Shown here: one piece after another, positions 1 through 42,499 of the stretch
How the letters are laid out: each line of letters starts with the position of its first letter
Numbering within the stretch: position 1 is the stretch's first letter
Program-made: the position numbers and the translations under genes
IMG/VR virus record: IMGVR_UViG_3300022745_000063
Span: 1-42,499 of that record
DNA length: 42,499 nucleotides
Strand: one strand, 5' to 3'
Origin: a virus
The notes under the pieces: generated by a model
Told to the model about the DNA's origin: nothing
Database searches by the model: none
Seen by the model: only the letters and a program-made list of their open reading frames with translations

Positions 1-1
1 T

Positions 2-149
2 GGTGAATTCGGCGGTGAAGTGGGGCTAGATGTGGGGTTGTGCTAAGGGGGTTATATTTGGTTGTGGTGTTGTGGGTGGCTTATTTGTTGCGTCTGGTGC
101 TATGAATTTTGATGGTTGACGGCTGCGGGAGGGGGTTTTACACCAACTG
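2..149. repeat. Terminal direct repeat, left copy (circular overlap)
   Basis: This segment reappears at 42352-42499, offset 42,350, with a single difference: G at 23 against T at 42373. Base 1 and 42351 do not match. It is most simply the overlap of a circular or circularly permuted genome that was not trimmed. A true terminal redundancy is possible, but the lambda-type GpA terminase predicts cos ends rather than long direct repeats. The mismatch argues against a purely assembler-generated duplicate and may reflect a variant in the phage population. Confidence 0.9.
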
Positions 150-187
150 GATTTTTGCGAAATTCGGGGTGTTCTGGGAATTCCGCC

Positions 188-997
188 ATGCCGTCATTCG
201 TTCGCGTCTCTGTCGATTACAAGCAAGTCTCCGCTGGGCTGGATGACTTGGGCCGCGTGCAGCTCGACAAGGCCGTTGCGCGGTCTGTGACCAATCTGGC
301 CTTTGATGTACAGGACGCCTTGAAGAACGAAATGCTCAAGGTGTTCGATAAGCCCACGCTCTACACGATGCGCGGTGTTGTGGTGAAAAAAGCCGATCGC
401 AAAACGCAAGATGTGCTGGAGGCGCAAGCCTACTTTCAGGGCTCTGAGCAGGCGGGTGGCCGCAACCCCTACGAATATCTGCAACCGCAAGCCAATGAGC
501 GGACCTATGCGCGCTTACAGAAGAAGTGCGAATACCTGCTGACGATCAACGGCTACTTGCCGCAAGGCTGGATCACCGTGCCTGGGCGCTACATCGTCAA
601 CTCTGGAAAGTTGGACCCTTTCGGCAACATGCCCGGCAGCTACTACAAACAGATCATCCGTGAGCTGATGATCAAGAACACCAAGGGCCCACCCAAGCCG
701 CGCTTTGCCGCTGCCGTCAAGCGAACCGTGAAGATGGGCGTGGACTCCGAATTCATCGCCGTCAAACCCGGCGCAAACCAACTCGGCAAAAACGGTGGCT
801 ACCTACCATCCGGCGTGTACAAGCGCACGGGCGTGGGTGGTCGAAAGCTCCAGCAGTACCTCAAGTTTGTAGCCCGAGCCAGCTATCACCAGCGGCTCGA
901 CGTGCGCGGCGTAGCCGAACGCACCATCAAGCTCAAGTTTCAACCACGCTGGGATGAGTCGTTCGCCTTGGCCTTTGGAAAGTACATGGTGCGCTGA
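188..997 (+). CDS. Conserved phage protein, possible gpZ-like neck or tail completion protein
   Basis: A 269-residue protein; the ATG at 188 is preferred to upstream in-frame starts because the product then begins with a normal N-terminus (MPSFVRVSVDYKQ). The first 60 residues look helical (a VARSVTNLAFDVQDAL stretch), followed by a drug-like PTLYTMRG motif and a basic middle. This general shape resembles minor tail Z and neck proteins of lambda-like phages, but that is an inference and no catalytic motif is visible. The gene sits just before the small terminase and its TGA overlaps that ATG (TGATG), so the two are translationally coupled. Its place ahead of the terminase, rather than among the neck genes, is unusual. 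Confidence 0.6.
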   Translation: MPSFVRVSVDYKQVSAGLDDLGRVQLDKAVARSVTNLAFDVQDALKNEMLKVFDKPTLYTMRGVVVKKADRKTQDVLEAQAYFQGSEQAGGRNPYEYLQPQANERTYARLQKKCEYLLTINGYLPQGWITVPGRYIVNSGKLDPFGNMPGSYYKQIIRELMIKNTKGPPKPRFAAAVKRTVKMGVDSEFIAVKPGANQLGKNGGYLPSGVYKRTGVGGRKLQQYLKFVARASYHQRLDVRGVAERTIKLKFQPRWDESFALAFGKYMVR

Positions 998-1494
998 TGG
1001 AAATGCGAACCTCCTGTACCCAAGCTGAGTTTGCCGCCCTGGTGGGCGTGAGCCAGCCTGCTGTGAGCGACATGCTGGCCCGTGGCGTGATCAAGCCAGG
1101 GCAAACCACCGTCGAATGGCTGCAATCGTACTGCGCCCACCTGCGCGAACAAGCGGCCGGGCGGGGTGGTGACGGCGAACTCGCCGCCAAACGCGCCGAA
1201 GAAAGCGGCAAGCGAACGGAACTGCTAGAAATCAAGATTGCCCAGCTTCGGCGGGAAGTTGTGCCCGTGGCCGTGCTGGAGCAGATCCTCGCCCACTGTG
1301 GCCGCAACATCCGCAGCTCACTCGAAGCCCTGCCGGTGGACCTGCATCGCCTGTGCCCCGACCTTCCGCTGGAAGGCGTGAAGCTCATTGAAGACGGCAT
1401 CGCCAAAGCCTGCAACGCCACAGCCAGCATGACGCTGGCCAGCCTGGATGAGTTGAATTCTGACGGCGACGAAGAGGGTGGGCAAGCGCCATAG
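997..1494 (+). CDS. terS: Terminase small subunit, Nu1-like
   Basis: A 165-residue protein. Residues 7-30 form a winged-helix or HTH segment (QAEFAALVGVSQPAVSDML), as in the DNA-binding domain of lambda Nu1, which recognises cosB. A charged helical linker rich in Arg, Glu and Lys follows (about residues 60-90), then a C-terminal region expected to contact the large subunit. It lies directly upstream of the large terminase gene, 5 bp apart. The function follows from family and position: binding the packaging site and loading the large subunit onto concatemeric DNA. Confidence 0.88.
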   Translation: MEMRTSCTQAEFAALVGVSQPAVSDMLARGVIKPGQTTVEWLQSYCAHLREQAAGRGGDGELAAKRAEESGKRTELLEIKIAQLRREVVPVAVLEQILAHCGRNIRSSLEALPVDLHRLCPDLPLEGVKLIEDGIAKACNATASMTLASLDELNSDGDEEGGQAP

Positions 1495-1499
1495 CCACC

Positions 1500-3635
1500 A
1501 TGACCGCCACCACCTCCACTGCCCCCCAAGCCTTCTGGCAGCACCTCCCTGTGCCGCTGCGGGAGTCTTTGCGTGCGTCGGTGGCCAAGGGGTTGGAGGC
1601 TTTGCGTGTGCCTGAGCCCGTGAGCTTGTCGGTATGGGCGCATCGGCACTTTTACTTGTCGGCTGAGTCAAGCCAGCGCACGCAGCGGTGGGAGGCGTAC
1701 CCCTTTCAGATCGGGCTCATGGATGCCATGTCCGACGACGGCATCGAAGAGGTGGATTTCCAGAAAAGCGCCCGTCTGGGCTACACCAAGTGCCTGCTCG
1801 CCATGATGGGCTACACCGCCCAGCACAAGCGCCGCAATCAGGCCGTGTGGCAGCCCACCGACGACGACAGCGACGACTTCACCAAGACCGAGGTCGAGCC
1901 CATGTTGCGAGACGTACGCATCATGCGCAGCGTCTTCCCGCAGGTGCTGGCCAAGAGCAAGGTCAACACCTTGCAGCAAAAAAAGTTTCTCGGCTCCGTG
2001 CTCAAACTGCGCGGCGGCAAGAGCGCGGGCAACTTTCGCCGCCTCACCATCGCCGTGGCCATTTTGGACGAGCTCGACGGCTTCGACCAACAGGTCGAAA
2101 AATCCGGCGACCCGTGGACGCTCGCCTGGAAGCGCCTCGAAGGGGCCACCTACAAAAAGCTCATCGCAGGCACCACCCCGCGCATCAAAGGCTTCAGCCA
2201 CATCGAAGCCCGCTGCAACGCTGCCGATGTGCGCATGGCCTACCAAGTCACCTGCCCGCACTGCGAGGCCGACCACCCGCTGGTGTGGGGTGGCAAAGAG
2301 TCGCTGCACGGCATGAAGTGGTCGCACGAAGACCCTGAAAACACCGTCCACCACATCTGCCCCCACTGCCACGGCAGCATCCGCCAGTCTGACTACCTGC
2401 GCATCTGGCGCACGGGCAAGTGGGTCAGCGACTGCGGCAACTTCCAGCTCGTGCACGGCTGGTCTGACAACGGCGAACCCTGGAGCCAGTGGCAAACCGC
2501 TGCGGGTGACAAGTGCATCCCCCCGCGCCATGTCGCCTTTCACGCCTGGACGGCCTACAGCCCGCAAGCCACCTGGGCCGACATCGTGCGCGAATTCCTC
2601 AACGCCAGCGCCAAAGCCAAGACCGGCGACAAAGGCCCCCTGCAAGGATTTGTCAACGAGACGCTGGGCGAGACCTGGGAGGAAGAGGTGGACAAGGCCG
2701 ACGCCCACCAGCTCGCCAAACGCGCCGAAGCCTACTCCCTGCGCAGCGTGCCCCTGGGTGGCCTGCAACTCGCCGCTGGGGTGGACGTGCAAGACGACCG
2801 CTTCGAGATCGCTACCTGGGCCTTTGGCCGTGGCGAAGAAATGTGGCTGGTCGATTACACCGTGCTCGACGCCAACCCCGCCGACGAGCGCGACTGGAAG
2901 CGCCTCTACGACCACCTGCGCCTGCCCCTCAAGCACGCCAACGGCCCACACATCGGCATCAGCGCCGCCGCCATCGACTCCGGCGGCCACTTCACGCACC
3001 AGTGCTACAGCTTCGTGCACCAGTACGGCAACGCCACCCAAAGCCTGCGTCTGTACGCCGTCAAAGGCAGCAGCAAAAGCGGTGATCCCGTCAAAGGCCG
3101 CGCCAGCTCGCAAGACATCAACCACCGGGGCCGCGTGCTCAAGCGTGGCGTCAAGCTCTGGATGGTCGGTACCGACACCGCCAAAGACCTCTTCTTTGGC
3201 CGCCTCAAAGTCACCCAGCCCGGCGCTGGCTACGTCCACTTCAGTAAGGACCTCGCCACCGCCTTCTACAACGGCCTCACCGCCGAGGTGCGCATGCTGG
3301 CCAAAACCGCCACGGGCGACCAGTACCGTTGGGTCAAACGCGCGGCCCGCAACGAGCCGCTGGACTGCACCGTGTACGCCATCTTCTGCGCCCACATGCT
3401 CGACATCCACCGCCACACCGAGCGCCGCTGGCAACAGCTTGAGCAAGCCGTGGCCCCAGACCTGTTTGACCTGCCCGTCGAGCCCACCGTGGCAGACGGC
3501 TACCAAACCCGCCCAGCCGACGGGCAACCCCCAACACCCAACCCACAGAGGCCAGCCAATGAAGCGGCCCGCATCAACCCGGCGTCGAGCACCCACAACC
3601 CGTTTGCCCCCGCAGACTGGTTGGCCCGACTATGA
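1500..3635 (+). CDS. terL: Terminase large subunit, lambda GpA family
   Basis: A 711-residue packaging ATPase and nuclease. The motor domain carries a degenerate Walker A region typical of this family near residues 88-99 (FQKSARLGYTKCLL) and a Walker B (AILDELDG) near residue 190. A zinc ribbon follows with two CPHC pairs near residues 251 and 287. The C-terminal nuclease begins near AAGVDVQDDRFE at about residue 425. Length and domain order match GpA-type enzymes, which cut at cos and translocate DNA through the portal. The last residues (Pro-rich, about 660-711) are low complexity. The stop overlaps the next start (ATGA). Confidence 0.95.
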   Translation: MTATTSTAPQAFWQHLPVPLRESLRASVAKGLEALRVPEPVSLSVWAHRHFYLSAESSQRTQRWEAYPFQIGLMDAMSDDGIEEVDFQKSARLGYTKCLLAMMGYTAQHKRRNQAVWQPTDDDSDDFTKTEVEPMLRDVRIMRSVFPQVLAKSKVNTLQQKKFLGSVLKLRGGKSAGNFRRLTIAVAILDELDGFDQQVEKSGDPWTLAWKRLEGATYKKLIAGTTPRIKGFSHIEARCNAADVRMAYQVTCPHCEADHPLVWGGKESLHGMKWSHEDPENTVHHICPHCHGSIRQSDYLRIWRTGKWVSDCGNFQLVHGWSDNGEPWSQWQTAAGDKCIPPRHVAFHAWTAYSPQATWADIVREFLNASAKAKTGDKGPLQGFVNETLGETWEEEVDKADAHQLAKRAEAYSLRSVPLGGLQLAAGVDVQDDRFEIATWAFGRGEEMWLVDYTVLDANPADERDWKRLYDHLRLPLKHANGPHIGISAAAIDSGGHFTHQCYSFVHQYGNATQSLRLYAVKGSSKSGDPVKGRASSQDINHRGRVLKRGVKLWMVGTDTAKDLFFGRLKVTQPGAGYVHFSKDLATAFYNGLTAEVRMLAKTATGDQYRWVKRAARNEPLDCTVYAIFCAHMLDIHRHTERRWQQLEQAVAPDLFDLPVEPTVADGYQTRPADGQPPTPNPQRPANEAARINPASSTHNPFAPADWLARL

Positions 3636-3979
3636 ACCCACAAGCCTGCCAAACCACCACCACCCCAGACACCCCCATCACCCAAGCCCAGCAAGAAGAC
3701 AGCGCCATCTTGCTGCGAGGCGAATTCACCCGCATCCTCATCCAGCGCCGACCCGGCATGTGCGAAACCGAGGCCAGCGCCTTGGCGGGCGACATCGTGA
3801 GCGGCCTTCGTGAGCTGTACGGCTCGCAAAAGCTCTATGTGCCAGGGCCAGACCGCTCCGGCCTCAAAGCCGCTGTTTTGCGCGACTTCCGGGGTAACAA
3901 CCACGGCGAGGTGTGCCGCAAACACGGCATCAGCCGCGCCACCCTGTACCGCTGGATTGGCGCTCCATGCACAGCCTGA
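3632..3979 (+). CDS. Mor-family transcription activator
   Basis: A 115-residue protein. After a Thr/Pro-rich start, residues about 42-110 match the Mor/C activator pattern: helical dimerisation part, the LYVPGPDRSGL strand, then FRGNNHGEVCRKHGISRATLYRWI, the recognition HTH. In phage Mu such proteins activate middle or late promoters by binding dyad sites. Here the gene is coupled to terL (ATGA) and lies inside the morphogenesis operon. A palindromic 31-base element starts 9 bases after its stop and recurs before the capsid gene, making it a candidate binding site. Family assignment is clear; the target is inferred. Confidence 0.85.
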   Translation: MNPQACQTTTTPDTPITQAQQEDSAILLRGEFTRILIQRRPGMCETEASALAGDIVSGLRELYGSQKLYVPGPDRSGLKAAVLRDFRGNNHGEVCRKHGISRATLYRWIGAPCTA

Positions 3980-3987
3980 GCCTCCCG

Positions 3988-4018
3988 AAAGTCTCATTCT
4001 TTGCCTAGAAATGAGACA
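3988..4018 (+). promoter_or_regulatory. 31-base palindromic element, copy 1
   Basis: An exact copy of 5896-5926. It contains inverted arms GTCTCATT and AATGAGAC around an 11-base centre (3991-4017). It fills the gap between the Mor-like gene and the gpW-like gene. It could be a Mor-type activator site or an RNA stem-loop affecting mRNA processing or translation. No T-run follows, so it is not a classical terminator. Confidence 0.75.
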
Positions 4019-4040
4019 CCCGCCCGCGTAGCCTCACCCC

Positions 4041-4304
4041 ATGACCACGCTCGCCGAAGCCCAAGACATGCTTGCCCGCTACATGCAGGCCGAAAAAGAC
4101 GTTCTCGACGGCAAAGAAGTGCGCCTTGGAGGCACTGGCCTTGACCGCTGGCTCAAGATGGAGGATCTGGCCGAAATCCGCAAAGGCCGCGTCGAATGGG
4201 AAGCCCGCGTTGCGGCCTTGTCCACATCGTCCGAGATTTCCACCGCCCCCCGCATCGGCGGCATGACCTTCGGCGTGGCCCGTTTCGACGGCCCGCCCCT
4301 CTGA
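4041..4304 (+). CDS. gpW-like / DUF6148-type head-tail joining protein
   Basis: An 87-residue protein. The first 60 residues (TLAEAQDMLARYMQAEKDVL then LTRW-like and EDLAEIRKGRVEWEARV) match the two-helix gpW/DUF6148 pattern, in which a small protein closes the portal vertex after packaging. The C-terminus is a short Gly-rich tail. Its position between terminase and portal is the usual one. No strong Shine-Dalgarno (SD) sequence is visible; translation may depend on the preceding palindromic leader. Confidence 0.75.
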   Translation: MTTLAEAQDMLARYMQAEKDVLDGKEVRLGGTGLDRWLKMEDLAEIRKGRVEWEARVAALSTSSEISTAPRIGGMTFGVARFDGPPL

Positions 4305-4322
4305 CACATCGAGCGTCGCCTC

Positions 4323-5897
4323 ATGCCTGCCAACACCAGCCTGCTCAACCCCATTGATCGCCTCGTTTCGTGGTTCAACCCCCGCGCGGGCTTGCAGCGC
4401 ATGGGCGCTCGCCACGCGCTGCAAAGCATCCAGGCCCAAACCGCCCACGAAGCCGCCAAACCCAGTCGCTACCGCCAGTTTTACCAAGACGGCATGGGGC
4501 CAAACGCCATCGTCCAACAGGGTGCAGTGGCCTTGCGCGCCCAAGCTCGTCACCTGGAGCGCAACAACGACATTGCCCGTGGCATCTTGCGCACCATGGT
4601 CAACAACGTGGTGGGGGCCAACGGCATCGGCATCGAGCCGCAGCCGCGCCGTGCAGACGGCTCCATCCACGAAGACTACGCCGCAGGCCTGCGCGAACTC
4701 TGGCGCGACTGGTGCTTGCTGCCCGAAGTCACCCAAACCATGCACTTCGCCAAAGTGCAACGTGCCTTGTGCCGCGCGTGGCTGCGTGATGGTGAAGCCT
4801 TCGGCCAACACCTCACCGGCTTCATTCAGTACCTTGACCACGGCACCCGCGTGCCCTACAGCCTGGAGCTGTTTGAAGCCGACATGGTTCCAATGTGGTA
4901 CCAAGACAATGCCAGCGTCTATCAAGGTATCGAGCGCAACACTTGGGGCCGCGCCACCGGCTACTACGTGTACAAAACCAACCCCATGGACGCGCAAGGG
5001 CAGGGCATCGCCCCTGGCCTCAGCAGCCAAGACCTCAAGCGCATCGACGCGGCCCGCGTGCTGCACTTGGTCATGACAGACCGCATCGGCCAAGTGCGCG
5101 GCATCAGTGAATTTGCCAGCATCATCGGCACGCTCGAAGACATCAAAGACTACGAGCAAAGCGAACGCATCGCCGCCAAAATCAGCGCCAGCCTCACTGC
5201 CTACGTCAAGAAAAACAGCCCGGACGGATACACCGCTGCCGACGCAGCCAAAGATGCGGCGGGCAACGTAGTGGGCCGCGATATGCGTCTGTCGCCCGGA
5301 ATGATCATCGACAACCTGCAAGTTGGTGAAGAAATCGGCCTTATCGACAGCACCCGCCCAAACCCCAACGTCGTCACATTCCGCCAAGGACAACTCCGCC
5401 GTGTGGCCGCAGGCATTGGGGCCAGCTACAGCAGCATCGCAAAAAGCTACGACGGCACATACAGCGCCCAGCGCCAAGAGCTGGTCGAGCAGTGGATCAA
5501 CTACGCCGTGCTGGCCGAAGAGTTCACCGGCCAAGTCATCCAGCCCATCTGGACCAACTTTGTCAACGCAGCTCACCTCAGCGGCGTGTTGCGTACCCCA
5601 AAAGACGTGCGCCCCGGCAGCGCAAACGATGCCATGTACCTTGCCCAGAGCATGCCGTGGATCGACCCCCTCAAAGAAGCCGAGGCCTGGACTGCACTGG
5701 TCAAGGCGGGCTTTGCCAGCGAAATTGAGGTCATGCGCAAGCGCGGCGTCAACCCGCAAGACCTGCTCGACCAAACCTCTTACTGGCGCAACCTCGCCAA
5801 AGAAAAAGGGCTTGTGTTTGACAGCAACGCCGCCAACGACATTGCAAAAAATGCCCGTGTGGCATCTGACCAGCAAGCGTTGCAGCAGACTGCATAA
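4323..5897 (+). CDS. Portal protein, lambda gpB family
   Basis: A 524-residue protein with the features of the lambda portal family (PF05136): the N-terminal LNPIDRLVSWFNPRAGLQR, the conserved ARHLERNNDIARGILRTMV helix near residue 80, the CRAWLRDGEAF motif near residue 155 and the QRQELVEQW region near residue 385. Twelve copies form the channel through which the terminase packs DNA. The C-terminus is Gln-rich. The stop TAA overlaps the first base of the second palindromic element. Confidence 0.95.
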   Translation: MPANTSLLNPIDRLVSWFNPRAGLQRMGARHALQSIQAQTAHEAAKPSRYRQFYQDGMGPNAIVQQGAVALRAQARHLERNNDIARGILRTMVNNVVGANGIGIEPQPRRADGSIHEDYAAGLRELWRDWCLLPEVTQTMHFAKVQRALCRAWLRDGEAFGQHLTGFIQYLDHGTRVPYSLELFEADMVPMWYQDNASVYQGIERNTWGRATGYYVYKTNPMDAQGQGIAPGLSSQDLKRIDAARVLHLVMTDRIGQVRGISEFASIIGTLEDIKDYEQSERIAAKISASLTAYVKKNSPDGYTAADAAKDAAGNVVGRDMRLSPGMIIDNLQVGEEIGLIDSTRPNPNVVTFRQGQLRRVAAGIGASYSSIAKSYDGTYSAQRQELVEQWINYAVLAEEFTGQVIQPIWTNFVNAAHLSGVLRTPKDVRPGSANDAMYLAQSMPWIDPLKEAEAWTALVKAGFASEIEVMRKRGVNPQDLLDQTSYWRNLAKEKGLVFDSNAANDIAKNARVASDQQALQQTA

Positions 5898-5926
5898 AGT
5901 CTCATTCTTTGCCTAGAAATGAGACA
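5896..5926 (+). promoter_or_regulatory. 31-base palindromic element, copy 2, followed by a start-codon hairpin
   Basis: Identical to 3988-4018. It overlaps the portal stop codon. An ATG at 5919 lies inside the palindrome and is probably not the real start, since the same ATG in copy 1 runs into a stop after six codons. Directly after it, GCGCCCCAG and CTGGGCGC (5927-5948) can form a second hairpin ending right before the ATG at 5949. Confidence 0.75.
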
Positions 5927-5948
5927 GCGCCCCAGCCAAACTGGGCGC

Positions 5949-8078
5949 ATGAGCAAAACACCTCAAGCCTCCAAGTGGTACAGCATCCGCCAGCGCACTC
6001 CGGTGGCTGCGGCTGCCCAGGGTGTGCAGTCTGCCGCCGAAATCCGCATCTATGGTGACATTGGCGCAAGCTGGTGGGAAGACACCGTGACCGCTGCCGA
6101 CTTTGTGCGCGACTTGTCTGCCCTCACCGATGCGGCCATCAACATCCGCATCAACAGCTACGGCGGCTCCGTCACCGACGGCATCGCCATCTACAACGCC
6201 ATCAAGCGCCACAGCGCCCACATCACCATCAGCATTGACGCTGCGGCGTACTCCATTGCCAGCCTCATCGCCATGGCGGGCGACACCGTTGAAATGGCCG
6301 AGAACGCCATGCTCATGATTCACGCCCCCTGGGGCGGCGTAGCGGGCAACAGTGCCCAGTTGCGCGAATACGCCGACATGCTCGACAAGTGGGCCGAGGC
6401 CATGAGCACCAGCTATGCCGCCAAGAGCGGCCAGAGCGCATCCCATGTGCTGGCCCTTCTCACCGACGGGGTGGATCACTACTACACCGCCGCCGAGGCC
6501 AAGGCCGCTGGCTTTGTCGATTCCATCGTTGCGGCCAATCCCGAGTCCGCCACCGCCATGGCCTCGTTCGACCTCACCCGTTACCGCACAGTGCCCGCCC
6601 CGCTGGCCCAGTGCAAAGGCGCGGCAGCCGCCGCACAACCCGTGGCGCAAGCCACACCCTCACAGGAGCCCTCCATGACTCAAGCAGTCAACCAATCGGC
6701 GGCAACCGCGACCCCCGCAACCGCCACCACTGCCGCTGACGTGGCAGCCATCGAAGCCAAGGCCCGTGCCGAAGCACTGGCCCAGGACACCGCCCGCCGC
6801 GCATCCATTGCCGCATCGTTCAAGCCGCACGCCTCTGCTGCTGGCGTGGCCGAGCTGCAACGCCAATGCGAGGCAGACCACACCATCACCGCCGAAGCCG
6901 CTGGCCTCAAGCTGCTGGCTCACCTGGGTCAAGGCGCAGTGCCTGTGGCCGGAACCGTGCGCGTCGGCGACGATGGCCGCGAGCGCCAGCGCAACGACAT
7001 GACGCAAGCCATTCTGGCCCGCGCTGCCGTCGTGGTAGGAAAAGAAGGCCGCGTGCAAGTCACCTCTGCCAACCACTACCGTGGTGCCACCCTACTCGAC
7101 ATCGCCAAGGCTTGTCTTGAGCGCACTGGAACCAGCACCGCCGGCATGGACAAACTGGCCGTGGTGGCTGCTGCCTTCACCCAGTCCACCAGCGACTTCC
7201 CGCTGCTGCTGGAAAACGTCATGCACAAGACGCTGCAAGGCGCTTATGCATTGTCCCCTGACACCTGGCGCAAATTCTGCGCCGTGGGCACTGTGAGCGA
7301 CTTCCGCGCCCACAGCCGCTACCGTGTTGGCTCCATCGGCTCGCTTGATGCCAAGAACGAGCTGGGCGAATACAAGATGAAGGCCATTCCCGACGGCGAG
7401 AAAGCCAGCATCACCGCCACCACGCGCGGCAACCTCATCAACATCAGCCGTGAGGCCATCATCAACGATGACCTGGGTGCCTTCACCGGTCTGGCTGGTC
7501 AACTGGGTCGCGCTGCTGCTCGCTCCATCGAAGAGTTGGTTTACACCACGCTGGCTCTCAACAGCGGCATGGGTCCCACCCTGTCTGATGGCATCACGCT
7601 GTTCCACGCCAGCCACAACAACCTGATCGCCAGCGGTTCCGGCTCTGCGCCCACCGTCACCGGTTTCGACGCCATGCGCGTCAAGCTGGCCAGCCAGAAA
7701 GACGTGTCCGGCAATGACTATCTCGACCTGCTGCCCGCCGTCTGGCTTGGTCCCATCGGTCTGGGTGGCGCAGCTCGCGTGGTGGTCAACAGCGAGTACG
7801 ACCCCGACACCAACTCCAAGCTGCAACGCTTCAACATCGCCAAAAACGTGGTGTCGCAAGTGGTTGACACCGCTCGCCTGAGCGGCACGGCGCACTACAT
7901 GTTTGCCGACGCCAACGTGGCTCCCGTCATGGAAGTTGCTTTCCTCGACGGCAACGAAACCCCCTACCTGGAGCTGCAAAACGGCTTCGAGGTCGATGGT
8001 GCCACCTGGAAGGTGCGCCTCGATTTCGGCGTGGCCGGTGTGGACTTCCGTGGCGCTGTGCTCAACGCTGGCGCTTGA
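5949..8078 (+). CDS. ClpP-like prohead protease / major capsid protein fusion
   Basis: A 709-residue fusion when started at 5949; an ATG at 5919 would add 10 residues. Residues about 10-200 form a ClpP/S14-type protease with nucleophile Ser in AAYSIAS (about residue 102) and His in MIHAPWG (about 125). An Ala-rich, scaffold-like linker follows (about 215-330). The remainder is an HK97-fold capsid protein (DFPLLLENVMHKTL onwards). Such natural protease-capsid fusions are known in tailed phages; the protease normally matures the prohead. An internal in-frame ATG at 6675 with its own SD would yield the capsid part separately. Confidence 0.93.
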   Translation: MSKTPQASKWYSIRQRTPVAAAAQGVQSAAEIRIYGDIGASWWEDTVTAADFVRDLSALTDAAINIRINSYGGSVTDGIAIYNAIKRHSAHITISIDAAAYSIASLIAMAGDTVEMAENAMLMIHAPWGGVAGNSAQLREYADMLDKWAEAMSTSYAAKSGQSASHVLALLTDGVDHYYTAAEAKAAGFVDSIVAANPESATAMASFDLTRYRTVPAPLAQCKGAAAAAQPVAQATPSQEPSMTQAVNQSAATATPATATTAADVAAIEAKARAEALAQDTARRASIAASFKPHASAAGVAELQRQCEADHTITAEAAGLKLLAHLGQGAVPVAGTVRVGDDGRERQRNDMTQAILARAAVVVGKEGRVQVTSANHYRGATLLDIAKACLERTGTSTAGMDKLAVVAAAFTQSTSDFPLLLENVMHKTLQGAYALSPDTWRKFCAVGTVSDFRAHSRYRVGSIGSLDAKNELGEYKMKAIPDGEKASITATTRGNLINISREAIINDDLGAFTGLAGQLGRAAARSIEELVYTTLALNSGMGPTLSDGITLFHASHNNLIASGSGSAPTVTGFDAMRVKLASQKDVSGNDYLDLLPAVWLGPIGLGGAARVVVNSEYDPDTNSKLQRFNIAKNVVSQVVDTARLSGTAHYMFADANVAPVMEVAFLDGNETPYLELQNGFEVDGATWKVRLDFGVAGVDFRGAVLNAGA
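6664..6677 (+). promoter_or_regulatory. Internal ribosome binding site and start for free capsid protein
   Basis: Inside the fusion gene an AGGAG (6664-6668) stands six bases before an in-frame ATG at 6675. Initiation here gives a 467-residue product consisting of linker plus capsid domain without the protease. This resembles nested starts such as lambda Nu3 within C and would allow many capsid subunits per protease. Its use is inferred from sequence only. Confidence 0.6.
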
Positions 8079-8109
8079 TGCGGTCTGAACGATTGAAAGG
8101 AACATCATC

Positions 8110-8445
8110 ATGACCACCAAATACAAAACCGAAGGCTGCGTGATCGACTACACCGCCGGTTCCGACCTCGCCAGCGGCGCGGTCGTTGTCGTCGGCACCA
8201 AAGTCGGCGTGTGTCTCACCAGCATTGCCAACGGTGCCCAAGGCTCTGTGCAGATTGCTGGCGTGTTCACGCTGGCCAAGCTGGCGGGCGACACCATCGC
8301 CCAGTGCGCCAATGTGTACTGGGACACCACCAACAGCCGCATCACCACCACCGCCAGCGGCAACACCCTGGCTGGCGTGGCTTATGCCGCCGCTGCCAAC
8401 GGTGCCACCACTGTGGACGTGTTGCTCAACGGCGTGAGCTGCTGA
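8110..8445 (+). CDS. DUF2190-type capsid decoration protein
   Basis: A 111-residue beta-rich protein (YKTEGCVIDYTAGSDLASG, VGVCLTSIANG, AGVFTLAKLAGD, VYWDTTNSRITTTA). These are hallmark segments of DUF2190 proteins, which are small capsid decoration or stabilising proteins next to the major capsid gene. A good SD (AAAGGA) lies ahead of the ATG. It follows the capsid gene by 31 bases. Confidence 0.85.
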   Translation: MTTKYKTEGCVIDYTAGSDLASGAVVVVGTKVGVCLTSIANGAQGSVQIAGVFTLAKLAGDTIAQCANVYWDTTNSRITTTASGNTLAGVAYAAAANGATTVDVLLNGVSC

Positions 8446-8468
8446 GCCATCTGCACCCGGCCCGCACC

Positions 8469-8762
8469 ATGACCTTCGACACCGCACTCGCCCGAGTCAA
8501 TGCCCGCGCCTTGTCGCGCTTTGGCTCGGCCTGTGTGTTGGCTGGGGTTGCGGTGCAGGCCGATTTCGTTTCTGCCCACCAGCAGAGCGACTTGAATGGC
8601 GTTGCCATCAGTGCCAACGCCATTCAAGCCGTTTTGTCGTCGTCCGACGTGCCCACCGCTGTGGTGGGCCTGCCCTTTGTGCATGGGTCTGACACCTACA
8701 CCGTGCTTGATGCCCAGCCAGACGGCTACGGCCTCACCACCCTCATCTTGGAGGTGGCATGA
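8469..8762 (+). CDS. Head-tail attachment protein, FII-like
   Basis: A 97-residue protein started at the ATG at 8469. It has a short helix (FDTALARVNARALSRFG) then beta segments and the ending TVLDAQPDGYGLTTLILE. The pattern and size match the lambda FII / Gifsy head-tail joining group, which forms the connector ring beneath the portal. It overlaps the next gene by ATGA. Function is inferred from size, fold pattern and position. Confidence 0.65.
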   Translation: MTFDTALARVNARALSRFGSACVLAGVAVQADFVSAHQQSDLNGVAISANAIQAVLSSSDVPTAVVGLPFVHGSDTYTVLDAQPDGYGLTTLILEVA

Positions 8763-9205
8763 GCAACAGCCTGCACGTTGGCGTGCGCAACGCTGTAGCC
8801 GCTGCGCTGTCGGCCTTGCCGTCTCTGGCCGATGGTGGCGTGGTGGTCAACCGCAGCACCCCCATGGCCAAGCAGTACGCCAAACAGATCCGCGTGTTCC
8901 TGGAAACCTCCAGCGGCCAGCCCATTGTGCTGTCTGGCCAGCCGCAAGACTGGACCACCCGCATCCGCGTTGAGCATGTCGCCCGCGCCGCCAGCGCAGA
9001 CGAAAACGCCACCGATCTGGCCGACGCATTGGCCTGCGCCGCCACTGAGCGCGTGCTGGCTGACATGAGCCTCGGCGGGCTGGTGCAACACATCCAGCCC
9101 AAAGCCATCGGCTGGTTCGACGACGAAGCCGACACCAGCATCGCCACCGTCCAAGTCATCTACGAGGCCGTTCACCGCACGAGCGGCCAATCCATTGCCG
9201 CCTGA
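8759..9205 (+). CDS. Tail terminator, gpU-like minor tail protein
   Basis: A 148-residue protein. It starts with a helix (LHVGVRNAVAAALSALPSL) and continues with beta segments (KQIRVFLETSSG, WTTRIRVEHVARA) and a final ATVQVIYEAVHRT. Length and position between the FII-like gene and the tail tube gene fit a gpU-type tail terminator that caps the tail tube. It is coupled to the upstream gene by ATGA. Confidence 0.6.
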   Translation: MSNSLHVGVRNAVAAALSALPSLADGGVVVNRSTPMAKQYAKQIRVFLETSSGQPIVLSGQPQDWTTRIRVEHVARAASADENATDLADALACAATERVLADMSLGGLVQHIQPKAIGWFDDEADTSIATVQVIYEAVHRTSGQSIAA

Positions 9206-9220
9206 CCCGAGAGACACACC

Positions 9221-9394
9221 ATGCCCGAAGCCACTCAAACCCAAACCGCGCTGCCTGACCCCCAGGCGGGAGGCAGCTACACCCGCTGCCCCGAAACCGG
9301 CGAACTCGCGCCCGTGCAAGTGCCTGCCGATCCGGCTACCACCGCAGCAGAGCAGCCAGCGGCCCCCGCTCAAGACCAACCCGCCCAGGAGTAA
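9221..9394 (+). CDS. Small acidic Pro/Ala-rich protein
   Basis: A 57-residue frame from ATG at 9221 to TAA at 9392-9394. It is rich in Pro, Ala, Thr and Glu, with a small CPETGE element. It fills the gap between the terminator and tail tube genes, six bases before the latter. It has no recognisable domain and is probably disordered. Short proteins of this type are common before the tail tube gene. A coding role is likely from the uninterrupted operon frame but not proven. Confidence 0.5.
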   Translation: MPEATQTQTALPDPQAGGSYTRCPETGELAPVQVPADPATTAAEQPAAPAQDQPAQE

Positions 9395-9400
9395 CCCACC

Positions 9401-10378
9401 ATGGCATCCCGCTACATCCGCAACACCGCCATCCTGGCCAAGATCGAAACCACCTACGGCATCGATGCCGTGCCCACCGGTGGTGCTAACGCCATGCTGG
9501 TGAGCAATGTCAGCATCAACCCCATCAACCTCAGCTACGCCGACCGCGATTTGATTCGCCCTTACTTTGGCGCGTCCGAACAATTGCCGGGTGTGCGCTA
9601 CGTTGAAATGAGCTTCGATGTCGAGCTGGTCGGTAGTGGCGCTGCTGGCACTGCACCCAACTGGGGTCCGCTCATGCGAGCCGCCGGACTGGCTGAAACC
9701 CTCACCGCCATCACCCGAGCAGACTACACACCCGTGAGCACCAGTTTCGAGTCACTCACCGTGTACTGGTACGACGACGGCGTGCTGCACACCGCCAAAG
9801 GTGCCCGCGCTGACCTCAGCTTCTCTTGGAAGATCGGCGAGCGCCCCATGCTCAAGGTCAAGAAGATGATCGGTCTGTACGCCACGCCCACCGCCGGTGC
9901 AGCACCCGCCCTCACGCTCACTGGCTGGAAGACGCCGCAAACCATCATCGACGCGCAGTCTGGCGACATCATCCTGGGTGGCACGCACAGCACCAGCGGT
10001 GCCCCCGCCATCACCGGCGGCACGGTGTACCCCAGCCAAGGCATCGAGCTTGATCTGGGCAATGCCCTCAACTTCACGCCGATGCTCGGTGGCGAGACGG
10101 TGGACATCACCCAGCGCGCTGTCACGGGCAAGATTTCGCTTGACCTGACTGCCGCGCAAGAGGTCTCCATGTTTGGCACGGTGGAGGGCGCAACCCTGCA
10201 AACCCTGGGCATGCAGCACGGCACCGTGGCCAACAACAAAACCCTGTTGTGGCTGCCCAATGTACAGCTCACCAACCCGTCCAAGTCCGAGGTCAACGGC
10301 AAGCGCCTCATCAGCTTTAACCTGCGCAGCGTCCCCAGCAGCGGCAACGACGACTTCCGCCTCGTCGCCAGCTTCTGA
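9401..10378 (+). CDS. Major tail tube protein
   Basis: A 325-residue protein. The N-terminus (SRYIRNTAILAKIETTYG) and the pattern of repeating beta strands (VEMSFDVELVGSG, ALTLTGWKTPQ, ISLDLTAAQEVSMF) match phage tail tube proteins. These stack as hexamer rings to form the siphophage tail. It stands directly before the tail assembly chaperone pair, as in lambda (V then G/T). Confidence 0.85.
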   Translation: MASRYIRNTAILAKIETTYGIDAVPTGGANAMLVSNVSINPINLSYADRDLIRPYFGASEQLPGVRYVEMSFDVELVGSGAAGTAPNWGPLMRAAGLAETLTAITRADYTPVSTSFESLTVYWYDDGVLHTAKGARADLSFSWKIGERPMLKVKKMIGLYATPTAGAAPALTLTGWKTPQTIIDAQSGDIILGGTHSTSGAPAITGGTVYPSQGIELDLGNALNFTPMLGGETVDITQRAVTGKISLDLTAAQEVSMFGTVEGATLQTLGMQHGTVANNKTLLWLPNVQLTNPSKSEVNGKRLISFNLRSVPSSGNDDFRLVASF

Positions 10379-10392
10379 TCCAGAGGCCGCGC

Positions 10393-10737
10393 ATGTTCAA
10401 GCTCGACCTCTCGCCCAGCTACTTCGCACCCTGCCGCATCGCCCTGGCCGATGCCGAAGGTGTGGTGCACACCCACGAATTCGAGTTGCGCTTCAACCGC
10501 CTGCCGCAAACCCGCGTCAACGAAGTCATCGACGGCGTGCGCAGTGGCCAGATTGACCACGCCGCCTTCTTTGCCGAAGTGCTCGTGGGCTGGCGGCATG
10601 TGCAAGACGCCGACGGCAACGAGCTGCCCTACAGCGCCGAAAACCTCGCCTGTCTGCGTGAGGTTGTGGGCGCGTCCGGGGCCATGGTGGGCGCATGGTT
10701 CACCTCGCTCGTACCGGGCTTGGCTGAAAAAAACTGA
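10393..10737 (+). CDS. Tail assembly chaperone, gpG-like
   Basis: A 114-residue protein ending in ...LAEKN. Its gene lies between the tail tube and tape measure genes, where all lambda-like phages carry a chaperone that coats the tape measure protein. The slippery heptamer A-AAA-AAC sits in frame at the last three codons, immediately before the TGA. A -1 slip bypasses the stop and continues into the frame ending at 11120. This makes it the short member of a gpG/gpGT pair. Confidence 0.88.
   Translation: MFKLDLSPSYFAPCRIALADAEGVVHTHEFELRFNRLPQTRVNEVIDGVRSGQIDHAAFFAEVLVGWRHVQDADGNELPYSAENLACLREVVGASGAMVGAWFTSLVPGLAEKN
10728..10734 (+). other. Programmed -1 ribosomal frameshift site
   Basis: The heptamer A AAA AAC lies in the zero frame (codons GAA AAA AAC TGA at 10726-10737). 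It matches the canonical X XXY YYZ form. A -1 slip reads CTG ACA GAG next and stays open to 11120. Position and geometry match the lambda G-T frameshift. Confidence 0.9.
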
Positions 10738-11120
10738 CAGAGGCAGCGCGTCGGTGGGCAGCAGGCGACGCGACTGACCTGAGAGACGAAACCCCCCTGC
10801 GAGCCCTGGAGGCCTTTGGTGCAACACCTGAACAACTCGCCGATGCCCGCGCAGCCCTCAGCCAACGTGCCGAGCCCTTCGGCGTGTGGCCCGAAAACTG
10901 GCGAGCCGTGCAGCTCATGTGCGTGTTGCCCTGGCGCACCCACTGCCTCAGCGGATTCGGCGGCGCAAAAATCCTGCACGAATGCTTCGACTGGAGCCTG
11001 CTCGATCTGTTCAACGCCCGACTGCCGCGCCACAGTGAAGCCATCGATCCCGATGATTCGACCCTCTTTGCGCAACTCCTGGCCGTTCAAGGTGAGGCCC
11101 TTGGCCACCTCAACATCTGA
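10734..11120 (+). CDS. C-terminal part of tail assembly chaperone gpGT (-1 frame)
   Basis: Translated only by -1 frameshifting from the upstream frame, this gives about 128 further residues and a fusion of about 241 residues (10393-11120). The segment includes WAAGDATDLRDE, GVWPENWRAVQLM and FDWSLLDLFNARL, and resembles DUF1799-type T domains. No good independent start lies near the junction; the first in-frame ATG is at 10917, well inside the domain. In lambda the GT fusion recruits tail tube subunits to the tape measure protein. Confidence 0.85.
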   Translation: MTEAARRWAAGDATDLRDETPLRALEAFGATPEQLADARAALSQRAEPFGVWPENWRAVQLMCVLPWRTHCLSGFGGAKILHECFDWSLLDLFNARLPRHSEAIDPDDSTLFAQLLAVQGEALGHLNI

Positions 11121-11132
11121 CGGGAGCTGCGC

Positions 11133-13721
11133 ATGAGCGACAACAACGTCATTGGCATCAAGATCGTTGGTGATGCCACCAGCCTCAAGGCTGCGCTCAC
11201 CGACGCCAGCAGCTCTGTGCAAGCGCACAGCCAAAAGGTCGAGAACTTTGCAGACGTGTTCAATGCAGCCCATGCCCGCATGGACAAAGCGCAGCAAAAC
11301 ACCGCCCTGAGCGCCAAGCAACTCAACTTCGCCATGGCCAACCTGCCCGCGCAGTTCACCGACATCGTGACCAGCCTGCAAGGCGGCCAGCGCCCGCTCA
11401 CCGTGCTGCTGCAACAAGGCGGCCAGATCAAAGACATGTTTGGCGGCATCGTGCCCGCCTTCCGAGCTGTGGGCGGCTACGTGCTGGGTTTGCTCAACCC
11501 CTTCACCCTGTTGGCCGGCGGAGTGGCGGCGGTGGGTGCGGCCTACTACATGGGCAGCAAAGAGACCGATGCCTTCAATAAGGCCATCATCACCAGCGGC
11601 AACGCTGCGGGCGTCACCACCAGTGACCTGCGCAGCATGGCGCAGCAAATCAGCCAGACCACGGGCACACAGGCCGCAGCCGCTGAGGCGCTGGCAGCCA
11701 TGGTGTCCACGGGTAGCGTAGCCAGAGAAAACGTCGCCAAATTCAGTGAAACCGCGCTGCTGGCCGACAAGTACCTCGGCCAATCGGTCAAAGACACCGT
11801 GCAAGCCTTCACCGAGCTGGGCCGCTCACCCACCGAAGCCTCGGCCAAACTCAACCAGCAACTGCACTACCTCACCGGCTCGCTCTACGAGCAGATCAAA
11901 GCCCTCGAAGACCGGGGGCAGAAAGAGGCTGCGGCTGAGCTGGCGCAGGGTGCCTACTCAACCGCTCAAGCGGCGCGTATTGAGTTGATGAAGAGCCAAC
12001 TGGGGGCGCTGGAGAGTGCCTGGATGAAGGTGGCTGAAAAGGCCAAGGGCGCATGGGATTACATGCTTGGCGTGGGTCGTGAAACCACGCTGGATGACAA
12101 GATCAAAGAGATTGAAAGCCGGTTGAATCCGCAGCCTGGTGGTTTGCGCCTGAATCCCGCACTGCAATCGGAGTATCGTGATCAATTGGAGCAACTCAAG
12201 GCCCAAAAGGCCGAACAGATCATCATTTCTGGCTTGGAAGCGCAGCGTGCCAAGCAGGCCGATGCCACCGTTCGGCTGGCTGGGCGTGAAAACGAATTTC
12301 TCAGCAACCGCCAGAAACTGGAAAAAGAACTGGCTGCTGCCCGCAAAGAAGCCTCCGATGCGGGCTGGGACGACAAGCGCACCGCTACGCTAGAAAAAAA
12401 CATCCGCCGCAAATACCGCGACAACGATGCCATCGCCCTGCAAAAAGCCATGGTGGAGCGCGATGTTGATGGTGTGAAAAAAGCGCTCGATGAGTTGGTT
12501 TCTGGCTACACCAACGCCGATCGTGTGCTCGAAGGCGTGCATGCCAATGGCTACATGGTGGACAAGGCCTACTTCGATGCCAAGCGCACGCTCATCGAGG
12601 CTGAGACCAAGGCCAAGCAAGACGCTGCCGACAAAGAGCTGGCGATTCTGTCGCGCCAAAAGTTCGAGAAGCCCGAAGACCGTGTGGCCAACGAGCGCAA
12701 GATGGCCGACATCCGCGCCCAGACAGTCAAAGACCAAAACACAGCACAAACCTCGCTGGTGCTGCTCACCCAGCAAGAAACCGAAGCCCTCAACAAGCGC
12801 AACACCGCGCTGCTCACTGCCAAGCAAATTGCCGATCAGTACGTGGCCGATTTGCGGCGCAGTGGCGGGCGTGAGCTGCTTGAGATGCAGATGAGCAACC
12901 TGGAGAAAGACTACTCATCGCGGCAGTACAAGGTGTCTGAAGATGCCCGCCAGAAGCGCCTGGCGCTTGACCAGAACCGTGAGCGCCTCATGTCGCAAAC
13001 CGATGGCAATGGCCGTAGCAAGTGGACGGACCAACTGCAAGAAGACTACATCAAGCAGCTCGCCATCATCAACCAGCAAGAATCGCAAGCCACGCGCATC
13101 GTGCGCGACAACTGGGCGCAGCGCCTCATGGTCATGGGTGACTGGCAAAACGGGGCCGAAGTCGCCCTCAAGAACTACGCCGACAGCACCCGAGACACAT
13201 TCTCCAGGGTGGCCGATCTGGTCACCAACGCCTTCAAAGGCATGGAAGACGCACTGGTCAAGTTTGTCACCACCGGCAAGCTCGATTTCCGCAGCCTGGC
13301 CGACAGCATCATTTCTGACCTGATCCGCATCCAGGTCCAAAAGACCATCACCGGGCCGCTGGCCAGTTCCAATTTCATGGGGCAACTCTCTGGGTCTCTG
13401 GGTTCTTTGTTTGGCGCGCCATCCCTGACCCGTGACGATTTGCAGGGCTTTGCCTCGGGTGGGCAACCACCCGTTGGCAAAATTTCTCTGGTTGGCGAAA
13501 AGGGGCCAGAACTGTTTGTCCCCAGCACGCCTGGAACCATCATCCCGAACCACATGTTGCAAAGTGTGGGCGGTTCCAGCACGGTCTATTCTCCGGTTCT
13601 CACCGTCAATATTGACAGCCGGACAGACCAAGCCGCCATCTACTCGGGTGTGCGCCAAATGCTGGTTCAGCACACCGAACAGCAGTACGAAGACATGCGT
13701 CGCCTGGGGGTGCTGGCGTGA
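11133..13721 (+). CDS. Tail tape measure protein, lambda gpH-like
   Basis: An 862-residue protein. The N-terminal half has long helices and a hydrophobic stretch (GGYVLGLLNPFTLLAGGVAAVGA, about residues 112-134). The middle is a charged coiled coil (about 350-620). The C-terminal part has the typical lambda-family end (ISLVGEKGPELFVPSTPGTIIPNHML, about 788-812). This protein sets tail length and is ejected with the DNA. It overlaps the next gene by four bases. Confidence 0.93.
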   Translation: MSDNNVIGIKIVGDATSLKAALTDASSSVQAHSQKVENFADVFNAAHARMDKAQQNTALSAKQLNFAMANLPAQFTDIVTSLQGGQRPLTVLLQQGGQIKDMFGGIVPAFRAVGGYVLGLLNPFTLLAGGVAAVGAAYYMGSKETDAFNKAIITSGNAAGVTTSDLRSMAQQISQTTGTQAAAAEALAAMVSTGSVARENVAKFSETALLADKYLGQSVKDTVQAFTELGRSPTEASAKLNQQLHYLTGSLYEQIKALEDRGQKEAAAELAQGAYSTAQAARIELMKSQLGALESAWMKVAEKAKGAWDYMLGVGRETTLDDKIKEIESRLNPQPGGLRLNPALQSEYRDQLEQLKAQKAEQIIISGLEAQRAKQADATVRLAGRENEFLSNRQKLEKELAAARKEASDAGWDDKRTATLEKNIRRKYRDNDAIALQKAMVERDVDGVKKALDELVSGYTNADRVLEGVHANGYMVDKAYFDAKRTLIEAETKAKQDAADKELAILSRQKFEKPEDRVANERKMADIRAQTVKDQNTAQTSLVLLTQQETEALNKRNTALLTAKQIADQYVADLRRSGGRELLEMQMSNLEKDYSSRQYKVSEDARQKRLALDQNRERLMSQTDGNGRSKWTDQLQEDYIKQLAIINQQESQATRIVRDNWAQRLMVMGDWQNGAEVALKNYADSTRDTFSRVADLVTNAFKGMEDALVKFVTTGKLDFRSLADSIISDLIRIQVQKTITGPLASSNFMGQLSGSLGSLFGAPSLTRDDLQGFASGGQPPVGKISLVGEKGPELFVPSTPGTIIPNHMLQSVGGSSTVYSPVLTVNIDSRTDQAAIYSGVRQMLVQHTEQQYEDMRRLGVLA

Positions 13722-14341
13722 GCATCTTCACTTTGCCCTCCGCGTTGAGGGCCATGCGCCTGGCGTGGGGTCAGCGCCGGTTTGATCTGCGTTTTGAAAA
13801 CGGCGACTCTGGCTCTGGGCAGTCGCGCCTGGTGGCGCCGCCGCGCTGGACGGCGGCTTTGTCGTGCCCCGATGCACTCACGGCGGCCGATGCGGCTGTG
13901 TGGCGGGCTTTGGTGCTGGGCCTCAATGGCCGGGTCAATCAACTGGCGCTGTACGACCTGGGCAACCCCGCGCCACGCGGCACCATGCGCGGCACGCTCA
14001 CGCTGGCCAGTGCGGCCAGTGCGGGCGCCACGTCCATCACGCTTACGGGCGGAGCAGGGCAGGCGGCCACCACCTTGCTTCAGGCCGACTGGCTCGGTCT
14101 GGGGCAGTCGGGCAGCCAGCGCGAGCTGCTGGCCGTGGCGGCTGATGCAACCGCCGATGGTTCCGGTCTCATCACCGTTTCCCTTGTGTCCCCGCTGCGC
14201 TGGGCTTACAGCTCTGGCGCTTCGGTGGTGTGGGACAAGCCCACCGCGCTGTTTCGCCAAACCACCGATGCGAGCACCTGGACGCATGAGCGCGCCATCC
14301 GCACCGGCTACACACTGGATTTGATGGAGAGCTGGGAATGA
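13718..14341 (+). CDS. Distal tail or tail-tip protein
   Basis: A 207-residue, beta-rich protein starting SIFTLPSALRAMRLAWGQRRFDLRFENGDSG. No exact family is recognised. Position directly after the tape measure gene, and a mix of beta strands with Gly/Ala-rich loops, fit a distal tail protein at the base of the tube. It is coupled to both neighbours by ATGA overlaps. Function is inferred from gene order. Confidence 0.6.
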   Translation: MSIFTLPSALRAMRLAWGQRRFDLRFENGDSGSGQSRLVAPPRWTAALSCPDALTAADAAVWRALVLGLNGRVNQLALYDLGNPAPRGTMRGTLTLASAASAGATSITLTGGAGQAATTLLQADWLGLGQSGSQRELLAVAADATADGSGLITVSLVSPLRWAYSSGASVVWDKPTALFRQTTDASTWTHERAIRTGYTLDLMESWE

Positions 14342-14928
14342 GCCTCTCCACCGACACATCGTGGGACAGCGCTGCCGCCTCTGGTGCGGTGGGGGTGTTG
14401 TACCTCATCGAGTTGCAATTCACCGGCGGTACGCAGCGCCTGACCAACTGGCCGGTGGACTTGCAGGCGTTGGGGCAGACCTGGCTCGGCGTGGGCACGG
14501 TGTGTGAGGTGGGCGAGCTGCGCGAGAGTGAGGACGGTGGGTATCAGAAACTGGACATCAGCCTCACTCAGGTGAAAAACGCCTATCTGGCCCTCGCGCT
14601 GGGCAGTGTTGAGACGTACCAAAACCAGCCCTGCCGTATTTGGGTGGCCCTGGTGAATGCCAGCACCTACCAAATCACCGGCGCGCCGCTGCTGCGGTTC
14701 GCGGGCGTGATGGATCAGGTCAAGATTTCGCGCAGCGACGCCCAGGTGGGCAAGGTCACCATGGCCTGCCAGACCGGGGCCTACGACGTGCGCTCCAACC
14801 CCGCCGCTCTGCGCATGACGCAGGCGCAGCACAGCGCCCGCCACCCGGGAGAAACCGGCTTCAAGTACATCAACGACCTCATCGCCAAGCCGCAGCAATG
14901 GCTGTCGAAGAAATTTCAGCAAGTATGA
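14338..14928 (+). CDS. Minor tail protein of the tail-tip complex (DUF2163-like pattern)
   Basis: A 196-residue protein. The N-terminus (VGVLYLIELQFTGGTQRLTNWPVDLQ) and the segments QKLDISLTQVKNAYLALAL and CQTGAYDVRSNPAALRM resemble hub-adjacent tail proteins of the DUF2163 or gpL type. It ends with GFKYINDLIAKPQQWLSKKF. It sits between the putative distal tail gene and the peptidase-like gene, as L and K do in lambda. The exact family is uncertain. Confidence 0.6.
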   Translation: MSLSTDTSWDSAAASGAVGVLYLIELQFTGGTQRLTNWPVDLQALGQTWLGVGTVCEVGELRESEDGGYQKLDISLTQVKNAYLALALGSVETYQNQPCRIWVALVNASTYQITGAPLLRFAGVMDQVKISRSDAQVGKVTMACQTGAYDVRSNPAALRMTQAQHSARHPGETGFKYINDLIAKPQQWLSKKFQQV

Positions 14929-15338
14929 GCACGCCGCGCGACTCCGTCTTTTTTGCCCGGCTCGACGCCTTCGTGGCGACGCAGGGTGCGGCCCGGTTCG
15001 ACTGGGCGGGGCACCACTGTGCCTCGTTCGTCGGTGACTGGCTGGGCCAGCTTGGCCACGCCGCGCCGCCGTCGTTCTACCTGCGCGGGGCGCGGGCGGC
15101 GGCGCGGCACATTCGCGCCGTGGGGGGCGCCCTGCCTGGCGTCGTGGCTCTGCTGGGCCAGCCTCTGGCCGGCGGTCTGGCCTGGCCCGGTGATGTGGCG
15201 CTGGTGCGGGTGCCACGCTCGCGGGGCCGCCACACCCTGGTGCTCGGCCTGTGCGTGGGCGCGCATGTGCTGGCCCCGGGCGCATCGGGCTTGTTGGCCC
15301 TGCCCATCACCGAGGCGGAGGCCGCATGGCGCGTCTGA
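14925..15338 (+). CDS. NlpC/P60-like tail-tip peptidase (DUF6950 type)
   Basis: A 137-residue protein from the ATG at 14925, which overlaps the previous stop. The segment RFDWAGHHCASFVGDWL (about residues 24-40) carries a Cys where NlpC/P60-like and DUF6950 proteins have the nucleophile. GDVALV and RGRHTLVLGLCVG supply the second strand and a possible His. In lambda the equivalent K protein is a tail-tip peptidase used during entry. Activity here is unproven. Confidence 0.65.
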   Translation: MSTPRDSVFFARLDAFVATQGAARFDWAGHHCASFVGDWLGQLGHAAPPSFYLRGARAAARHIRAVGGALPGVVALLGQPLAGGLAWPGDVALVRVPRSRGRHTLVLGLCVGAHVLAPGASGLLALPITEAEAAWRV

Positions 15339-18300
15339 TCCTGCTCGCGCTGTTGTGGGGCATGGCCGGCGCGGCTCTGGCCGACCCGGTGAGCGTGATC
15401 GCCAGCGCGATCGTGGCTTTTGAGGGTTACACAGGCTGGGCGGCGTTTGCCGTTTTTGCCGGCGCAGGCCTCATCAACAACAGCCTGGCCCGGCGCCGCC
15501 AGGCCAAGATGGCCGCCGAGCAGCGCGCCCAGTACAACGCCAGCCTGCAAGACCGCAATGTCACGGTGCTCAGCTCGGAGTCGCCATGGCAAGTCGTCTA
15601 TGGCAACCCGGCGCCGCTGGGCGGCTCCATCGCCGCCATCCTCACCAGCGGCGGCCGCGATGAATTCAGCCACCTGCTGGTGGTGTTTGCTGCCCACCCT
15701 TGCCAGGCGATTGACGAGGTGTACATCGACGGCGTGGCCTGCGGCGCCCTCGACTCCAGCGGCTGGGTCACCGGCGGCGATTTTCTCGAAGGCGCCACCG
15801 GCACTCAGGAGACGATCACCGAGTCGCTCACGTTCAACACCTCGGGCGTGGCCACCGCGTCCAACCCGGTCAGCGCCCTGGTGACGATCGTCAACCCGGC
15901 TGTCGATGTGACATCCGGCGGCATCATCACCGGCGCAACCGCCTCGGGCGCGACCATCACGCTGCCGGTGGCTCCCGCCACGCCGGTGACCTACGAGGTC
16001 ACCTACGGCTACAACACCAGCCACGGCCGCGTCAACATCCAGAAACACCTCTCGCCCGGCGGTGTGGACGTGTCCGACGCCTTCATCATGGCGCGTTGCC
16101 CCGACAAGTGGGGCAGCACCGATCTTCTGAGTGGCTACACCTACATCTGGATCACCCTCGACAAGAATTTCAGCCGCTTCCAGGGCGGTCCGCCCAACAT
16201 CACCGCCCGTCTGCGCGGCAAAAACAGCATCTACGACCCGCGCACCGGCACCCGCGGCTACAGCAACAACCCCGCCCTGTGCCTGGCCGACTTCATCATG
16301 TCGGAGCCTGGCTTCGGGGCCACTTCGGCGCAGCTCGACATGCCGGCGCTGATCGCGGCTGCCAACGCCGCCGACAGCAAAAGCTTCACGGCGGACGGCG
16401 CCTTCCAGACCAACCAGGACCGCGAGACCACCAAGCAGCAGCTCGAAGACTCTTTCGGCGGCTCGTGCCACGAGAGTGGCGGCGTGTGGCGCATCATGGC
16501 CGGCGCGTGGAGCACGCCCGTCATGTCGATCACCAGCGCCGACGTGGCCGCGCCCATCGAAATCGACCAGGCGGGCTACACCGCCAAAGACCGCTACAAC
16601 ACCGTGCGCGGCACCTTCATCGATGCCTCGGGCCTCGGCGTGGGCAGCGACTTCACGCCCTGGGCCAACGCCGCCTATGTGGCGGCAGACGGACTCTCGC
16701 GCATCAAGGATGTGCAGCTCCACTTCACCGGCGCGCACCAGCAGACGCAAGACCTCGCCCGCATGCAGGTCGAGCGCAGCCGTGGCGGCCTGAGCATCAC
16801 GCTGCCGGGCCAGATGCGCCTGTGGCCCGTTCAGCCGGGCGACCGCGTGAGCGTCACCAACGCCGAGTTCGGCTGGGCCGCCAAGACCTTCCGCGTCACC
16901 GACTGGGGCTTCCACCCCAAGGCGCCCGTCGCGCTGAAACTGGTGGAAGACGTGGCCGTGTACTACGACGCGGCAGCCATCATCACGCAAGACGCCGCGC
17001 CCAACACCGACCTGCCCAACCCTTACAGCGTGCCTCTGCTGGCCGACCTGAGCGCCGACAGCGGCACCGCGCAGCTCATCCGGCAAACCGACGGCACCAT
17101 CACCAGTCGCGTGCGGGTGCAGTGGACGGCCAGCACCAATAACTATGTCGCCGTGGGCGGCCAGGTGCAGGTGCAGTGGCGCGAGGCCACCTCCACCGCC
17201 GAGGGCTGGACCGACGCCGCCACCGTCGCCGGCAGCGCCAGCAGTGTGTACCTCACCGGCCTGCCCGACGGTACCGCCGTGCTGCTGCGGGCGCGCTTTG
17301 TCAACCAGCTCAACATCACCGGCCCCTGGACGACGATTGCCCACGCCGTGCTCGGCAAGAGCGAGCCACCCAGCACGCCCGCCAACGTGTTCGTCACCAG
17401 TGACTTGCTGGTGTACTTTGGCAAAGTGACCGACTTCGATGTGGCGGGCTATCTGGTGCGCGCGGTGGCTGGCACCACGGCCACCTGGTCGCGCGGGCTG
17501 CCCCTGCATGACGGCGTGGTGACCGACTCGCCATGGCGCATACCCGGCGCGTTGTATGGCGTGCAAACCCTCATGGTGGCCGCCATCGACACCAGCGGCA
17601 ACGTGGGCGGCTGCGGCAGCTACACGCTCGACTTCTCGCAGCCCAGCACCGCCAACAGCGTGCAGTCGCTTGACTATCGGGCGGGTGGCTTCGCGGGCAC
17701 CATCACCGGCGCCAGCGTGTCGGGCGGCGATCTGCTCGCCGATGTGCAGAGCAGCCCCGACCTGTATGCGCTCGATGACCTCTACGCCGAGGCCAACCTC
17801 TATGGCGCACTGTACAAGCCCATGAGCTGGGTCAGCACCTCATTCGTGCCGCTCTACGGCGGCGGCACGGTGTACCTCAGCACGGCCATGGCCGGGGCCT
17901 CGCCAGCGGTCGAATATCGCATTGACGGCGACACCCTGGTTGACCTGTATTCGACGGCGGACCTGTACGCCAGCGCCGATCTCTATGGCGCGCCCGGCGC
18001 ATGGCAGCCATGGCCCGGATCGTACAGCGCCCAGCGCATGCAGGGCATCCAGTTTCGCGCCAGCATCGATGGCAGCGCCGTGCAGGGCGGCATCACAGCC
18101 TTTATCGCCTACCTGGCCGCGCAAGAGGCCGCGCAGTCGTTCTCGCAGCAAGCCATTCTGGCCGGCGGCACCCGCCTTGACCCGGCAGTGGGTGCACCCG
18201 CCCGCAAGTGGATCACCGTGCGCGGCGTGCAAATCACCCCCATCACAGACGGCTCAGGTGCCATTGCTGGCCGCGTGATGGACTTCTCGGCGGCGCTCGG

Positions 18301-18385
18301 GCCGCTCACCCAACTGATTGACAACACCGGTGCTGCCGTGGGCGGCACCGCCACCATCGATGTGAAAGGCCTTGCAGACGTATGA
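15326..18385 (+). CDS. Tail tip attachment protein, gpJ-like
   Basis: A 1,019-residue protein, started at the ATG at 15326. It overlaps the previous gene by 13 bases and avoids an unlikely Arg/Gly-rich extension. The N-terminus has a hydrophobic segment (LILLALLWGMAGAALADPV). Residues about 75-550 cover the hub region (SPWQVVYGNPAPLGG, VDEVYIDGV-like, DKNFSRFQGGPPNITARLRG). Fibronectin type III-like segments follow from about 570. This protein forms the central tip and usually decides receptor choice. Confidence 0.88.
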   Translation: MARLILLALLWGMAGAALADPVSVIASAIVAFEGYTGWAAFAVFAGAGLINNSLARRRQAKMAAEQRAQYNASLQDRNVTVLSSESPWQVVYGNPAPLGGSIAAILTSGGRDEFSHLLVVFAAHPCQAIDEVYIDGVACGALDSSGWVTGGDFLEGATGTQETITESLTFNTSGVATASNPVSALVTIVNPAVDVTSGGIITGATASGATITLPVAPATPVTYEVTYGYNTSHGRVNIQKHLSPGGVDVSDAFIMARCPDKWGSTDLLSGYTYIWITLDKNFSRFQGGPPNITARLRGKNSIYDPRTGTRGYSNNPALCLADFIMSEPGFGATSAQLDMPALIAAANAADSKSFTADGAFQTNQDRETTKQQLEDSFGGSCHESGGVWRIMAGAWSTPVMSITSADVAAPIEIDQAGYTAKDRYNTVRGTFIDASGLGVGSDFTPWANAAYVAADGLSRIKDVQLHFTGAHQQTQDLARMQVERSRGGLSITLPGQMRLWPVQPGDRVSVTNAEFGWAAKTFRVTDWGFHPKAPVALKLVEDVAVYYDAAAIITQDAAPNTDLPNPYSVPLLADLSADSGTAQLIRQTDGTITSRVRVQWTASTNNYVAVGGQVQVQWREATSTAEGWTDAATVAGSASSVYLTGLPDGTAVLLRARFVNQLNITGPWTTIAHAVLGKSEPPSTPANVFVTSDLLVYFGKVTDFDVAGYLVRAVAGTTATWSRGLPLHDGVVTDSPWRIPGALYGVQTLMVAAIDTSGNVGGCGSYTLDFSQPSTANSVQSLDYRAGGFAGTITGASVSGGDLLADVQSSPDLYALDDLYAEANLYGALYKPMSWVSTSFVPLYGGGTVYLSTAMAGASPAVEYRIDGDTLVDLYSTADLYASADLYGAPGAWQPWPGSYSAQRMQGIQFRASIDGSAVQGGITAFIAYLAAQEAAQSFSQQAILAGGTRLDPAVGAPARKWITVRGVQITPITDGSGAIAGRVMDFSAALGPLTQLIDNTGAAVGGTATIDVKGLADV

Positions 18386-19821
18386 AACTCTTTACCCGCG
18401 CCACAGTGACGGGCACCACTCTGAGTGGTGCCACACTCAAATCGTCACTCACCACCTTGTGGGACGCCCTCAAGACGCATGGCCTGAGCGATGCCAGCCG
18501 CACCACCGTCACCAGCACCAGCACGCTGGCCACCACTCAATGCGGCTTGCTTCTGGTGGACTGCACCAGCGGCAACATCACGCTGACTCTGCCCACCAGC
18601 GGCGCCGACACCGACGACGCCATCTACAACATCCGCCGCATCGACAGCAGCGCCAACACGCTCACCGTGCAGCGCGGCGGCTCAGACACCATCGAGGGCG
18701 CCACCGCAGGCGTCACCCTGCCAGCGGGTGGCATTATGGGTTTGCAGATGCCCGCCGGCGGCACCAATTGGCGCATCACAAATCTGGCCGCCAGCACGGC
18801 CAACACCCAGGCGCTCACCGCCTTCACCAGCGCAGGCACCGCGCCGGCCTACACCCTCACGCCAGCACCAGCCATCGCCAGCCTGTCCGCTGGCCAGCGG
18901 TTCCGAGTCAAGTTCCACAGCGCCACATCCAGCGGGTCCAGCACCTTGGCCGTCAACGGCCTCACCGCCACGGGCCTCAAGCAATACGACAGCACCGGTG
19001 CCAAAGTGGACGCCATCATCGCCGCCAGCATGCTGGCCGATGTGGAGTACGACGGCACGCATTTTGTGGTGCTGGACCCCCTGCCCCAGGCGACGGCAGT
19101 TCTACGGTCTTACCTTACTGGCATGACGCTATCAACGGCGGGCAGTTCTACAACAATGAGCATTGCAGCGGGGCAAGCTGCGGACAGCGGAAATGCTGTG
19201 CTTATGAACCTTGCCGCGACGAGTAAGACGACGAGCGCATGGTCTGTCGGCTCTGGCAACGGCGGTCTTGATACGGGCACGATCGCGAATTCGACGTGGT
19301 ATTACTTCTATGCCATCCGCCGCCCCGACACTGGCGTGGTGGACGTGGTGTTTTCTACGTCCTCAAGCTCCCCGACGCTGCCGACGAACTACACGCAGTA
19401 CCGCTACATCGGCGGCGGGTTGACGAATGGCAGCGGACAGTGGACGAAGTTCACACAGACGGGCGACGAGTTCTGGTGGGATTCGCCGCCGCTTGACTTC
19501 TCAAGTGCAGGCTCGACAACGGCTGCTTTGTTGACGCTGAGCGTCCCCCGTGGGCGCAAGGTCAGGCCGATGCTGTCCATCAATGGAGGTGGCGGCGGGC
19601 AATACACATATATCTCCGATCCTGCAAATGCCGACCTTGCGCCGTCTATCACGACTGCGCCTTTGGCGACTGGCTCTGGCACCGCCACTATCAGTAGTGC
19701 ATTCTCCGGCCCCGCAGTCTGGACGAATACAAGCGCGCAAATTCGTCACCGCGAAAATGGCACGAGCACGGTGTACATCGCTACTCTCGGCTGGACTGAC
19801 CTGCGCGGGAAGGATTTGTGA
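18382..19821 (+). CDS. Tail fibre protein with a mosaic C-terminal domain
   Basis: A 479-residue protein coupled to gpJ by ATGA. The first 240 residues are Thr/Ser/Ala-rich beta repeats (TSGADTDDAIYNIRRID, GGIMGLQMPAGGTNWRITN). From about residue 240 the sequence changes to a module with STWYYFYAIRRPDTGVVDVVFS and TLPTNYTQYRYIGG, which is found at the ends of many unrelated phage tail proteins. Codon third positions become less GC-rich at the same point (near base 19095), suggesting acquisition by recombination. It is a likely receptor-contact protein. Confidence 0.75.
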   Translation: MKLFTRATVTGTTLSGATLKSSLTTLWDALKTHGLSDASRTTVTSTSTLATTQCGLLLVDCTSGNITLTLPTSGADTDDAIYNIRRIDSSANTLTVQRGGSDTIEGATAGVTLPAGGIMGLQMPAGGTNWRITNLAASTANTQALTAFTSAGTAPAYTLTPAPAIASLSAGQRFRVKFHSATSSGSSTLAVNGLTATGLKQYDSTGAKVDAIIAASMLADVEYDGTHFVVLDPLPQATAVLRSYLTGMTLSTAGSSTTMSIAAGQAADSGNAVLMNLAATSKTTSAWSVGSGNGGLDTGTIANSTWYYFYAIRRPDTGVVDVVFSTSSSSPTLPTNYTQYRYIGGGLTNGSGQWTKFTQTGDEFWWDSPPLDFSSAGSTTAALLTLSVPRGRKVRPMLSINGGGGGQYTYISDPANADLAPSITTAPLATGSGTATISSAFSGPAVWTNTSAQIRHRENGTSTVYIATLGWTDLRGKDL

Positions 19822-20225
19822 TGATCGAGCCCGCCAGCAAAACAACCGGCATCGTGCTGCTCATGGTCTGGCTCTTCGGGCCGGAGGTGGGCGCGAAGCT
19901 GGGGCCGAGCATCGTCGAGGGCATGGTCACATTGGGCGGCGCGGTGTTCGGCGCATCGCTGGCGGCTAGCCGCGTGACGTTTCGCAGCACCACGCACATG
20001 ACGCTCTACATGCTCGCATGGGTTGGCGGCGCGTGCATGCTCGCGTCGTTCGCTGGGCACATGATCGAGTCGCTTACCAGCTTCCAGGCCTGGCGCTGGC
20101 CTGGTGGCGTGGCCTTTTTAATCACGCTGTTCGCGGACAAGTGGCCCGACTGGGTGACGTTGGGCGCGCGCCGCCGCGTGGGTCTGCCCGATGACGACAA
20201 GGCGGCCGGGGGCGGCGGATCATGA
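19821..20225 (+). CDS. Small membrane protein, putative holin
   Basis: A 134-residue protein from the ATG at 19821 (TGATG overlap). Three hydrophobic stretches are visible: residues about 9-22, 30-50 and 62-80, plus a weaker one near 90-105. The tail is charged and Gly-rich. It is the first gene of the lysis cassette, before another membrane protein and an endolysin, so a holin role is likely. No specific holin family is assigned. Confidence 0.6.
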   Translation: MIEPASKTTGIVLLMVWLFGPEVGAKLGPSIVEGMVTLGGAVFGASLAASRVTFRSTTHMTLYMLAWVGGACMLASFAGHMIESLTSFQAWRWPGGVAFLITLFADKWPDWVTLGARRRVGLPDDDKAAGGGGS

Positions 20226-20551
20226 GCGCCTTGACCTTTTTGTTGCACATGATGCACGGTCTGGCCTTCATCGGCCTGGTCGCCACATCTCTGTGGCGCA
20301 TCAAGCGCACCAACAGCAACACGCTCGACGTGATCCGCCTCTCGATTTGGCTGCTGTTCTGCGCCTCGGGGGTGATGCTCGTGATGCCCGTGGCAAACGA
20401 CTTCTGGCCCGACCTGTGCCCAACGCCCTACACGCCCACTTGGCCCGTGGTGGCCTTCGCCTGGGCTGTGCTGGCGGTGCAGTTTTTCACCGGCAGGCAC
20501 TGGGCCCATGGCGGTGCGCCAGCGTGTTACCAGAAAGGATGCAAGCCATGA
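20222..20551 (+). CDS. Small membrane protein, holin or antiholin candidate
   Basis: A 109-residue protein with hydrophobic segments at about residues 4-22, 38-58 and 75-92, and a short polar C-terminus with Cys residues. It overlaps the preceding putative holin gene by ATGA and the endolysin start by four bases. Paired membrane proteins before an endolysin usually form a holin/antiholin set, but which is which cannot be told from the sequence. Confidence 0.6.
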   Translation: MSALTFLLHMMHGLAFIGLVATSLWRIKRTNSNTLDVIRLSIWLLFCASGVMLVMPVANDFWPDLCPTPYTPTWPVVAFAWAVLAVQFFTGRHWAHGGAPACYQKGCKP

Positions 20552-21024
20552 CCGCACTCAGCGCCCACTTCACGCTCGAAGAATTCACCTTCAGCGACAC
20601 CGCCGCCCGCCTGCGCATCAATAACAGCGTGCCGCCCGATTTGCTGACGCACGCTGAAGAAACCGCCGACATGCTGGAGCGCATCCGCTCGGCGGTGTGT
20701 GCCCACAAGGCCAAGGACATCGCCATCCGTATCACCAGCGGCTACCGCTGCCTGGCGCTCAACCGCGCCATCGGCAGCAGCGACACCAGCGACCACATCA
20801 AGGCCTACGCCGCCGACATCGTGGCCCCCGCATTCGGCACGCCCATGCAACTGGCCAGCTTCATCGCAGCCAACCAGCGCGGGCTGGGCGTTGGGCAGGT
20901 GATCCACGAGTTTGGCCGCTGGGTGCACGTGTCGCCCATGCTGCCGGAGAAAGCCATCAACATGGCCATCACCATCGACCACACGGGCACCCGCCCCGGC
21001 ATCTGCGAGGTGTGTGCGGCATGA
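20548..21024 (+). CDS. Endolysin, peptidase M15 family (D-Ala-D-Ala type)
   Basis: A 158-residue protein. The M15 zinc site is visible: His83 and Asp90 in SDHIKAYAADI and His127 in WVHVSP. ITSGYRCLALNRAIG precedes them, as in VanY/M15_3 proteins. The enzyme is expected to cut peptide cross-links of peptidoglycan. There is no signal peptide or SAR segment, so release should depend on a holin. SD AAAGGA lies upstream. The stop overlaps the next start. Confidence 0.9.
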   Translation: MTALSAHFTLEEFTFSDTAARLRINNSVPPDLLTHAEETADMLERIRSAVCAHKAKDIAIRITSGYRCLALNRAIGSSDTSDHIKAYAADIVAPAFGTPMQLASFIAANQRGLGVGQVIHEFGRWVHVSPMLPEKAINMAITIDHTGTRPGICEVCAA

Positions 21025-21185
21025 AACTCCTCCTCTTCAAGTTCGCCCAAACCCTCGGCATCCTAGCTGGCTGGGCCGTGTGCTCACTGGCAGCAGCTCT
21101 GGCCGGGCCGGTGTTTCTGGGCTGGGCTTCGCTCGGTGCGCTGGCCAAGGTGTGGGCGTTCGATCCCAGGAGGGCTCGGCCATGA
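21021..21185 (+). CDS. Short membrane protein in lysis cassette
   Basis: A 54-residue protein with one or two hydrophobic stretches (FAQTLGILAGWAVCSLAAALAG, residues 8-29, and about 31-42) and a basic end. ATGA overlaps link it to the endolysin gene before and the Rz-like gene after. It could be a small holin-type or regulatory membrane protein. No family is recognised. Confidence 0.6.
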   Translation: MKLLLFKFAQTLGILAGWAVCSLAAALAGPVFLGWASLGALAKVWAFDPRRARP

Positions 21186-21634
21186 TCCCCATCCCCAGCC
21201 TCAACACCATCGGCCTGTGCGTAGCCTTGTGCGGCGGTGCGTGGCTGCACGGCTGCCAGCATGGGAAGGCCAGCGAGCGGGCTGCATTCGAGCAATTCAA
21301 AGCCGAGGTGGCCGAGCAGGGCCGCGCCGCCCAGCAACGCGCCACCGAACAAGCCGCCGCCGACAAACTCAAGAAGGAACAAGCCGATGAACAAAACCGC
21401 CGTGATCTTGACCGCCTGCGTGCTGACGCTGACCGCCTGCGCCACGAGCGTGCCCGTGCCGGTTACTTGCCCCCCGCCCCCGCCGGTGCCCGAGACCCTG
21501 AAACAGCCTGTTTCGACCGGCCCCAGCTTGAGCGAGCAATTGCAAACCTTGATGCAGGGCTTTCGCAGCTCGCTGGGCAAGGCGACGAGGCCCGAGTGAA
21601 TTTGGATGCTGCCCGACGATGGGCCGCACCCTGA
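21182..21634 (+). CDS. Rz: Inner-membrane spanin, Rz-like
   Basis: A 150-residue protein. A hydrophobic N-terminal segment (IGLCVALCGGAWLHGC, about residues 10-25) anchors it in the inner membrane. A long periplasmic coiled coil rich in Ala, Glu, Gln and Arg follows (about 28-95). The last part contains DPETACFDRPQLERAI. With the embedded Rz1 frame this is the classical two-component spanin arrangement that joins inner and outer membranes during lysis. Confidence 0.85.
   Translation: MIPIPSLNTIGLCVALCGGAWLHGCQHGKASERAAFEQFKAEVAEQGRAAQQRATEQAAADKLKKEQADEQNRRDLDRLRADADRLRHERARAGYLPPAPAGARDPETACFDRPQLERAIANLDAGLSQLAGQGDEARVNLDAARRWAAP
21387..21599 (+). CDS. Rz1: Outer-membrane spanin lipoprotein, Rz1-like, embedded in Rz
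   Basis: A 70-residue protein in the +1 frame wholly inside the Rz gene. It has a short signal sequence and a lipobox ending LTAC at Cys18, followed by a Pro-rich stretch (CPPPPPVPET). Lipid attachment at the Cys would place it in the outer membrane, pairing with Rz. The nested layout is as in lambda. Confidence 0.88.
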   Translation: MNKTAVILTACVLTLTACATSVPVPVTCPPPPPVPETLKQPVSTGPSLSEQLQTLMQGFRSSLGKATRPE

Positions 21635-21688
21635 CCGTTTTGTAAGTTGTCTCTTCACGGGAAGCTGAAACGAGCAGCCAACGTGTTT

Positions 21689-21720
21689 CCCCCGGCCCGA
21701 AAGGGCTGGGGGATTTTTTT
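21689..21720 (+). terminator. Strong intrinsic terminator of the late operon
   Basis: A 10-bp stem (CCCCCGGCCC / GGGCTGGGGG, one G-T wobble) with a GAAA tetraloop at 21689-21712, followed by A and seven T. It lies 55 bases after the Rz stop. The T-tract is also the transposon target: the ATTTTTTT at 21713-21720 recurs at 24365-24372. Confidence 0.93.
21713..21720. repeat. 8-bp target site duplication, left copy
   Basis: ATTTTTTT directly abuts the left inverted repeat of the transposon. The same eight bases follow the right inverted repeat at 24365-24372. An 8-bp duplication is the usual length for the IS1595 family. Low complexity weakens the match slightly, but both copies lie exactly at the element ends. 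Confidence 0.85.
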
Positions 21721-21745
21721 CGCGTTATTATATTTGGCGTACCCA
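21721..21745. repeat. Left terminal inverted repeat of the transposon
   Basis: Begins CGCGTTATTATATTTGGC and ends GTACCCA. Aligned with the reverse complement of 24340-24364, 20 of 25 positions agree. It directly follows the ATTTTTTT target duplication. Confidence 0.88.
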
Positions 21746-21759
21746 GATGCGGCTAGTAA

Positions 21760-21783
21760 AAACGCCCCTTTGCAGGGGCGTTT
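21760..21783. terminator. Bidirectional hairpin terminator at the left end of the transposon
   Basis: A 10-bp perfect stem (AAACGCCCCT / AGGGGCGTTT) with a TTGC loop, flanked by A-rich and T-rich sides. It ends two bases after the stop of the minus-strand passenger gene (21785) and can act in both directions. Confidence 0.85.
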
Positions 21784-21784
21784 C

Positions 21785-22612
21785 TTATTCGGGAGAACCT
21801 TCCGTCTTTTCAGGTTGTGGCGTTAGCACGCTTCGCTTGATTTTCCGCTCCAGAATCTTTATCCAGTCCATGAAGTCTTCAATGCTGGCTTGACTCATGC
21901 GTTCGGGCCATTGGATGGTTACGTCTCCTTCATCAACGGTAAATACTTCTTGCCGCATACCAACTCCTTTGCTTTGAGGGGCATGGATCGGAACGATTTC
22001 GACATAACGATTGGAAGGGGTAACGTCCGCCTGTGGTGCGGGTCGTATCAACTCAATGTCAGTCAATGTATCTTCTTCACCATCTTGAATTTTATCAATT
22101 TGATGGTCGCCTCTCAAGCCTGAGAAGTCAATAGTCTCGTCATAAACTTTGATGAACGTTTTCGCTGCACTTTCAGTGAATCCATCCTTGAGTATCATTT
22201 GATCGAGGCAAATATCATCTATGGGTCGGTCTGCGCCCCACTTCTCCCAATACATACGTATCGTCTTGGGACGCAATGCGCAAGCCCTCGCAATTTCCAA
22301 CTTTGAAGTCGAGAGTTGGGCTCGCAGATAGTTTCTGGCATCATCTGTGAGGCCTGCTTTTCGGTCGTTAGTTGTGCCCGTGTACTCAACTAGGCCGAAG
22401 TATTTCAAAGCCGAAAGCGTTTGGGCAGATTGGCTACTGTCCCCTTTATAGCCCCATGCAAGACCCGCCATTCCCAAAGGCGAGCCATGTCGTCCAAATT
22501 TCGCATCAAACGCGGCGACACGCTCTATAGCTGTCTTTAGCGAAATAAATGGGTAAGCTGGGCTGCGGTCGCGTTTCGTCGCGGTGGTCTTGATTTCAGT
22601 AGCGTCGCTCAT
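21785..22612 (-). CDS. Transposon passenger protein of unknown function
   Basis: A 275-residue protein with a strong SD (AGGAG, five bases from ATG). The N-terminal half contains YPFISLKTAIERVAAFDAKFG, GMAGLAWGYKGDSSQSAQTLSALKYFGLVEYTG and LTDDARNYLRAQ, which reads like one or more winged-helix domains. A third helical segment (EIARACALRPKTIRMYWEKWG) may be another HTH. The C-terminal third is acidic and variable, then DFMDWIKILERKIKRS. A DNA-binding or sensing role is plausible. It is divergent from the short + strand frames across a 6-bp inverted repeat operator candidate. Confidence 0.8.
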   Translation of the reverse strand: MSDATEIKTTATKRDRSPAYPFISLKTAIERVAAFDAKFGRHGSPLGMAGLAWGYKGDSSQSAQTLSALKYFGLVEYTGTTNDRKAGLTDDARNYLRAQLSTSKLEIARACALRPKTIRMYWEKWGADRPIDDICLDQMILKDGFTESAAKTFIKVYDETIDFSGLRGDHQIDKIQDGEEDTLTDIELIRPAPQADVTPSNRYVEIVPIHAPQSKGVGMRQEVFTVDEGDVTIQWPERMSQASIEDFMDWIKILERKIKRSVLTPQPEKTEGSPE

Positions 22613-22641
22613 GTGAACTCCTAATCGGATCGCGCCAATTG

Positions 22642-22686
22642 TGCGGTTTCGAAATTTTACCGCAAATCTCTATGGTGTGCTACAAT
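22642..22686 (+). promoter_or_regulatory. Candidate operator and promoter in the transposon
   Basis: Inverted arms TGCGGT (22642-22647) and ACCGCA (22659-22664) lie between the divergent 275-residue gene and the + strand short frame. A -10 like TACAAT at 22681-22686 with TTTACC about 19 bases upstream could drive rightward transcription. The inverted repeat overlaps the -35 side, suggesting autoregulation by the passenger protein. This is inference. Confidence 0.45.
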
Positions 22687-22710
22687 AAAAAAACAGTAGG
22701 AGGTGTTCGC

Positions 22711-22779
22711 ATGAGGTTAGTTGATTGCCCCGGTGATTTGCCTGCCGTAGCCGGGGCAGAAAATGAGAAGCCCCTTTAG
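22711..22779 (+). CDS. Very short leader-type frame (22 residues)
   Basis: ATG at 22711 follows a near-perfect SD (AGGAGG, spacing seven) and the candidate promoter. The peptide is MRLVDCPGDLPAVAGAENEK plus PL. Its codons overlap two hairpins: GCCCCGG/CCGGGGC (22727-22757), and GCCCCTTTAGCG/CGCTAAAGGGGC (22770-22813), which contains the stop codon. The combination of strong SD and overlapping stems suggests a leader peptide that controls folding of the downstream RNA. It is not recognised as a known peptide. Confidence 0.4.
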   Translation: MRLVDCPGDLPAVAGAENEKPL

Positions 22780-23019
22780 CGCGAATTCTTGGCGGAAGGA
22801 TCGCTAAAGGGGCCGAGGCAGGTCACAAATGACCAACAACGCAAGTCTGAAGGCTTGCTGAAAGCAACCAAAGGTTTGCAGACCCTTGGATCGATGGTTA
22901 AGTGATCGAGGCCGAAAAGCCATCGAGCGCTCACCAACACTCCTCACAGAGCGGTACAGATTGTACCCGTTGGTGTTCGCCCAGACAAGATGGCCTCGCT
23001 CTCTTGAAGGAGTTGAGCC
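22780..23019 (+). other. Hairpin-rich non-coding stretch of the transposon
   Basis: No convincing long gene lies here. Several stems are visible: the right arm of a 12-bp inverted repeat (22802-22813) and GGTACA/TGTACC around 22952-22966, nested in CACCAAC/GTTGGTG arms. A structured RNA between the short leader frame and the 40-residue frame is possible. A minus-strand frame of 99 residues here reads as a shadow. Confidence 0.35.
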
Positions 23020-23142
23020 ATGCGGTTCAGCAAAGTTAAGAGCGTCTTCGTGAACGCATACAAGCGTTTCCGCTTTGGCAAGTGGGAAAGCGTGTGCCAG
23101 CACTGGCGTTCACATCCAGGTCAACTTTCGTTTGACTTCTAA
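23020..23142 (+). CDS. Small basic protein (40 residues) in the transposon
   Basis: ATG at 23020 with SD AAGGAG eight bases upstream. The product (MRFSKVKSVFVNAYKRFRFG then KWESVCQHWRSHPGQLSFDF) is strongly basic and aromatic in its first half. No family is recognised. It is transcribed opposite to the flanking transposon genes. A good SD and compact frame support coding, but the length makes this uncertain. Confidence 0.45.
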   Translation: MRFSKVKSVFVNAYKRFRFGKWESVCQHWRSHPGQLSFDF

Positions 23143-23151
23143 ACCGGCGTT

Positions 23152-23337
23152 CTAGCCAGTTTCCCCGCCCCGAGACTTGCTCGGTGGCGGGTTTTTTGTG
23201 TCTTGTTTTTTTGATGCCTTCAACACACGCTCAAGCGCATCGCCATTGCCCAGCGCATCGACTTCCTTGGCCGTCTCCATGAACCGCCTTGACTGCTCTG
23301 GATCGTCCTGTTTTGGTTTGGTTTTGGGCTTCACCAT
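23152..23337 (-). CDS. Small charged protein accompanying the transposase
   Basis: A 61-residue, Lys/Glu-rich protein (PEQSRRFMETAKEVDALGNG, ALERVLKAS). Small proteins with this EQSRRF-type start are often found beside IS1595-type transposases. It lies 22 bases after the transposase stop on the same strand, with SD GAGGG. The plus strand of 23164-23196 also contains a CCCGCC/GGCGGG hairpin with a T-run that could terminate rightward transcription. Confidence 0.6.
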   Translation of the reverse strand: MVKPKTKPKQDDPEQSRRFMETAKEVDALGNGDALERVLKASKKQDTKNPPPSKSRGGETG

Positions 23338-23359
23338 ACGCCCTCGCTTTCGGTTTGAA

Positions 23360-24298
23360 TCAATGAGTCCTTTGGTACGTCAGACGCTTGCCTTGCACGC
23401 CCTTGAGTAGCGCCTCAGCACGTTGGAAATCATCGTATCCAAGTGCTGTGCGGTGGTTATAGCGGTAGTCATACTCTGCAAGATAGCGATGCAGATGGTT
23501 TTGTCCGCAGTGCTGATAAACACCCTTCATGCCACGCTTGAAAACAGAGAAGAAACCTTCAATCGTGTTGGTATGGATCGAACGATCAACCATTGAAACA
23601 TACTCCCCTGCACCGTGGCGTGTGTAGGCGTGATCTGCGAAGTGCTGACTGACGCTGTTGTAATGGGCCGCTTCGTCAGTGAGGATTCGCGCCTCACGGC
23701 TGATATTGGCTTTCAGAATCGGAATCAGCGTCGTGGCTTTCAGGTCGTCAACAACGATAGACCGGGCCTTGCCAGTCTCACGGTCAACTAGCGACAACAC
23801 CTTATTCTTGTGGTGGTATCCACGGCCACGCTTTTCGCCTTTGGGCTTGATCGTTTTGTCGTGACCAATGAAAGTTTCGTCTACTTCGACGGAGCCACCA
23901 CCAGAGCCAAAAACATCAAACCCATCCTCACGCATGGCTTCACGAATGCGATGAGACATGAACCAAGCCGACTTCAATGTGACCCCGAGAGTGCGGGATA
24001 GTTGATTGGAGCTGATGCCCTTTTTTGATGAGGAAATCAGAAAGATCGCTTGCAGCCACAGACGCATCGGGATATGGCTGGACTCGAAAATCGTCCCCAC
24101 TTTGACGCTAAATGGTTTGCGGCATCCGTAGCACTTCCATGCGCCAACACGGGTTGACTTGCCTTGAAGTTTCCCGGCTTTGCCGATCTCGCCACAGTGA
24201 GGGCAGACAACTCCGTTGGGCCACAGACGAGTCTCGACAAACTCGTAGGCGGCTTCTTCGTTGTGGAAAAACGGCTGTGAAAGGATTGATTCGCTCAT
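23360..24298 (-). CDS. IS1595-family transposase (ISXO2-like)
   Basis: A 312-residue protein. The N-terminal zinc ribbon has Cys32, Cys35, Cys56 and Cys59 (CPHC and CYGC). The ISXO2-like DDE domain shows Asp140 (VEVDETFIGHD), Asp208 (ILTDEAAHYN) and the third-acid region NTIEGFFSVFKRG (Asn244/Glu247). Length and domains are complete, so the enzyme may be active. Start at the ATG near the right end of the element; its upstream region includes the inner end-repeat at 24312-24331. Confidence 0.95.
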   Translation of the reverse strand: MSESILSQPFFHNEEAAYEFVETRLWPNGVVCPHCGEIGKAGKLQGKSTRVGAWKCYGCRKPFSVKVGTIFESSHIPMRLWLQAIFLISSSKKGISSNQLSRTLGVTLKSAWFMSHRIREAMREDGFDVFGSGGGSVEVDETFIGHDKTIKPKGEKRGRGYHHKNKVLSLVDRETGKARSIVVDDLKATTLIPILKANISREARILTDEAAHYNSVSQHFADHAYTRHGAGEYVSMVDRSIHTNTIEGFFSVFKRGMKGVYQHCGQNHLHRYLAEYDYRYNHRTALGYDDFQRAEALLKGVQGKRLTYQRTH

Positions 24299-24311
24299 GA
24301 CGCACCTCGAT

Positions 24312-24331
24312 TGGGTACGCCAAGTATCGCC
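24312..24331. repeat. Inner copy of the right-end repeat
   Basis: TGGGTACGCCAAGTATCGCC resembles the outer right repeat (TGGGTACGTCAAGTA then ATCGCC) and its TGGGTACGCCAA core is an exact reverse complement of the left end core. It may be a second transposase-binding site or part of the transposase promoter. Confidence 0.6.
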
Positions 24332-24339
24332 GATTATTT

Positions 24340-24364
24340 TGGGTACGTCAAGTAAAATATCGCC
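24340..24364. repeat. Right terminal inverted repeat of the transposon
   Basis: Begins TGGGTACGTCAAGTAAAA and ends ATCGCC, immediately followed by the second ATTTTTTT target copy (24365-24372). Confidence 0.88.
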
Positions 24365-24372
24365 ATTTTTTT
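24365..24372. repeat. 8-bp target site duplication, right copy
   Basis: ATTTTTTT matches 21713-21720. Removing the element and one copy restores the T-tract of the late terminator followed by GCCTGCCG. Confidence 0.85.
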
Positions 24373-24381
24373 GCCTGCCGT

Positions 24382-24606
24382 GGTTGAGAAAATCTGCCGA
24401 AGTGGGTGCAATCCGGGCTGTTCATGCGCTGGATGCGCGTCCAGTAGCCCCAATAAAATCAACGGCTTGCGGTGTGTGCATGGTGTGCGTGCAGGATTGC
24501 AAATCCGTGTAGGTCGGTTCGACTCCGGCCCGCGCCTCCAGTGAATTCAAGGCTTTGGCGCTATTTTCTTTGTAGCGCAACGGGATGCGGTTGAGAAAAT
24601 CTGCCG
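24382..24606. repeat. 18-bp direct repeats flanking attP
   Basis: GGTTGAGAAAATCTGCCG occurs at 24382-24399 and again at 24589-24606. They bracket the tRNA-like core at 24491-24540, and the second copy ends four bases before the integrase stop codon. Such repeats on both sides of a core are typical arm-type integrase or excisionase binding sites. Their role is inferred. Confidence 0.65.
24491..24540 (+). other. attP: attP core: 3' half of a tRNA-Cys(GCA) gene
   Basis: From the anticodon loop onward this is tRNA-Cys sequence: TTGCAAA loop with GCA at 24499-24501, the T-arm GGTTCGACTCC and an acceptor strand ending in CCA at 24540. The 5' side of the anticodon stem no longer pairs, so homology begins near the anticodon. 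Temperate phages use such segments to restore the tRNA gene after integration. It lies beside the integrase and is present only once, so this is attP rather than a prophage junction. The 24373-24609 interval holds no gene. Confidence 0.88.
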
Positions 24607-24609
24607 CGC

Positions 24610-25593
24610 TCATGCCGCCTTCTTCCCAATGAACCCGAGCGCCCGCTCTTTGACTGCCAGCACGCGGTGGGCGTAGCGCATGGCGCTGGCGTGGCTTTTG
24701 TGGTTGAGCACGGCTCGCACGTCGTCAAGGGTGCCGCCGCCTTCGATGATGGCGGTGGCTGTGCCGTGGCGCAGTTTGTGTAGGGTGAGGTGTTGCAGGC
24801 CGAGTGCCTTTTTGGCTTTTGCAAACCAGTAGTTGGCCTCGGTGTAGCTGGGCGGCTGCACCTTGAACGCGGTGCGGGCTTTGGGGTGGATGGGCTGCCA
24901 GTCTGGCGTGGCGTTTTTGGTGTCGGGGATGTGGTAGGCCGTGCCTTCGGGGTTGACGATGGCTTGGGCGGCTTCGGTGTAGCGCTTGCCCGAGTAGTAG
25001 AGCCTGCGCAGCATGGCGCGGACACGGCGGTTTTGTGTGGCCAGCGCGATGCGCAGCATGTCGGCGCGGGTGGCAAACACGTCGCTGGCGTTGCTGACTT
25101 TGGGCACGCTCATGCGCTGTGTGGGCTTGTGCTCGCCGCCAAAGCGGTGCTCCTTCCAGGCGTAGTTGACGGCGGCACGCAGGTAGGCCAAGCGGTTGCG
25201 GATGGTGGCCGGGGCCAGTGGTGTGCCGTCTTCGCGCACGTTGCGGGCTTTGACGGCCACGCACACGTCGGCCAGTGCGCTGAGGGGCCGCCCGGTGTAG
25301 TAGGGCAGGATCTGCGCGAGTTCGAGGGCCACGTCGCGCCCGTGCTTGAGCTGGGGCAGGCGATGGGTGATGTAGAGGGCCACCGCGTCGTCGATCAGCT
25401 CGTGACGAGTTTCAAGGTCGATGGTCGCGCGGGCGTAGAGGTCTGCGGTGGCTTTGCGGTCGTAGGCATCGGCCTGGGCTTGATTCCAAGTTTTTGGAAG
25501 GCGCTTTGCAGTGCGGATTCGGCCTGCGCCCGCAATGGTGCGGTCGAAGGTAAAGACGAATTGACCGCGCTCTTTGTCTCGGTGTATCGACAT
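24610..25593 (-). CDS. int: Tyrosine recombinase integrase
   Basis: A 327-residue protein. Residues about 60-150 form the SAM-like core-binding domain. The catalytic domain has Arg204 (SGKRYTEA), Lys226 (DTKNATP), His272 and Arg275 (LHKLRHG), His298 (LNHKS) and nucleophile Tyr307 (MRYAH). All active-site residues are present. It is the last gene of the leftward operon and abuts attP. The 5' end overlaps the excisionase-like gene by 199 bases. Confidence 0.95.
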   Translation of the reverse strand: MSIHRDKERGQFVFTFDRTIAGAGRIRTAKRLPKTWNQAQADAYDRKATADLYARATIDLETRHELIDDAVALYITHRLPQLKHGRDVALELAQILPYYTGRPLSALADVCVAVKARNVREDGTPLAPATIRNRLAYLRAAVNYAWKEHRFGGEHKPTQRMSVPKVSNASDVFATRADMLRIALATQNRRVRAMLRRLYYSGKRYTEAAQAIVNPEGTAYHIPDTKNATPDWQPIHPKARTAFKVQPPSYTEANYWFAKAKKALGLQHLTLHKLRHGTATAIIEGGGTLDDVRAVLNHKSHASAMRYAHRVLAVKERALGFIGKKAA

Positions 25594-25757
25594 GATCGTT
25601 TGTACTCCTCAAGGTCTGCCAGATCGTAAACGAGCCGTGGGCGCTGGCTGCCGGGCCTGCCAATGCGCTGGCAAGGCAGCGGGCCGTTTGGGGCGCTGAT
25701 AGCGTACAGCAGCCGCGGGCTGATGCCCAGATGGGCGGCTGCGGCGGTGGCTTTCAT
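25395..25757 (-). CDS. xis: AlpA/excisionase-like HTH protein
   Basis: A 120-residue frame from the ATG at 25757. The first 60 residues (ATAAAAHLGISPRLLYAI, GPLPCQRIG, RPRLVYDLADLEEYKRS) have the winged-helix pattern of AlpA/HTH_17 excisionases, which bind arm sites and direct recombination to excision. The remainder is Ser/Pro/Thr-rich and overlaps the start of integrase in another frame. Its start is coupled to the previous gene by ATGA. The role as excisionase follows from domain and position. Confidence 0.7.
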   Translation of the reverse strand: MKATAAAAHLGISPRLLYAISAPNGPLPCQRIGRPGSQRPRLVYDLADLEEYKRSCRYTETKSAVNSSLPSTAPLRAQAESALQSAFQKLGIKPRPMPTTAKPPQTSTPARPSTLKLVTS

Positions 25758-26137
25758 GGTTTGCCCCCAATCGGAACGGCCACGGTCTGGCCGAAATCTT
25801 TGGTGTTCACGTAGGCCGTGATGCACCAATCCCCTGCCTTGAGTGAAGTGTCAAACACGTGGACTGTGTTCAAAGGGTGCGCCCGCGTTCTTTCTTTGAG
25901 CTGCGGCTCTGCATCTGCCCAGCACTCGGCCACAACAAGGCACCGCTCGGCGGCGTGCCCGATGACGTAGGAGCGGGGTTTCACATGGCGCGGCTTGCTG
26001 ATCAACTTCAGGCCCTGCGCGGTGCACCAGTTCTGCACTGCTTTGGCTGATGCGCGGTGCAGTTTTGTCGAAGCAGCCCTTGTTAAAACAGGCTTATCCG
26101 CCTGTGCTTGTTTTGTCGATTTAGGTGTTTTGTTCAT
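25754..26137 (-). CDS. Conserved phage protein of unknown function
   Basis: A 127-residue protein. The N-terminus is Lys/Gln/Thr-rich, then SAKAVQNWCTAQGLKLISKPRHVKPRSYVIG, then a beta-rich part with RCLVVAECWADAEPQL and GDWCITAYVNTKDFG. No family is recognised. ATGA overlaps link it to both neighbours in the leftward operon, between the retroelement and the recombination genes. Confidence 0.7.
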   Translation of the reverse strand: MNKTPKSTKQAQADKPVLTRAASTKLHRASAKAVQNWCTAQGLKLISKPRHVKPRSYVIGHAAERCLVVAECWADAEPQLKERTRAHPLNTVHVFDTSLKAGDWCITAYVNTKDFGQTVAVPIGGKP

Positions 26138-26535
26138 GCCTCACCCCCAGCGCTGGCCCATTCGTACACCTGGCGGGCTTGCAGCACGTCCACCACCTCG
26201 AGGATGCGGATGGTGCGGGCGTTTTGGCCCTCTTGGTTTGCGAGGCGCTTGGCTTCGGCCTTGGCTTGCGAGAGGTGTGTGTGCACCTTGCTGGGTGCGC
26301 GACTGCCGTCGATGCTGATCATGAATTGGCCGTACACCTCGCCGCCCAGCTTGCTGAGATGCAGGCGCTTGATGCGGGCCTCGGTGATGCGCCCTTGCAG
26401 GGCGCGCATGAGGTGGCGCTCTTCGTCGTGCTCGAAGTGGTCGGCCTCGATGATGCCTTCGATGACGCGCTGGCACTCGCCCAGCAGGGCGGCGAGCACG
26501 TCGGATTCGGCGGTGATGTGGGTGTGGAGGGTCAT
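26134..26535 (-). CDS. Conserved phage protein of unknown function
   Basis: A 133-residue, mostly helical, charged protein (ESDVLAALLGECQRVIEGII, DEERHLMRALQGRITEARIKRLHLSK). The central GGEVYGQFMISIDGS looks like a beta hairpin. It overlaps the reverse transcriptase stop by four bases and the next gene by four. The direct neighbourhood to the retroelement might mean a link, but nothing in the sequence shows it. Confidence 0.7.
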   Translation of the reverse strand: MTLHTHITAESDVLAALLGECQRVIEGIIEADHFEHDEERHLMRALQGRITEARIKRLHLSKLGGEVYGQFMISIDGSRAPSKVHTHLSQAKAEAKRLANQEGQNARTIRILEVVDVLQARQVYEWASAGGEA

Positions 26536-27890
26536 GCTGGCTTTCTGTAAATCTTGCCGATGTCACCCGCCACAGCGTGGCCACGGCGGCGCAGGATATT
26601 GGCGATGCGGGTTTGGTCGGTGTGCCCGTGGCTGGCTTGGCCGGCGAGCCCTAGGTAGCTGTTGCCAGCGGCGAAGGTGTCGGCCTCGGCCATGTGTTGC
26701 AGGCGCCGCAGGGCGGTGGTGATGGTTTTGCGCCGGATGATGCGGCGCCATGGTTTGATGATGTGGCCCACGAAGTCGATGCCACGCTCGATGGGCTGGA
26801 GGATGGTCTTGCGTGGGTTGAGGCACAGGTTCAGTGTGGCAAGCCGGGCTTCGATGTGCTCGCGCGCTTGGTTGAGCCACTGCGGGCTGTCGTGCAGCAG
26901 GACGAAATCGTCCACGTAGCGCACGTAGTGCGGGGCGCGGAGTTGGTGTTTGATGAATTGGTCCAGATCGTCGAGCAGCACGTTGGCGAAGAATTGGCTG
27001 CTGAGGTTGCCGATGGGCAGGCCGTGGTGGTCTGGCGCGTTGAACAGGCTCTTGTGCGCGGGCACGAGGGCCAGCTCGTGCCGTGTGCCGCGCACCTCGA
27101 CATCAAGGCGGGGGTCGTGCATGAGGATGGTTTCGGTTAAAGCCATCCACCACGGCTCGGTCACCTGGCGCTGTAGCTGGCCGAGCAGGATGGTTTTGTC
27201 GATGCTGACGAAGAAGTTGGCCAGGTCACACTTGAGGTAATGCGCGGGGCGGCTCCAGTTCTGGGTATGGCTGCGCACCTGGTGCTCCAGCCGCTGGGCG
27301 GCGTAGAGGGTGCCCCGGCCGGGGATGCAGGCGCAACTGTCAGCCACGAAGCGGGCATGAAACCTCGGTGCGATTTGGTTGTAGAGCAGGTGGTGGACGA
27401 TGCGGTCGCGGAATTGCGCCGCCCACACTTCGCGCGGCTTGGGGCGGGTGATGACAAAGCAGATGGAGCGTCCGGGCTGGTAGGTGCCGGATTGGAGTTC
27501 TTCATGGAGCTGGTACAGGTTGTGCTCGGCCCGCGCCTCGAAGGCTTCGGCACTGGCGCTGGTGCGCTTGGTACGTCGGCAGTCGAGGTAGGCCTGCACA
27601 AGCTGCTGGAACAGGTGTGGATCTGCGGACGGCAACAGCCGAGCCTTCGTAGCTCTTGTGGTTGTTGTTCTGGTTGCCGTTGTTGAAGTTGCAATTCCAG
27701 GCGTAGGAGGCGCACCTGTCGCGCTGATGATGCCGCCCGCCCGAAGGCCGGAGCCGATCAGGTGGGGAGCTGCACCGGACGCAGCCCGTACGGTGGCGGT
27801 GGTATCCGTGGTGTGCATGTCGGTGGCCTTTTGGGCCAGCGGCGCGACCAGATTCACTGTGCGCACGGGCATGATGGCCTTGACCTTCAT
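26532..27890 (-). CDS. Diversity-generating retroelement reverse transcriptase
   Basis: A 452-residue frame from ATG 27890, whose ATG overlaps the avd stop (ATGA). The recognisable RT domain starts near residue 90 (PHLFQQLVQAYLDCRRTK). It shows RPKPREVWAAQFRDRIVHH, the first catalytic Asp in KCDLANFF (about 222), the DGR-type IGNLSSQ motif (about 293-299) and the YVDD box (325-328). It should copy the template RNA with errors at adenines and pass the cDNA to the variable repeats. The first 85-90 residues are read through the spacer and template repeat and are Thr/Ala-rich. A non-ATG start such as TTG at 27635 would give a more usual RT length. Confidence 0.95.
   Translation of the reverse strand: MKVKAIMPVRTVNLVAPLAQKATDMHTTDTTATVRAASGAAPHLIGSGLRAGGIISATGAPPTPGIATSTTATRTTTTRATKARLLPSADPHLFQQLVQAYLDCRRTKRTSASAEAFEARAEHNLYQLHEELQSGTYQPGRSICFVITRPKPREVWAAQFRDRIVHHLLYNQIAPRFHARFVADSCACIPGRGTLYAAQRLEHQVRSHTQNWSRPAHYLKCDLANFFVSIDKTILLGQLQRQVTEPWWMALTETILMHDPRLDVEVRGTRHELALVPAHKSLFNAPDHHGLPIGNLSSQFFANVLLDDLDQFIKHQLRAPHYVRYVDDFVLLHDSPQWLNQAREHIEARLATLNLCLNPRKTILQPIERGIDFVGHIIKPWRRIIRRKTITTALRRLQHMAEADTFAAGNSYLGLAGQASHGHTDQTRIANILRRRGHAVAGDIGKIYRKPA
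27622..27712 (-). repeat. DGR template repeat (TR), 91 bp
   Basis: On the minus strand it reads as GCC TCC TAC GCC TGG AAT and continues with eight AAC codons, 27 adenines in all, ending GCC GTC CGC AGA. It aligns without gaps to 28296-28386 (91 bp) and, over 88 bp, to 28802-28889. It lies between avd and the RT domain, as in Bordetella phage BPP-1. All differences from the two variable repeats fall on its adenines. Confidence 0.97.
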
Positions 27891-28264
27891 GCTGCAGGCG
27901 CCCTGTTCGTTCGTTTGAGCCAGCCACCGGCCTGTTTGCCGACGCTCCCCAGCAGCTCGATGGAGTCTGCCCACAGCTTGGGCGAGATGTACCGGGCATC
28001 GTGGCTGACGCGCAGCAGCACTGTGATGGCGCGCTCGCGAGTGAGCAACTGCTCAATGTACCACGCCCGGGCCTCGTGCTGGCTGGCATTGGCCAAGGCC
28101 ATCAGATCGAGCATTTCGACGCAATGCTGGGTGATTTTCTCGCCCAGCGCCCGCTTGACGGTGCGCGGCATCTGGACTTGGGCCCTGATGGCCAGATCCA
28201 GCAGGCGCGCGCCGGTGCGATGAATGGGAAGTTCGGTGTGAAGTGCCACGGTGGCTGTGCTCAA
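27887..28264 (-). CDS. avd: DGR accessory variability determinant (Avd)
   Basis: A 125-residue, all-helical basic protein (GARLLDLAIRAQVQMPRTVKR, QHCVEMLDLMALANASQHEARAWYIEQLL, ERAITVLLRVSHDARYISPKLW, ELLGSVGKQAGGWLK). This is the four-helix pattern of Avd, the pentameric protein that binds the RT and template RNA. The frame starts with TTG at 28264; a GTG at 28249 is an alternative. No clear SD is present. It follows the second target gene and overlaps the RT frame start by ATGA. Confidence 0.9.
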   Translation of the reverse strand: MSTATVALHTELPIHRTGARLLDLAIRAQVQMPRTVKRALGEKITQHCVEMLDLMALANASQHEARAWYIEQLLTRERAITVLLRVSHDARYISPKLWADSIELLGSVGKQAGGWLKRTNRAPAA

Positions 28265-28267
28265 TTA

Positions 28268-28284
28268 AAGGATTGAAGGATCAA
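28268..28284 (-). repeat. 17-base sequence shared after both variable repeats
   Basis: AAGGATTGAAGGATCAA (plus strand) occurs here and at 28768-28784, overlapping the stop codons of both target genes. It is absent beside the template repeat. It may be a remnant of target-gene duplication or a site needed for retrohoming. Confidence 0.7.
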
Positions 28285-28748
28285 AGTGCTGAGACTCTGC
28301 GGACGGCAACAGCCGAGCCTTCGTAGCTCTTGTGGGTGCTGCTCTGGTAGCCGTGGCGGAAGTAGCAACCCCAGGCGTAGGAGGCGTCTTCCTTGTGTGT
28401 CTCAGATGACCAGTGCCACTCTGGCTTGAGGTGAGGTTTGCAGTTCGCGAAAAGCAGGGCCTGCTCTTGCCTGGACGGGAGTGAGCCGCCGACGCTTGCC
28501 GCCCAATCGGTTGCGTCTTGCCAGTTGAGTGCGCTGGCGGGCTGGGCGGCCATGAGCACCAGGTGGTGGGCGGTTTGTCCTTTCTCGTCCAGGATGACGC
28601 CGGCGTAGTGCTCGTCGGGTTGCAGGTTGAGCGGTGACTGTGCGTCATCGGCCTGAAACTGCGGGTTGATGGCTTTGTGCAGAGCTTCCATCACGGCGAG
28701 GGTGCGGGGTGTGAACTCAATGTCGATGGGGATGGTGATGCCGGACAT
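28281..28748 (-). CDS. DGR target protein 2, C-type-lectin-like variable protein
   Basis: A 155-residue protein from the ATG at 28748. Residues 1-60 are specific to this copy (ITIPIDIEFTPRTLAVMEALHK). The C-terminal half matches target 1: GSLPSRQEQALLFANCKPHLKPEWHWSSE, then the variable region at residues 121-151 ending KSYEGSAVAVR. Gly127, Tyr129, Arg131, His132, Tyr134, Ser136, Ser137 and Thr138 are the codons changed from the template. The DUF1566-like C-type lectin fold is inferred from the pattern. It is expected to be a binding protein with a variable surface; its ligand is unknown. Confidence 0.92.
   Translation of the reverse strand: MSGITIPIDIEFTPRTLAVMEALHKAINPQFQADDAQSPLNLQPDEHYAGVILDEKGQTAHHLVLMAAQPASALNWQDATDWAASVGGSLPSRQEQALLFANCKPHLKPEWHWSSETHKEDASYAWGCYFRHGYQSSTHKSYEGSAVAVRRVSAL
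28296..28386 (-). repeat. DGR variable repeat 2 (VR2), 91 bp
   Basis: Differs from TR (27622-27712) at ten positions, all TR adenines: AAT to GGT, AAC to TAC, AAC to CGC, AAC to CAC, AAC to TAC, AAC to AGC twice, and AAC to ACC. None of the 64 non-A positions differs. It lies at the 3' end of target gene 2, with the GC-rich GTTGCCGTCCGC as the likely initiation region. Confidence 0.97.
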
Positions 28749-28780
28749 GTTGGGCTTTCGTGAGTTGAAGGATTGAAGGA

Positions 28781-29161
28781 TCAAGCGCTGAGCGGAATCA
28801 AGCGGACGGCAACAGCCGAGCCTTCGTAGCTCTTGCGGGTGTAGTTCTGGTTGCCGTCGTAGAAGCGGCAACCCCAGGCGCAGGAGGCGTCGTACTCATC
28901 AGCAGTCCAGTGCCACTCGGGCTCCAGCTTGACCTTGATGTTGGCGAAGAGCAGGGCCGCAACGGGGCGCGTGGGGAGTTCGCCGCCTTGCTCTTTGGTC
29001 CAGGCCTTTGCGGCTGCCCAGTCGAGGTCTGTCCCATGTCCGGGAAGCAGCACAACAGCGCAATGTGTGCCGTCTGGCTTGGTGGTCAACCCGGCGAAGG
29101 TACCGCCGTCGAGCGATGCGCCCAGTGCGGGCAGGTTGGTGAGGTTGAGAGGCTGTGACAT
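28781..29161 (-). CDS. DGR target protein 1, C-type-lectin-like variable protein
   Basis: A 126-residue protein with a strong SD (AAAGGAG, five bases before ATG). It is related to target 2 over its C-terminal 75 residues: GGELPTRPVAALLFANIKVKLEPEWHW, then the variable region at about 91-120 with Cys94, Gly97, Arg99, Tyr101, Asp102, Tyr107, Thr108 and Arg109 differing from the template-encoded residues. There is no signal peptide or coiled coil. It is the first DGR gene in the leftward operon. It is a likely variable ligand-binding protein of unknown location. Confidence 0.92.
   Translation of the reverse strand: MSQPLNLTNLPALGASLDGGTFAGLTTKPDGTHCAVVLLPGHGTDLDWAAAKAWTKEQGGELPTRPVAALLFANIKVKLEPEWHWTADEYDASCAWGCRFYDGNQNYTRKSYEGSAVAVRLIPLSA
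28802..28889 (-). repeat. DGR variable repeat 1 (VR1), 88 bp
   Basis: Differs from TR at ten positions, all TR adenines: TAC to TGC, AAT to GGT, AAC to CGC, AAC to TAC, AAC to GAC, AAC to TAC, AAC to ACC and CAC to CGC. None of 63 non-A positions differs. Adenines in the 3' part (AAG AGC TAC GAA) are unchanged in both VRs. Confidence 0.97.
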
Positions 29162-29176
29162 GGTTGCTCCTTTAGA

Positions 29177-29644
29177 TCACGGTTGTGGAATGGTTTGGCC
29201 GCGCTGCATGCGCAGCATCACGGCCTGCATGGCGGTGTGCATTTGCTGCGGGGTGCTGAGGGCGATGAGTTGCTCGTAGAGGTCGAGCAGGGGCGGGATG
29301 TGCTCGCGGCTGAGGTGGTCTGTGCCCCAGTGGCCGAGGCGCTGGGCGCGGTCGAGCATGTGCATGAGGGCGTCTTGTGCGTGTTGCACGGGGACGACCA
29401 GCAGGGGGTCGATTTCTTCGGCTCGCAGCAGGCACACATTCGCGCAGCAGGCGAGGTTGTGGAAGTCTTCTTCGGTGCCTTGGCCGGTGCACAGGCTCTG
29501 CCAGCTCACGCGCAGGGGCAGGGTGAGGCTGGTTTGCTCGGGCTGGGTGAAGGGCTGCACGCGGGCCATGACGCGGAAGAACGCGCCGGGGTCGGCGCGC
29601 AACCGATGCTTTGCATGTGCATCTTTTCTGTGTTTCGTTTTCAT
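29177..29644 (-). CDS. Conserved phage protein of unknown function
   Basis: A 155-residue protein from the ATG at 29644, coupled to the rha stop (ATGA). It is mostly helical (GTEEDFHNLACCANVCLLRAEEIDPLL, AQDALMHMLDRAQRLG, IPPLLDLYEQLIALSTPQQMHTAM). Two adjacent Cys and a basic N-terminus (KTKHRKDAHAKHRLR) are visible. No family is recognised. It lies between rha and the first DGR target, 15 bases ahead of the latter. Confidence 0.7.
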   Translation of the reverse strand: MKTKHRKDAHAKHRLRADPGAFFRVMARVQPFTQPEQTSLTLPLRVSWQSLCTGQGTEEDFHNLACCANVCLLRAEEIDPLLVVPVQHAQDALMHMLDRAQRLGHWGTDHLSREHIPPLLDLYEQLIALSTPQQMHTAMQAVMLRMQRGQTIPQP

Positions 29645-30390
29645 GCAACCCCCTTCGCCCCACCCACCGCCGCCCGTGCGGCTTGTTCGGCTTGTGCGGC
29701 GAGTTTGGCGACGATGCCCATGTGTGACACGCAGGACAGCAGGGCGTGGTGGTGTTCGCTGGCGAGTGCGTTGCCCAGGGTGGTGTCGCGCACGGCTTTG
29801 AGGGCTTTGTCGGTGTTGATGTGGCCGTGCCCGTTGATGGCCATGTAGGCCACGCGCCGCTGCATGTGCTCGTGCAGCAGGGGGTGCAGCTCGCGCATGA
29901 TTTCCCAGGCGCGGTCGTTGATGGTGCGCAGCAGCTCGGGCGGCAGGGGCTGGGGTTCGGACTGGCCCGAGAGCAGCAGGCCGCGCACGTCGATGGTGGC
30001 AGGCTCTGGCGTGGGCAGGGCCACGGGCGCTGCCTTGACGGCTTTGCGCTGGGTGCGCTCGCGCAGGGTTTGCTCCATGCGGTTGAAGTGGGCGATGTAG
30101 CGCTCTTTCCACTGCGCGGCCTTGGCTCCGGTGAAACCCATGCAGAGGAAAGCGAAGCCGTCGCGGGTGATGCGGTATTCGGTGCGCTGCTCGCCTTTGG
30201 CGTCGGTGTATTCAACGGGCTTGAAATTCAGCGCGTTGAATTCTGGTGAGCAGTCCAGATTGCGGATGCGTTCAAGCACGTTCTTGTGCTCTCTGCCGAA
30301 AGTCTCGGCAATGTCGCGGCTGGTGGTGGTGGGGGAACCGTCAATGACGGTGATGCGTGGCGCGGTGCGCCGTGAGGGGGTGTTAGCCAT
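29641..30390 (-). CDS. rha: Rha-family phage regulatory protein (copy 1)
   Basis: A 249-residue protein from the ATG at 30390, with strong SD AAAGGAG. The N-terminal Rha domain is clear (ITVIDGSPTTTSRDIAETFGREHKNVLERIRNL, YRITRDGFAFLCMGFTGAKAAQWKERYIAHFNRME). The C-terminal part (TIDVRGLLLSGQSEPQPLPP onward) is nearly identical to copy 2. Rha proteins act as phage regulators or antirepressors. The frame stays open upstream to ATG 30681, giving a 346-residue form, but the leader appears conserved as RNA rather than protein. The SD can pair with the C4-like RNA loop. Confidence 0.88.
   Translation of the reverse strand: MANTPSRRTAPRITVIDGSPTTTSRDIAETFGREHKNVLERIRNLDCSPEFNALNFKPVEYTDAKGEQRTEYRITRDGFAFLCMGFTGAKAAQWKERYIAHFNRMEQTLRERTQRKAVKAAPVALPTPEPATIDVRGLLLSGQSEPQPLPPELLRTINDRAWEIMRELHPLLHEHMQRRVAYMAINGHGHINTDKALKAVRDTTLGNALASEHHHALLSCVSHMGIVAKLAAQAEQAARAAVGGAKGVA
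29854..29994 (-). repeat. 141-bp inverted repeat shared by both rha genes
   Basis: Matches 41816-41956 in the opposite orientation, with two differences in 141 bases, while flanking rha sequence has diverged strongly. This suggests recent gene conversion. Being inverted and about 11.8 kb apart, the copies could also allow inversion of the immunity and replication region by homologous recombination. Confidence 0.85.
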
Positions 30391-30445
30391 GATGGCTCCT
30401 TTGGAACAGGTCTTGAACCTGCCACCCTCCCTGCCAAGAGAGGGC

Positions 30446-30517
30446 GGCAGACCGTGCAGGTTGGCAGACCGGCCAAAGGAACCGGCACACCCTTGCGGGT
30501 GTCCCGCACGGCCCGCC
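30446..30517 (-). ncRNA. C4-like antisense RNA, copy 1
   Basis: A 72-base element with a 15-bp closing stem (30503-30517 with 30446-30460) and two inner hairpins: ACACCC-GCAA-GGGTGT, and CCGG-TTCCTTTGG-CCGG. The second loop contains TCCTTTGG, exactly complementary to CCAAAGGA at the rha SD (30397-30404). This is the design of the P1 C4 RNA, which blocks antirepressor translation in trans. The second copy (41300-41371) has the same structure with compensating changes. Confidence 0.82.
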
Positions 30518-30560
30518 AAAAAGGGAGCCATGCCCCGCGCTGCATCGGGAGCAATAGAAA

Positions 30561-30588
30561 AGCCGCAAACCTCAAGAGGCGTGCGGCT
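30561..30588 (-). terminator. Hairpin with short T-run in the rha leader (copy 1)
   Basis: AGCCGCA-cg-CCTC-tt-GAGG-tt-TGCGGCT followed by TTTC on the minus strand. The equivalent in copy 2 keeps the stem and has a longer T-run. It lies between the leader promoter and the C4-like element. It may be an attenuator; with only three extra T it is weak as a terminator. Confidence 0.5.
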
Positions 30589-30642
30589 CGCAGCGCCTTT
30601 GGTGCCGGGCTGCCAAGCCCGCATCCCCGAAGGGACGGGCGA

Positions 30643-30672
30643 AGTGTAGCCGATGCGCTCGGGCATGGTCAA
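30643..30672 (-). promoter_or_regulatory. Promoter of the C4-rha leader, copy 1
   Basis: A -35 TTGACC (30667-30672) and -10 TACACT (30643-30648) with an 18-base spacer. The -10 region and following GCCCGTCCCTTCGGGGAT are conserved at copy 2, where the rest of the leader has diverged. It lies at the start of an in-frame extension of rha, directly after the preceding gene. Confidence 0.65.
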
Positions 30673-30677
30673 GGTGG

Positions 30678-31109
30678 TCATGCTGGCAGCGCCTCCACGC
30701 GCCCGTCGCGGTAGTACAGACCATCGGGCCTGCGGCTGGGGTGTTGGAAGTGGTCGTCTGCGCCGGGGCGCACGGCGGGGGCGGTGAGTTCGTGGCCGGT
30801 GTATTGGCCGGGGATGGCTCCGCTGCGGTTGGTGATGGGCATGCTGGCTGCGGCCACTTTTTCGATGGCGGCGGCGCGCTCGAATTTGTTGGCCACGGTG
30901 CGGATGCCTTTGGCGGTGGCGGCGTAGCTACCGTCGGGCTCGCGCTTGATGTAGCCCGCTGCGGCGAGGTTGTCGATGATCTTGGATGTCCACTCGTCAG
31001 AGCCACGGCCAAGGCCGGTGCGGCGCATGGGTGTGTCGATGATCTGCTTGAGCACCTTGAAGGTTTTGCTGCTCATGGTGCGCAGGCTGGGGATGCAGGT
31101 GATGGTCAT
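30678..31109 (-). CDS. Phage protein with winged-helix-like N-terminus
   Basis: A 143-residue protein; an internal ATG (MSSKTF) is a possible later start. Residues about 10-75 (KTFKVLKQIIDTPMRRTGLG, DEWTSKIIDNLAAAGYIKRE, GSYAATAKGIRTV) resemble a winged helix. The C-terminus is Gly/Pro-rich (NRSGAIPGQYTGHELTAPAVRPG). It is coupled to the HD hydrolase gene upstream and ends at the start of the C4-rha leader. Confidence 0.65.
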   Translation of the reverse strand: MTITCIPSLRTMSSKTFKVLKQIIDTPMRRTGLGRGSDEWTSKIIDNLAAAGYIKREPDGSYAATAKGIRTVANKFERAAAIEKVAAASMPITNRSGAIPGQYTGHELTAPAVRPGADDHFQHPSRRPDGLYYRDGRVEALPA

Positions 31110-31744
31110 GCTGCCTCCGTCGCCAGCGCCTGTTCCCGCGCGAGGGTGTGTTGCAGTTGCTCCAGGCGCAGAGCGAATTCGGTGCGCCAGTGTTTCCAGC
31201 TCCGGGTTTCGCGGAAGTTGGTGTTGAGGTCGATGTCTGCGGGCTGGACGGGGTTGTCTGTGTCGTCACGCAGCACGTGCCACGGGAGGTGGTCGAGCTT
31301 GCTGTAGGGCAGGAGGTCGCGGCGCTCGGTGGCGAGGGCGATGAGGTCCCATTCGCGGATTTGCTCGGCGTGGACGGCGAAGGTGGTGAGCAGGCCGAAG
31401 GCGCGGCGCACATGCTGTTTGTGGATGTACTCGAAGGTGCACCAGGCGTGGGCGTTGTTCACGCTGTCCACAGCTTGCTTGGCTGGCGAAGCGAGGTCGT
31501 TGGTGTAGATCTCGTGGGCGTCGTGCAGCAGGGCGGCAAGTTGCACCACGGTGCTGGCCCCGGCGCGGGCGGCGAGTTCCCACACAAGCAGGCTGTGTTC
31601 GGCCACGCTGTAGGGGCGGATGCAAGCGCCGGTGAAGCGGTTGATTTGCGCGAGCTGGTGGGCGATGTCTTCGGCCTTGACGGGGCGCAGTCCGTGGCCG
31701 CTGATGTGGTATTCGGCGCCGGTGGCGGTGATGATGTGGGTCAT
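31106..31744 (-). CDS. HD-domain phosphohydrolase, YfbR-like
   Basis: A 212-residue protein. The HD signature is visible: His in SVAEHSLLV (about residue 49), His-Asp in AALLHDAHEIYTND (about 73-74) and a later Asp in the C-terminal half. The N-terminus GAEYHISGHGLRPVKAEDIAHQLAQINRFTG is typical of phage YfbR-type enzymes. The likely substrate is a deoxynucleoside 5'-monophosphate or related nucleotide, so a role in nucleotide pools during early infection is plausible. Confidence 0.85.
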   Translation of the reverse strand: MTHIITATGAEYHISGHGLRPVKAEDIAHQLAQINRFTGACIRPYSVAEHSLLVWELAARAGASTVVQLAALLHDAHEIYTNDLASPAKQAVDSVNNAHAWCTFEYIHKQHVRRAFGLLTTFAVHAEQIREWDLIALATERRDLLPYSKLDHLPWHVLRDDTDNPVQPADIDLNTNFRETRSWKHWRTEFALRLEQLQHTLAREQALATEAA

Positions 31745-31920
31745 GCTTGGGGCTCCAGTTGGGCTTGCTCTTCTTTGGCTTTGGCAAAGGCCTGTTTGAA
31801 GGCGTTGGCGGCGGCTGTGCCAAAGGGGTAGGGGCAGGCGTCGTTGATGTCGCTGTAGATGCGAGCGGCTGCCGCCGCCTCGCGCTGGATGCGTTCGATG
31901 CTGATGATGGGTTCGTGCAT
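31741..31920 (-). CDS. Small helical protein (59 residues)
   Basis: ATG at 31920 to TGA overlapping the next start. The product begins MHEPIISIERIQREAAAAAR and ends KEEQAQLEPQA; it is helical and charged with a central CPYPFG turn. No family is recognised. Tight coupling (ATGA) and three bases from the upstream gene support a real gene. Confidence 0.65.
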   Translation of the reverse strand: MHEPIISIERIQREAAAAARIYSDINDACPYPFGTAAANAFKQAFAKAKEEQAQLEPQA

Positions 31921-31923
31921 GGA

Positions 31924-32760
31924 TTACGCCTTGCTGTAGCTGCCCACGTGCACGGGGATGTCGCCGAAACCGTCGCGCACTTTGTTGGCCAGCTCGTTGG
32001 CCATTTCTTCTTTGTGCTGCTCCAGCTTGATGATGCGCAGGCTGATGCCGGGGGCTTTGTCGTCGGCTTTGATGCCCAGGCGCATCACAAACAGGCGCTC
32101 AGTGAGGCCGTGGTAGGGCTGGCAGTTGAAGTAGATGATGGTGGGGATGGCTTGGTCGGCCTTGGCGCTGATGCTCTCGAAGGCGCTGCGGCTCTCGCTG
32201 AGCTGGGCGGTCTGACTTTCAATCTTGCGCAGGCCCTCGATGGTGAGCTTGCGGATGGTGGCTGCTGCTTGGGCTACGGGGATTTGACCGCTGGCGTCTG
32301 CATCGGCGAAGAACTTGAGCTGCTCGGCCCAGTCTTCAAAGAACTCGGCGGCTTCGCGCTGGGTGAGGGTGCGATGGGTGGCTGTCATCAGCGCCAAGAA
32401 AGCGGCGGTTTTGTCGAGCACCAGATAAGCGCGGTTGTCGGTGTGGCCGGGTTCGGTGGGTGTGCCGAGGTTGAGCACGGCGGTGGCGCTCATGTTGCCT
32501 GCGTCCACAAACACGGCGCAGCCCTTTTCAGCGTGGGCCTTGGTGTAGGCGGTGAAGGCCTGGTGGTCGGCGGTGGTCATGGTGCCACGGGCGCGGCGGC
32601 GCAGGGGCATGAAGGCTTCCAGGTCGTGCTGCTTGTAGTCGCTGGGCAGGGCGAGCACGCCGCCCAGCTCAGGCATGGTGAGGGCGTTGTGCGTTTCGAC
32701 GCCTGCCTGGGCGATGGATTGCGCTTCTTGCAGGGCTTTGATGGCTTCGGGGGTGAACAT
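31924..32760 (-). CDS. DUF2303 family protein
   Basis: A 278-residue protein with the DUF2303 pattern: N-terminal AIKALQEAQSIAQAG, the LPSDYKQHDLEAFMPLRRRARG segment, AVFVDAGNMSATAVLNLGT, and a C-terminal IIYFNCQPYHGLTERLFVMRLGI. These proteins are common in early operons of temperate phages. Their function is unknown, possibly linked to recombination or replication. SD AGGAA lies upstream. Confidence 0.85.
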   Translation of the reverse strand: MFTPEAIKALQEAQSIAQAGVETHNALTMPELGGVLALPSDYKQHDLEAFMPLRRRARGTMTTADHQAFTAYTKAHAEKGCAVFVDAGNMSATAVLNLGTPTEPGHTDNRAYLVLDKTAAFLALMTATHRTLTQREAAEFFEDWAEQLKFFADADASGQIPVAQAAATIRKLTIEGLRKIESQTAQLSESRSAFESISAKADQAIPTIIYFNCQPYHGLTERLFVMRLGIKADDKAPGISLRIIKLEQHKEEMANELANKVRDGFGDIPVHVGSYSKA

Positions 32761-32808
32761 GGTGATGGTTCCTGTGGTTTGGTTGTTGTGGGTGCTTGGC
32801 TCAGCGGG

Positions 32809-33174
32809 TTACTGGGGTTGGCCTTCTTTGGAGAGGAAGCTCATTTGGTTTTCGGGGGCGATGGAGAGCTTGCCGAACTTGCCCACGTGCAGGGCGGTGG
32901 TGCGCTTTTCTTCCTCGCTGGCTTTGCCGTCGAGCGTGGGCTTGGTGAACTTGAGCAGGTGGGCGCAGTGCACTTGGTGCGTGCCGGGGATCTTCTTGAA
33001 GCTGAATTCCACGGTGACCTTGCCTTCGCGGTCGTAGTCAACGGTGGACGCGGCCACTTGCGAGAGGGCGACGGAGAGCTTGCGCTCGAAGATGCCGCCG
33101 TCGAGGTCAGAGAAAAACTCGCTCACGTCGGTGGCGGCTGCGGTGGTCTGGGGTGCTTGGGATGCTTGGGACAT
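32809..33174 (-). CDS. Early phage protein of unknown function
   Basis: A 121-residue protein. The N-terminus is Gln/Ala/Thr-rich. The core (VSEFFSDLDGGIFERKLSVALSQVAAS, KVTVEFSFKKIPGTHQVHCAHLLKFTKPT) is helix then beta. Proteins of this type often stand next to DUF2303 genes. No catalytic motif is visible. Confidence 0.75.
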   Translation of the reverse strand: MSQASQAPQTTAAATDVSEFFSDLDGGIFERKLSVALSQVAASTVDYDREGKVTVEFSFKKIPGTHQVHCAHLLKFTKPTLDGKASEEEKRTTALHVGKFGKLSIAPENQMSFLSKEGQPQ

Positions 33175-33204
33175 GGTTGTGCTCCGGTGGTTGAAAAAAC
33201 AGGT

Positions 33205-33537
33205 TCACGCCGCCAGCGGCTGCGCGCATTGCGCGGGCAGTGGGGCGAGGGTGATGGTTTGGGCGAGGGATGTGATTTCGCCGTTGTGGACGGTTTCGCG
33301 GTGCAAGACGACTTGCAGGCCTCTGCCGGGTTTGATGGCGGGCTTGTGGGCGAGCCAGAAGGCTGCGGCCTCGGGGCCGCTGTAGATGACTGTCCAGCGG
33401 GTTTTGACACCGCCGGAGTAGCTGGCCATGCAGGGGATGGTGATCTGGAATGCGCCGTCTTTGGCGTGGCCAACGGTGGGCCAGCCGCGCACGAAGAGCA
33501 TGCCGGTGGTGAGCAGATCGGTTTCGGGGGTGCTCAT
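33205..33537 (-). CDS. Small beta-rich early protein
   Basis: A 110-residue protein dominated by beta strands (AFQITIPCMASYSGGVKTRWTVIYSG, LQVVLHRETVHNGEITSLAQTITLAPL). The pattern is compatible with an OB-fold nucleic-acid-binding protein, but this is only a guess. ATGA overlap with the upstream gene. Confidence 0.65.
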   Translation of the reverse strand: MSTPETDLLTTGMLFVRGWPTVGHAKDGAFQITIPCMASYSGGVKTRWTVIYSGPEAAAFWLAHKPAIKPGRGLQVVLHRETVHNGEITSLAQTITLAPLPAQCAQPLAA

Positions 33538-33707
33538 GCCGCACCGCCTTTGCGGCCAGCCTTGAGGCTGCGCGGGTTGACCGTGGGCAGTTTGCTGGGC
33601 TCGGGCAGCGTGGGCATGCTCCAGGCGCGGATGGCGAAGCGCATGACGGCGACGATGACGAGCAGGGCCAGCAGGCCGACGATGAGAACAACGGTGGAGT
33701 AGCTCAT
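33534..33707 (-). CDS. Small single-span membrane protein
   Basis: A 57-residue protein with one hydrophobic segment (TVVLIVGLLALLVIVAVM, residues 5-22) and a basic, Pro-rich cytoplasmic tail. It is coupled on both sides by ATGA overlaps. Function unknown. Confidence 0.7.
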   Translation of the reverse strand: MSYSTVVLIVGLLALLVIVAVMRFAIRAWSMPTLPEPSKLPTVNPRSLKAGRKGGAA

Positions 33708-33994
33708 GGGCGCACCTGTGCTACCTGGGTGGGCTGGCCGCGTTTGGTGGTGCATTGCACCGCGCCGTTGCCAAGGTCACGCCAGGCGGCGTTTTCTCCG
33801 CAGATGCGGCGGGCAGCCGCGTAGAAGCGCTCTTGGGCTGCGGCGGTGCGCTGGGCATCGGCCACATCGGCGGCGCTGTCTTGTTCGGCCTGGTGATCAC
33901 TGGGTCCGCCAAGCTGCCATGCGAGGCCGACGACAAAGCTGATGGCGATGGCGAGCGCCCAGGTGTGGGCGGCTTGGCGGGCGGGGCTCTGCAT
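33704..33994 (-). CDS. First gene of the leftward operon, membrane-anchored protein
   Basis: A 96-residue protein with an N-terminal hydrophobic span (WALAIAISFVVGLAWQLGG, residues 12-30) and a soluble domain with two Cys (RRICGENAAW and AVQCTT). It may be an exported, disulfide-bonded domain. A strong SD (GAAGGAG) precedes the ATG. The promoter and operators at 34033-34098 lie just upstream. Confidence 0.75.
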   Translation of the reverse strand: MQSPARQAAHTWALAIAISFVVGLAWQLGGPSDHQAEQDSAADVADAQRTAAAQERFYAAARRICGENAAWRDLGNGAVQCTTKRGQPTQVAQVRP

Positions 33995-34032
33995 TCTTCA
34001 CTCCTTCACCCCGTGGGTGGGGTGTGGAGTGG

Positions 34033-34098
34033 ATATTACCCGTGGGTAAGATTAAATGCAATACCCAAGGGTAAATTATTTTGATAAAGTACGGGTAA
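34033..34098 (-). promoter_or_regulatory. OL-like operator and leftward early promoter
   Basis: Two palindromic operators, TTACCCGTGGGTAA (34036-34049) and ATACCCAAGGGTAA (34061-34074), have centres 25 bases apart; a degenerate third half-site ends at 34098. On the minus strand a -35 TTGCAT (34056-34061) and -10 TAATAT (34033-34038) are separated by 17 bases that hold the first operator. The same geometry is found at the rightward promoter (36354-36382). Repressor binding should shut off the whole leftward operon, including the DGR and integrase. Confidence 0.8.
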
Positions 34099-34150
34099 GC
34101 CCCAATCCCGGGGCGAAAAAATACCGCCTGTGGGCGGCTGCGAGGTGTTT

Positions 34151-34429
34151 ATGAAAGTGACTCAATTGCCCGATGGATCGTGGGAACTGATGGCCGAGAC
34201 TGCGGCTGATTTTGACTTTGTGTCCGATGTTCATCTGCATGGAGGTGATGGCACTTGGTGCCAAGGTCTGCGGCAGCAGCCGCTTGAGGGCATCGCGTGG
34301 CGTGTTGCGGGGGTACTCATGGTGGTAGGGCGCAATTGCACGCAGGGACGGTTATATGAGTCGGGTAGCAAGCTGCTGCGCGCCGTCAGCGAAAGTGTGC
34401 GCATTGTCTCGGCTGAACTCCAGCGTTAA
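34151..34429 (+). CDS. Small protein of the immunity region, rightward
   Basis: A 92-residue protein from ATG 34151 with SD GAGGTG. It contains TQLPDGSWELMAETAADFDFVSDVHLHGG and VAGVLMVVGRNCTQGRLYESG. No family is recognised. It lies downstream of the OL-like operators on the opposite strand to its neighbours, and its 3' end overlaps a convergent minus-strand gene by 78 bases. It may be less certain than its neighbours. Confidence 0.45.
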   Translation: MKVTQLPDGSWELMAETAADFDFVSDVHLHGGDGTWCQGLRQQPLEGIAWRVAGVLMVVGRNCTQGRLYESGSKLLRAVSESVRIVSAELQR

Positions 34430-34573
34430 TCTGGCATTCGGCGGTTCGCCGCTGAGACCGATCCGCATGAACAACCGGCCCGCGTCCTCAAAGAGTTCAA
34501 CGCTGTAAGCCTTGCTATCGTCTCGGTAATCGAACGCGGTGAATTCATGTGGCAAGCAATGGTCTGAGCCCAT
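34352..34573 (-). CDS. Small protein of the immunity operon
   Basis: A 73-residue protein with good SD (AAAAGGAG) before ATG 34573. The sequence (FTAFDYRDDSKAYSVELFEDAGRLFMRIGLSG then LTLEFSRDNAHTFADGAQQL) looks like a compact beta-helix protein. No family is recognised. It is the last gene of a leftward cluster that starts with the repressor. Confidence 0.55.
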   Translation of the reverse strand: MGSDHCLPHEFTAFDYRDDSKAYSVELFEDAGRLFMRIGLSGEPPNARLTLEFSRDNAHTFADGAQQLATRLI

Positions 34574-34672
34574 TTGGTTTTTCTCCTTTTCAGAGGTGTT
34601 CTGTGGCTATTTCGAAATTTCCTCATCCGCCTGCATCGTTGCCGTGCGCAGACGATCTGTTTTTTTCGTGTG

Positions 34673-34909
34673 TCATCTACGACCGGCCAGGAGAGATTGA
34701 GCGCATTCTCGCGTTGCGTGGATGGCCTCGACGCAGACGTGCATGGTTTGTCCGGTGCTCGTGTTGGTTACCACTTGCGATCCGTGAGCGTCTAGGTTGC
34801 CGCTGAGGGTGTCGTTCATGTGGCACTCGCCAGCCTCAATGTCAAAGACGGTGTAGCCGTGGCTGGTGAGTGCGGCAATGGTGTCTTCTATTTTGGGTTG
34901 TCGGTGCAA
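34673..34909 (-). CDS. Small hypothetical protein of the immunity operon
   Basis: A 78-residue frame beginning with TTG at 34909, overlapping the preceding gene by 22 bases. It includes DTIAALTSHGYTVFDIEAGECHMND and a C-terminal EAIHATRECAQSLLAG. The start is uncertain and no SD decides it. Function unknown. Confidence 0.45.
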   Translation of the reverse strand: MHRQPKIEDTIAALTSHGYTVFDIEAGECHMNDTLSGNLDAHGSQVVTNTSTGQTMHVCVEAIHATRECAQSLLAGRR

Positions 34910-35298
34910 ACGGCGGCTGCATGTTTCAAGAACTCGATGCGCTCATCAAGCGACTTGATGTATGCACCGGGTGGATAGTCCGAGGTTTCTTCTTTGGGCA
35001 TGAAGCGCACATACTTTCCTTCAATATTGGCGATGAATTGTGTAAACCCAACATAGCCGCCCATTCGGTTTTTGGCATTGACGCTGCCGCAGCCGTAGTG
35101 TGTTTTTGCGAAGAACTGCACGCCTTCAAACTTGGCTGAGTCTGGATCGTTCAAGTGCTGTCGCACCAATTCAAGTGCTTGAGCCTTGGGTGATGTTTTC
35201 TCTTGGTATTGAGCCCACTGGTCATAGCCAAATATGGCGGCCACCGTCAGTGCAATGCCGGTCAGTACCCATAGCGCATTGGTTTGTATTTTTTTCAT
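34888..35298 (-). CDS. Membrane-anchored protein of the immunity operon
   Basis: A 136-residue protein from ATG 35298 (SD AAAGGG). It has one hydrophobic span (ALWVLTGIALTVAAIFGY, residues 7-24), then a soluble domain with KAQALELVRQHLNDPDSAKFEGVQFFAKTHYGCGSVNAKNRMGGYVGFTQFIA. This DPxSAKF and CGxVNAKN pattern occurs in many small envelope proteins of unknown function. Lying with the repressor, it may be expressed in the lysogen and act at the cell envelope, for example in superinfection exclusion; that is inference. Confidence 0.65.
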   Translation of the reverse strand: MKKIQTNALWVLTGIALTVAAIFGYDQWAQYQEKTSPKAQALELVRQHLNDPDSAKFEGVQFFAKTHYGCGSVNAKNRMGGYVGFTQFIANIEGKYVRFMPKEETSDYPPGAYIKSLDERIEFLKHAAAVCTDNPK

Positions 35299-35333
35299 CA
35301 ACTGCCCTTTGAAAGCCTGAATGTTACCCAAGG

Positions 35334-35792
35334 TCACTCACCCATCATCCATGTGGGTGGTTTTCTCTTTGGATGGATGAGCTTGTACAGGTCTTTGGGT
35401 GCAAGTATCTCGCCTGTTGTGGTGTCAATGGCTGATTCAACGCTGATGAACCAATAACTTCGGCGGGTGTTTTCCAAATAGCTGAAAGCATCAAAACAAT
35501 CAATGCTGGCTTTCGATCTGTACAGATTGACGATGGTTTCTCTGACGACGCCATCCGTGTGCAAGTATCGCAGTTGGATGGGCGGCAACTTCGTCGCTCT
35601 CTCTGTGCTTGTACTCGTGATGCTTTGGTTGGTAGCTGGGTCAACGATGCGAACCGTTATTTCCGCCGTGGGCTTTTCAGGTGCTGGGCGGTTTTCATTT
35701 GCGATGTGGATGTTTTTACTTCCGCTATCTGACCATATGTGCCAATAAAGCGCCACAACGACGATGACGCACAGAAATGCAAGTGCTTCCAT
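35334..35792 (-). CDS. Membrane-anchored protein with WYL-like C-terminal domain
   Basis: A 152-residue protein. An N-terminal span (LAFLCVIVVVALYWHIW, residues 4-20) is followed by a polar linker, then a beta domain (LPPIQLRYLHTDGVVRETIVNL, then SYWFISVESAIDTTTGEIL) resembling WYL-like ligand-binding or TerB-associated domains. It lies in the repressor operon and is probably lysogenically expressed. The stop codons and starts in this cluster do not overlap, unlike the leftward early genes. Function unknown. Confidence 0.6.
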   Translation of the reverse strand: MEALAFLCVIVVVALYWHIWSDSGSKNIHIANENRPAPEKPTAEITVRIVDPATNQSITSTSTERATKLPPIQLRYLHTDGVVRETIVNLYRSKASIDCFDAFSYLENTRRSYWFISVESAIDTTTGEILAPKDLYKLIHPKRKPPTWMMGE

Positions 35793-35874
35793 TTATCTCC
35801 CCTTGTGTTCTTCAACCCAACTTCATGCCCGGCTGCGGTAGTCTTTGAGGCAGTAGATTTTTGCGCTGAACAGG

Positions 35875-36306
35875 TCAAGCTGTGACGGCGGCATTCTCTT
35901 TCTCGGGCTGTGACTTGTGTGGCAGATGCAGCCGCACAAACGCTGCGGCATGGTTCTCCACTTCTTTTTTCTCTTGTGGTTCCAGCAGGTCCCAATGTTC
36001 CGGCTTCACGTCCTTGAATGGCCAAATCATGAATGGTCTGTCTGGCTCGCGGGCGATGAGGGTGGTTACTTGGGCCGTGGCCCTTTCTTTGGCAACAAGT
36101 TGCTTCCACTCTGGATATGCGGCATCCAGTTGGTCGGCTGTGTCTTCGCCGATTCGTTTTCTACCGGCCTTGCCCGGTTCGTACAGCATGCGCGAAACAT
36201 AGTTCGCCTCCTTGTCGATCTTTGCTGCAATTTGAGCGATGCCCCCCCGCCCCAGTTGCTTGACTAGGGCGAGCAGGCCTTTGCGTCGCTGCTCATATTT
36301 GTCCAT
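35875..36306 (-). CDS. CI-like phage repressor without peptidase domain
   Basis: A 143-residue protein from ATG 36306. The N-terminal HTH (RRKGLLALVKQLGRGGIAQIAAKIDKEANYVSRMLYEPGKAGRKRIGEDTADQLDAAY) is the typical Cro/CI type of betaproteobacterial phages. The rest (FMIWPFKDVKPEHWDLLEPQEKKEVENHAAAFVRL) is a short helical part. There is no S24 Ser-Lys self-cleavage domain. It should bind the TTACCC-NN-GGGTAA operators. Its start lies about where its promoter would begin transcription, so the mRNA may be leaderless. Confidence 0.85.
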   Translation of the reverse strand: MDKYEQRRKGLLALVKQLGRGGIAQIAAKIDKEANYVSRMLYEPGKAGRKRIGEDTADQLDAAYPEWKQLVAKERATAQVTTLIAREPDRPFMIWPFKDVKPEHWDLLEPQEKKEVENHAAAFVRLHLPHKSQPEKENAAVTA

Positions 36307-36311
36307 GCCCA

Positions 36312-36382
36312 ATTGAATCGAATCGTTACCCGCAAGTAAATGACCTTTGGGTATTGCTTTTGTGCTTACCCTAGGGTAAGCT
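36312..36382. promoter_or_regulatory. OR-like operators with divergent promoters
   Basis: Three operators lie between the repressor and Cro-like genes: TTACCCTAGGGTAA (36366-36379), TGACCTTTGGGTAT (36341-36354) and TTACCCGCAAGTAA (36326-36339). Rightward promoter: -35 TTGCTT (36354-36359), 17-base spacer holding the first operator, -10 TAAGCT (36377-36382). Leftward repressor promoter: -35 TTTACT and -10 TTCAAT (plus coordinates 36335-36340 and 36312-36317), also 17 apart. The 25-base spacing of the first two operators equals that at OL. Confidence 0.82.
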
Positions 36383-36388
36383 ATGCGC

Positions 36389-36646
36389 ATGTCCTCAATC
36401 ACGAAATACCTCAACGGGTTGGATGTCGCCAGTCAACTCGACTTTGCGCGGCGCTGCGGCACGTCGGTGGGCTACCTGCGCAAGGCGGCTTCCATTGGCC
36501 AAAAAATCGGCGAGGGGCTGTGCATCGCACTTGAGCGCGAAAGCCAAAAAGCCATCCGCTGCGAAGAGCTGCGCCCCGATGTGGATTGGGCTTATCTGCG
36601 CAATGGGGGCGGTGAGGCTGAGCTGGCCGAGAGGAAGGTGGCTTGA
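36389..36646 (+). CDS. Cro/YdaS-like DNA-binding protein
   Basis: An 85-residue protein if started at the ATG at 36389; an ATG at 36383 adds Met-Arg. It has the HTH DVASQLDFARRCGTSVGYLRKAASIGQKIGEGLCIALERES and ends with ELRPDVDWAYLR, a combination typical of YdaS/Cro-like proteins. The predicted transcription start coincides with the ATG, so it may be translated from a leaderless mRNA. Divergent from the repressor, it should be the lytic-side switch protein. Confidence 0.85.
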   Translation: MSSITKYLNGLDVASQLDFARRCGTSVGYLRKAASIGQKIGEGLCIALERESQKAIRCEELRPDVDWAYLRNGGGEAELAERKVA

Positions 36647-36669
36647 GATGAGTCTGACCCGTCGAATCT

Positions 36670-36930
36670 TTACTGCGGCTCTGGTGGCATCGCCAGTGCT
36701 TTGTGCAGCAGCTCCAGCGATGTTGCCAGCGCCACAAGCGCGTCCCGTGTGTCTGCCGGGTGCTGGTGAGCCGTTCTGCGGGCTTTGGCCGCACGAGCTT
36801 GCAGAGCTTGCAGCCATTGACTGCGCACGTCGGGCGCAAGCAGGTTGCCCAAGTCTGTCATGGCCAGCCGCATGGCGGCAAGCTCTGTCCGCTGGCGGTG
36901 CAACGTGCTGAAAAGTTGGTCTGGTGTCAT
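36670..36930 (-). CDS. Small helical protein, counter to the rightward operon
   Basis: An 86-residue frame with AGGA six bases before ATG 36930. The product (TPDQLFSTLHRQRTELAAMRLAMTDLG, WLQALQARAAKARRTAHQ, DALVALATSLELLHKAL) is an amphipathic helical protein with GC-rich third codon positions, which looks real. A competing + strand frame at 36648-36911 has an SD but an odd composition. The opposite orientation within the early region is unusual. Function unknown. Confidence 0.5.
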   Translation of the reverse strand: MTPDQLFSTLHRQRTELAAMRLAMTDLGNLLAPDVRSQWLQALQARAAKARRTAHQHPADTRDALVALATSLELLHKALAMPPEPQ

Positions 36931-36970
36931 GGGGGTTCCTGTGCAAGTTGAGGTTTTGGAAGGTCGATTC

Positions 36971-37022
36971 TTGCACGGGGCCGCCCCCACCATTCGCGGT
37001 TTTCTCCGCCCCGTTCGTGCAA
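36971..37022. repeat. Inverted repeat in the gap before the CII-like gene
   Basis: Arms TTGCACG-GGGC (36971-36981) and GCCCC-GTTCGTGCAA (37008-37022) can pair with a small internal loop. A short palindrome CGAGCGCTCG followed by TTTT lies near 37026-37040. The 36931-37158 gap otherwise holds no gene. It may contain a regulatory or termination signal. Confidence 0.4.
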
Positions 37023-37158
37023 CAGCGCGAGCGCTCGTTTTCCTTTTGACGCCATTGTTTGGCGCTCGCGTGGGCGGGGTGGTTTTTTCTTCGGCTCATG
37101 GCAAAAATTTTTGCCGGTTTGAGCCTCTCAACACCACTCAACAATTTTGAGGGGCATC

Positions 37159-37524
37159 GTGAAACAGTTCTCCATCCCGCTGAATGTGAGCCCGCAAGAG
37201 GTGATGCGCAAGCAGAGCCTGGGTGCGGCGCTGGGTTTGTGTCTGGAGGTGGGCGGTTTGTCGCCCAAAGGGTTGCAGGCCGATCTGGGCTTGGACAAGG
37301 CGCAGTTTTCGCGCTGGGAGTCTGGCCAAGAGGGTGTGAATTGGCCCAAGCTGGTCTTGGTGATGGACCGCTGCGGCAACGACGCACCGGTGTTGTGGAT
37401 GGCGCACCAGCGCGGCTTTGACTTGTCCAGCATGCACAAGGTGGAGTCTGAGCTTGAGCGGCAAAACCGCTTGCTGCGCGAAGAAAACGCCGCGCTGCGG
37501 CGTGTGTTGCAGGGGGGTGCCTGA
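37159..37524 (+). CDS. DNA-binding regulator with C-terminal leucine zipper (CII-like position)
   Basis: A 121-residue protein from the GTG at 37159 (SD GAGGGG). The HTH region (LGAALGLCLEVGGLSPKGLQADLGLDKAQFSRWESGQEGVNW) is followed by VMDRCGNDAPVLWMAHQRG and a coiled coil (VESELERQNRLLREENAALRRVL). Size, position after the Cro-like gene and before the replication gene, and the dimerisation helix suggest a CII-type transcription activator or copy of a replication-linked regulator. The stop overlaps the next start (TGATG). Confidence 0.7.
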   Translation: MKQFSIPLNVSPQEVMRKQSLGAALGLCLEVGGLSPKGLQADLGLDKAQFSRWESGQEGVNWPKLVLVMDRCGNDAPVLWMAHQRGFDLSSMHKVESELERQNRLLREENAALRRVLQGGA

Positions 37525-37790
37525 TGCGCCCCGCTGGGCCTGTGCGCATGGCGCTGCTGGGGGCAGTGGCTGCTGGTGTGAGTGGCGATTTTTCTGCCCT
37601 TGCCCGCAGCACGGGGCACCCTGAATGCCAGGTGCGCCAAACACTCAAGAATTTGCGCCGCGAGGGCAGGGTAGAGCGGGTGGCTGATGCACCAGCCGCA
37701 GGCTCACCACCGCGCGGTGTGTATGGGCAAGCCACAGAGCGGCGCAGTGTGTTTGATGCGCTGTCGCATGTGCGCGAGGTGTGGCGATAG
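37524..37790 (+). CDS. Small winged-helix protein
   Basis: An 88-residue protein. Residues about 8-60 (VRMALLGAVAAGVSGDFSALARSTGHPECQVRQTLKNLRREGRVERV) form a winged HTH with a wing ending GVYGQA. It is coupled to the upstream regulator by one shared base. It probably binds DNA near the replication genes. Confidence 0.7.
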   Translation: MRPAGPVRMALLGAVAAGVSGDFSALARSTGHPECQVRQTLKNLRREGRVERVADAPAAGSPPRGVYGQATERRSVFDALSHVREVWR

Positions 37791-37848
37791 GCCTCAGAGC
37801 CCAAGCACCTGCCAGAAAAAACCAACCCTAAACATACAAAAAAATCTC

Positions 37849-40473
37849 ATGGCGTCAAACCACAAGGACCAACTGCCCCCGATCAATTTTGAAGCTCTGG
37901 CCAGCGCCTTGCTGGACCGGGCGCACACGCTGGTGCCGATGTGGCTGCCGGGTGGCTCGCAGCGGGGGCATGAGTACACCTGCGGTTCGCTGCAAGGTGG
38001 CTCGGGCACGAGTTGCTCGGTGAACCTGATCAATGGCAAGTGGGCCGACTTTGCCACCGATGAGCGCGGCAATGACCTGGTGAGCCTGTACGCCAAGGCG
38101 CACGATTTGACCATGGGCAAGGCTGCCGTGCAGGTGGCGCGTGAGTGCGGGCTGGAAGATGTGGCCAATGTGCAGCGGGCCGCGCCCGGTGCTGCACCGG
38201 TAGCCGCACCCCGGCCAGTGCCTGCCCCGGCGCCAGTGGCCCGCCCGCGTGTGGATGAAGGCTGGGCCACGGTGCGGCCTGTGCCAGCGCACGCGCCAGA
38301 GCCCACGTTCTACCACCAGCACCGCAAGCCGCAAGACCTTGACCACCGGGCAGAGTACCGAGTGGACGGGGCGCTGCATGGCTTTGTGATGCGCTTTCGC
38401 ACCAGCGAGGGCGGCAAGGACACGTTGCCCTACACCTGGTGCACCAGCGCCCGCGATGGCGCGAGCTGCTGGAAGTGGAAGACGTGGGACGAACCGCGCC
38501 CGCTGTACTACCCAGGCCACACCTCACCGGGCACACGCACGGTGGTGCTCGTGGAGGGCGAGAAAAAGGCCGATGCGCTGCAAGCGCTGCTCGATGCCGG
38601 TGCGCCAGGGGTGTACTGTGTGGCGAGCTGGGCAGGTGGCTGCAAGGCGTGGCGCAAGGCCGATTGGAACTGGCTTGCGGCCTGTACGGTGCTGTTGTGG
38701 CCGGATTGCGATGCCAAACGGGAGCGGCTGACGAAGGCCGAGGAGGCCGCCTGCAAGGACGAAGCCGAGCGCGACATGCTGCAGGCGCTCAAGCCACTGC
38801 TGCCCAATGAAAAGCAACCCGGCATTTCGGCCATGCTGGGCATTGGGGCGCTGCTGCAAGCCGAGCAGGGCTGTGCGGTGCAGATGCTGCCGGTGGCCGC
38901 GCTCACGGGCATGGTGCCCGACGGCTGGGATTGCGCCGACGCCATCCACACCGACGGCTGGGATTTTGCCCGCGTGGCTGCGTTTTTCGGGCAGGCTGGG
39001 CCTCTGCCATTGGCCGATGTGCAACAGCCTGCTGTGGCTGGTTCTGGTGAGCTTGATGCGGCTGCAAACACGTCGCGTGACGGCCTCGCTGGCGCGGCGG
39101 GGGGTGGTGGCGGTGGTCGGGCGATGCCCGACTGGCTGGCTCCGTACTTTGACGCGGACAAGGGCCGCTGGATGGTTTCTCGCAAGCTGGTGATCGCCGC
39201 GCTGGAGCATGATCCGGCGCTGTGCGAGGTGCTGGGCATGAACCAGCTCTCGAACAGCATTGAAGCGCGGCAGGCGTGGCCCTGGGTGCATGGCAAGGCG
39301 GGGCCGATCACTGGCACGGCTGACCTGATGCTGGGCGACTACCTCACGCGCACTTATGGCCTGCCCAGCATTGCCCGGGCGGCGCTGATGGAGGGGATTG
39401 AGACGGTGGCGCACGCGAGGCCGTTTCACCCTATCCGAGACTGGCTCACCACGCTCAAGCATGACGGCAAGGTGCGCATTGACAAGTGGCTGATCTACGT
39501 GCTCGGGCTTGACCCCGAGACCCTGACCCCGCAGATGGAGGAATACCTCAAGCTGGTGGGGCGCTACTGGCTGCTGGGCATGGTGAACCGGGTGATGGAG
39601 CCCGGCTGCAAGTTTGACTATTGCCCGGTGCTCGAAGGCCCCGGCGGTTTGGGCAAGAGCACGCTGGCCGAAACGCTGGCGGGCCTGGCGTATTTCAGCG
39701 ACACGCACTTTGACATCGGCAAAGGCAAAGACGGCCAGGAGCAGGTGCAAGGGCTGTGGGTGTACGAGATTGCCGAGTTGGCCAACTTTGGCAAGGCCGA
39801 GATTGGGCTGATCAAGGCGTTCATAACGGCCAAGGTGGACCGTTACCGGCCCGCCTATGGGCGCACAGTGGAGGCGTATGCACGCCAGTGCGTGCTGGTG
39901 GGCACCACCAACGAGAGCACCTACCTGCGCGACCGCACGGGCAACCGGCGCTTTTGGCCAATCCCGGTGACCAACCGCATCAAGAACCCCTGGGTGGCCA
40001 GGTGGCGCGAGCAGTTGTTTGCCGAGGCTTACCAGCTTTATTTGCAGGGTGAGCGCTTCACGCCCACGCCCGAGGAAGAGGCGCGGCTGTTTGTGCCCAT
40101 GCAAGAAAGCCGCATGGTGGAGACAGCCGTCATCAGCGAGCTGATGAACGTGCTCACTCGCCAGCCCCTGCAACAAGGAATTGGTGCGCTGGTGCATCGT
40201 GAGGCTGAGTTCGTGACGATCAGCCAGCTCACTCTGGCGCTTGGCGTTGACGCAGCCAAGAGCAGCCCTGCGCTTGAGGCGCAGGTGCGCGGCTTCCTCG
40301 ACCACGAGGGCTGGGAGCGCGTGAAGAAACAGGTCAACGGCGTGCGAGCGTGGGGATATGCCCGCCCGCGCAATTGGCCCAAGGAAGAACCGGCTAGCCC
40401 GGACGCAGCCATCCGTGCGCAGGGCGCAACGGGGGCATCAACAGAAGAGGGCGCAGACGATGAGCCGTTTTGA
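37849..40473 (+). CDS. Replication protein: primase/TOPRIM fused to VapE-like helicase
   Basis: An 874-residue protein from ATG 37849. The N-terminal part (GGSQRGHEYTCGSLQGGSGTSCSVNLINGKWADFATDERG) resembles zinc-finger-like primase starts. A TOPRIM-type segment follows (VVLVEGEKKADALQALL, about residue 232). The C-terminal half is a virulence-associated E (PF05272) ATPase with Walker A EGPGGLGKST (about 596-605) and NESTYLRDRTGNRRFWPI near its end. It should prime and unwind the phage origin. It is the only replication gene seen. Confidence 0.9.
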   Translation: MASNHKDQLPPINFEALASALLDRAHTLVPMWLPGGSQRGHEYTCGSLQGGSGTSCSVNLINGKWADFATDERGNDLVSLYAKAHDLTMGKAAVQVARECGLEDVANVQRAAPGAAPVAAPRPVPAPAPVARPRVDEGWATVRPVPAHAPEPTFYHQHRKPQDLDHRAEYRVDGALHGFVMRFRTSEGGKDTLPYTWCTSARDGASCWKWKTWDEPRPLYYPGHTSPGTRTVVLVEGEKKADALQALLDAGAPGVYCVASWAGGCKAWRKADWNWLAACTVLLWPDCDAKRERLTKAEEAACKDEAERDMLQALKPLLPNEKQPGISAMLGIGALLQAEQGCAVQMLPVAALTGMVPDGWDCADAIHTDGWDFARVAAFFGQAGPLPLADVQQPAVAGSGELDAAANTSRDGLAGAAGGGGGGRAMPDWLAPYFDADKGRWMVSRKLVIAALEHDPALCEVLGMNQLSNSIEARQAWPWVHGKAGPITGTADLMLGDYLTRTYGLPSIARAALMEGIETVAHARPFHPIRDWLTTLKHDGKVRIDKWLIYVLGLDPETLTPQMEEYLKLVGRYWLLGMVNRVMEPGCKFDYCPVLEGPGGLGKSTLAETLAGLAYFSDTHFDIGKGKDGQEQVQGLWVYEIAELANFGKAEIGLIKAFITAKVDRYRPAYGRTVEAYARQCVLVGTTNESTYLRDRTGNRRFWPIPVTNRIKNPWVARWREQLFAEAYQLYLQGERFTPTPEEEARLFVPMQESRMVETAVISELMNVLTRQPLQQGIGALVHREAEFVTISQLTLALGVDAAKSSPALEAQVRGFLDHEGWERVKKQVNGVRAWGYARPRNWPKEEPASPDAAIRAQGATGASTEEGADDEPF

Positions 40474-40609
40474 GCAGCGAGGGGTGTTACAGCCCGAAAA
40501 GCTCACGGCCCAACAAACGCGCCGTGTCACACACCATGCGGGAGGCGAGATTCGCGGCTTGGTGTGTGGCGCGGTGGCGGGGAAGTCTGCGTTTGAAGCC
40601 ATGACGTAG
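40460..40609 (+). CDS. Small protein downstream of the replication gene
   Basis: A 49-residue frame overlapping the replication gene by 14 bases: SRFEQRGVLQPEKLTAQQTR then VTHHAGGEIRGLVCGAVAGK. Charged and compact; no family is recognised. Overlap-coupled translation supports it. Confidence 0.5.
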   Translation: MSRFEQRGVLQPEKLTAQQTRRVTHHAGGEIRGLVCGAVAGKSAFEAMT

Positions 40610-40829
40610 CGCCTGAGTGTCCACGGTGTCCAGCGGCCCCTATGGAGCCTATGGAGTTGCTTCTTCCTTGTTTTGCTGGGTTGTGGCTGCTGCATGGTTG
40701 TGTTGGTGTCTGGCTGGTGTCCACCGTGTTTTGCCAATGCCTGCGGGCACAGGCGGGCAGGTGCGGGTGCGCTCGCGCTCGCGTGGGTGTGTGTACTGCG
40801 TTTGATCTCTATAGAAAAGGATGGACAGC
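40610..40829 (+). other. Non-coding gap with TGTCCA repeats
   Basis: No convincing gene. Repeated short words occur in both directions: TGTCCACGGTGTCCAGC (40619 on), GTGTCCACCGTG (around 40720), and TGGACAGCATGGACAGTGG at its right edge, plus a tandem CCTATGGAG. It could hold replication or regulatory sites. Hydrophobic frames here lack an SD. Confidence 0.35.
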
Positions 40830-41150
40830 ATGGACAGTGGACAGCAAACGGCAGCCGACGAGGCGATGATGAAGGCCTACGTGGCAGAGTGCATCCAGAT
40901 CATCAAGACGCGGATGCCTGAGACGTACAAGGCGCTGCAAACCAAAGCGGAAGAGCTGGGCAATGAAGCCTACGCGCTGGTGCGCCAGGGCATCCGTGGC
41001 AAGCCCAACTGCTTCTACGCCGTCGAAGGCGGGCATGTGGTTGGCACACCGTTCGACATGCCCGACCTCACGGGAGACATGGCGCGGCAGATTTGCCAGT
41101 TTGGCTGCAAGAGCATGGTGCTGTTTGGGGTGCCAAAGGTTGCGGCATGA
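40830..41150 (+). CDS. Early protein of unknown function
   Basis: A 106-residue protein; ATG 40830 is preferred over ATG 40821 because it has proper spacing from AAAAGG. It is helical (EAMMKAYVAECIQIIKTRMPETYKALQTKAEELGNEAYALVRQG) then CFYAVEGGHVVGTPFDMPDLTGDMARQICQFG. No family is recognised. The stop overlaps an ATG that opens the leader frame of rha copy 2. Confidence 0.65.
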   Translation: MDSGQQTAADEAMMKAYVAECIQIIKTRMPETYKALQTKAEELGNEAYALVRQGIRGKPNCFYAVEGGHVVGTPFDMPDLTGDMARQICQFGCKSMVLFGVPKVAA

Positions 41151-41158
41151 GCCTGGTC

Positions 41159-41188
41159 TTTGCCATGCCGGGTCGCATCGGCTACACT
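41159..41188 (+). promoter_or_regulatory. Promoter of the C4-rha leader, copy 2
   Basis: -35 TTTGCC (41159-41164) and -10 TACACT (41183-41188), 18-base spacer, aligned with copy 1. CGCATCGGCTACACTTCGCC and the following CGTCCCTTCGGGGAT are identical in both copies. Confidence 0.65.
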
Positions 41189-41239
41189 TCGCCCGTCCCT
41201 TCGGGGATCGGGATTGGCGTCCCGGTAGCAAGGCGCAGC

Positions 41240-41273
41240 AAGCCGCTCGCCTCCAAAGGTCTGCGGCTTTTTT
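41240..41273 (+). terminator. Intrinsic terminator or attenuator in the rha leader (copy 2)
   Basis: AAGCCGC ... GCGGCTT with an inner CCT/AGG pair and six T. It is placed between the leader promoter and the C4-like RNA, as in copy 1. It may stop most transcripts or end readthrough from upstream. Confidence 0.6.
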
Positions 41274-41299
41274 CATGCGCAACGCATGGCTCCACTTTT

Positions 41300-41371
41300 G
41301 GCGGGCCGTGCGGGGGCACCCGTAAGGGTGCGCCGGTCCTTGCCCGGTACGCCAACCCCGTACGGTCTGCC
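41300..41371 (+). ncRNA. C4-like antisense RNA, copy 2
   Basis: Same size (72 bases) and layout as copy 1: closing stem 41300-41315 with 41356-41371, hairpin GCACCC-GTAA-GGGTGC and hairpin CCGG-TCCTTGC-CCGG. The whole second loop, TCCTTGC (41337-41343), is the exact complement of GCAAGGA at the rha SD (41413-41419). Compared with copy 1, loop and SD have changed together, and the first stem pair is G-C instead of A-T. This strongly supports an antisense pairing function. Confidence 0.83.
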
Positions 41372-41425
41372 TCCTGTGATTGGCGTCGCTTGGGGCAGGT
41401 TCATAACCTGTTGCAAGGAGCCATC

Positions 41426-42172
41426 ATGGCTAACACTCTCCCAACGGGCATTGCCGCCCATATCACCGTCATCGACGGACAACCCACCACCACGACCCAA
41501 GACATTGCCACCGTCTATGGCAAGCAGCATGCAAAGGTGCTGGCTATCGTTCGCCAGCGCATGAGTGAATGCCCGGATGAATGGCGTCTCGCCAATTTCG
41601 GCGAGACGGTCACAGAACGCGAAAACCCCAGCGGGGGAGCGCCGATACAGTCGCCCGTCATCCGCATGACCAAGAAGGGCTTCCACTTCGTCGTGGGCAA
41701 GTTCACCGGGGCCAAGGCTGTGGCGCACCAGATCGCCTTTGCCGACGAGTTCGAGCGCATGGAGCAAACCCTGCAAACGCGCACCCCGCGCAAAAGCGCC
41801 CGCCAGAGCATCACCATCGACGTGCGCGGCCTGCTGCTCTCGGGCCAATCCGAACCCCAGCCCCTGCCGCCCGAGCTGCTGCGCGCCATCAACGACCGCG
41901 CCTGGGAAATCATGCGCGAGCTGCACCCCCTGCTGCACGAGCACATGCAGCGGCGCATCGCTTTCACATCCATCAACGGGCACAACCACATCGATCTGGA
42001 AAAGGCGATCAAGGCCGTGCAAGGCACAACGCTGGGCAACGCGCTCACGCACATGCACCACACCTCGCTGAACGGTGTCATCAGAATGCTCGACATCGCG
42101 GGAATGATGGCGCAAGAGGCGCACGAGCGGGCCACGGCTGCGTTGAGTGGGGCAAAGGGGGCGGGGCGGTAG
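41426..42172 (+). CDS. rha: Rha-family phage regulatory protein (copy 2)
   Basis: A 248-residue protein from the ATG at 41426 (SD GCAAGGAG). Rha domain: ITVIDGQPTTTTQDIATVYGKQHAKVLAIVR, then VIRMTKKGFHFVVGKFTGAKAVAHQIAFADEFERME. The C-terminal part shares a 141-bp near-identical block with copy 1. A hairpin CAGGTT-cat-AACCTG stands directly before the SD in both copies. The frame is open upstream to ATG 41147, but its reading frame in the leader differs from copy 1. It is a likely antirepressor or regulator controlled by the C4-like RNA. Confidence 0.88.
   Translation: MANTLPTGIAAHITVIDGQPTTTTQDIATVYGKQHAKVLAIVRQRMSECPDEWRLANFGETVTERENPSGGAPIQSPVIRMTKKGFHFVVGKFTGAKAVAHQIAFADEFERMEQTLQTRTPRKSARQSITIDVRGLLLSGQSEPQPLPPELLRAINDRAWEIMRELHPLLHEHMQRRIAFTSINGHNHIDLEKAIKAVQGTTLGNALTHMHHTSLNGVIRMLDIAGMMAQEAHERATAALSGAKGAGR
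41816..41956 (+). repeat. 141-bp inverted repeat, copy 2
   Basis: 139 of 141 bases match the reverse complement of 29854-29994. It encodes IDVRGLLLSGQSEPQPLPPE and the following helix of the Rha C-terminal part. Confidence 0.85.
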
Positions 42173-42351
42173 CTGCTGCTGTACATCGATCGGTTTGACT
42201 GCCCTCTTTCCGGGTTGGCGCAACCTGCCAGCTCGGCCACCGTGGGGCAGGGTGGCAGCTGCCGTGGTGGTGCGGCGCTGCGGGGCAGGCTGCTGGGCGC
42301 TGTGGGTGGCCTGTGGATAACCAAAGGTACTCCCAGGGGGTGCCGGTCGCG
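42173..42351. other. Non-coding region before the terminase genes, candidate cos region
   Basis: No gene lies between the rha stop and base 188 across the circular join. The first part has inverted words (TGCCAGCTCGGCCACC and GGTGGCAGCTG). The second part (from 42352) is a GT-rich, C-poor strand. A lambda-type terminase cuts at a cos site that normally lies just before the small subunit gene, so this gap is the best candidate; the actual site cannot be named. Confidence 0.4.
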
Positions 42352-42499
42352 GGTGAATTCGGCGGTGAAGTGTGGCTAGATGTGGGGTTGTGCTAAGGGG
42401 GTTATATTTGGTTGTGGTGTTGTGGGTGGCTTATTTGTTGCGTCTGGTGCTATGAATTTTGATGGTTGACGGCTGCGGGAGGGGGTTTTACACCAACTG
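42352..42499. repeat. Terminal direct repeat, right copy (circular overlap)
   Basis: Matches 2-149 except T at 42373. The genome closes to about 42,350 bp when one copy is removed. The stretch 42374-42465 is strongly biased to G and T on this strand. Confidence 0.9.

Follow-up and report, generated by a model that had tools for sequence, protein, structure and literature searches.

The window (the whole 42,499-nucleotide stretch of DNA that was analysed, from a bacterial virus of metagenomic origin) carries at positions 26532-29161, on the minus strand, a diversity-generating retroelement (DGR) made up of two C-type-lectin target genes, avd, a single template repeat (TR) and a reverse transcriptase (RT) of the DGR type. 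That this is a functional-type DGR with two targets is in our view almost certain. The explanation that best covers the whole, and that we consider probable, is an intact two-target DGR with a template RNA led by RT-15 and a pair of binding proteins that may act outside the virion. The initial annotation had described a complete DGR in a temperate phage early operon. All the elements it listed were recovered where it had placed them, on the minus strand, and the early/integrase location in a temperate-type phage was upheld. The features are as follows.

24610-25593, minus: tyrosine integrase, downstream context (PF00589, E 1e-10)
26532-27635, minus: DGR-type RT (IGNLSSQ and YVDD motifs; RVT_1, PHROG 1423, PDB 8ub7)
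27625-27713, minus: TR, 89 nt with 25 adenines
27712-27903, minus: RT-15 RNA (Rfam RF03018, covariance-model match), putative structured 5' leader of the template RNA
27887-28264, minus: avd, 125 aa, TTG start (Pfam PF22296, PHROG 3206)
28253-28284, minus: T-rich stretch directly 3' of VR1 (TTGATCCTTCAATCCTT...), repeat D8, 81% identical to 28753-28784
28281-28748, minus: target 1 (proximal), 155 aa, short N-terminal helix and C-type lectin domain (ORF, start by alignment)
28299-28387, minus: variable repeat VR1, 10/10 core mismatches at TR adenines
28753-28784, minus: copy of the T-rich stretch directly 3' of VR2 (repeat D8)
28781-29161, minus: target 2 (distal), C-type-lectin-like, 126 aa (ORF; orthologous class across relatives)
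28802-28890, minus: variable repeat VR2 (repeat D1), 10/10 core mismatches at TR adenines
29641-30681, minus: Rha-type phage regulatory protein, upstream context (PF09669, E 5e-30; the listed ORF probably begins too early)

Scanned in full, the window returned TR, VR1 and VR2 as the only repeat sites, with 98-100% of the non-A bases matching (59% at the next-best site). The proposal of two free-standing targets served by one template is supported. Within the 88-nt core of the 89-nt repeat, all 20 TR/VR mismatches, 10 per target, fall on TR adenines; the sole mismatch outside the core is the first base, at the repeat edge. With this edge mismatch counted in, mismatches bound to adenines in this way have P = 5.9e-6 per VR. 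The 3' ends of VR1 and VR2 are identical to TR; therefore one template appears to feed both targets, which would vary independently.

Matches of the RT to RVT_1 (E 5.9e-17), PHROG 1423 (E 1.2e-111) and PDB 8ub7 (E 4.6e-36) agree with its identification from the YVDD and IGNLSSQ motifs. Its 480-aa ORF needs correction, as it reads through TR and relatives do not conserve the N-terminal portion. This extension was rejected as true coding sequence because the open frame extends upstream to differing points, which in one subclade lie at the TR edge or inside TR; the start is uncertain between TTG 27635, inside TR, and GTG 27599. A defence RT or retron was likewise rejected: the PADLOC and NCBIfam matches represent generic RT similarity, and the NCBIfam retron, DRT and group II models all scored far below cut-off. 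The protein called Avd-like proved to be one, scoring above the cut-off of the Pfam bAvd model PF22296 (40.6 bits, cut-off 40, E 3.9e-10) and matching PHROG 3206, 'Avd protein of DGR' (E 4.2e-23); against NCBIfam NF033474 the score was below the model cut-off.

For target 1, alignment places the start at ATG 28748, and the listed ORF reaching 28871 begins too early. Its AF2 model (pLDDT 90.7) has as best PDB match and nearest solved fold the C-terminal domain of Legionella Lcl (8q4e, E 1.4e-4), there is a weak Pfam Lcl_C match, and the VR lies in the C-terminal part of this C-type lectin. Unlike Legionella Lcl, the phage protein is small, free-standing and without evident membrane segment. Target 2 (pLDDT 83.8) gave no confident PDB match in the fold search, C-lectins standing near the top of the list, and it is homologous to target 1 in sequence with the VR left out (52.8 bits). 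Judged by sequence, near and far targets are two separate old orthologous classes: with the VR excluded, the best match falls in the own class for 56/62 near and 54/61 far targets. Secreted or membrane targets were rejected, since by a hydrophobicity scan 132 of 135 targets are free of membrane-like segments. Convergence of VR1 and VR2 on one ligand was also rejected, since the substitutions in the two VRs of one genome resemble each other no more closely than those of different genomes (P = 0.34).

A DGR of this kind has been published for Burkholderia phage Magia (NC_070954; PMC7883833), which shares with the window the RT (62.6% identical), avd, TR, an RT-15 RNA 5' of TR, tandem targets (gp46/gp47) and a nearby excisionase/integrase, with a third target at gp57. 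Magia differs in being a myophage with three VRs by the present scan; in its published description, genes 47 and 57 are the only named targets (PMC7883833). Pseudomonas phages LPPA56, Haboob and Cruim01 and Shewanella phage vB_Sb_QDWS have RTs 59-63% identical, two or three VRs and, as in the window, targets upstream of avd; they differ in their hosts, and their DGRs are mostly unannotated. The RT-15 RNA was found by scan in LPPA56 and Haboob and is present in Cruim01 by the depositor's annotation. In pairs of relatives with nearly the same TR, the VRs differ almost exclusively at TR adenines: the differences fall there in 12/12 and 11/12 cases between Magia and Shewanella phage QDWS, and in 17/18 and 14/14 between two other records, L046 and L048. 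Recent DGR activity in the lineage is very likely, and the window holds a genuine DGR that, by analogy with these related phages, is probably active.

The initial annotation had likened the layout to that of BPP-1. This stands for the genes, with the order target, avd, TR, RT, A-specific TR/VR differences and Avd in common and RTs about 31% identical, but fails for the template RNA: here its structured element precedes TR on the 5' side, while in BPP-1 it follows on the 3' side. There, avd abuts TR without a gap; here the 192-nt RT-15 RNA occupies the space between them and stops where TR starts. The covariance-model match is full-length (1-192; 156.9 bits against a gathering threshold of 82, E 9.5e-38), compensatory changes are seen in 27 of 46 pairs among 41 sequences, and the RT-15 end coincides with the TR edge in 15/15 relatives tested. 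BPP-1 has a 144-nt structured Phage_DGR RNA 3' of TR, whereas here there is no spacer between TR and the RT, which begins in or beside TR. The Rfam model of that element (RF03022) detected it between TR and brt in BPP-1, used as control, and found nothing in the window, where RF03018 was found 5' of TR. A hidden RNA element 3' of TR within the RT gene was rejected, because past the first 20 codons, which include the TR end, the 5' coding region of the RT shows no synonymous constraint. BPP-1 also needs a GC-rich hairpin after its VR, which the window cassette lacks; among 144 VRs of the lineage, none is followed by a GRNA-loop hairpin and 33 by a GC-rich stem of at least 7 bp. Finally, BPP-1 has a single tail-protein target in the tail module, while the two targets here lie in the early region (early by gene position and strand), on the strand opposite the late genes.

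In the BPP-1 model, the RNA that recruits the RT and primes cDNA is placed 3' of the template. Relative to it the template RNA arrangement seems mirror-reversed, and RT-15 is likely to be a functional part of the template ribonucleoprotein. We propose that, in the early/integrase region of a temperate siphophage, one transcript running target 2, target 1, avd, RT-15 RNA, TR, RT would yield RT, Avd and template RNA. By analogy with the spacer 3' of TR in BPP-1, the RT-15 leader may fold beside TR and recruit the RT-Avd complex. The RT would then copy TR, misreading adenines, as the A-specific pattern and the related phages suggest, and the cDNA would replace VR1 or VR2. The products would be two small soluble binding proteins of the C-type-lectin kind, each maintained as an orthologous class of its own. 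Because they are encoded away from virion genes in phages of either tail type, their action may be on or within the infected or lysogenic cell and not at the tail tip, a placement to which we give about even weight.

An ordinary BPP-1-like DGR, in which both proteins are receptor-binding virion subunits and host range is diversified, is a serious contender that we place somewhat below an even chance. In Roux clades 1, 4 and 6, the targets of phage DGRs are for the most part tail proteins (PMC8144416), the C-lectin fold is one also seen in known target proteins, and a change of host range is what the Magia authors propose (PMC7883833). The targets are, however, small and encoded in the early/integrase region, on the other strand from the late genes, and phages with and without a tail sheath, siphophages and myophages alike, carry this cassette. 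Across 38 records, lectin-like homologues lie on the RT strand and none was found among structural genes, the tail sheath, where found, being on the other strand; no VRs were found among virion genes. Decay of the DGR in an inactive prophage remnant could be argued from the IS1595-type transposase ORF close by (23360-24298) and from nine RT relatives without detectable TR, but it is very improbable given that RT, avd, both targets, TR and RT-15 are all intact, that the VR cores differ from TR at adenines only and that terminase, portal, tail and lysis genes are likewise intact on the contig.

As to the RNA, RT-15 might only stop cDNA synthesis or control expression, with RT recruitment and priming left to another element, for instance the target DNA or an RNA within the coding region of the RT. 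Reverse transcription in BPP-1 is halted by a motif at the avd 3' end, 5' of TR (PMC12875486), and RT-15 occupies that position; yet a highly structured, covarying RNA of 192 nt exceeds the needs of a stop signal, and the RT coding sequence offers no added synonymous conservation past its start, so that we regard this reading as rather unlikely. Going beyond the RT-15-led two-target DGR favoured here, one could see a mechanistically distinct DGR class, in which RT-15 binds RT-Avd and primes from 5' of the template, as a mirror of BPP-1, and which diversifies a conserved pair of early non-virion binding proteins with a role on or within the host cell, such as countering its defences or competing phages; this is speculative and we think it improbable. 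With its structured RNA placed 5' of the template, this widespread lineage allows a direct test of how general the BPP-1 model is, and it suggests a likely role for the Rfam family RT-15. A conserved diversified pair outside the virion genes also makes one ask what benefit a temperate phage draws from randomising proteins that may not belong to its tail tip. RT-15 was reportedly described by Weinberg in 2017 and DGR classes by Wu in 2018. The term 'RT-15 RNA' was not found in the literature searched, which lay outside these two original papers.

The tandem target pair had been thought uncommon, which the lineage survey contradicts: of 81 related records whose TR could be read, representing 71 distinct RTs, 80 have at least two VRs, with nearly fixed spacing, so the pair is the rule in this RT lineage. 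Several target genes are reported for 235 of 948 catalogued DGRs (PMC6642488) and two for about 13% of DGRs (PMC10743442), and two-target phage DGRs have already been described (PMC11792537, PMC8143477). Those of gut phages (nd4/nd12 tentaclins; Lelie, Lagaffe_CP and CP11; Bacuni phages) likewise combine one template with two C-lectin targets, but these targets are unrelated to those here, one tentaclin VR is N-terminal, some of the target genes are far apart and several resemble virion proteins. Such cassettes are already known, and this lineage nearly always has the same target pair, away from tail genes. The two-target gut phage DGRs are carried by temperate or gut phages.

In this IMG/VR viral record, the cassette runs along the minus strand from 29161 to 26532, in the order target 2, target 1, avd (the DGR accessory protein gene), an 89-nt template repeat (TR) and the reverse transcriptase (RT) frame.

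Features of the cassette and of the late module
Minus strand: target 2, 126 aa
Minus strand: target 1, 155 aa
Minus strand: avd, 125 aa, recognised by Pfam and PHROGs
27713-27625, minus strand: TR, 89 nt, with a copy (VR2, VR1) at the 3' end of each target
About 0.1-21 kb, plus strand: late module, with small and large terminase, portal, head protease, tape measure, distal tail, central fibre and endolysin

The RT carries IGNLSSQ and YVDD motifs and matches RVT_1 and PHROG 1423; its closest solved structure is 8ub7, the BPP-1 enzyme. With the repeat's first base left aside, the 10 differences between VR1 and TR and the 10 between VR2 and TR all fall on TR adenines (P = 5.9e-6 for each VR, first base counted). 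A scan of the whole window revealed no further VR. Every component listed in the initial annotation (an RT with these motifs, Avd, one template, two targets with 3' ends that align to it) is present.

That annotation had also assigned the cassette the layout of BPP-1, the textbook phage DGR. The order target, avd, TR, RT indeed agrees, but the template RNA is reversed. In BPP-1, avd and TR abut (3021/3020), and TR (2887) and brt (2742) lie 144 nt apart; Rfam places the Phage_DGR RNA (RF03022) exactly in this spacer, whose RNA is reported to recruit bRT-Avd and to prime cDNA synthesis (PMC12875486). In the window, by contrast, the RT frame starts within TR or next to it, an Rfam search returns no RF03022, and the structured RNA lies 5' of TR: RT-15 (RF03018; 192 nt, 156.9 bits) starts at the end of avd and reaches the first bases of TR. 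RT-15 ends at the TR edge in all 15 lineage members tested, and compensatory changes occur in 27 of 46 predicted pairs of a 41-sequence leader alignment. On the 3' side, the RT coding sequence shows no drop in synonymous variation past its first 20 codons, which include the end of TR. BPP-1 further needs a GC-rich GRNA hairpin downstream of VR (PMC3240598). None of 144 lineage VRs has one, and the window has no GC-rich stem at all downstream of its VRs; a repeated T-rich stretch lies 3' of both in the hairpin's place. RT-15 is not new, since it is an existing Rfam family and the depositors of Pseudomonas phage Cruim01 annotated it beside the RT; the literature searched, which excluded the original RT-15 paper, yielded no description of its fixed place as 5' leader of TR. 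In an archaeal (Pacearchaeota) DGR, record L118, RT-16 RNA (RF03019; 2873-3033) stops exactly at the TR start, so other DGR lineages may likewise have a structured leader 5' of TR.

Relatives are encoded by 80 viral contigs, 31 bacterial or archaeal genome loci (Comamonadaceae, Rhodocyclaceae, Pseudomonas and others) and several cultured phages, and each was scanned for A-tolerant repeats. Of the 90 records whose RT is at least 58% identical, 81, with 71 distinct RTs, have a readable TR. At least two VRs are present in 75 of these 81 by a strict rule and in 5 more by a lenient one (median TR-to-VR offsets 672 and 1167 nt), leaving record L041 as the only one with a single VR. The strict scan gives a third VR in nine records, and a whole-genome scan gives one in Shewanella phage QDWS. 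RTs below 58% identity mostly have one VR, or a second far off. Nine RT relatives (L020, L033, L036, L047, L100-L102, L107, L108) have no detectable TR/VR pair; they may sit at contig edges, have decayed or use another template. When targets are compared without the VR, proximal ones have their closest match among the proximal targets of other phages in 56 of 62 cases, and distal ones among distal targets in 54 of 61. The two proteins are thus distinct and have long been kept as a pair, and did not arise by recent duplication. The substitutions in VR1 and VR2 are no more alike within than between genomes. The tandem pair, initially considered uncommon, is thus the rule in this lineage, and multi-target DGRs are common enough (PMC6642488, PMC10743442); as the DGR of Burkholderia phage Magia is also already published (PMC7883833), the window element belongs among known DGRs. 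The lineage merits specialist attention for its mirrored RNA layout and lineage-wide target pair.

Where two relatives have a nearly identical TR, almost all differences between their VRs fall on TR adenines: 12/12 and 11/12 for Magia and QDWS (RT DNA 89% identical), 17/18 and 14/14 for records L046 and L048. This comparative evidence suggests that the lineage has been active; the window copy itself is probably active too. Across 21 genomes, adenines in AAC codons of TR vary often (up to 95%) and those in CAG and AAG codons hardly ever, in agreement with the AAC preference reported in the reconstituted BPP-1 system (PMC12875486). A 36-nt core of the window's TR has exact matches in 59 viral contigs; the template is therefore strongly conserved. 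Records L050 and L054 (TR at 5879) are phages near-identical to L049 and L041, and their TRs have 11 and 13 non-A bases that resemble their own VRs where relatives' TR has A; this reflects either a rewriting of the template by VR-to-TR conversion or an assembly of mixed strains.

The predicted model of target 1 (pLDDT 90.7) best matches the C-terminal C-type lectin domain of Legionella Lcl in the PDB. Target 2 (pLDDT 83.8) has no confident match in a PDB fold search, but the two targets are homologous in the part that excludes the VR. Both are small, show no obvious membrane segment and lie away from the virion genes. A tail sheath occurs in 5 of 38 cassette-bearing records, and in Magia by annotation, the other records being without one; wherever it was detected, it is encoded on the other strand from the RT, and every lectin-like homologue in the 38 records shares the strand of the RT. 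Together these features are mild evidence that the targets act on the host cell or inside it. A virion role is a serious possibility, though we lean somewhat against it.

On the minus strand, the DGR is flanked upstream by a Rha-type regulator and an HD-domain gene and downstream by a tyrosine integrase. An integrase match is present in 31 of 38 lineage records; in 26 of those 31 its distance downstream of the RT is 0-8.5 kb, and it may be on either strand. Position and strand make the early operon initially proposed a good inference. A putative IS1595-type transposase ORF, named from its translation (23360-24298, minus), sits after the late module and before the integrase. The window also holds two Rfam C4 antisense RNAs, at 41294-41377 (plus) and 30440-30523 (minus), the latter in the Rha gene or upstream of it.

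Follow-up and report, generated by a model that had tools for sequence, protein, structure and literature searches.

The window (the whole 42,499 nt stretch of viral DNA analyzed here, IMG/VR record IMGVR_UViG_3300022745_000063) carries a complete DGR of a lambda-like siphophage, comprising an RT, Avd, one template repeat (TR), and two adjacent lectin-fold targets, the variable proteins VP1 and VP2. Its template RNA probably consists of the structured RNA RT-15, the TR, and a few further bases, with the TR looped by a clamp helix and the cDNA replacing the VRs of VP1 and VP2. DGRs as a kind are already known, and it is the template RNA that is new here. The components would form one minus-strand operon in the order VP1, VP2, avd, RT-15 RNA, TR, and RT (Table 1), presumably expressed as a single transcript.

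Table 1. Features of the DGR in the window.
Feature	Coordinates	Strand	Basis or comment
VP1, first variable protein, 126 aa	28781-29161	-	translation; holds VR 28802-28889
VR of VP1	28802-28889	-	10 differences from TR, all at A
Tandem TTNA motif, end of VP1, TTGATCCTTCAATCCTTCAA	28765-28784	-	also spans stop codon
VP2, second variable protein, 155 aa	28281-28748	-	AlphaFold2 model, PDB fold match
VR of VP2	28296-28386	-	10 differences from TR, all at A
Tandem TTNA motif, end of VP2, same as at VP1 end (TTGATCCTTCAATCCTTCAA)	28265-28284	-	motif scan
Avd, 120 aa	27887-28249	-	PHROG Avd, bAvd at Pfam cut-off
Outer helix P0 (tentative), 5' strand GAACAGG	27902-27908	-	window RNA minimum-energy fold
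RT-15 structured RNA (Rfam RF03018), putative template RNA 5' domain	27712-27903	-	covariance model match
Clamp helix 5' strand, GAATCTG	27849-27855	-	covariation
TR	27622-27712	-	adenine-only differences to both VRs
Clamp helix 3' strand, CAGATCC, TR 3' end	27619-27625	-	covariation
Outer helix P0 (tentative), 3' strand CCTGTTC	27609-27615	-	window RNA minimum-energy fold
RT gene, 452 aa if read from ATG overlapping avd stop	26532-27890	-	RVT_1, PHROG RT, open frame and phase

The RT matches Pfam RVT_1 (E 6e-17; 62.5 bits against a cut-off of 29.6) and the PHROG RT family (E 2e-111), and related RTs occur in 114 phage records, including five Bordetella phage records. Avd matches the PHROG family 'Avd protein of DGR' (E 3e-23) and passes the Pfam bAvd cut-off of 40 with 40.6 bits. 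For VP2, the mechanically called ORF at 28265-28648 was replaced by the 155-residue frame listed in Table 1. The AlphaFold2 model of this protein has a pLDDT of 92, and its best Foldseek match in the PDB is the Legionella Lcl C-terminal domain (E 1e-4), followed by many C-type lectins (E 1e-3 to 1e-2); a profile of 62 VPs matches 8q4e (E 7e-11). Neither VP2 (23.4 bits, E 7e-5) nor VP1 (14.2 bits, E 0.056) reaches the cut-off of 34.9 for Pfam Lcl_C (PF07603), and the model argues for a lectin fold in VP2 rather than for filing it in that family. The VRs lie at the C-terminus of proteins with a predicted C-type lectin fold, as is characteristic of DGR targets.

The initial annotation placed all 20 VR-TR differences on template adenines, and realignment of the reverse complements of the TR and VR intervals in Table 1 confirms 20 of 20. 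The VP1 VR differs from the TR at ten of 25 adenines and at none of the 63 other bases (88 nt aligned), and the VP2 VR at ten of 27 adenines and none of 64 other bases (91 nt aligned), reproducing the earlier counts exactly; no substitution at a TR C, G, or T was found in either VR. Changes from A to G, C, and T are all present, as are the double changes within codons reported before (AAT to GGT in both VRs and AAC to CGC in the VP2 VR), and the probability that ten random differences would all fall on 25 adenines of 88 is 7e-7. The two VRs differ from each other at 11 positions and have three changes in common (0-based TR indices 16, 17, and 50), so the 20 differences need not represent 20 separate events. 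An adenine-tolerant scan finds exactly three copies of the repeat in the whole window. Because VP1 and VP2 are adjacent paralogs, their VRs might in principle be duplicates that diverged, or were evened by gene conversion, without any retrohoming. However, the genes are only 55% identical outside the VR (149 of 270 codon-aligned nt), whereas the TR is identical to each VR at the non-adenine bases (127/127 positions), so paralogy alone does not explain why the VRs resemble each other; with every TR-VR difference at a template adenine as well, we give this explanation virtually no credence. The absence of non-adenine changes at 127 positions, compared with 45% divergence in the sequence immediately flanking the VR, shows that both genes received their copy of the TR after diverging from each other, and that on this scale the transfer was recent. 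It is in this sense, and for this one contig, that the sequence supports the earlier suggestion of recent activity on both targets, and the RT, Avd, TR, and two predicted lectin-fold targets, together with the adenine-only differences, lend weight to the signature of mutagenic retrohoming that was proposed.

The adenines in the last third of the TR had been described as untouched, and indeed no adenine 3' of TR index 53 is altered in either VR. In TR-VR pairs of this RT family adenines followed by G are hardly ever mutated, whatever their position, with 16 of 920 changed compared with 1921 of 3826 other adenines. Three of the six adenines at TR indices 55-66 precede G, which accounts in part for the untouched stretch, and its sparing is only partly a matter of position. 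Mutation that halts at a set distance from the 3' end would be consistent with the drop from 17/33 to 1/33 between adjacent codons in 33 window-like pairs. However, related TRs do mutate in this region (136 of 294 adenines lying 24-29 nt from the end are altered in 144 anchored pairs), and adenines before G are spared wherever they stand; a fixed halting distance is therefore possible but doubtful. In the archaeal set the protection before G is weak, with 35 of 84 such adenines changed. Over 168 TR-VR pairs from 89 loci there are 40 non-adenine and 1937 adenine mismatches, a ratio biased by the scan, which penalizes non-adenine mismatches and requires three adenine changes for each other mismatch. 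That adenines before G change so rarely offers a design rule for templates, and one that differs between RT clades.

Between avd and the TR lies RT-15, which matches its Rfam model at 156.9 bits (gathering cut-off 82) over model positions 1-192 of 192 and ends where the TR begins. Among 21 loci searched, eight relatives score above the cut-off, and in each of them the RT-15 end and the TR start are at most 7 nt apart. When loci were selected by the RNA only, an adenine-mutated repeat was found to start no more than 40 nt from the RNA end in six of seven over-cut-off RT-15 loci. The fold of RT-15, including the clamp, has changes on both sides at 41 of 64 pairs. The clamp is a 7 bp long-range helix joining the TR 3' end to RT-15 and has compensatory changes among 55 sequences (70 RNA-block matches less 13 near-copies and two without a detected TR). 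It is paired in 91.4% of 385 cells, of which 19 are changed on both sides versus 5.4, and its covariation score of 0.152 compares with 0.047 for shuffles, which ignore relatedness (0/500), and at most 0.093 when slid. The outer pair is GC in 39 sequences, UA in six, CG in three, UG in three, GU in two, and unpaired in two (n=55); the second is unpaired in 25 of the 55, the window included, and the fifth is C-A in two. The clamp is so short that it does not reach significance in single sequences (the best stem of any position has p≤0.05 in 11 of 100 loci), and covariation was used for this reason; the clamp also forms when the window RNA is folded by itself to minimum energy. A tentative outer helix, P0, is clear in the GAACAGG group, with a two-sided change to GAACAAG/CTTGTTC in loci L019 and L082, but is not general across loci (mean rank 0.76 versus 0.5 expected). 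A pairing of UCUGGU in RT-15 with ACCAGA inside the TR was rejected, since it forms in 91% of cells but has no both-sided change and does no better than shuffles.

Archaeal loci carrying the RT-16 RNA independently show what appears to be an RT-15-like layout with a covarying clamp. Of 33 RT-16 loci, chosen by RNA alone as a subset of a longer match list, 25 have an adenine-mutated TR no more than 40 nt from the RNA end, and three of the eight misses (L114, L117, and L131) are accounted for by having at most 45 nt before the RNA, leaving an upstream VR out of view. The clamp is clear in only part of these loci, reaching p≤0.05 in 14 of the 25 and p≤0.01 in eight. For the 18 of 25 loci with a TR match of at least 75 nt, the clamp scores 22.8 with a locus's own partner versus 15.0 with those of other loci, and 0/20000 permutations score as high; the controls gave 19771/20000 in the TR middle and 1456/20000 at +60 to 93. 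Locus L104 and relatives of its host match RT-16 (RF03019).

An open RT frame runs through RT-15 and the TR, which together would encode RT residues 1-94, and both are in frame inside the RT gene in 30 of 30 contiguous loci of the window's clade; a less biased count, over 70 RNA-block loci, gives 51 in phase and 48 open. In 40 loci picked for an open frame, and thus biased, there are no stops in frame 0 versus 130 and 59 in the other frames. Such openness would be expected if the stretch before the TR were kept as an N-terminal protein domain of the RT and not as RNA. However, in the same 40 loci codon periodicity is absent from the stretch before the RT core (0.135, 0.186, 0.198; then 0.34, 0.336, 0.344), the RT-15 fold has compensatory pair changes, the RNA recurs in 14 relatives outside the clade, where it is out of frame or interrupted, and the RTs of L036 and L087 lack the N-terminal extension. 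A protein domain as the sole cause of conservation is already refuted, and we consider its preference over the RNA very improbable. The RT is nonetheless presumably translated through the template RNA in the window's clade.

A different arrangement, with a BPP-1-type template RNA whose working spacer lies 3' of the TR in the RT coding sequence and with RT-15 as a separate avd-RT regulatory RNA, gains some appeal from the RT directly following the TR in the window and from BPP-1, where the 3' spacer is described as recruiting RT and Avd (PMC12875486). However, no BPP-1-type structured spacer is present between TR and RT in the window, where the RT core starts near 27608, about 13 nt after the TR, and codon variation behind the TR is normal in the 40 loci picked for an open frame, with mismatches of 0.24, 0.24, and 0.43 at positions 1-3 over the first 150 nt of the RT core. 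In four loci of one clade (L033, L036, L087, and L090) the TR is parted from the RT by other sequence, with nothing shared behind it beyond the clamp, and a covarying helix ties RT-15 to the TR. We therefore regard the BPP-1-type arrangement as unlikely.

In the favored RT-15-TR template, RT-15 would fold and its strand NNAUCUG would pair with CAGAUNN at the TR 3' end, beside the RT-15 closing helix, offering the TR as a loop of about 80-90 nt with both ends held together. RT and Avd would then begin copying at the TR 3' end, making errors at adenines but hardly at those before G, and the cDNA would take the place of the VR in VP1 and VP2. The clamp probably sets the start of cDNA synthesis, and the primer nucleotide may reside in the 5' domain, in a permuted form of the BPP-1 layout. 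We rate as an even proposition the broader reading in which there are two permuted DGR template layouts. In that of BPP-1, the strand that both anchors the TR 3' end by pairing and supplies the primer would lie behind the TR, and in those of RT-15 and RT-16 it would lie in a structured domain before the TR, the loop being closed by the inner clamp and often by an outer helix. RT-15 and RT-16 would then each make up the 5' half of a DGR template RNA rather than serve as accessory RNAs, priming of the cDNA would use a nucleotide that lies upstream of the template, and in the window's clade ribosomes would also translate the template RNA as the beginning of RT.

To our knowledge, template start marking and cDNA priming in DGRs have been worked out mainly in BPP-1, via its 3' spacer, whereas the elements of a large phage group and of an archaeal group cannot accommodate a spacer of this kind or carry in its stead a 5' domain that covaries and is joined to the 3' end of the TR. 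The clamp layout would give two orphan Rfam RNAs a concrete role and makes the priming question testable by compensatory mutations, and RT-15-TR may offer a compact template RNA for directed-evolution tools. We did not find RT-15 or RT-16 named as a DGR template RNA in the literature searched, which is weak evidence of novelty as most subscription papers fell outside it.

Both BPP-1 and the window have an RT, an Avd, and a single TR, show transfer to a lectin-fold target with changes at adenines only, and share the order target-avd-TR-RT. They differ in that the BPP-1 TR begins at the avd stop and has a 144-nt spacer behind it, whereas about 190 nt of RT-15 precede the TR in the window, and in that the BPP-1 target is the tail protein Mtd, whereas the window has two small stand-alone targets. 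In BPP-1, too, the TR 3' end has a complementary strand in a structured partner; it occupies spacer positions 48-54 and immediately precedes A56, which we take to be the priming adenine. This pairing has the geometry of the clamp, but on the other side of the TR, and no counterpart of the priming adenine is evident beside the window clamp. Rfam matches to RT-15 and RT-16 stop where the TR begins, leaving TR and clamp outside the models, and the GenBank record of phage Cruim01 already gives RT-15 as a misc_RNA before its RT. Burkholderia phage Magia and Pseudomonas phages Haboob and Cruim01 encode RTs 61-63% identical to that of the window and have two VRs near a TR in our TR-VR scan, and Magia and Haboob are annotated with an Avd-like gene. 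For Magia, a possible DGR targeting genes 47 and 57 has been reported, and the available text of that description gives no TR or RNA structure (PMC7883833). DiGReF structural group 3, as far as the accessible part of its description goes, has only the annotation overlap in common with the window, its RT- and TR-RNA being supposed separate transcripts, with frame and RNA structure untested there (PMC3521204).

Efficient homing in BPP-1 is reported to need a GC-rich hairpin after the VR (PMC3240598), whereas a GC-rich 7-10 bp hairpin with a GRNA loop is absent after the window VRs, where the longest stems are 4 and 5 bp. Across all loci of the set, stems of at least 7 bp occur in 41 of 162 VR flanks, 3 of 85 TR flanks, and 3 of 300 random sequences. 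Tandem TTNA motifs such as those at the ends of VP1 and VP2 follow 111 of 160 VRs, compared with 4 of 85 TRs and 13 of 500 random 60-mers.

The window carries a diversity-generating retroelement (DGR) of a known kind. The initial annotation had read the differences between its template repeat (TR) and two variable repeats (VRs) as adenine-specific mutagenic retrohoming and this is correct: its counts are reproduced exactly, each VR having all 10 of its differences at TR adenines and none at the other TR bases (63 for one VR, 64 for the second). Ten random differences would all fall on the 25 A among 88 bases with a probability of 7e-7. The genes for the variable proteins VP1 and VP2 share only 55% nucleotide identity outside the VR, yet every non-A base is the same in the TR and each VR, and the VRs of both targets have therefore been rewritten from the TR after the genes diverged. 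A whole-window scan revealed no further TR copies beyond the TR and these two VRs.

The 190 bases from the avd stop to the TR match the structured RNA RT-15 (Rfam RF03018) at full length with 156.9 bits, and the match stops at the TR's first base. Immediately 5' of the main RT-15 closing helix is a near-invariant NNAUCUGG, and in nearly all sequences CAGAUNN runs from the last bases of the TR into those that follow; the NNAUCUGG-containing strand and CAGAUNN form a 7-bp helix (the clamp) that is 91.4% paired. When 55 different sequences are aligned, 94.5% of cells are paired in the fold that includes the clamp, 41 of 64 pairs have both-sided changes, and 274 cells are changed on both sides versus 70 in shuffles. 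Covariation in the clamp itself is 0.152, and shuffled data give 0.047. Its outer pair occurs as G-C, C-G or U-A with the partner base changing along, the second as A-U or G-C, and the invariant core has a U-A to C-G change in one sequence. The clamp lies directly against the closing helix, whose other strand adjoins the TR, and so brings the two TR ends together. The window RNA folded alone also contains the clamp, plus a further outer helix (z -2.6). Within the literature library searched, this template RNA layout is, as far as is known, undescribed.

An independent case is provided by a distant relative in a Pacearchaeota genome (L104), where an RT-16 RNA (Rfam RF03019) stands in place of RT-15. 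Loci for comparing the two were picked by RNA family alone, and 33 RT-16 loci were fetched from the L104 genome and its class, in which 41 of 188 genomes have a match. The TR starts no more than 40 nt from the end of the RNA in 25 of the 33 (most within 6 nt), and in 6 of 7 RT-15 loci above cut-off. Pairing between the start of RT-16 and the sequence at and after the TR end was scored for the 18 RT-16 loci whose TR match is long; it is far better within a locus (22.8) than between loci (15.0), a value reached in 0 of 20000 permutations, and two control stretches show no such own-locus advantage. Two unlike RNA families thus have a 5' domain and a TR-closing helix. Four RT-16 RNAs (L114-L117) are in one archaeal genome of about 0.6 Mb (G001), which suggests that this small archaeon has several DGRs.

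The reverse transcriptase (RT) frame is opened by an ATG overlapping the avd stop, and runs via RT-15 and the TR into the RT core. The RT query yielded 76 loci from viral contigs and 28 from genomes, and 35 of the 88 rows in the RT tree belong to the window's clade. Within it, all 30 loci with contiguous RNA and RT are in frame, four rows have other genes or sequence between them, and one (L030), whose locus begins close to the RT, is without the RNA block; outside it, 11 contiguous loci are in frame and 14 are not. Ten of 47 loci selected for an open frame (including L057, a near copy of L024) have no ATG, GTG or TTG after the TR start, so that, an unusual start aside, their RT must start upstream. 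The RNA-to-core distance takes 13 different values among the 41 in-frame loci. The RT-15 stretch is conserved, yet not in a codon-like way: its mismatch by codon position is 0.135, 0.186 and 0.198 in the first 90 nt, whereas codon periodicity is clear in avd before it and in the RT core behind it. The leader therefore looks less like a domain than like a functional RNA that is read through, as a tolerated or regulatory event. Annotated RT ORFs overlapping the TR are a class already listed in 2012 (PMC3521204). In two relatives, DNA methyltransferase-like genes (identified by eye; see table) lie between the TR and the RT, so that the template RNA is detached from the RT gene.

In the DGR of Bordetella phage BPP-1, the avd stop touches the TR and a 144 nt spacer extends from the TR to the RT gene brt. 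The complement of its TR 3' segment AUCACCU lies at spacer positions 48-54, immediately ahead of the priming adenine A56. Both RT and Avd are recruited by the spacer, and one of its internal adenines primes cDNA (PMC12875486). In polarity the clamp matches the BPP-1 pairing, with the partner strand facing into the TR by its 3' side, but this strand is 5' of the TR in the window and in the spacer behind the TR in BPP-1. We infer a permuted layout in which cDNA would be primed from the 5' domain; the priming step is a proposal, and no counterpart of the primer adenine is evident in the window. In BPP-1, the 3' part of avd and spacer positions 65-80 are also complementary over 16 nt, with 12 Watson-Crick pairs; this pairing spans the TR and is perhaps the counterpart of the tentative outer helix P0.

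An adenine-tolerant repeat scan, which also took in six loci from named phages, identified 168 distinct TR-VR pairs across 89 loci. Targets usually number two and adjoin avd, with a third farther off in several loci; in L010, L012, L021, L082, L083, L087 and L092 a third VR with the same TR as source lies upstream of the other two. Across the 168 pairs, adenines before G are changed in 16 of 920 cases, and other adenines in 1921 of 3826. The effect is also present at third codon positions alone (1/71 versus 23/38), and protein selection is therefore not a likely cause. It is weak in the archaeal RT-16 set (35/84 versus 359/564 changed). With the BPP-1 RT, sequence context acts mainly through the base that follows the adenine on its 3' side (PMC12875486). 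Three of the six unchanged adenines at window TR indices 55 to 66 precede G.

A tandem motif of spaced TTNA follows VRs in 111 of 160 flanks, compared with 4 of 85 TR flanks and 13 of 500 random sequences. The window VRs are not followed by a GC hairpin of the type described for BPP-1 and for DGRs of other phages (PMC3240598), and a stem of 7 or more is present in 41 of 162 VR flanks of the whole set; the TTNA motif may, as a guess, substitute for the hairpin or assist it. GC-rich hairpins that follow VRs in L016, L031, L041 and L050 have loops of three bases, whereas GRNA tetraloops are reported for BPP-1 and other phages; the loop is GCA in 16 of the 41 stems, with GAA and GTA also seen.

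The 42499-base virus contig encodes plus-strand structural genes of the lambda-like siphophage type (terminase, portal, head protease, tape measure, J-like tail protein and endolysin), and the minus strand carries, away from the tail genes, a Rha-type regulator, VP1, VP2, Avd, the template region, RT and an integrase. Both variable proteins are small and stand alone, and VP2 is confidently predicted (pLDDT 92) to have a C-type lectin fold, the nearest structure being the Legionella Lcl C-terminal domain. Domains of this type usually serve ligand or receptor binding. The Rha-type regulator region contains a C4 antisense RNA (60.5 bits, above cut-off) and a below-cut-off match to its a1/b1 targets, a predicted antirepressor arrangement under antisense control. 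The contig also contains an IS1595-type transposase.

Coordinates of additional features in the window and in related loci
Feature	Location	Strand	Match
C4 antisense RNA and a1/b1 target match	30440-30523 and 30602-30649	-	Rfam RF01695
IS1595-type transposase	23360-24298	-	DDE_Tnp_IS1595, E 6e-36
DNA methyltransferase-like gene, L036	2177-4018		
DNA methyltransferase-like gene, L087	5164-6096

Follow-up and report, generated by a model that had tools for sequence, protein, structure and literature searches.

Two short lectin-like DGR targets in the integrase-to-repressor operon of a temperate phage and their possible role inside the infected cell

Introduction

Where does a phage use the proteins that it diversifies when these proteins are small and lie apart from its tail genes? 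The question is raised by the window analyzed here (the whole 42.5-kb virus record IMGVR_UViG_3300022745_000063, 42,499 nucleotides, of the temperate siphovirus type), in which a DGR serves two short targets that we call A and B. The DGR of phage BPP-1 shares with it A-specific mutagenic retrohoming, the accessory protein Avd, and a C-type-lectin-like target. In BPP-1 that target is a tail-fibre tip protein encoded among the late genes (PMC8144416). The window departs from this arrangement in having two tiny targets in an apparently early operon, and its reverse transcriptase (RT) is 30.6% identical to that of the BPP-1 system (mtd, avd, brt). Phage DGRs are read almost wholly as devices for receptor switching; if the reading favored below is correct, targeted hypermutation is also used after entry.

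Results

All DGR components of the window lie on the minus strand. The RT gene (26532..27620; RVT_1 PF00078, 62.5 bits; phrog_1423, 2.5e-111; matching brt of BPP-1) sits beside the template repeat, TR (27625..27719); its reading frame is open to 27974, yet this would cross TR, and relatives align from about 27620. Between TR and avd (27887..28264; bAvd PF22296, 40.6 bits against a cut-off of 40; phrog_3206, 4e-23; NF033474, 2e-10) lies an RT-15 RNA (RF03018; 27712..27903; 156.9 bits, gathering 82), which was found in 7/7 relatives scanned and may be the 5' portion of the template RNA of the DGR. Target A (28781..29161, 126 aa) and target B (28281..28748, 155 aa, ATG at 28748) contain the regions matching TR, VR2 (28802-28896) and VR1 (28299-28393), respectively. 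Over the 85-nt core, each VR has 10 mismatches to TR, and 20/20 fall on template A's, a pattern expected by chance at a rate of the order of 1e-11 (about 28% of TR is A). The window thus combines a DGR-type RT beside TR, A-specific VRs, Avd, and C-type-lectin-like targets with a C-terminal VR, and under its one template eight positions can each take 15 residues and other positions fewer.

A repeat search of the window also recovered a 3' element, GATCCTTCAATCCTT, that overlaps the stop of target A (28767..28782, minus strand) and recurs directly after target B (28267..28282, minus strand). Similar TCCTTCAATCCTT-like repeats follow 36/39 adjacent targets (19 sequences, at most three mismatches), as against 3/760 random windows. 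The element was not seen after the window's TR, and its placement makes it a candidate cis element of retrohoming, which may mark the VR as recipient.

The order of transcription on the minus strand is C4 antisense RNA, rha, one ORF, A, B, avd, RT-15 RNA, TR, and RT, and the whole integrase-to-repressor side has this orientation. The plus strand carries the primase-helicase and all recognized virion genes (terminase at 997-3635, portal, protease/capsid, tape measure, J, and endolysin). The coordinates, sizes, strand, and neighbors that an earlier note on this DNA had given for the two targets were recovered: both are opposite in strand to the structural genes, and both lie between rha, an antirepressor-like regulator (29641..30390, minus strand; PF09669, 2.5e-30, 105 bits), and avd. 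A single further ORF with no assigned function (29177..29644, minus strand; phrog_20828, 1.5e-9) lies directly upstream of A and separates it from rha.

Scanning IMG/VR with the window RT gave 80 loci, for each of which TR and VR were sought anew and targets were identified by profile. Setting the limit at 61% RT identity or more gives a short-target set of 62 non-duplicate sequences, among them the window, Magia, and QDWS; five are incomplete at an end, and L012, L033, and L061 were removed as duplicates from the count of targets. Exactly two short targets lie within 1.8 kb upstream of the RT in 54/57 complete loci and three in 2/57, while the remaining locus (L038) has its pair 2.8-3.4 kb upstream; a further remote target occurs in seven loci. 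The module is thus widespread. Clustering of the ORFs around the module (with L064 removed as well) placed the target/RT cluster in 79 loci and avd in 74, with an integrase near in 18, and revealed no dedicated partner gene as constant as avd and RT. A search of viral_contigs with a single sequence, the B target of locus L008, returned only three loci.

The two targets keep their places. With the VR excluded, 104/112 targets in 56 loci (L012, L033, L061, L059, and L053 left out) share their A or B position with their nearest neighbor; when labels were flipped within loci, 2000 trials averaged 56 and never exceeded 80. Median identity between A and B of one locus is 34%. These comparisons indicate that A and B are old paralogues that are paired, keep their order, and are non-interchangeable.

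Our evidence for retrohoming is natural variation among sequences, and it is clearest between close relatives. L055 and L056 differ at 32/56 template-A sites, 3/144 other VR sites, and 117/3100 sites outside the VRs; the corresponding counts are 16/28, 4/62, and 75/3210 for L052 and L053, and 23/53, 0/122, and 266/2386 for Magia and QDWS. The comparison of L053 with L054 is less clear (4/16 template-A sites, 6/69 other VR sites). Three further pairs (L010/L012, L033/L074, and L060/L061) are identical everywhere and look like the same phage.

Among described phages, Magia (MT701587) resembles the window in its RT (62.5% identical) and in a leftward operon that holds avd and an adjacent pair of short targets, as well as one remote target. 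Genes 47 and 57 are named as targets in its genome note, which gives no reading of the operon (PMC7883833); gene 46 (L004:32316-32780), a third DGR target by VR match, is unnamed there. The Magia virion is that of a myophage, whereas the window is of the siphovirus type.

How the targets stand to virion genes in other carriers bears directly on whether they are virion parts. Fifty full records were searched for two terminase families, tail sheath, and one tape-measure family, and the orientation of "reversed" contigs was checked for L022. Wherever a virion gene was detected in a short-target record, it lay on the strand opposite the DGR (38/38 records); none of the searched virion genes was detected in 11/49 short-target records. 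A target profile run over the 50 whole records gave, among the matches listed, only matches on the RT strand. The same layout is present in the annotated isolates Magia, QDWS, Haboob, and Cruim01, and in LPPA56 by layout only. The arrangement of the BPP-1 type, in which the target lies among late tail genes and on their strand, is therefore found neither in the window nor in these 38 relatives.

The module also appears to be independent of its surroundings. Aligned with the window, the DNA of other loci is homologous from the RT end onward (first position 26512-26577 in the 25 loci that extend farthest) up to, but not past, the start of A (last position 29104-29175 in the 20 that extend farthest there), so that rha, the C4 RNA, and the ORF at 29177-29644 lie beyond the shared module; flanks match the window in some loci only, mostly at the helicase. 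Although locus L008 encodes a contractile-tail sheath, identity to the window is 65% for its A and 57% for its B. Magia, a Burkholderia myophage, and QDWS, from Shewanella, share 88% identity across a 2.57-kb stretch of the module and only short pieces elsewhere. The module A-B-avd-TR-RT is thus found with both contractile and non-contractile tails, and these comparisons indicate that it is self-contained and moves between temperate proteobacterial phages with differing virions, within their integrase-to-repressor operons.

A more distant branch of the same RT lineage (45-50% identical to the window's RT, with the same order of avd and TR) shows a different use of the same C-terminal domain. 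Where complete, its target is a single long protein (about 675 aa; open frames of 640-707 aa) instead of two short ones, and Lcl_C scores above cut-off at the target end in the three long-target loci tested. In L079, the sole long-target record of the 50, the target (L079:7278-9308) occupies the tail-fibre place of a P2-like tail operon, flanked by Tail_P2_I and the sheath gene and on the same strand as the tail genes, and the sheath is accordingly on the same strand as the DGR. A homologous sheath-like ORF follows the long target on the same strand in ten loci (Pfam check for L079 only). This system is rewritten as well, since L082 and L083 have 3/1887 differences outside and 18/40 at template-A sites. 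One RT lineage is thus used with a long target encoded among tail genes or with the apparently early short pair.

This branch is part of what favors the main alternative, which we nevertheless judge unlikely, namely that A and B are virion parts made early, as small receptor-binding or decoration subunits that, like Mtd in BPP-1, would alter adsorption from the tail or head of whichever phage carries them. In the part of PMC8144416 drawn on here, the phage DGR targets that have been studied bind receptors, and most viral targets of clades 1, 4, and 6 are labelled tail proteins. Furthermore, a small protein could enter the virion through a contact common to many tails, which would tell against an early cytoplasmic role. 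The opposite strand in 38/38 records and the occurrence of the pair in carriers with contractile and with non-contractile tails argue against virion parts, as do the predicted structures of the targets and the orphan copies in jumbo phages, described below.

Structure prediction of the targets alone, proposed in the earlier note, showed both to be little more than one C-type-lectin domain. The model of A (pLDDT 85; core about 97, VR loop under 50) is a lone domain of this kind, and that of B (pLDDT 90.7) has a short N-terminal helix, a flexible linker, and the C-type-lectin-like domain; apart from this helix, the models contain no apparent fibre or attachment domain. The best solved folds for B are Bd2740 (8oks; Z 14.0, rmsd 2.1, 100 aligned) and the Lcl C-terminal domain (8q4e; Foldseek E 2.4e-4; Z 13.4, rmsd 4.0, 115 aligned), and A aligns to the latter with Z 9.1 (rmsd 3.3, 106 aligned). 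The C-terminal domains of Lcl and Bd2740, of the PF07603 fold type, resemble B in fold at 20 and 12% identity, respectively, and the window targets lack the N-terminal parts of both proteins. B meets the Lcl_C fold on structure, but both window targets miss the Pfam gathering score for PF07603 (no match for A; 23.4 bits against 34.9 for B), which relatives pass (41.1 bits for the L055 target, 47.9 for that of L079). A sequence search of solved structures gave nothing useful (E 0.62). With the A model as query, Foldseek returned no match under 1e-3 from PDB or the viral libraries, a result probably due to the poor modelling of the VR loop. The C-terminal domain of Legionella Lcl, the nearest known relative in fold, belongs to an adhesin, and this kinship, together with the long target in a tail operon, indicates that the lectin-like domain can serve adsorption.

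Action on the host-cell surface is less likely, since A and B of the window have no signal peptide, lipobox, or membrane segment by a simple hydropathy and motif test. These features (signal peptide, lipobox, or anchor) mark cell-surface DGR targets of the Legionella or Treponema type. Across 125 targets, the same test gave two TM-like, two signal-like, and no lipobox sequences; targets over 240 aa were excluded from it and from the tree.

Strand and operon position do not prove early expression. The OL-like promoter of the earlier note was not found: 28200-37700 contains a single sigma-70-like site (30672-30643, minus strand), no more than in shuffles (mean 1.5). A dedicated late promoter at 29161, which the earlier note had named as evidence against its reading, was not seen either, as no sigma-70-like site lies between 28200 and 30640. 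The start of A, 15 nt past the preceding stop and with an AAAGGAG ribosome site, is placed as inside an operon. Upstream of rha, the C4 antisense RNA (30440..30523, minus strand; 60.5 bits, gathering 45) is complementary to the rha ribosome site. Its duplex with the rha start reaches -72.2 kcal/mol, as against a mean of -48.4 (s.d. 5.2) in 500 shuffles, 0/500 of which were as low, and -35.0 to -52.8 kcal/mol with the other gene starts tested. This pairing suggests that rha is probably silenced by the C4 RNA and that the lysogen may keep the operon repressed. The C4 RNA was considered as part of the module and rejected, being absent in 7/7 relatives scanned. A second C4 antisense RNA (41294-41377, plus strand) pairs much more weakly with the rha ribosome site (-49.9 kcal/mol).

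The proximity of rha and C4 in the window might suggest that the targets tune Rha or the repressor in the phage's own switch. We regard this as very improbable: both elements lie beyond the shared module, the C4 RNA is absent from the relatives scanned, and an invariant partner would need no diversification.

Relatives of the targets also occur without an RT. The top viral Foldseek row for A (E 2.7e-3) was a phage D3 protein, which led to D3 orf68 (L126:44083-44640, leftward), an orphan target with a frameshifted VR that is the first annotated leftward gene after cI; its profile match is moderate (of three profiles, one gave E 1e-7 and two gave weaker scores). The connection runs through Haboob, a P. 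aeruginosa phage whose RT is 62% identical to the window's. Haboob target A is 88% identical in DNA to D3 orf68 and 89% to PA5oct EST35_0104, an orphan target (L137:1495-1986) inside the annotated 39-kb terminal repeat of that phage, and PMG1_00068, the PMG1 homologue of D3 orf68, has an open VR frame, unlike D3's. These three genes are kin of Haboob target A in records without an RT. Relatives occur in 28 phage records, including nine Wroclawvirus jumbo phages; the Haboob RT found no match in D3, PMG1, U7, FBPa42, FBPa19, or the nine jumbo records, and it is whole in phPA-G and fragmentary in D14O. The jumbo-phage orphans are of the Haboob type and only distantly related to the window's A and B. 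Closer to the window is orphan gp4 of EBPR siphovirus 1, which is 60.5% identical to its A; no notable RT or avd match was found in 50 kb of that 54-kb genome.

The orphans bear the mark of past diversification. As in DGR targets, the VRs of PA5oct and PMG1 differ from the Haboob TR mostly at A's (15/32 A's and 1/68 other sites in PA5oct; 15/32 and 4/68 in PMG1). Older-looking haplotypes differ at 20/32 A's and 11-13/68 other sites (30-2, Paride, MIJ3, and Deifobo) and at 17/32 and 8/68 (Cassandra); the VRs of 30-3, Callisto, Ettore, and FBPa42, in which the anchor word was not found, were left out of this scoring. By their translations, the nine jumbo phages have four kinds of VR. Within the group of 30-2, Paride, MIJ3, and Deifobo, 31/372 sites vary outside the VR and 6/68 at other VR sites, as against 0/32 at template-A sites, a result expected in about 6% of cases if sites varied evenly. 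That the binding site is stable without an RT in these four phages suggests that selection keeps it.

These orphans bear on two of the alternatives. Against a virion role, the part of the MIJ3 report drawn on here (PMC6892783) gives four proteins from virion bands, major bands only, and the MIJ3 orphan, MIJ3_00367, is not one of them. The other alternative is conversion or superinfection exclusion, in which a diversified pair made in the lysogen binds proteins of incoming phages and protects the lysogen. Its attractions are that the targets sit in an operon of lysogeny genes, that the orphan follows cI in D3 and lies near cI in PMG1 and FBPa42, and that such a role has been put forward as a general one for the cytosolic targets of cellular DGRs (in the part of PMC10053308 drawn on here). 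It seems to us improbable all the same, given the likely silencing of the upstream rha by the C4 RNA, which would leave the module off in the lysogen. Moreover, orphans are carried by nine jumbo phages of the virulent genus Wroclawvirus, to which lysogen immunity would be useless.

Discussion

We consider it somewhat probable that A and B are an early-made, cytoplasmic, diversified pair that binds a partner variable among host strains or rival elements. Of the options in the earlier note, early virion parts or proteins with a site of action in or on the host cell, the host-cell one is favored by the opposite strand in 38/38 records, the unrelated tails, and the jumbo-phage orphans, even though the promoter on which the note also drew was not reproduced. 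A cytoplasmic role after entry is the simplest reading of the company of integration and recombination genes, the lack of an export signal, and the unrelated tails. With the DGR, the phage is probably gripping something inside the infected cell, not choosing hosts; that the partner is intracellular we infer by exclusion.

The sequences show that error-prone copying of one template rewrites about ten residues in the lectin-like domain of each protein. On the favored reading, synthesis of A and B would begin soon after infection or induction, and both would remain in the cytoplasm. Candidate partners are defence or regulatory proteins of the host and proteins of a competing phage. A would act as a bare binding domain, and the short helix of B may oligomerise or dock A, which would imply that the two cooperate. 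Diversification would allow the phage population to find a fitting variant, and a useful variant could then be inherited without the RT. More tentatively, the module may represent an adaptive in-cell binder system, transferable as an early module, that makes libraries of two cooperating lectin-fold proteins against variable partners such as defence sensors or rival-phage proteins, and whose frozen variants have been passed even to virulent jumbo phages. No earlier description of the short-target pair as a class was found in the open-licence papers searched; Magia's short targets have already been published (PMC7883833).

The system is directly testable, as the module is carried by the isolates Magia, Haboob, Cruim01, QDWS, and LPPA56, and the frozen D3-type and jumbo-phage copies are defined, selected variants that could be used as bait. 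Judged by genome contigs, hosts are mainly Burkholderiales (Hydrogenophaga, Curvibacter, Limnohabitans, Acidovorax, Comamonas, and Rubrivivax), along with Pseudomonas and others. In the window, an IS1595-family transposase gene (23360-24298, minus strand) adjoins the integrase end of the operon.

Follow-up and report, generated by a model that had tools for sequence, protein, structure and literature searches.

The window, which is the whole stretch of DNA analyzed here (42,499 nt, IMG/VR record IMGVR_UViG_3300022745_000063), is one coherent lambda-like temperate phage. It contains a terminase (997-3635), portal, protease, tape measure and fibre genes, an integrase (24613-25593, minus strand), a regulator (35875-36414, minus strand) and a VapE-type primase (37687-40473, plus strand). 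An IS1595-family transposase adjoins the integrase (23363-24298, minus strand). A diversity-generating retroelement is found at 26532-28880 on the minus strand, with a reverse transcriptase (phrog_1423) and an RT-15 RNA (27712-27903). The template repeat lies at 27621-27701. Two variable repeats are found at about 28295-28375 and 28800-28880, and 10/10 mismatches in either one fall on template adenines. As annotated, the reverse transcriptase reading frame overlaps the RT-15 RNA with its 5' part, so the true start of this gene is probably further in.

Two modules with a C4 antisense RNA and a rha-like gene are found in this phage. They belong to opposite operons, as had been proposed from the letters of the DNA: Copy 1 shares the leftward operon with the integrase, and copy 2 closes the rightward early operon. 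We use the names given in P1, a' for the junction segment of the C4 and b' for its loop.

The copy 2 module covers 41159-42172 on the plus strand. It begins with a putative promoter (41159-41188), with TTTGCC/TTGCCA as its -35 and TACACT as its -10 element (scan match 9/12, shuffled mean 0.1). It is followed by the a1 site TTGGCGT (41214-41220), an exact 7 nt complement of the junction segment, which falls inside a sub-threshold Rfam c4-a1b1 match (41182-41228), and by the b1 site GCAAGG (41228-41233), complementary to the loop. A terminator-like hairpin, AAGCCGC...GCGGCTTTTTT, is then found at 41240-41273, recognized by its sequence, its fold and its homologues; our promoter/terminator scan, whose loop length is limited, overlooks it. 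The C4 RNA occupies 41294-41377. Its loop segment (b') TCCTTGC (41337-41343) is placed between the stem arms GCCGG and CCGGT (41332-41348), and its junction segment (a') ACGCCAA (41349-41355) matches both a1 and the a2 site TTGGCGT (41380-41386). The b2 site, GCAAGGA (41413-41419), is the Shine-Dalgarno sequence itself, and the ATG (41426) comes 6 nt later. It opens rha-like gene 2 (41426-42172, 248 aa; Pfam PF09669, E 2.5e-13; Rha-like/anti-repressor profiles in PHROGs), which would be the gene controlled by the copy 2 C4.

The copy 1 module (29641-30672, minus strand) has the same order. The putative promoter is TTGACC-18-TACACT (30643-30672, scan match 9/12), and its -35 element is stronger than that of copy 2. 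The a1 site TTGGCAG (30610-30616), complementary to the junction segment CTGCCAA, and the b1 site CCAAAGG (30596-30602), complementary to the loop, precede a terminator-like hairpin, AGCCGCA...TGCGGCTTTTCT (30556-30588), supported in the same way as that of copy 2. They are followed by the C4 RNA (30440-30523, loop TTCCTTTGG), the a2 site TTGGCAG (30431-30437), again the complement of CTGCCAA, the b2 site, which is the Shine-Dalgarno sequence CCAAAGGA (30397-30404), and rha-like gene 1 (29641-30390, 249 aa; PF09669, E 2.5e-30; anti-repressor profiles in PHROGs). Each copy is a complete P1-type module: a promoter, a1/b1, a terminator-like hairpin, the C4, a2/b2 covering the Shine-Dalgarno, and a gene of the Rha/antirepressor family. 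A C4 search of the whole window did not find a third one.

The two C4 RNAs and their contacts

Both C4 RNAs exceed the curated cut-off of Rfam family RF01695 (covariance model, 61.5 bits for copy 2 and 60.5 for copy 1, cut-off 45), which bears out the sequence-only reading, where a second C4-like RNA had been placed at 41300-41419. The minimum-energy fold is the C4 family fold in both copies: three helices, an antisense hairpin loop and a junction segment. Its energy is -53.5 kcal/mol in copy 2 (z -5.2, 0/200 shuffles) and -49.8 kcal/mol in copy 1 (z -5.0, 0/200 shuffles). The upstream a1/b1 pair is present in both copies as exact sites, with scores below the cut-off of the Rfam c4-a1b1 model (35.5 and 34.2 vs 46.7 bits). 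The scores for IsrK (RF01394) are 36.9 and 27.5 bits, with a cut-off of 50; the match in copy 2 spans 41195-41273. Because of these scores, we describe both modules as IsrK-like in layout and do not file them as IsrK. Protein family is the evidence which suggests that the controlled genes are antirepressors (Rha, PF09669; anti-repressor in PHROGs).

Each C4 has four contacts: its loop with b1 and b2, and its junction segment with a1 and a2. The complementarity to a2 and b2 amounts to 7 + 7 nt in copy 2 and 7 + 8 nt in copy 1. The perfect complementarity of loop and Shine-Dalgarno which had been claimed for each copy is found in 7/7 positions in copy 2 and in 8/8 in copy 1 (TCCTTTGG/CCAAAGGA). 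Between the copies, the letters of all four contacts have changed, each time together with those of the partner. The sequence-only reading was therefore right about the covariation of loop and Shine-Dalgarno, but it had caught one contact of the four, missing the upstream b1 site and the a1 and a2 sites of the junction. It had also described a change from A-T to G-C in the stem, which we see at one stem pair, where copy 1 has A-U and copy 2 has G-C.

Two other proposals find no support. The copies had been called orthologous; they are paralogues, and neither is the nearest relative of the other. They had also been thought to be read at different times, which is unsupported: The promoters are nearly identical, with the same -10 element, and they have GCATCGGCTACACTTCGCCCG in common, so the sequence gives no sign of different firing times. 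A simple recent duplication within the phage was considered and rejected, as nearer relatives are found elsewhere (0.833 and 0.797) than the copies are to each other (0.783). The two Rha proteins are 55% identical. Their N-terminal domains differ, and their C-terminal halves are nearly identical over about 50 residues, which suggests recombination between the rha copies.

One of the copies might be decayed or silent, with the other alone functional. The promoter of copy 2 is weaker and its loop is shorter than in copy 1, and copies which match their own targets poorly occur in other records with several C4s (v047). Nevertheless, the four contacts, the fold and the gene are intact in both copies, and decayed members of the family lose such matches, which makes this explanation quite improbable.

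Pairing across the C4 family

We have collected C4 RNAs by a pattern scan of viral contigs and by searching one bacterial family (299 genomes), followed by a search with our own covariance model. The yield was 180 C4s. If those with the same loop and junction are counted once, 169 non-redundant C4s remain, which represent 149 types of loop and 38 of junction. The viral pattern fixes the backbone parts GCCGG, CCGGT and CCAA, so the survey is biased toward C4s which keep them. The search of the bacterial family is free of this bias, and it includes junctions with an altered CCAA and altered partners, such as CTGCTAA/TTAGCAG and CTGCGAA/TTCGCAG.

At all four contacts, the match is far better within a module than with foreign targets. 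Among the 169 C4s, the loop matches its own Shine-Dalgarno over 7.05 nt on average and foreign ones over 4.43 nt; the values are 6.88 and 5.11 nt for the loop with the upstream site, 6.78 and 4.60 nt for the junction with the downstream site, and 6.96 and 5.17 nt for the junction with the upstream site (0/200 shuffles in each case). As shuffles ignore kinship, we have also formed disjoint pairs from close relatives whose loops differ, and compared them. The own match exceeds the cross match in 69/75 pairs for loop and Shine-Dalgarno (2 against), 70/75 for the loop and the upstream site (2 against), and 44/47 for the junction and the downstream site (0 against). More homologues had been suggested as a check of the covariation between loop and Shine-Dalgarno, and they turn out strongly in its favour. 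Some C4s do break the rule, since 15% of the homologues have a loop match below 6 nt at their own Shine-Dalgarno.

The rest of the module is also conserved. An ordered a1-b1 pair is found upstream of the C4 in 138/162 cases, compared with 2.6% for permuted pairs, and a terminator-like element follows a1/b1 in 90/138 homologues. The consensus upstream of a1 is sigma-70-like, TTGaC...TAcnnT. The helices of the C4 covary in an alignment of 95 distinct rows, with 98.5% of cells paired and 10 pairs changed on both sides (0/500 shuffles), figures which are qualified by the fact that the alignment was fitted to its own model. Antirepressor-type families account for 37/60 matches among the genes behind the matched Shine-Dalgarno (Bro-N 19, Rha 8, P22_AR_N 5, AntA 3 and KilA-N 2), a tally in which the same protein can appear under several families. 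Short leader genes are also found among the targets: 30/110 complete ones have fewer than 90 aa.

A different role has been proposed for the C4-like small RNAs of Acinetobacter baumannii (PMC5320573), whose variable loops would aim mainly at host mRNAs. That case resembles ours in that many C4s with differing pairing segments are found in one genome. It differs in that the copies are genome-wide and host RNA targets are proposed, whereas the window phage has two copies, each of which fits the adjacent gene. The strong variation of the loops could be read in the same way here. In our collection, from viral contigs and one bacterial family, this variation follows the cis target: A loop match of at least 6 nt is found with the adjacent Shine-Dalgarno in 85% of C4s, and with the upstream copy in 91%. 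We consider it most improbable that host mRNAs are the main targets of these loops.

Proposed control and insulation of the two switches

Our main reading, with a probability of about 85%, is that copy 2 is a second complete module of the P1/P7 type which controls a Rha-family regulator, and that copy 1 does likewise with different letters. The promoter at 41159-41188 would make a leader. Part of the transcripts would stop at the hairpin (41240-41273), which would thus terminate a short IsrK-like RNA with the a1 and b1 sites, and the remaining ones would read through the C4 into rha. As in P1, RNase P presumably releases the C4 from the transcript; the predicted processed end of the C4 in copy 2 is the GG of GGCGGGCCG, near 41300. 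The loop would cover the Shine-Dalgarno and the segment in the three-way junction would grip a2 just upstream, blocking the translation of rha. By analogy with P1, the C4 would most likely block translation of the regulator during prophage quiescence. The short RNA offers the same two sites to the C4, so it is probably a decoy which would draw the C4 away, a role modelled on IsrK of Gifsy-1.

The C4 of P1 and P7 (RF01695) has the same fold, the same two pairing segments and the same order, a1-b1-(terminator-like hairpin)-C4-a2-b2/Shine-Dalgarno. The annotated P1 record lists a1, b1, c4, a2, b2, icd and ant in this order; its b2 lies at the Shine-Dalgarno, and a terminator-like hairpin separates b1 from c4. 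As in P1 (GTTAGTGC/GTTAGTGA), b1 sites end in C and b2 sites in A. Unlike P1 and P7, the window phage has two modules, whose junction and loop letters are different, and its C4s cover the Shine-Dalgarno of the regulator itself, instead of that of the leader gene icd, which is translationally coupled to ant. The IsrK/STnc1160/anrP locus of the Salmonella prophage Gifsy-1 also has a terminated short RNA, a read-through RNA with a C4-like piece and an antirepressor gene, and its short RNA has complementary sequences in common with the C4 piece. Coupling takes place there through orf45, whereas the regulator gene follows directly in the window phage. The short IsrK is trans-acting: It works on its own read-through mRNA and switches on the antirepressor; the authors prefer refolding of the mRNA to simple removal of the C4-like piece (PMC4825925). 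The CI RNA of phage P4, with seqA and seqC, is likewise an antisense RNA processed from a leader, and its target sites flank it, one upstream and one downstream (PMC4825925), but it acts by transcription termination, belongs to another RNA family and is without an antirepressor gene.

Since the letters differ at all four contacts, either C4 should favour the gene of its own module, and the two copies should mostly ignore each other. We have estimated this preference as the sum of the duplex energies of loop with Shine-Dalgarno and junction with a2, a crude measure which ignores loop geometry, intramolecular structure and competition by a1/b1. The sum for target 1 is -28.1 kcal/mol with its own C4 and -17.4 with the other one (a gap of about 11), and a narrower target window makes the gap larger for C4-2 on target 1. 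The energies are -21.5 and -18.5 kcal/mol for target 2 (a gap of about 3), so the predicted insulation is strong for C4-2 on rha-1 and weak for C4-1 on rha-2. The same measure gives -26.0 and -14.3 for the P7 target (gap 11.7), and -23.5 and -19.4 for that of P1 (gap 4.1). The C4s of P1 and P7, 4 nt apart, reportedly show no cross-reaction (Citron & Schuster 1990, as cited in PMC5320573). Separate C4 specificity has a precedent in these two phages. Insulation of our two copies is plausible in both directions on these modelled energies.

The small gap at target 2 allows a different picture, one connected circuit in which the specificities differ and C4-1 still represses rha-2, as a one-way link. 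C4-1 retains -18.5 kcal/mol on target 2, compared with -21.5 for C4-2, and about 5 bp at the Shine-Dalgarno and 5-6 at a2 are left in cross-pairing. Given their nearly identical promoters, both RNAs would arise together. On the other hand, the gap is near the smaller of those calculated for P1 and P7, the pair reported as non-cross-reacting (Citron & Schuster 1990, as cited in PMC5320573), and the loop of C4-1 needs a bulge to pair with Shine-Dalgarno 2. Such a link appears unlikely to us, though less so than decay of one copy.

Several C4 RNAs in one genome

Among 50 IMG/VR records with a C4, 6 have at least two and one of these has four, with the reservation that part of the records may be fragmentary or contain more than one phage. 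The record with four C4s (60.8 kb, with L161 and L162) has three of them within about 3.2 kb. Two or three of its C4s match their own downstream region poorly; they may have decayed, or they may act on each other's targets. The P1-like Escherichia coli isolate vB_EcoM-Ro157c2YLVW (MH160767) has two C4s, with loops TTTCATGTACG and TTTCACAATCG, each of which fits its own upstream and downstream sites. They are found at 391-476 and 39512-39597 of MH160767.1, a record without such annotation. One bacterial genome contains 12 C4 RNAs (L203-L214) on different contigs, nearly all with distinct loop and junction codes.

Within 21 genomes or records with several C4s, the target of a co-resident C4 fits the loop as well as the C4's own target does in 10% of ordered pairs, and fits both segments as well in 1.2%. 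These rates are about the same as between C4s from different genomes, so the separate specificities seem to result from the diversity of C4s. We detected no selection on co-resident C4s to avoid each other, as the summed match score is not below the shuffled one (P 0.88). An apparent signal in bacterial genomes (both segments fit a foreign target as well as their own in 0/222 ordered pairs, shuffled mean 5.5, P 0.002) was discarded, since it is due to a few decayed C4s which fit their own targets poorly (L237, L221).

A protein search of viral contigs with Rha 2 gave a single locus, a search for near DNA in phages gave no match, and the related isolates VarioGold and Aval, which have a similar primase, lack a C4. 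Our search of the open, non-subscription literature gave no paper which describes two C4s in one phage. The individual finding follows the known biology of P1 and P7, and the arrangement with two modules recurs in other phages.

In a wider sense, C4 might be regarded as an RNA specificity code, in which separate two-segment codes run several independent antirepressor switches in one phage or polylysogen. We put this forward tentatively, with the odds slightly against it. The 149 loop types with their own targets suggest that variable C4 loops mostly track the neighbouring gene and not host mRNAs. The window phage offers a natural pair of antisense switches, a few letters apart in one phage, as a test bed for the minimal separation of RNA regulators. 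Finally, the letters of the C4 may predict the immunity type between prophages.
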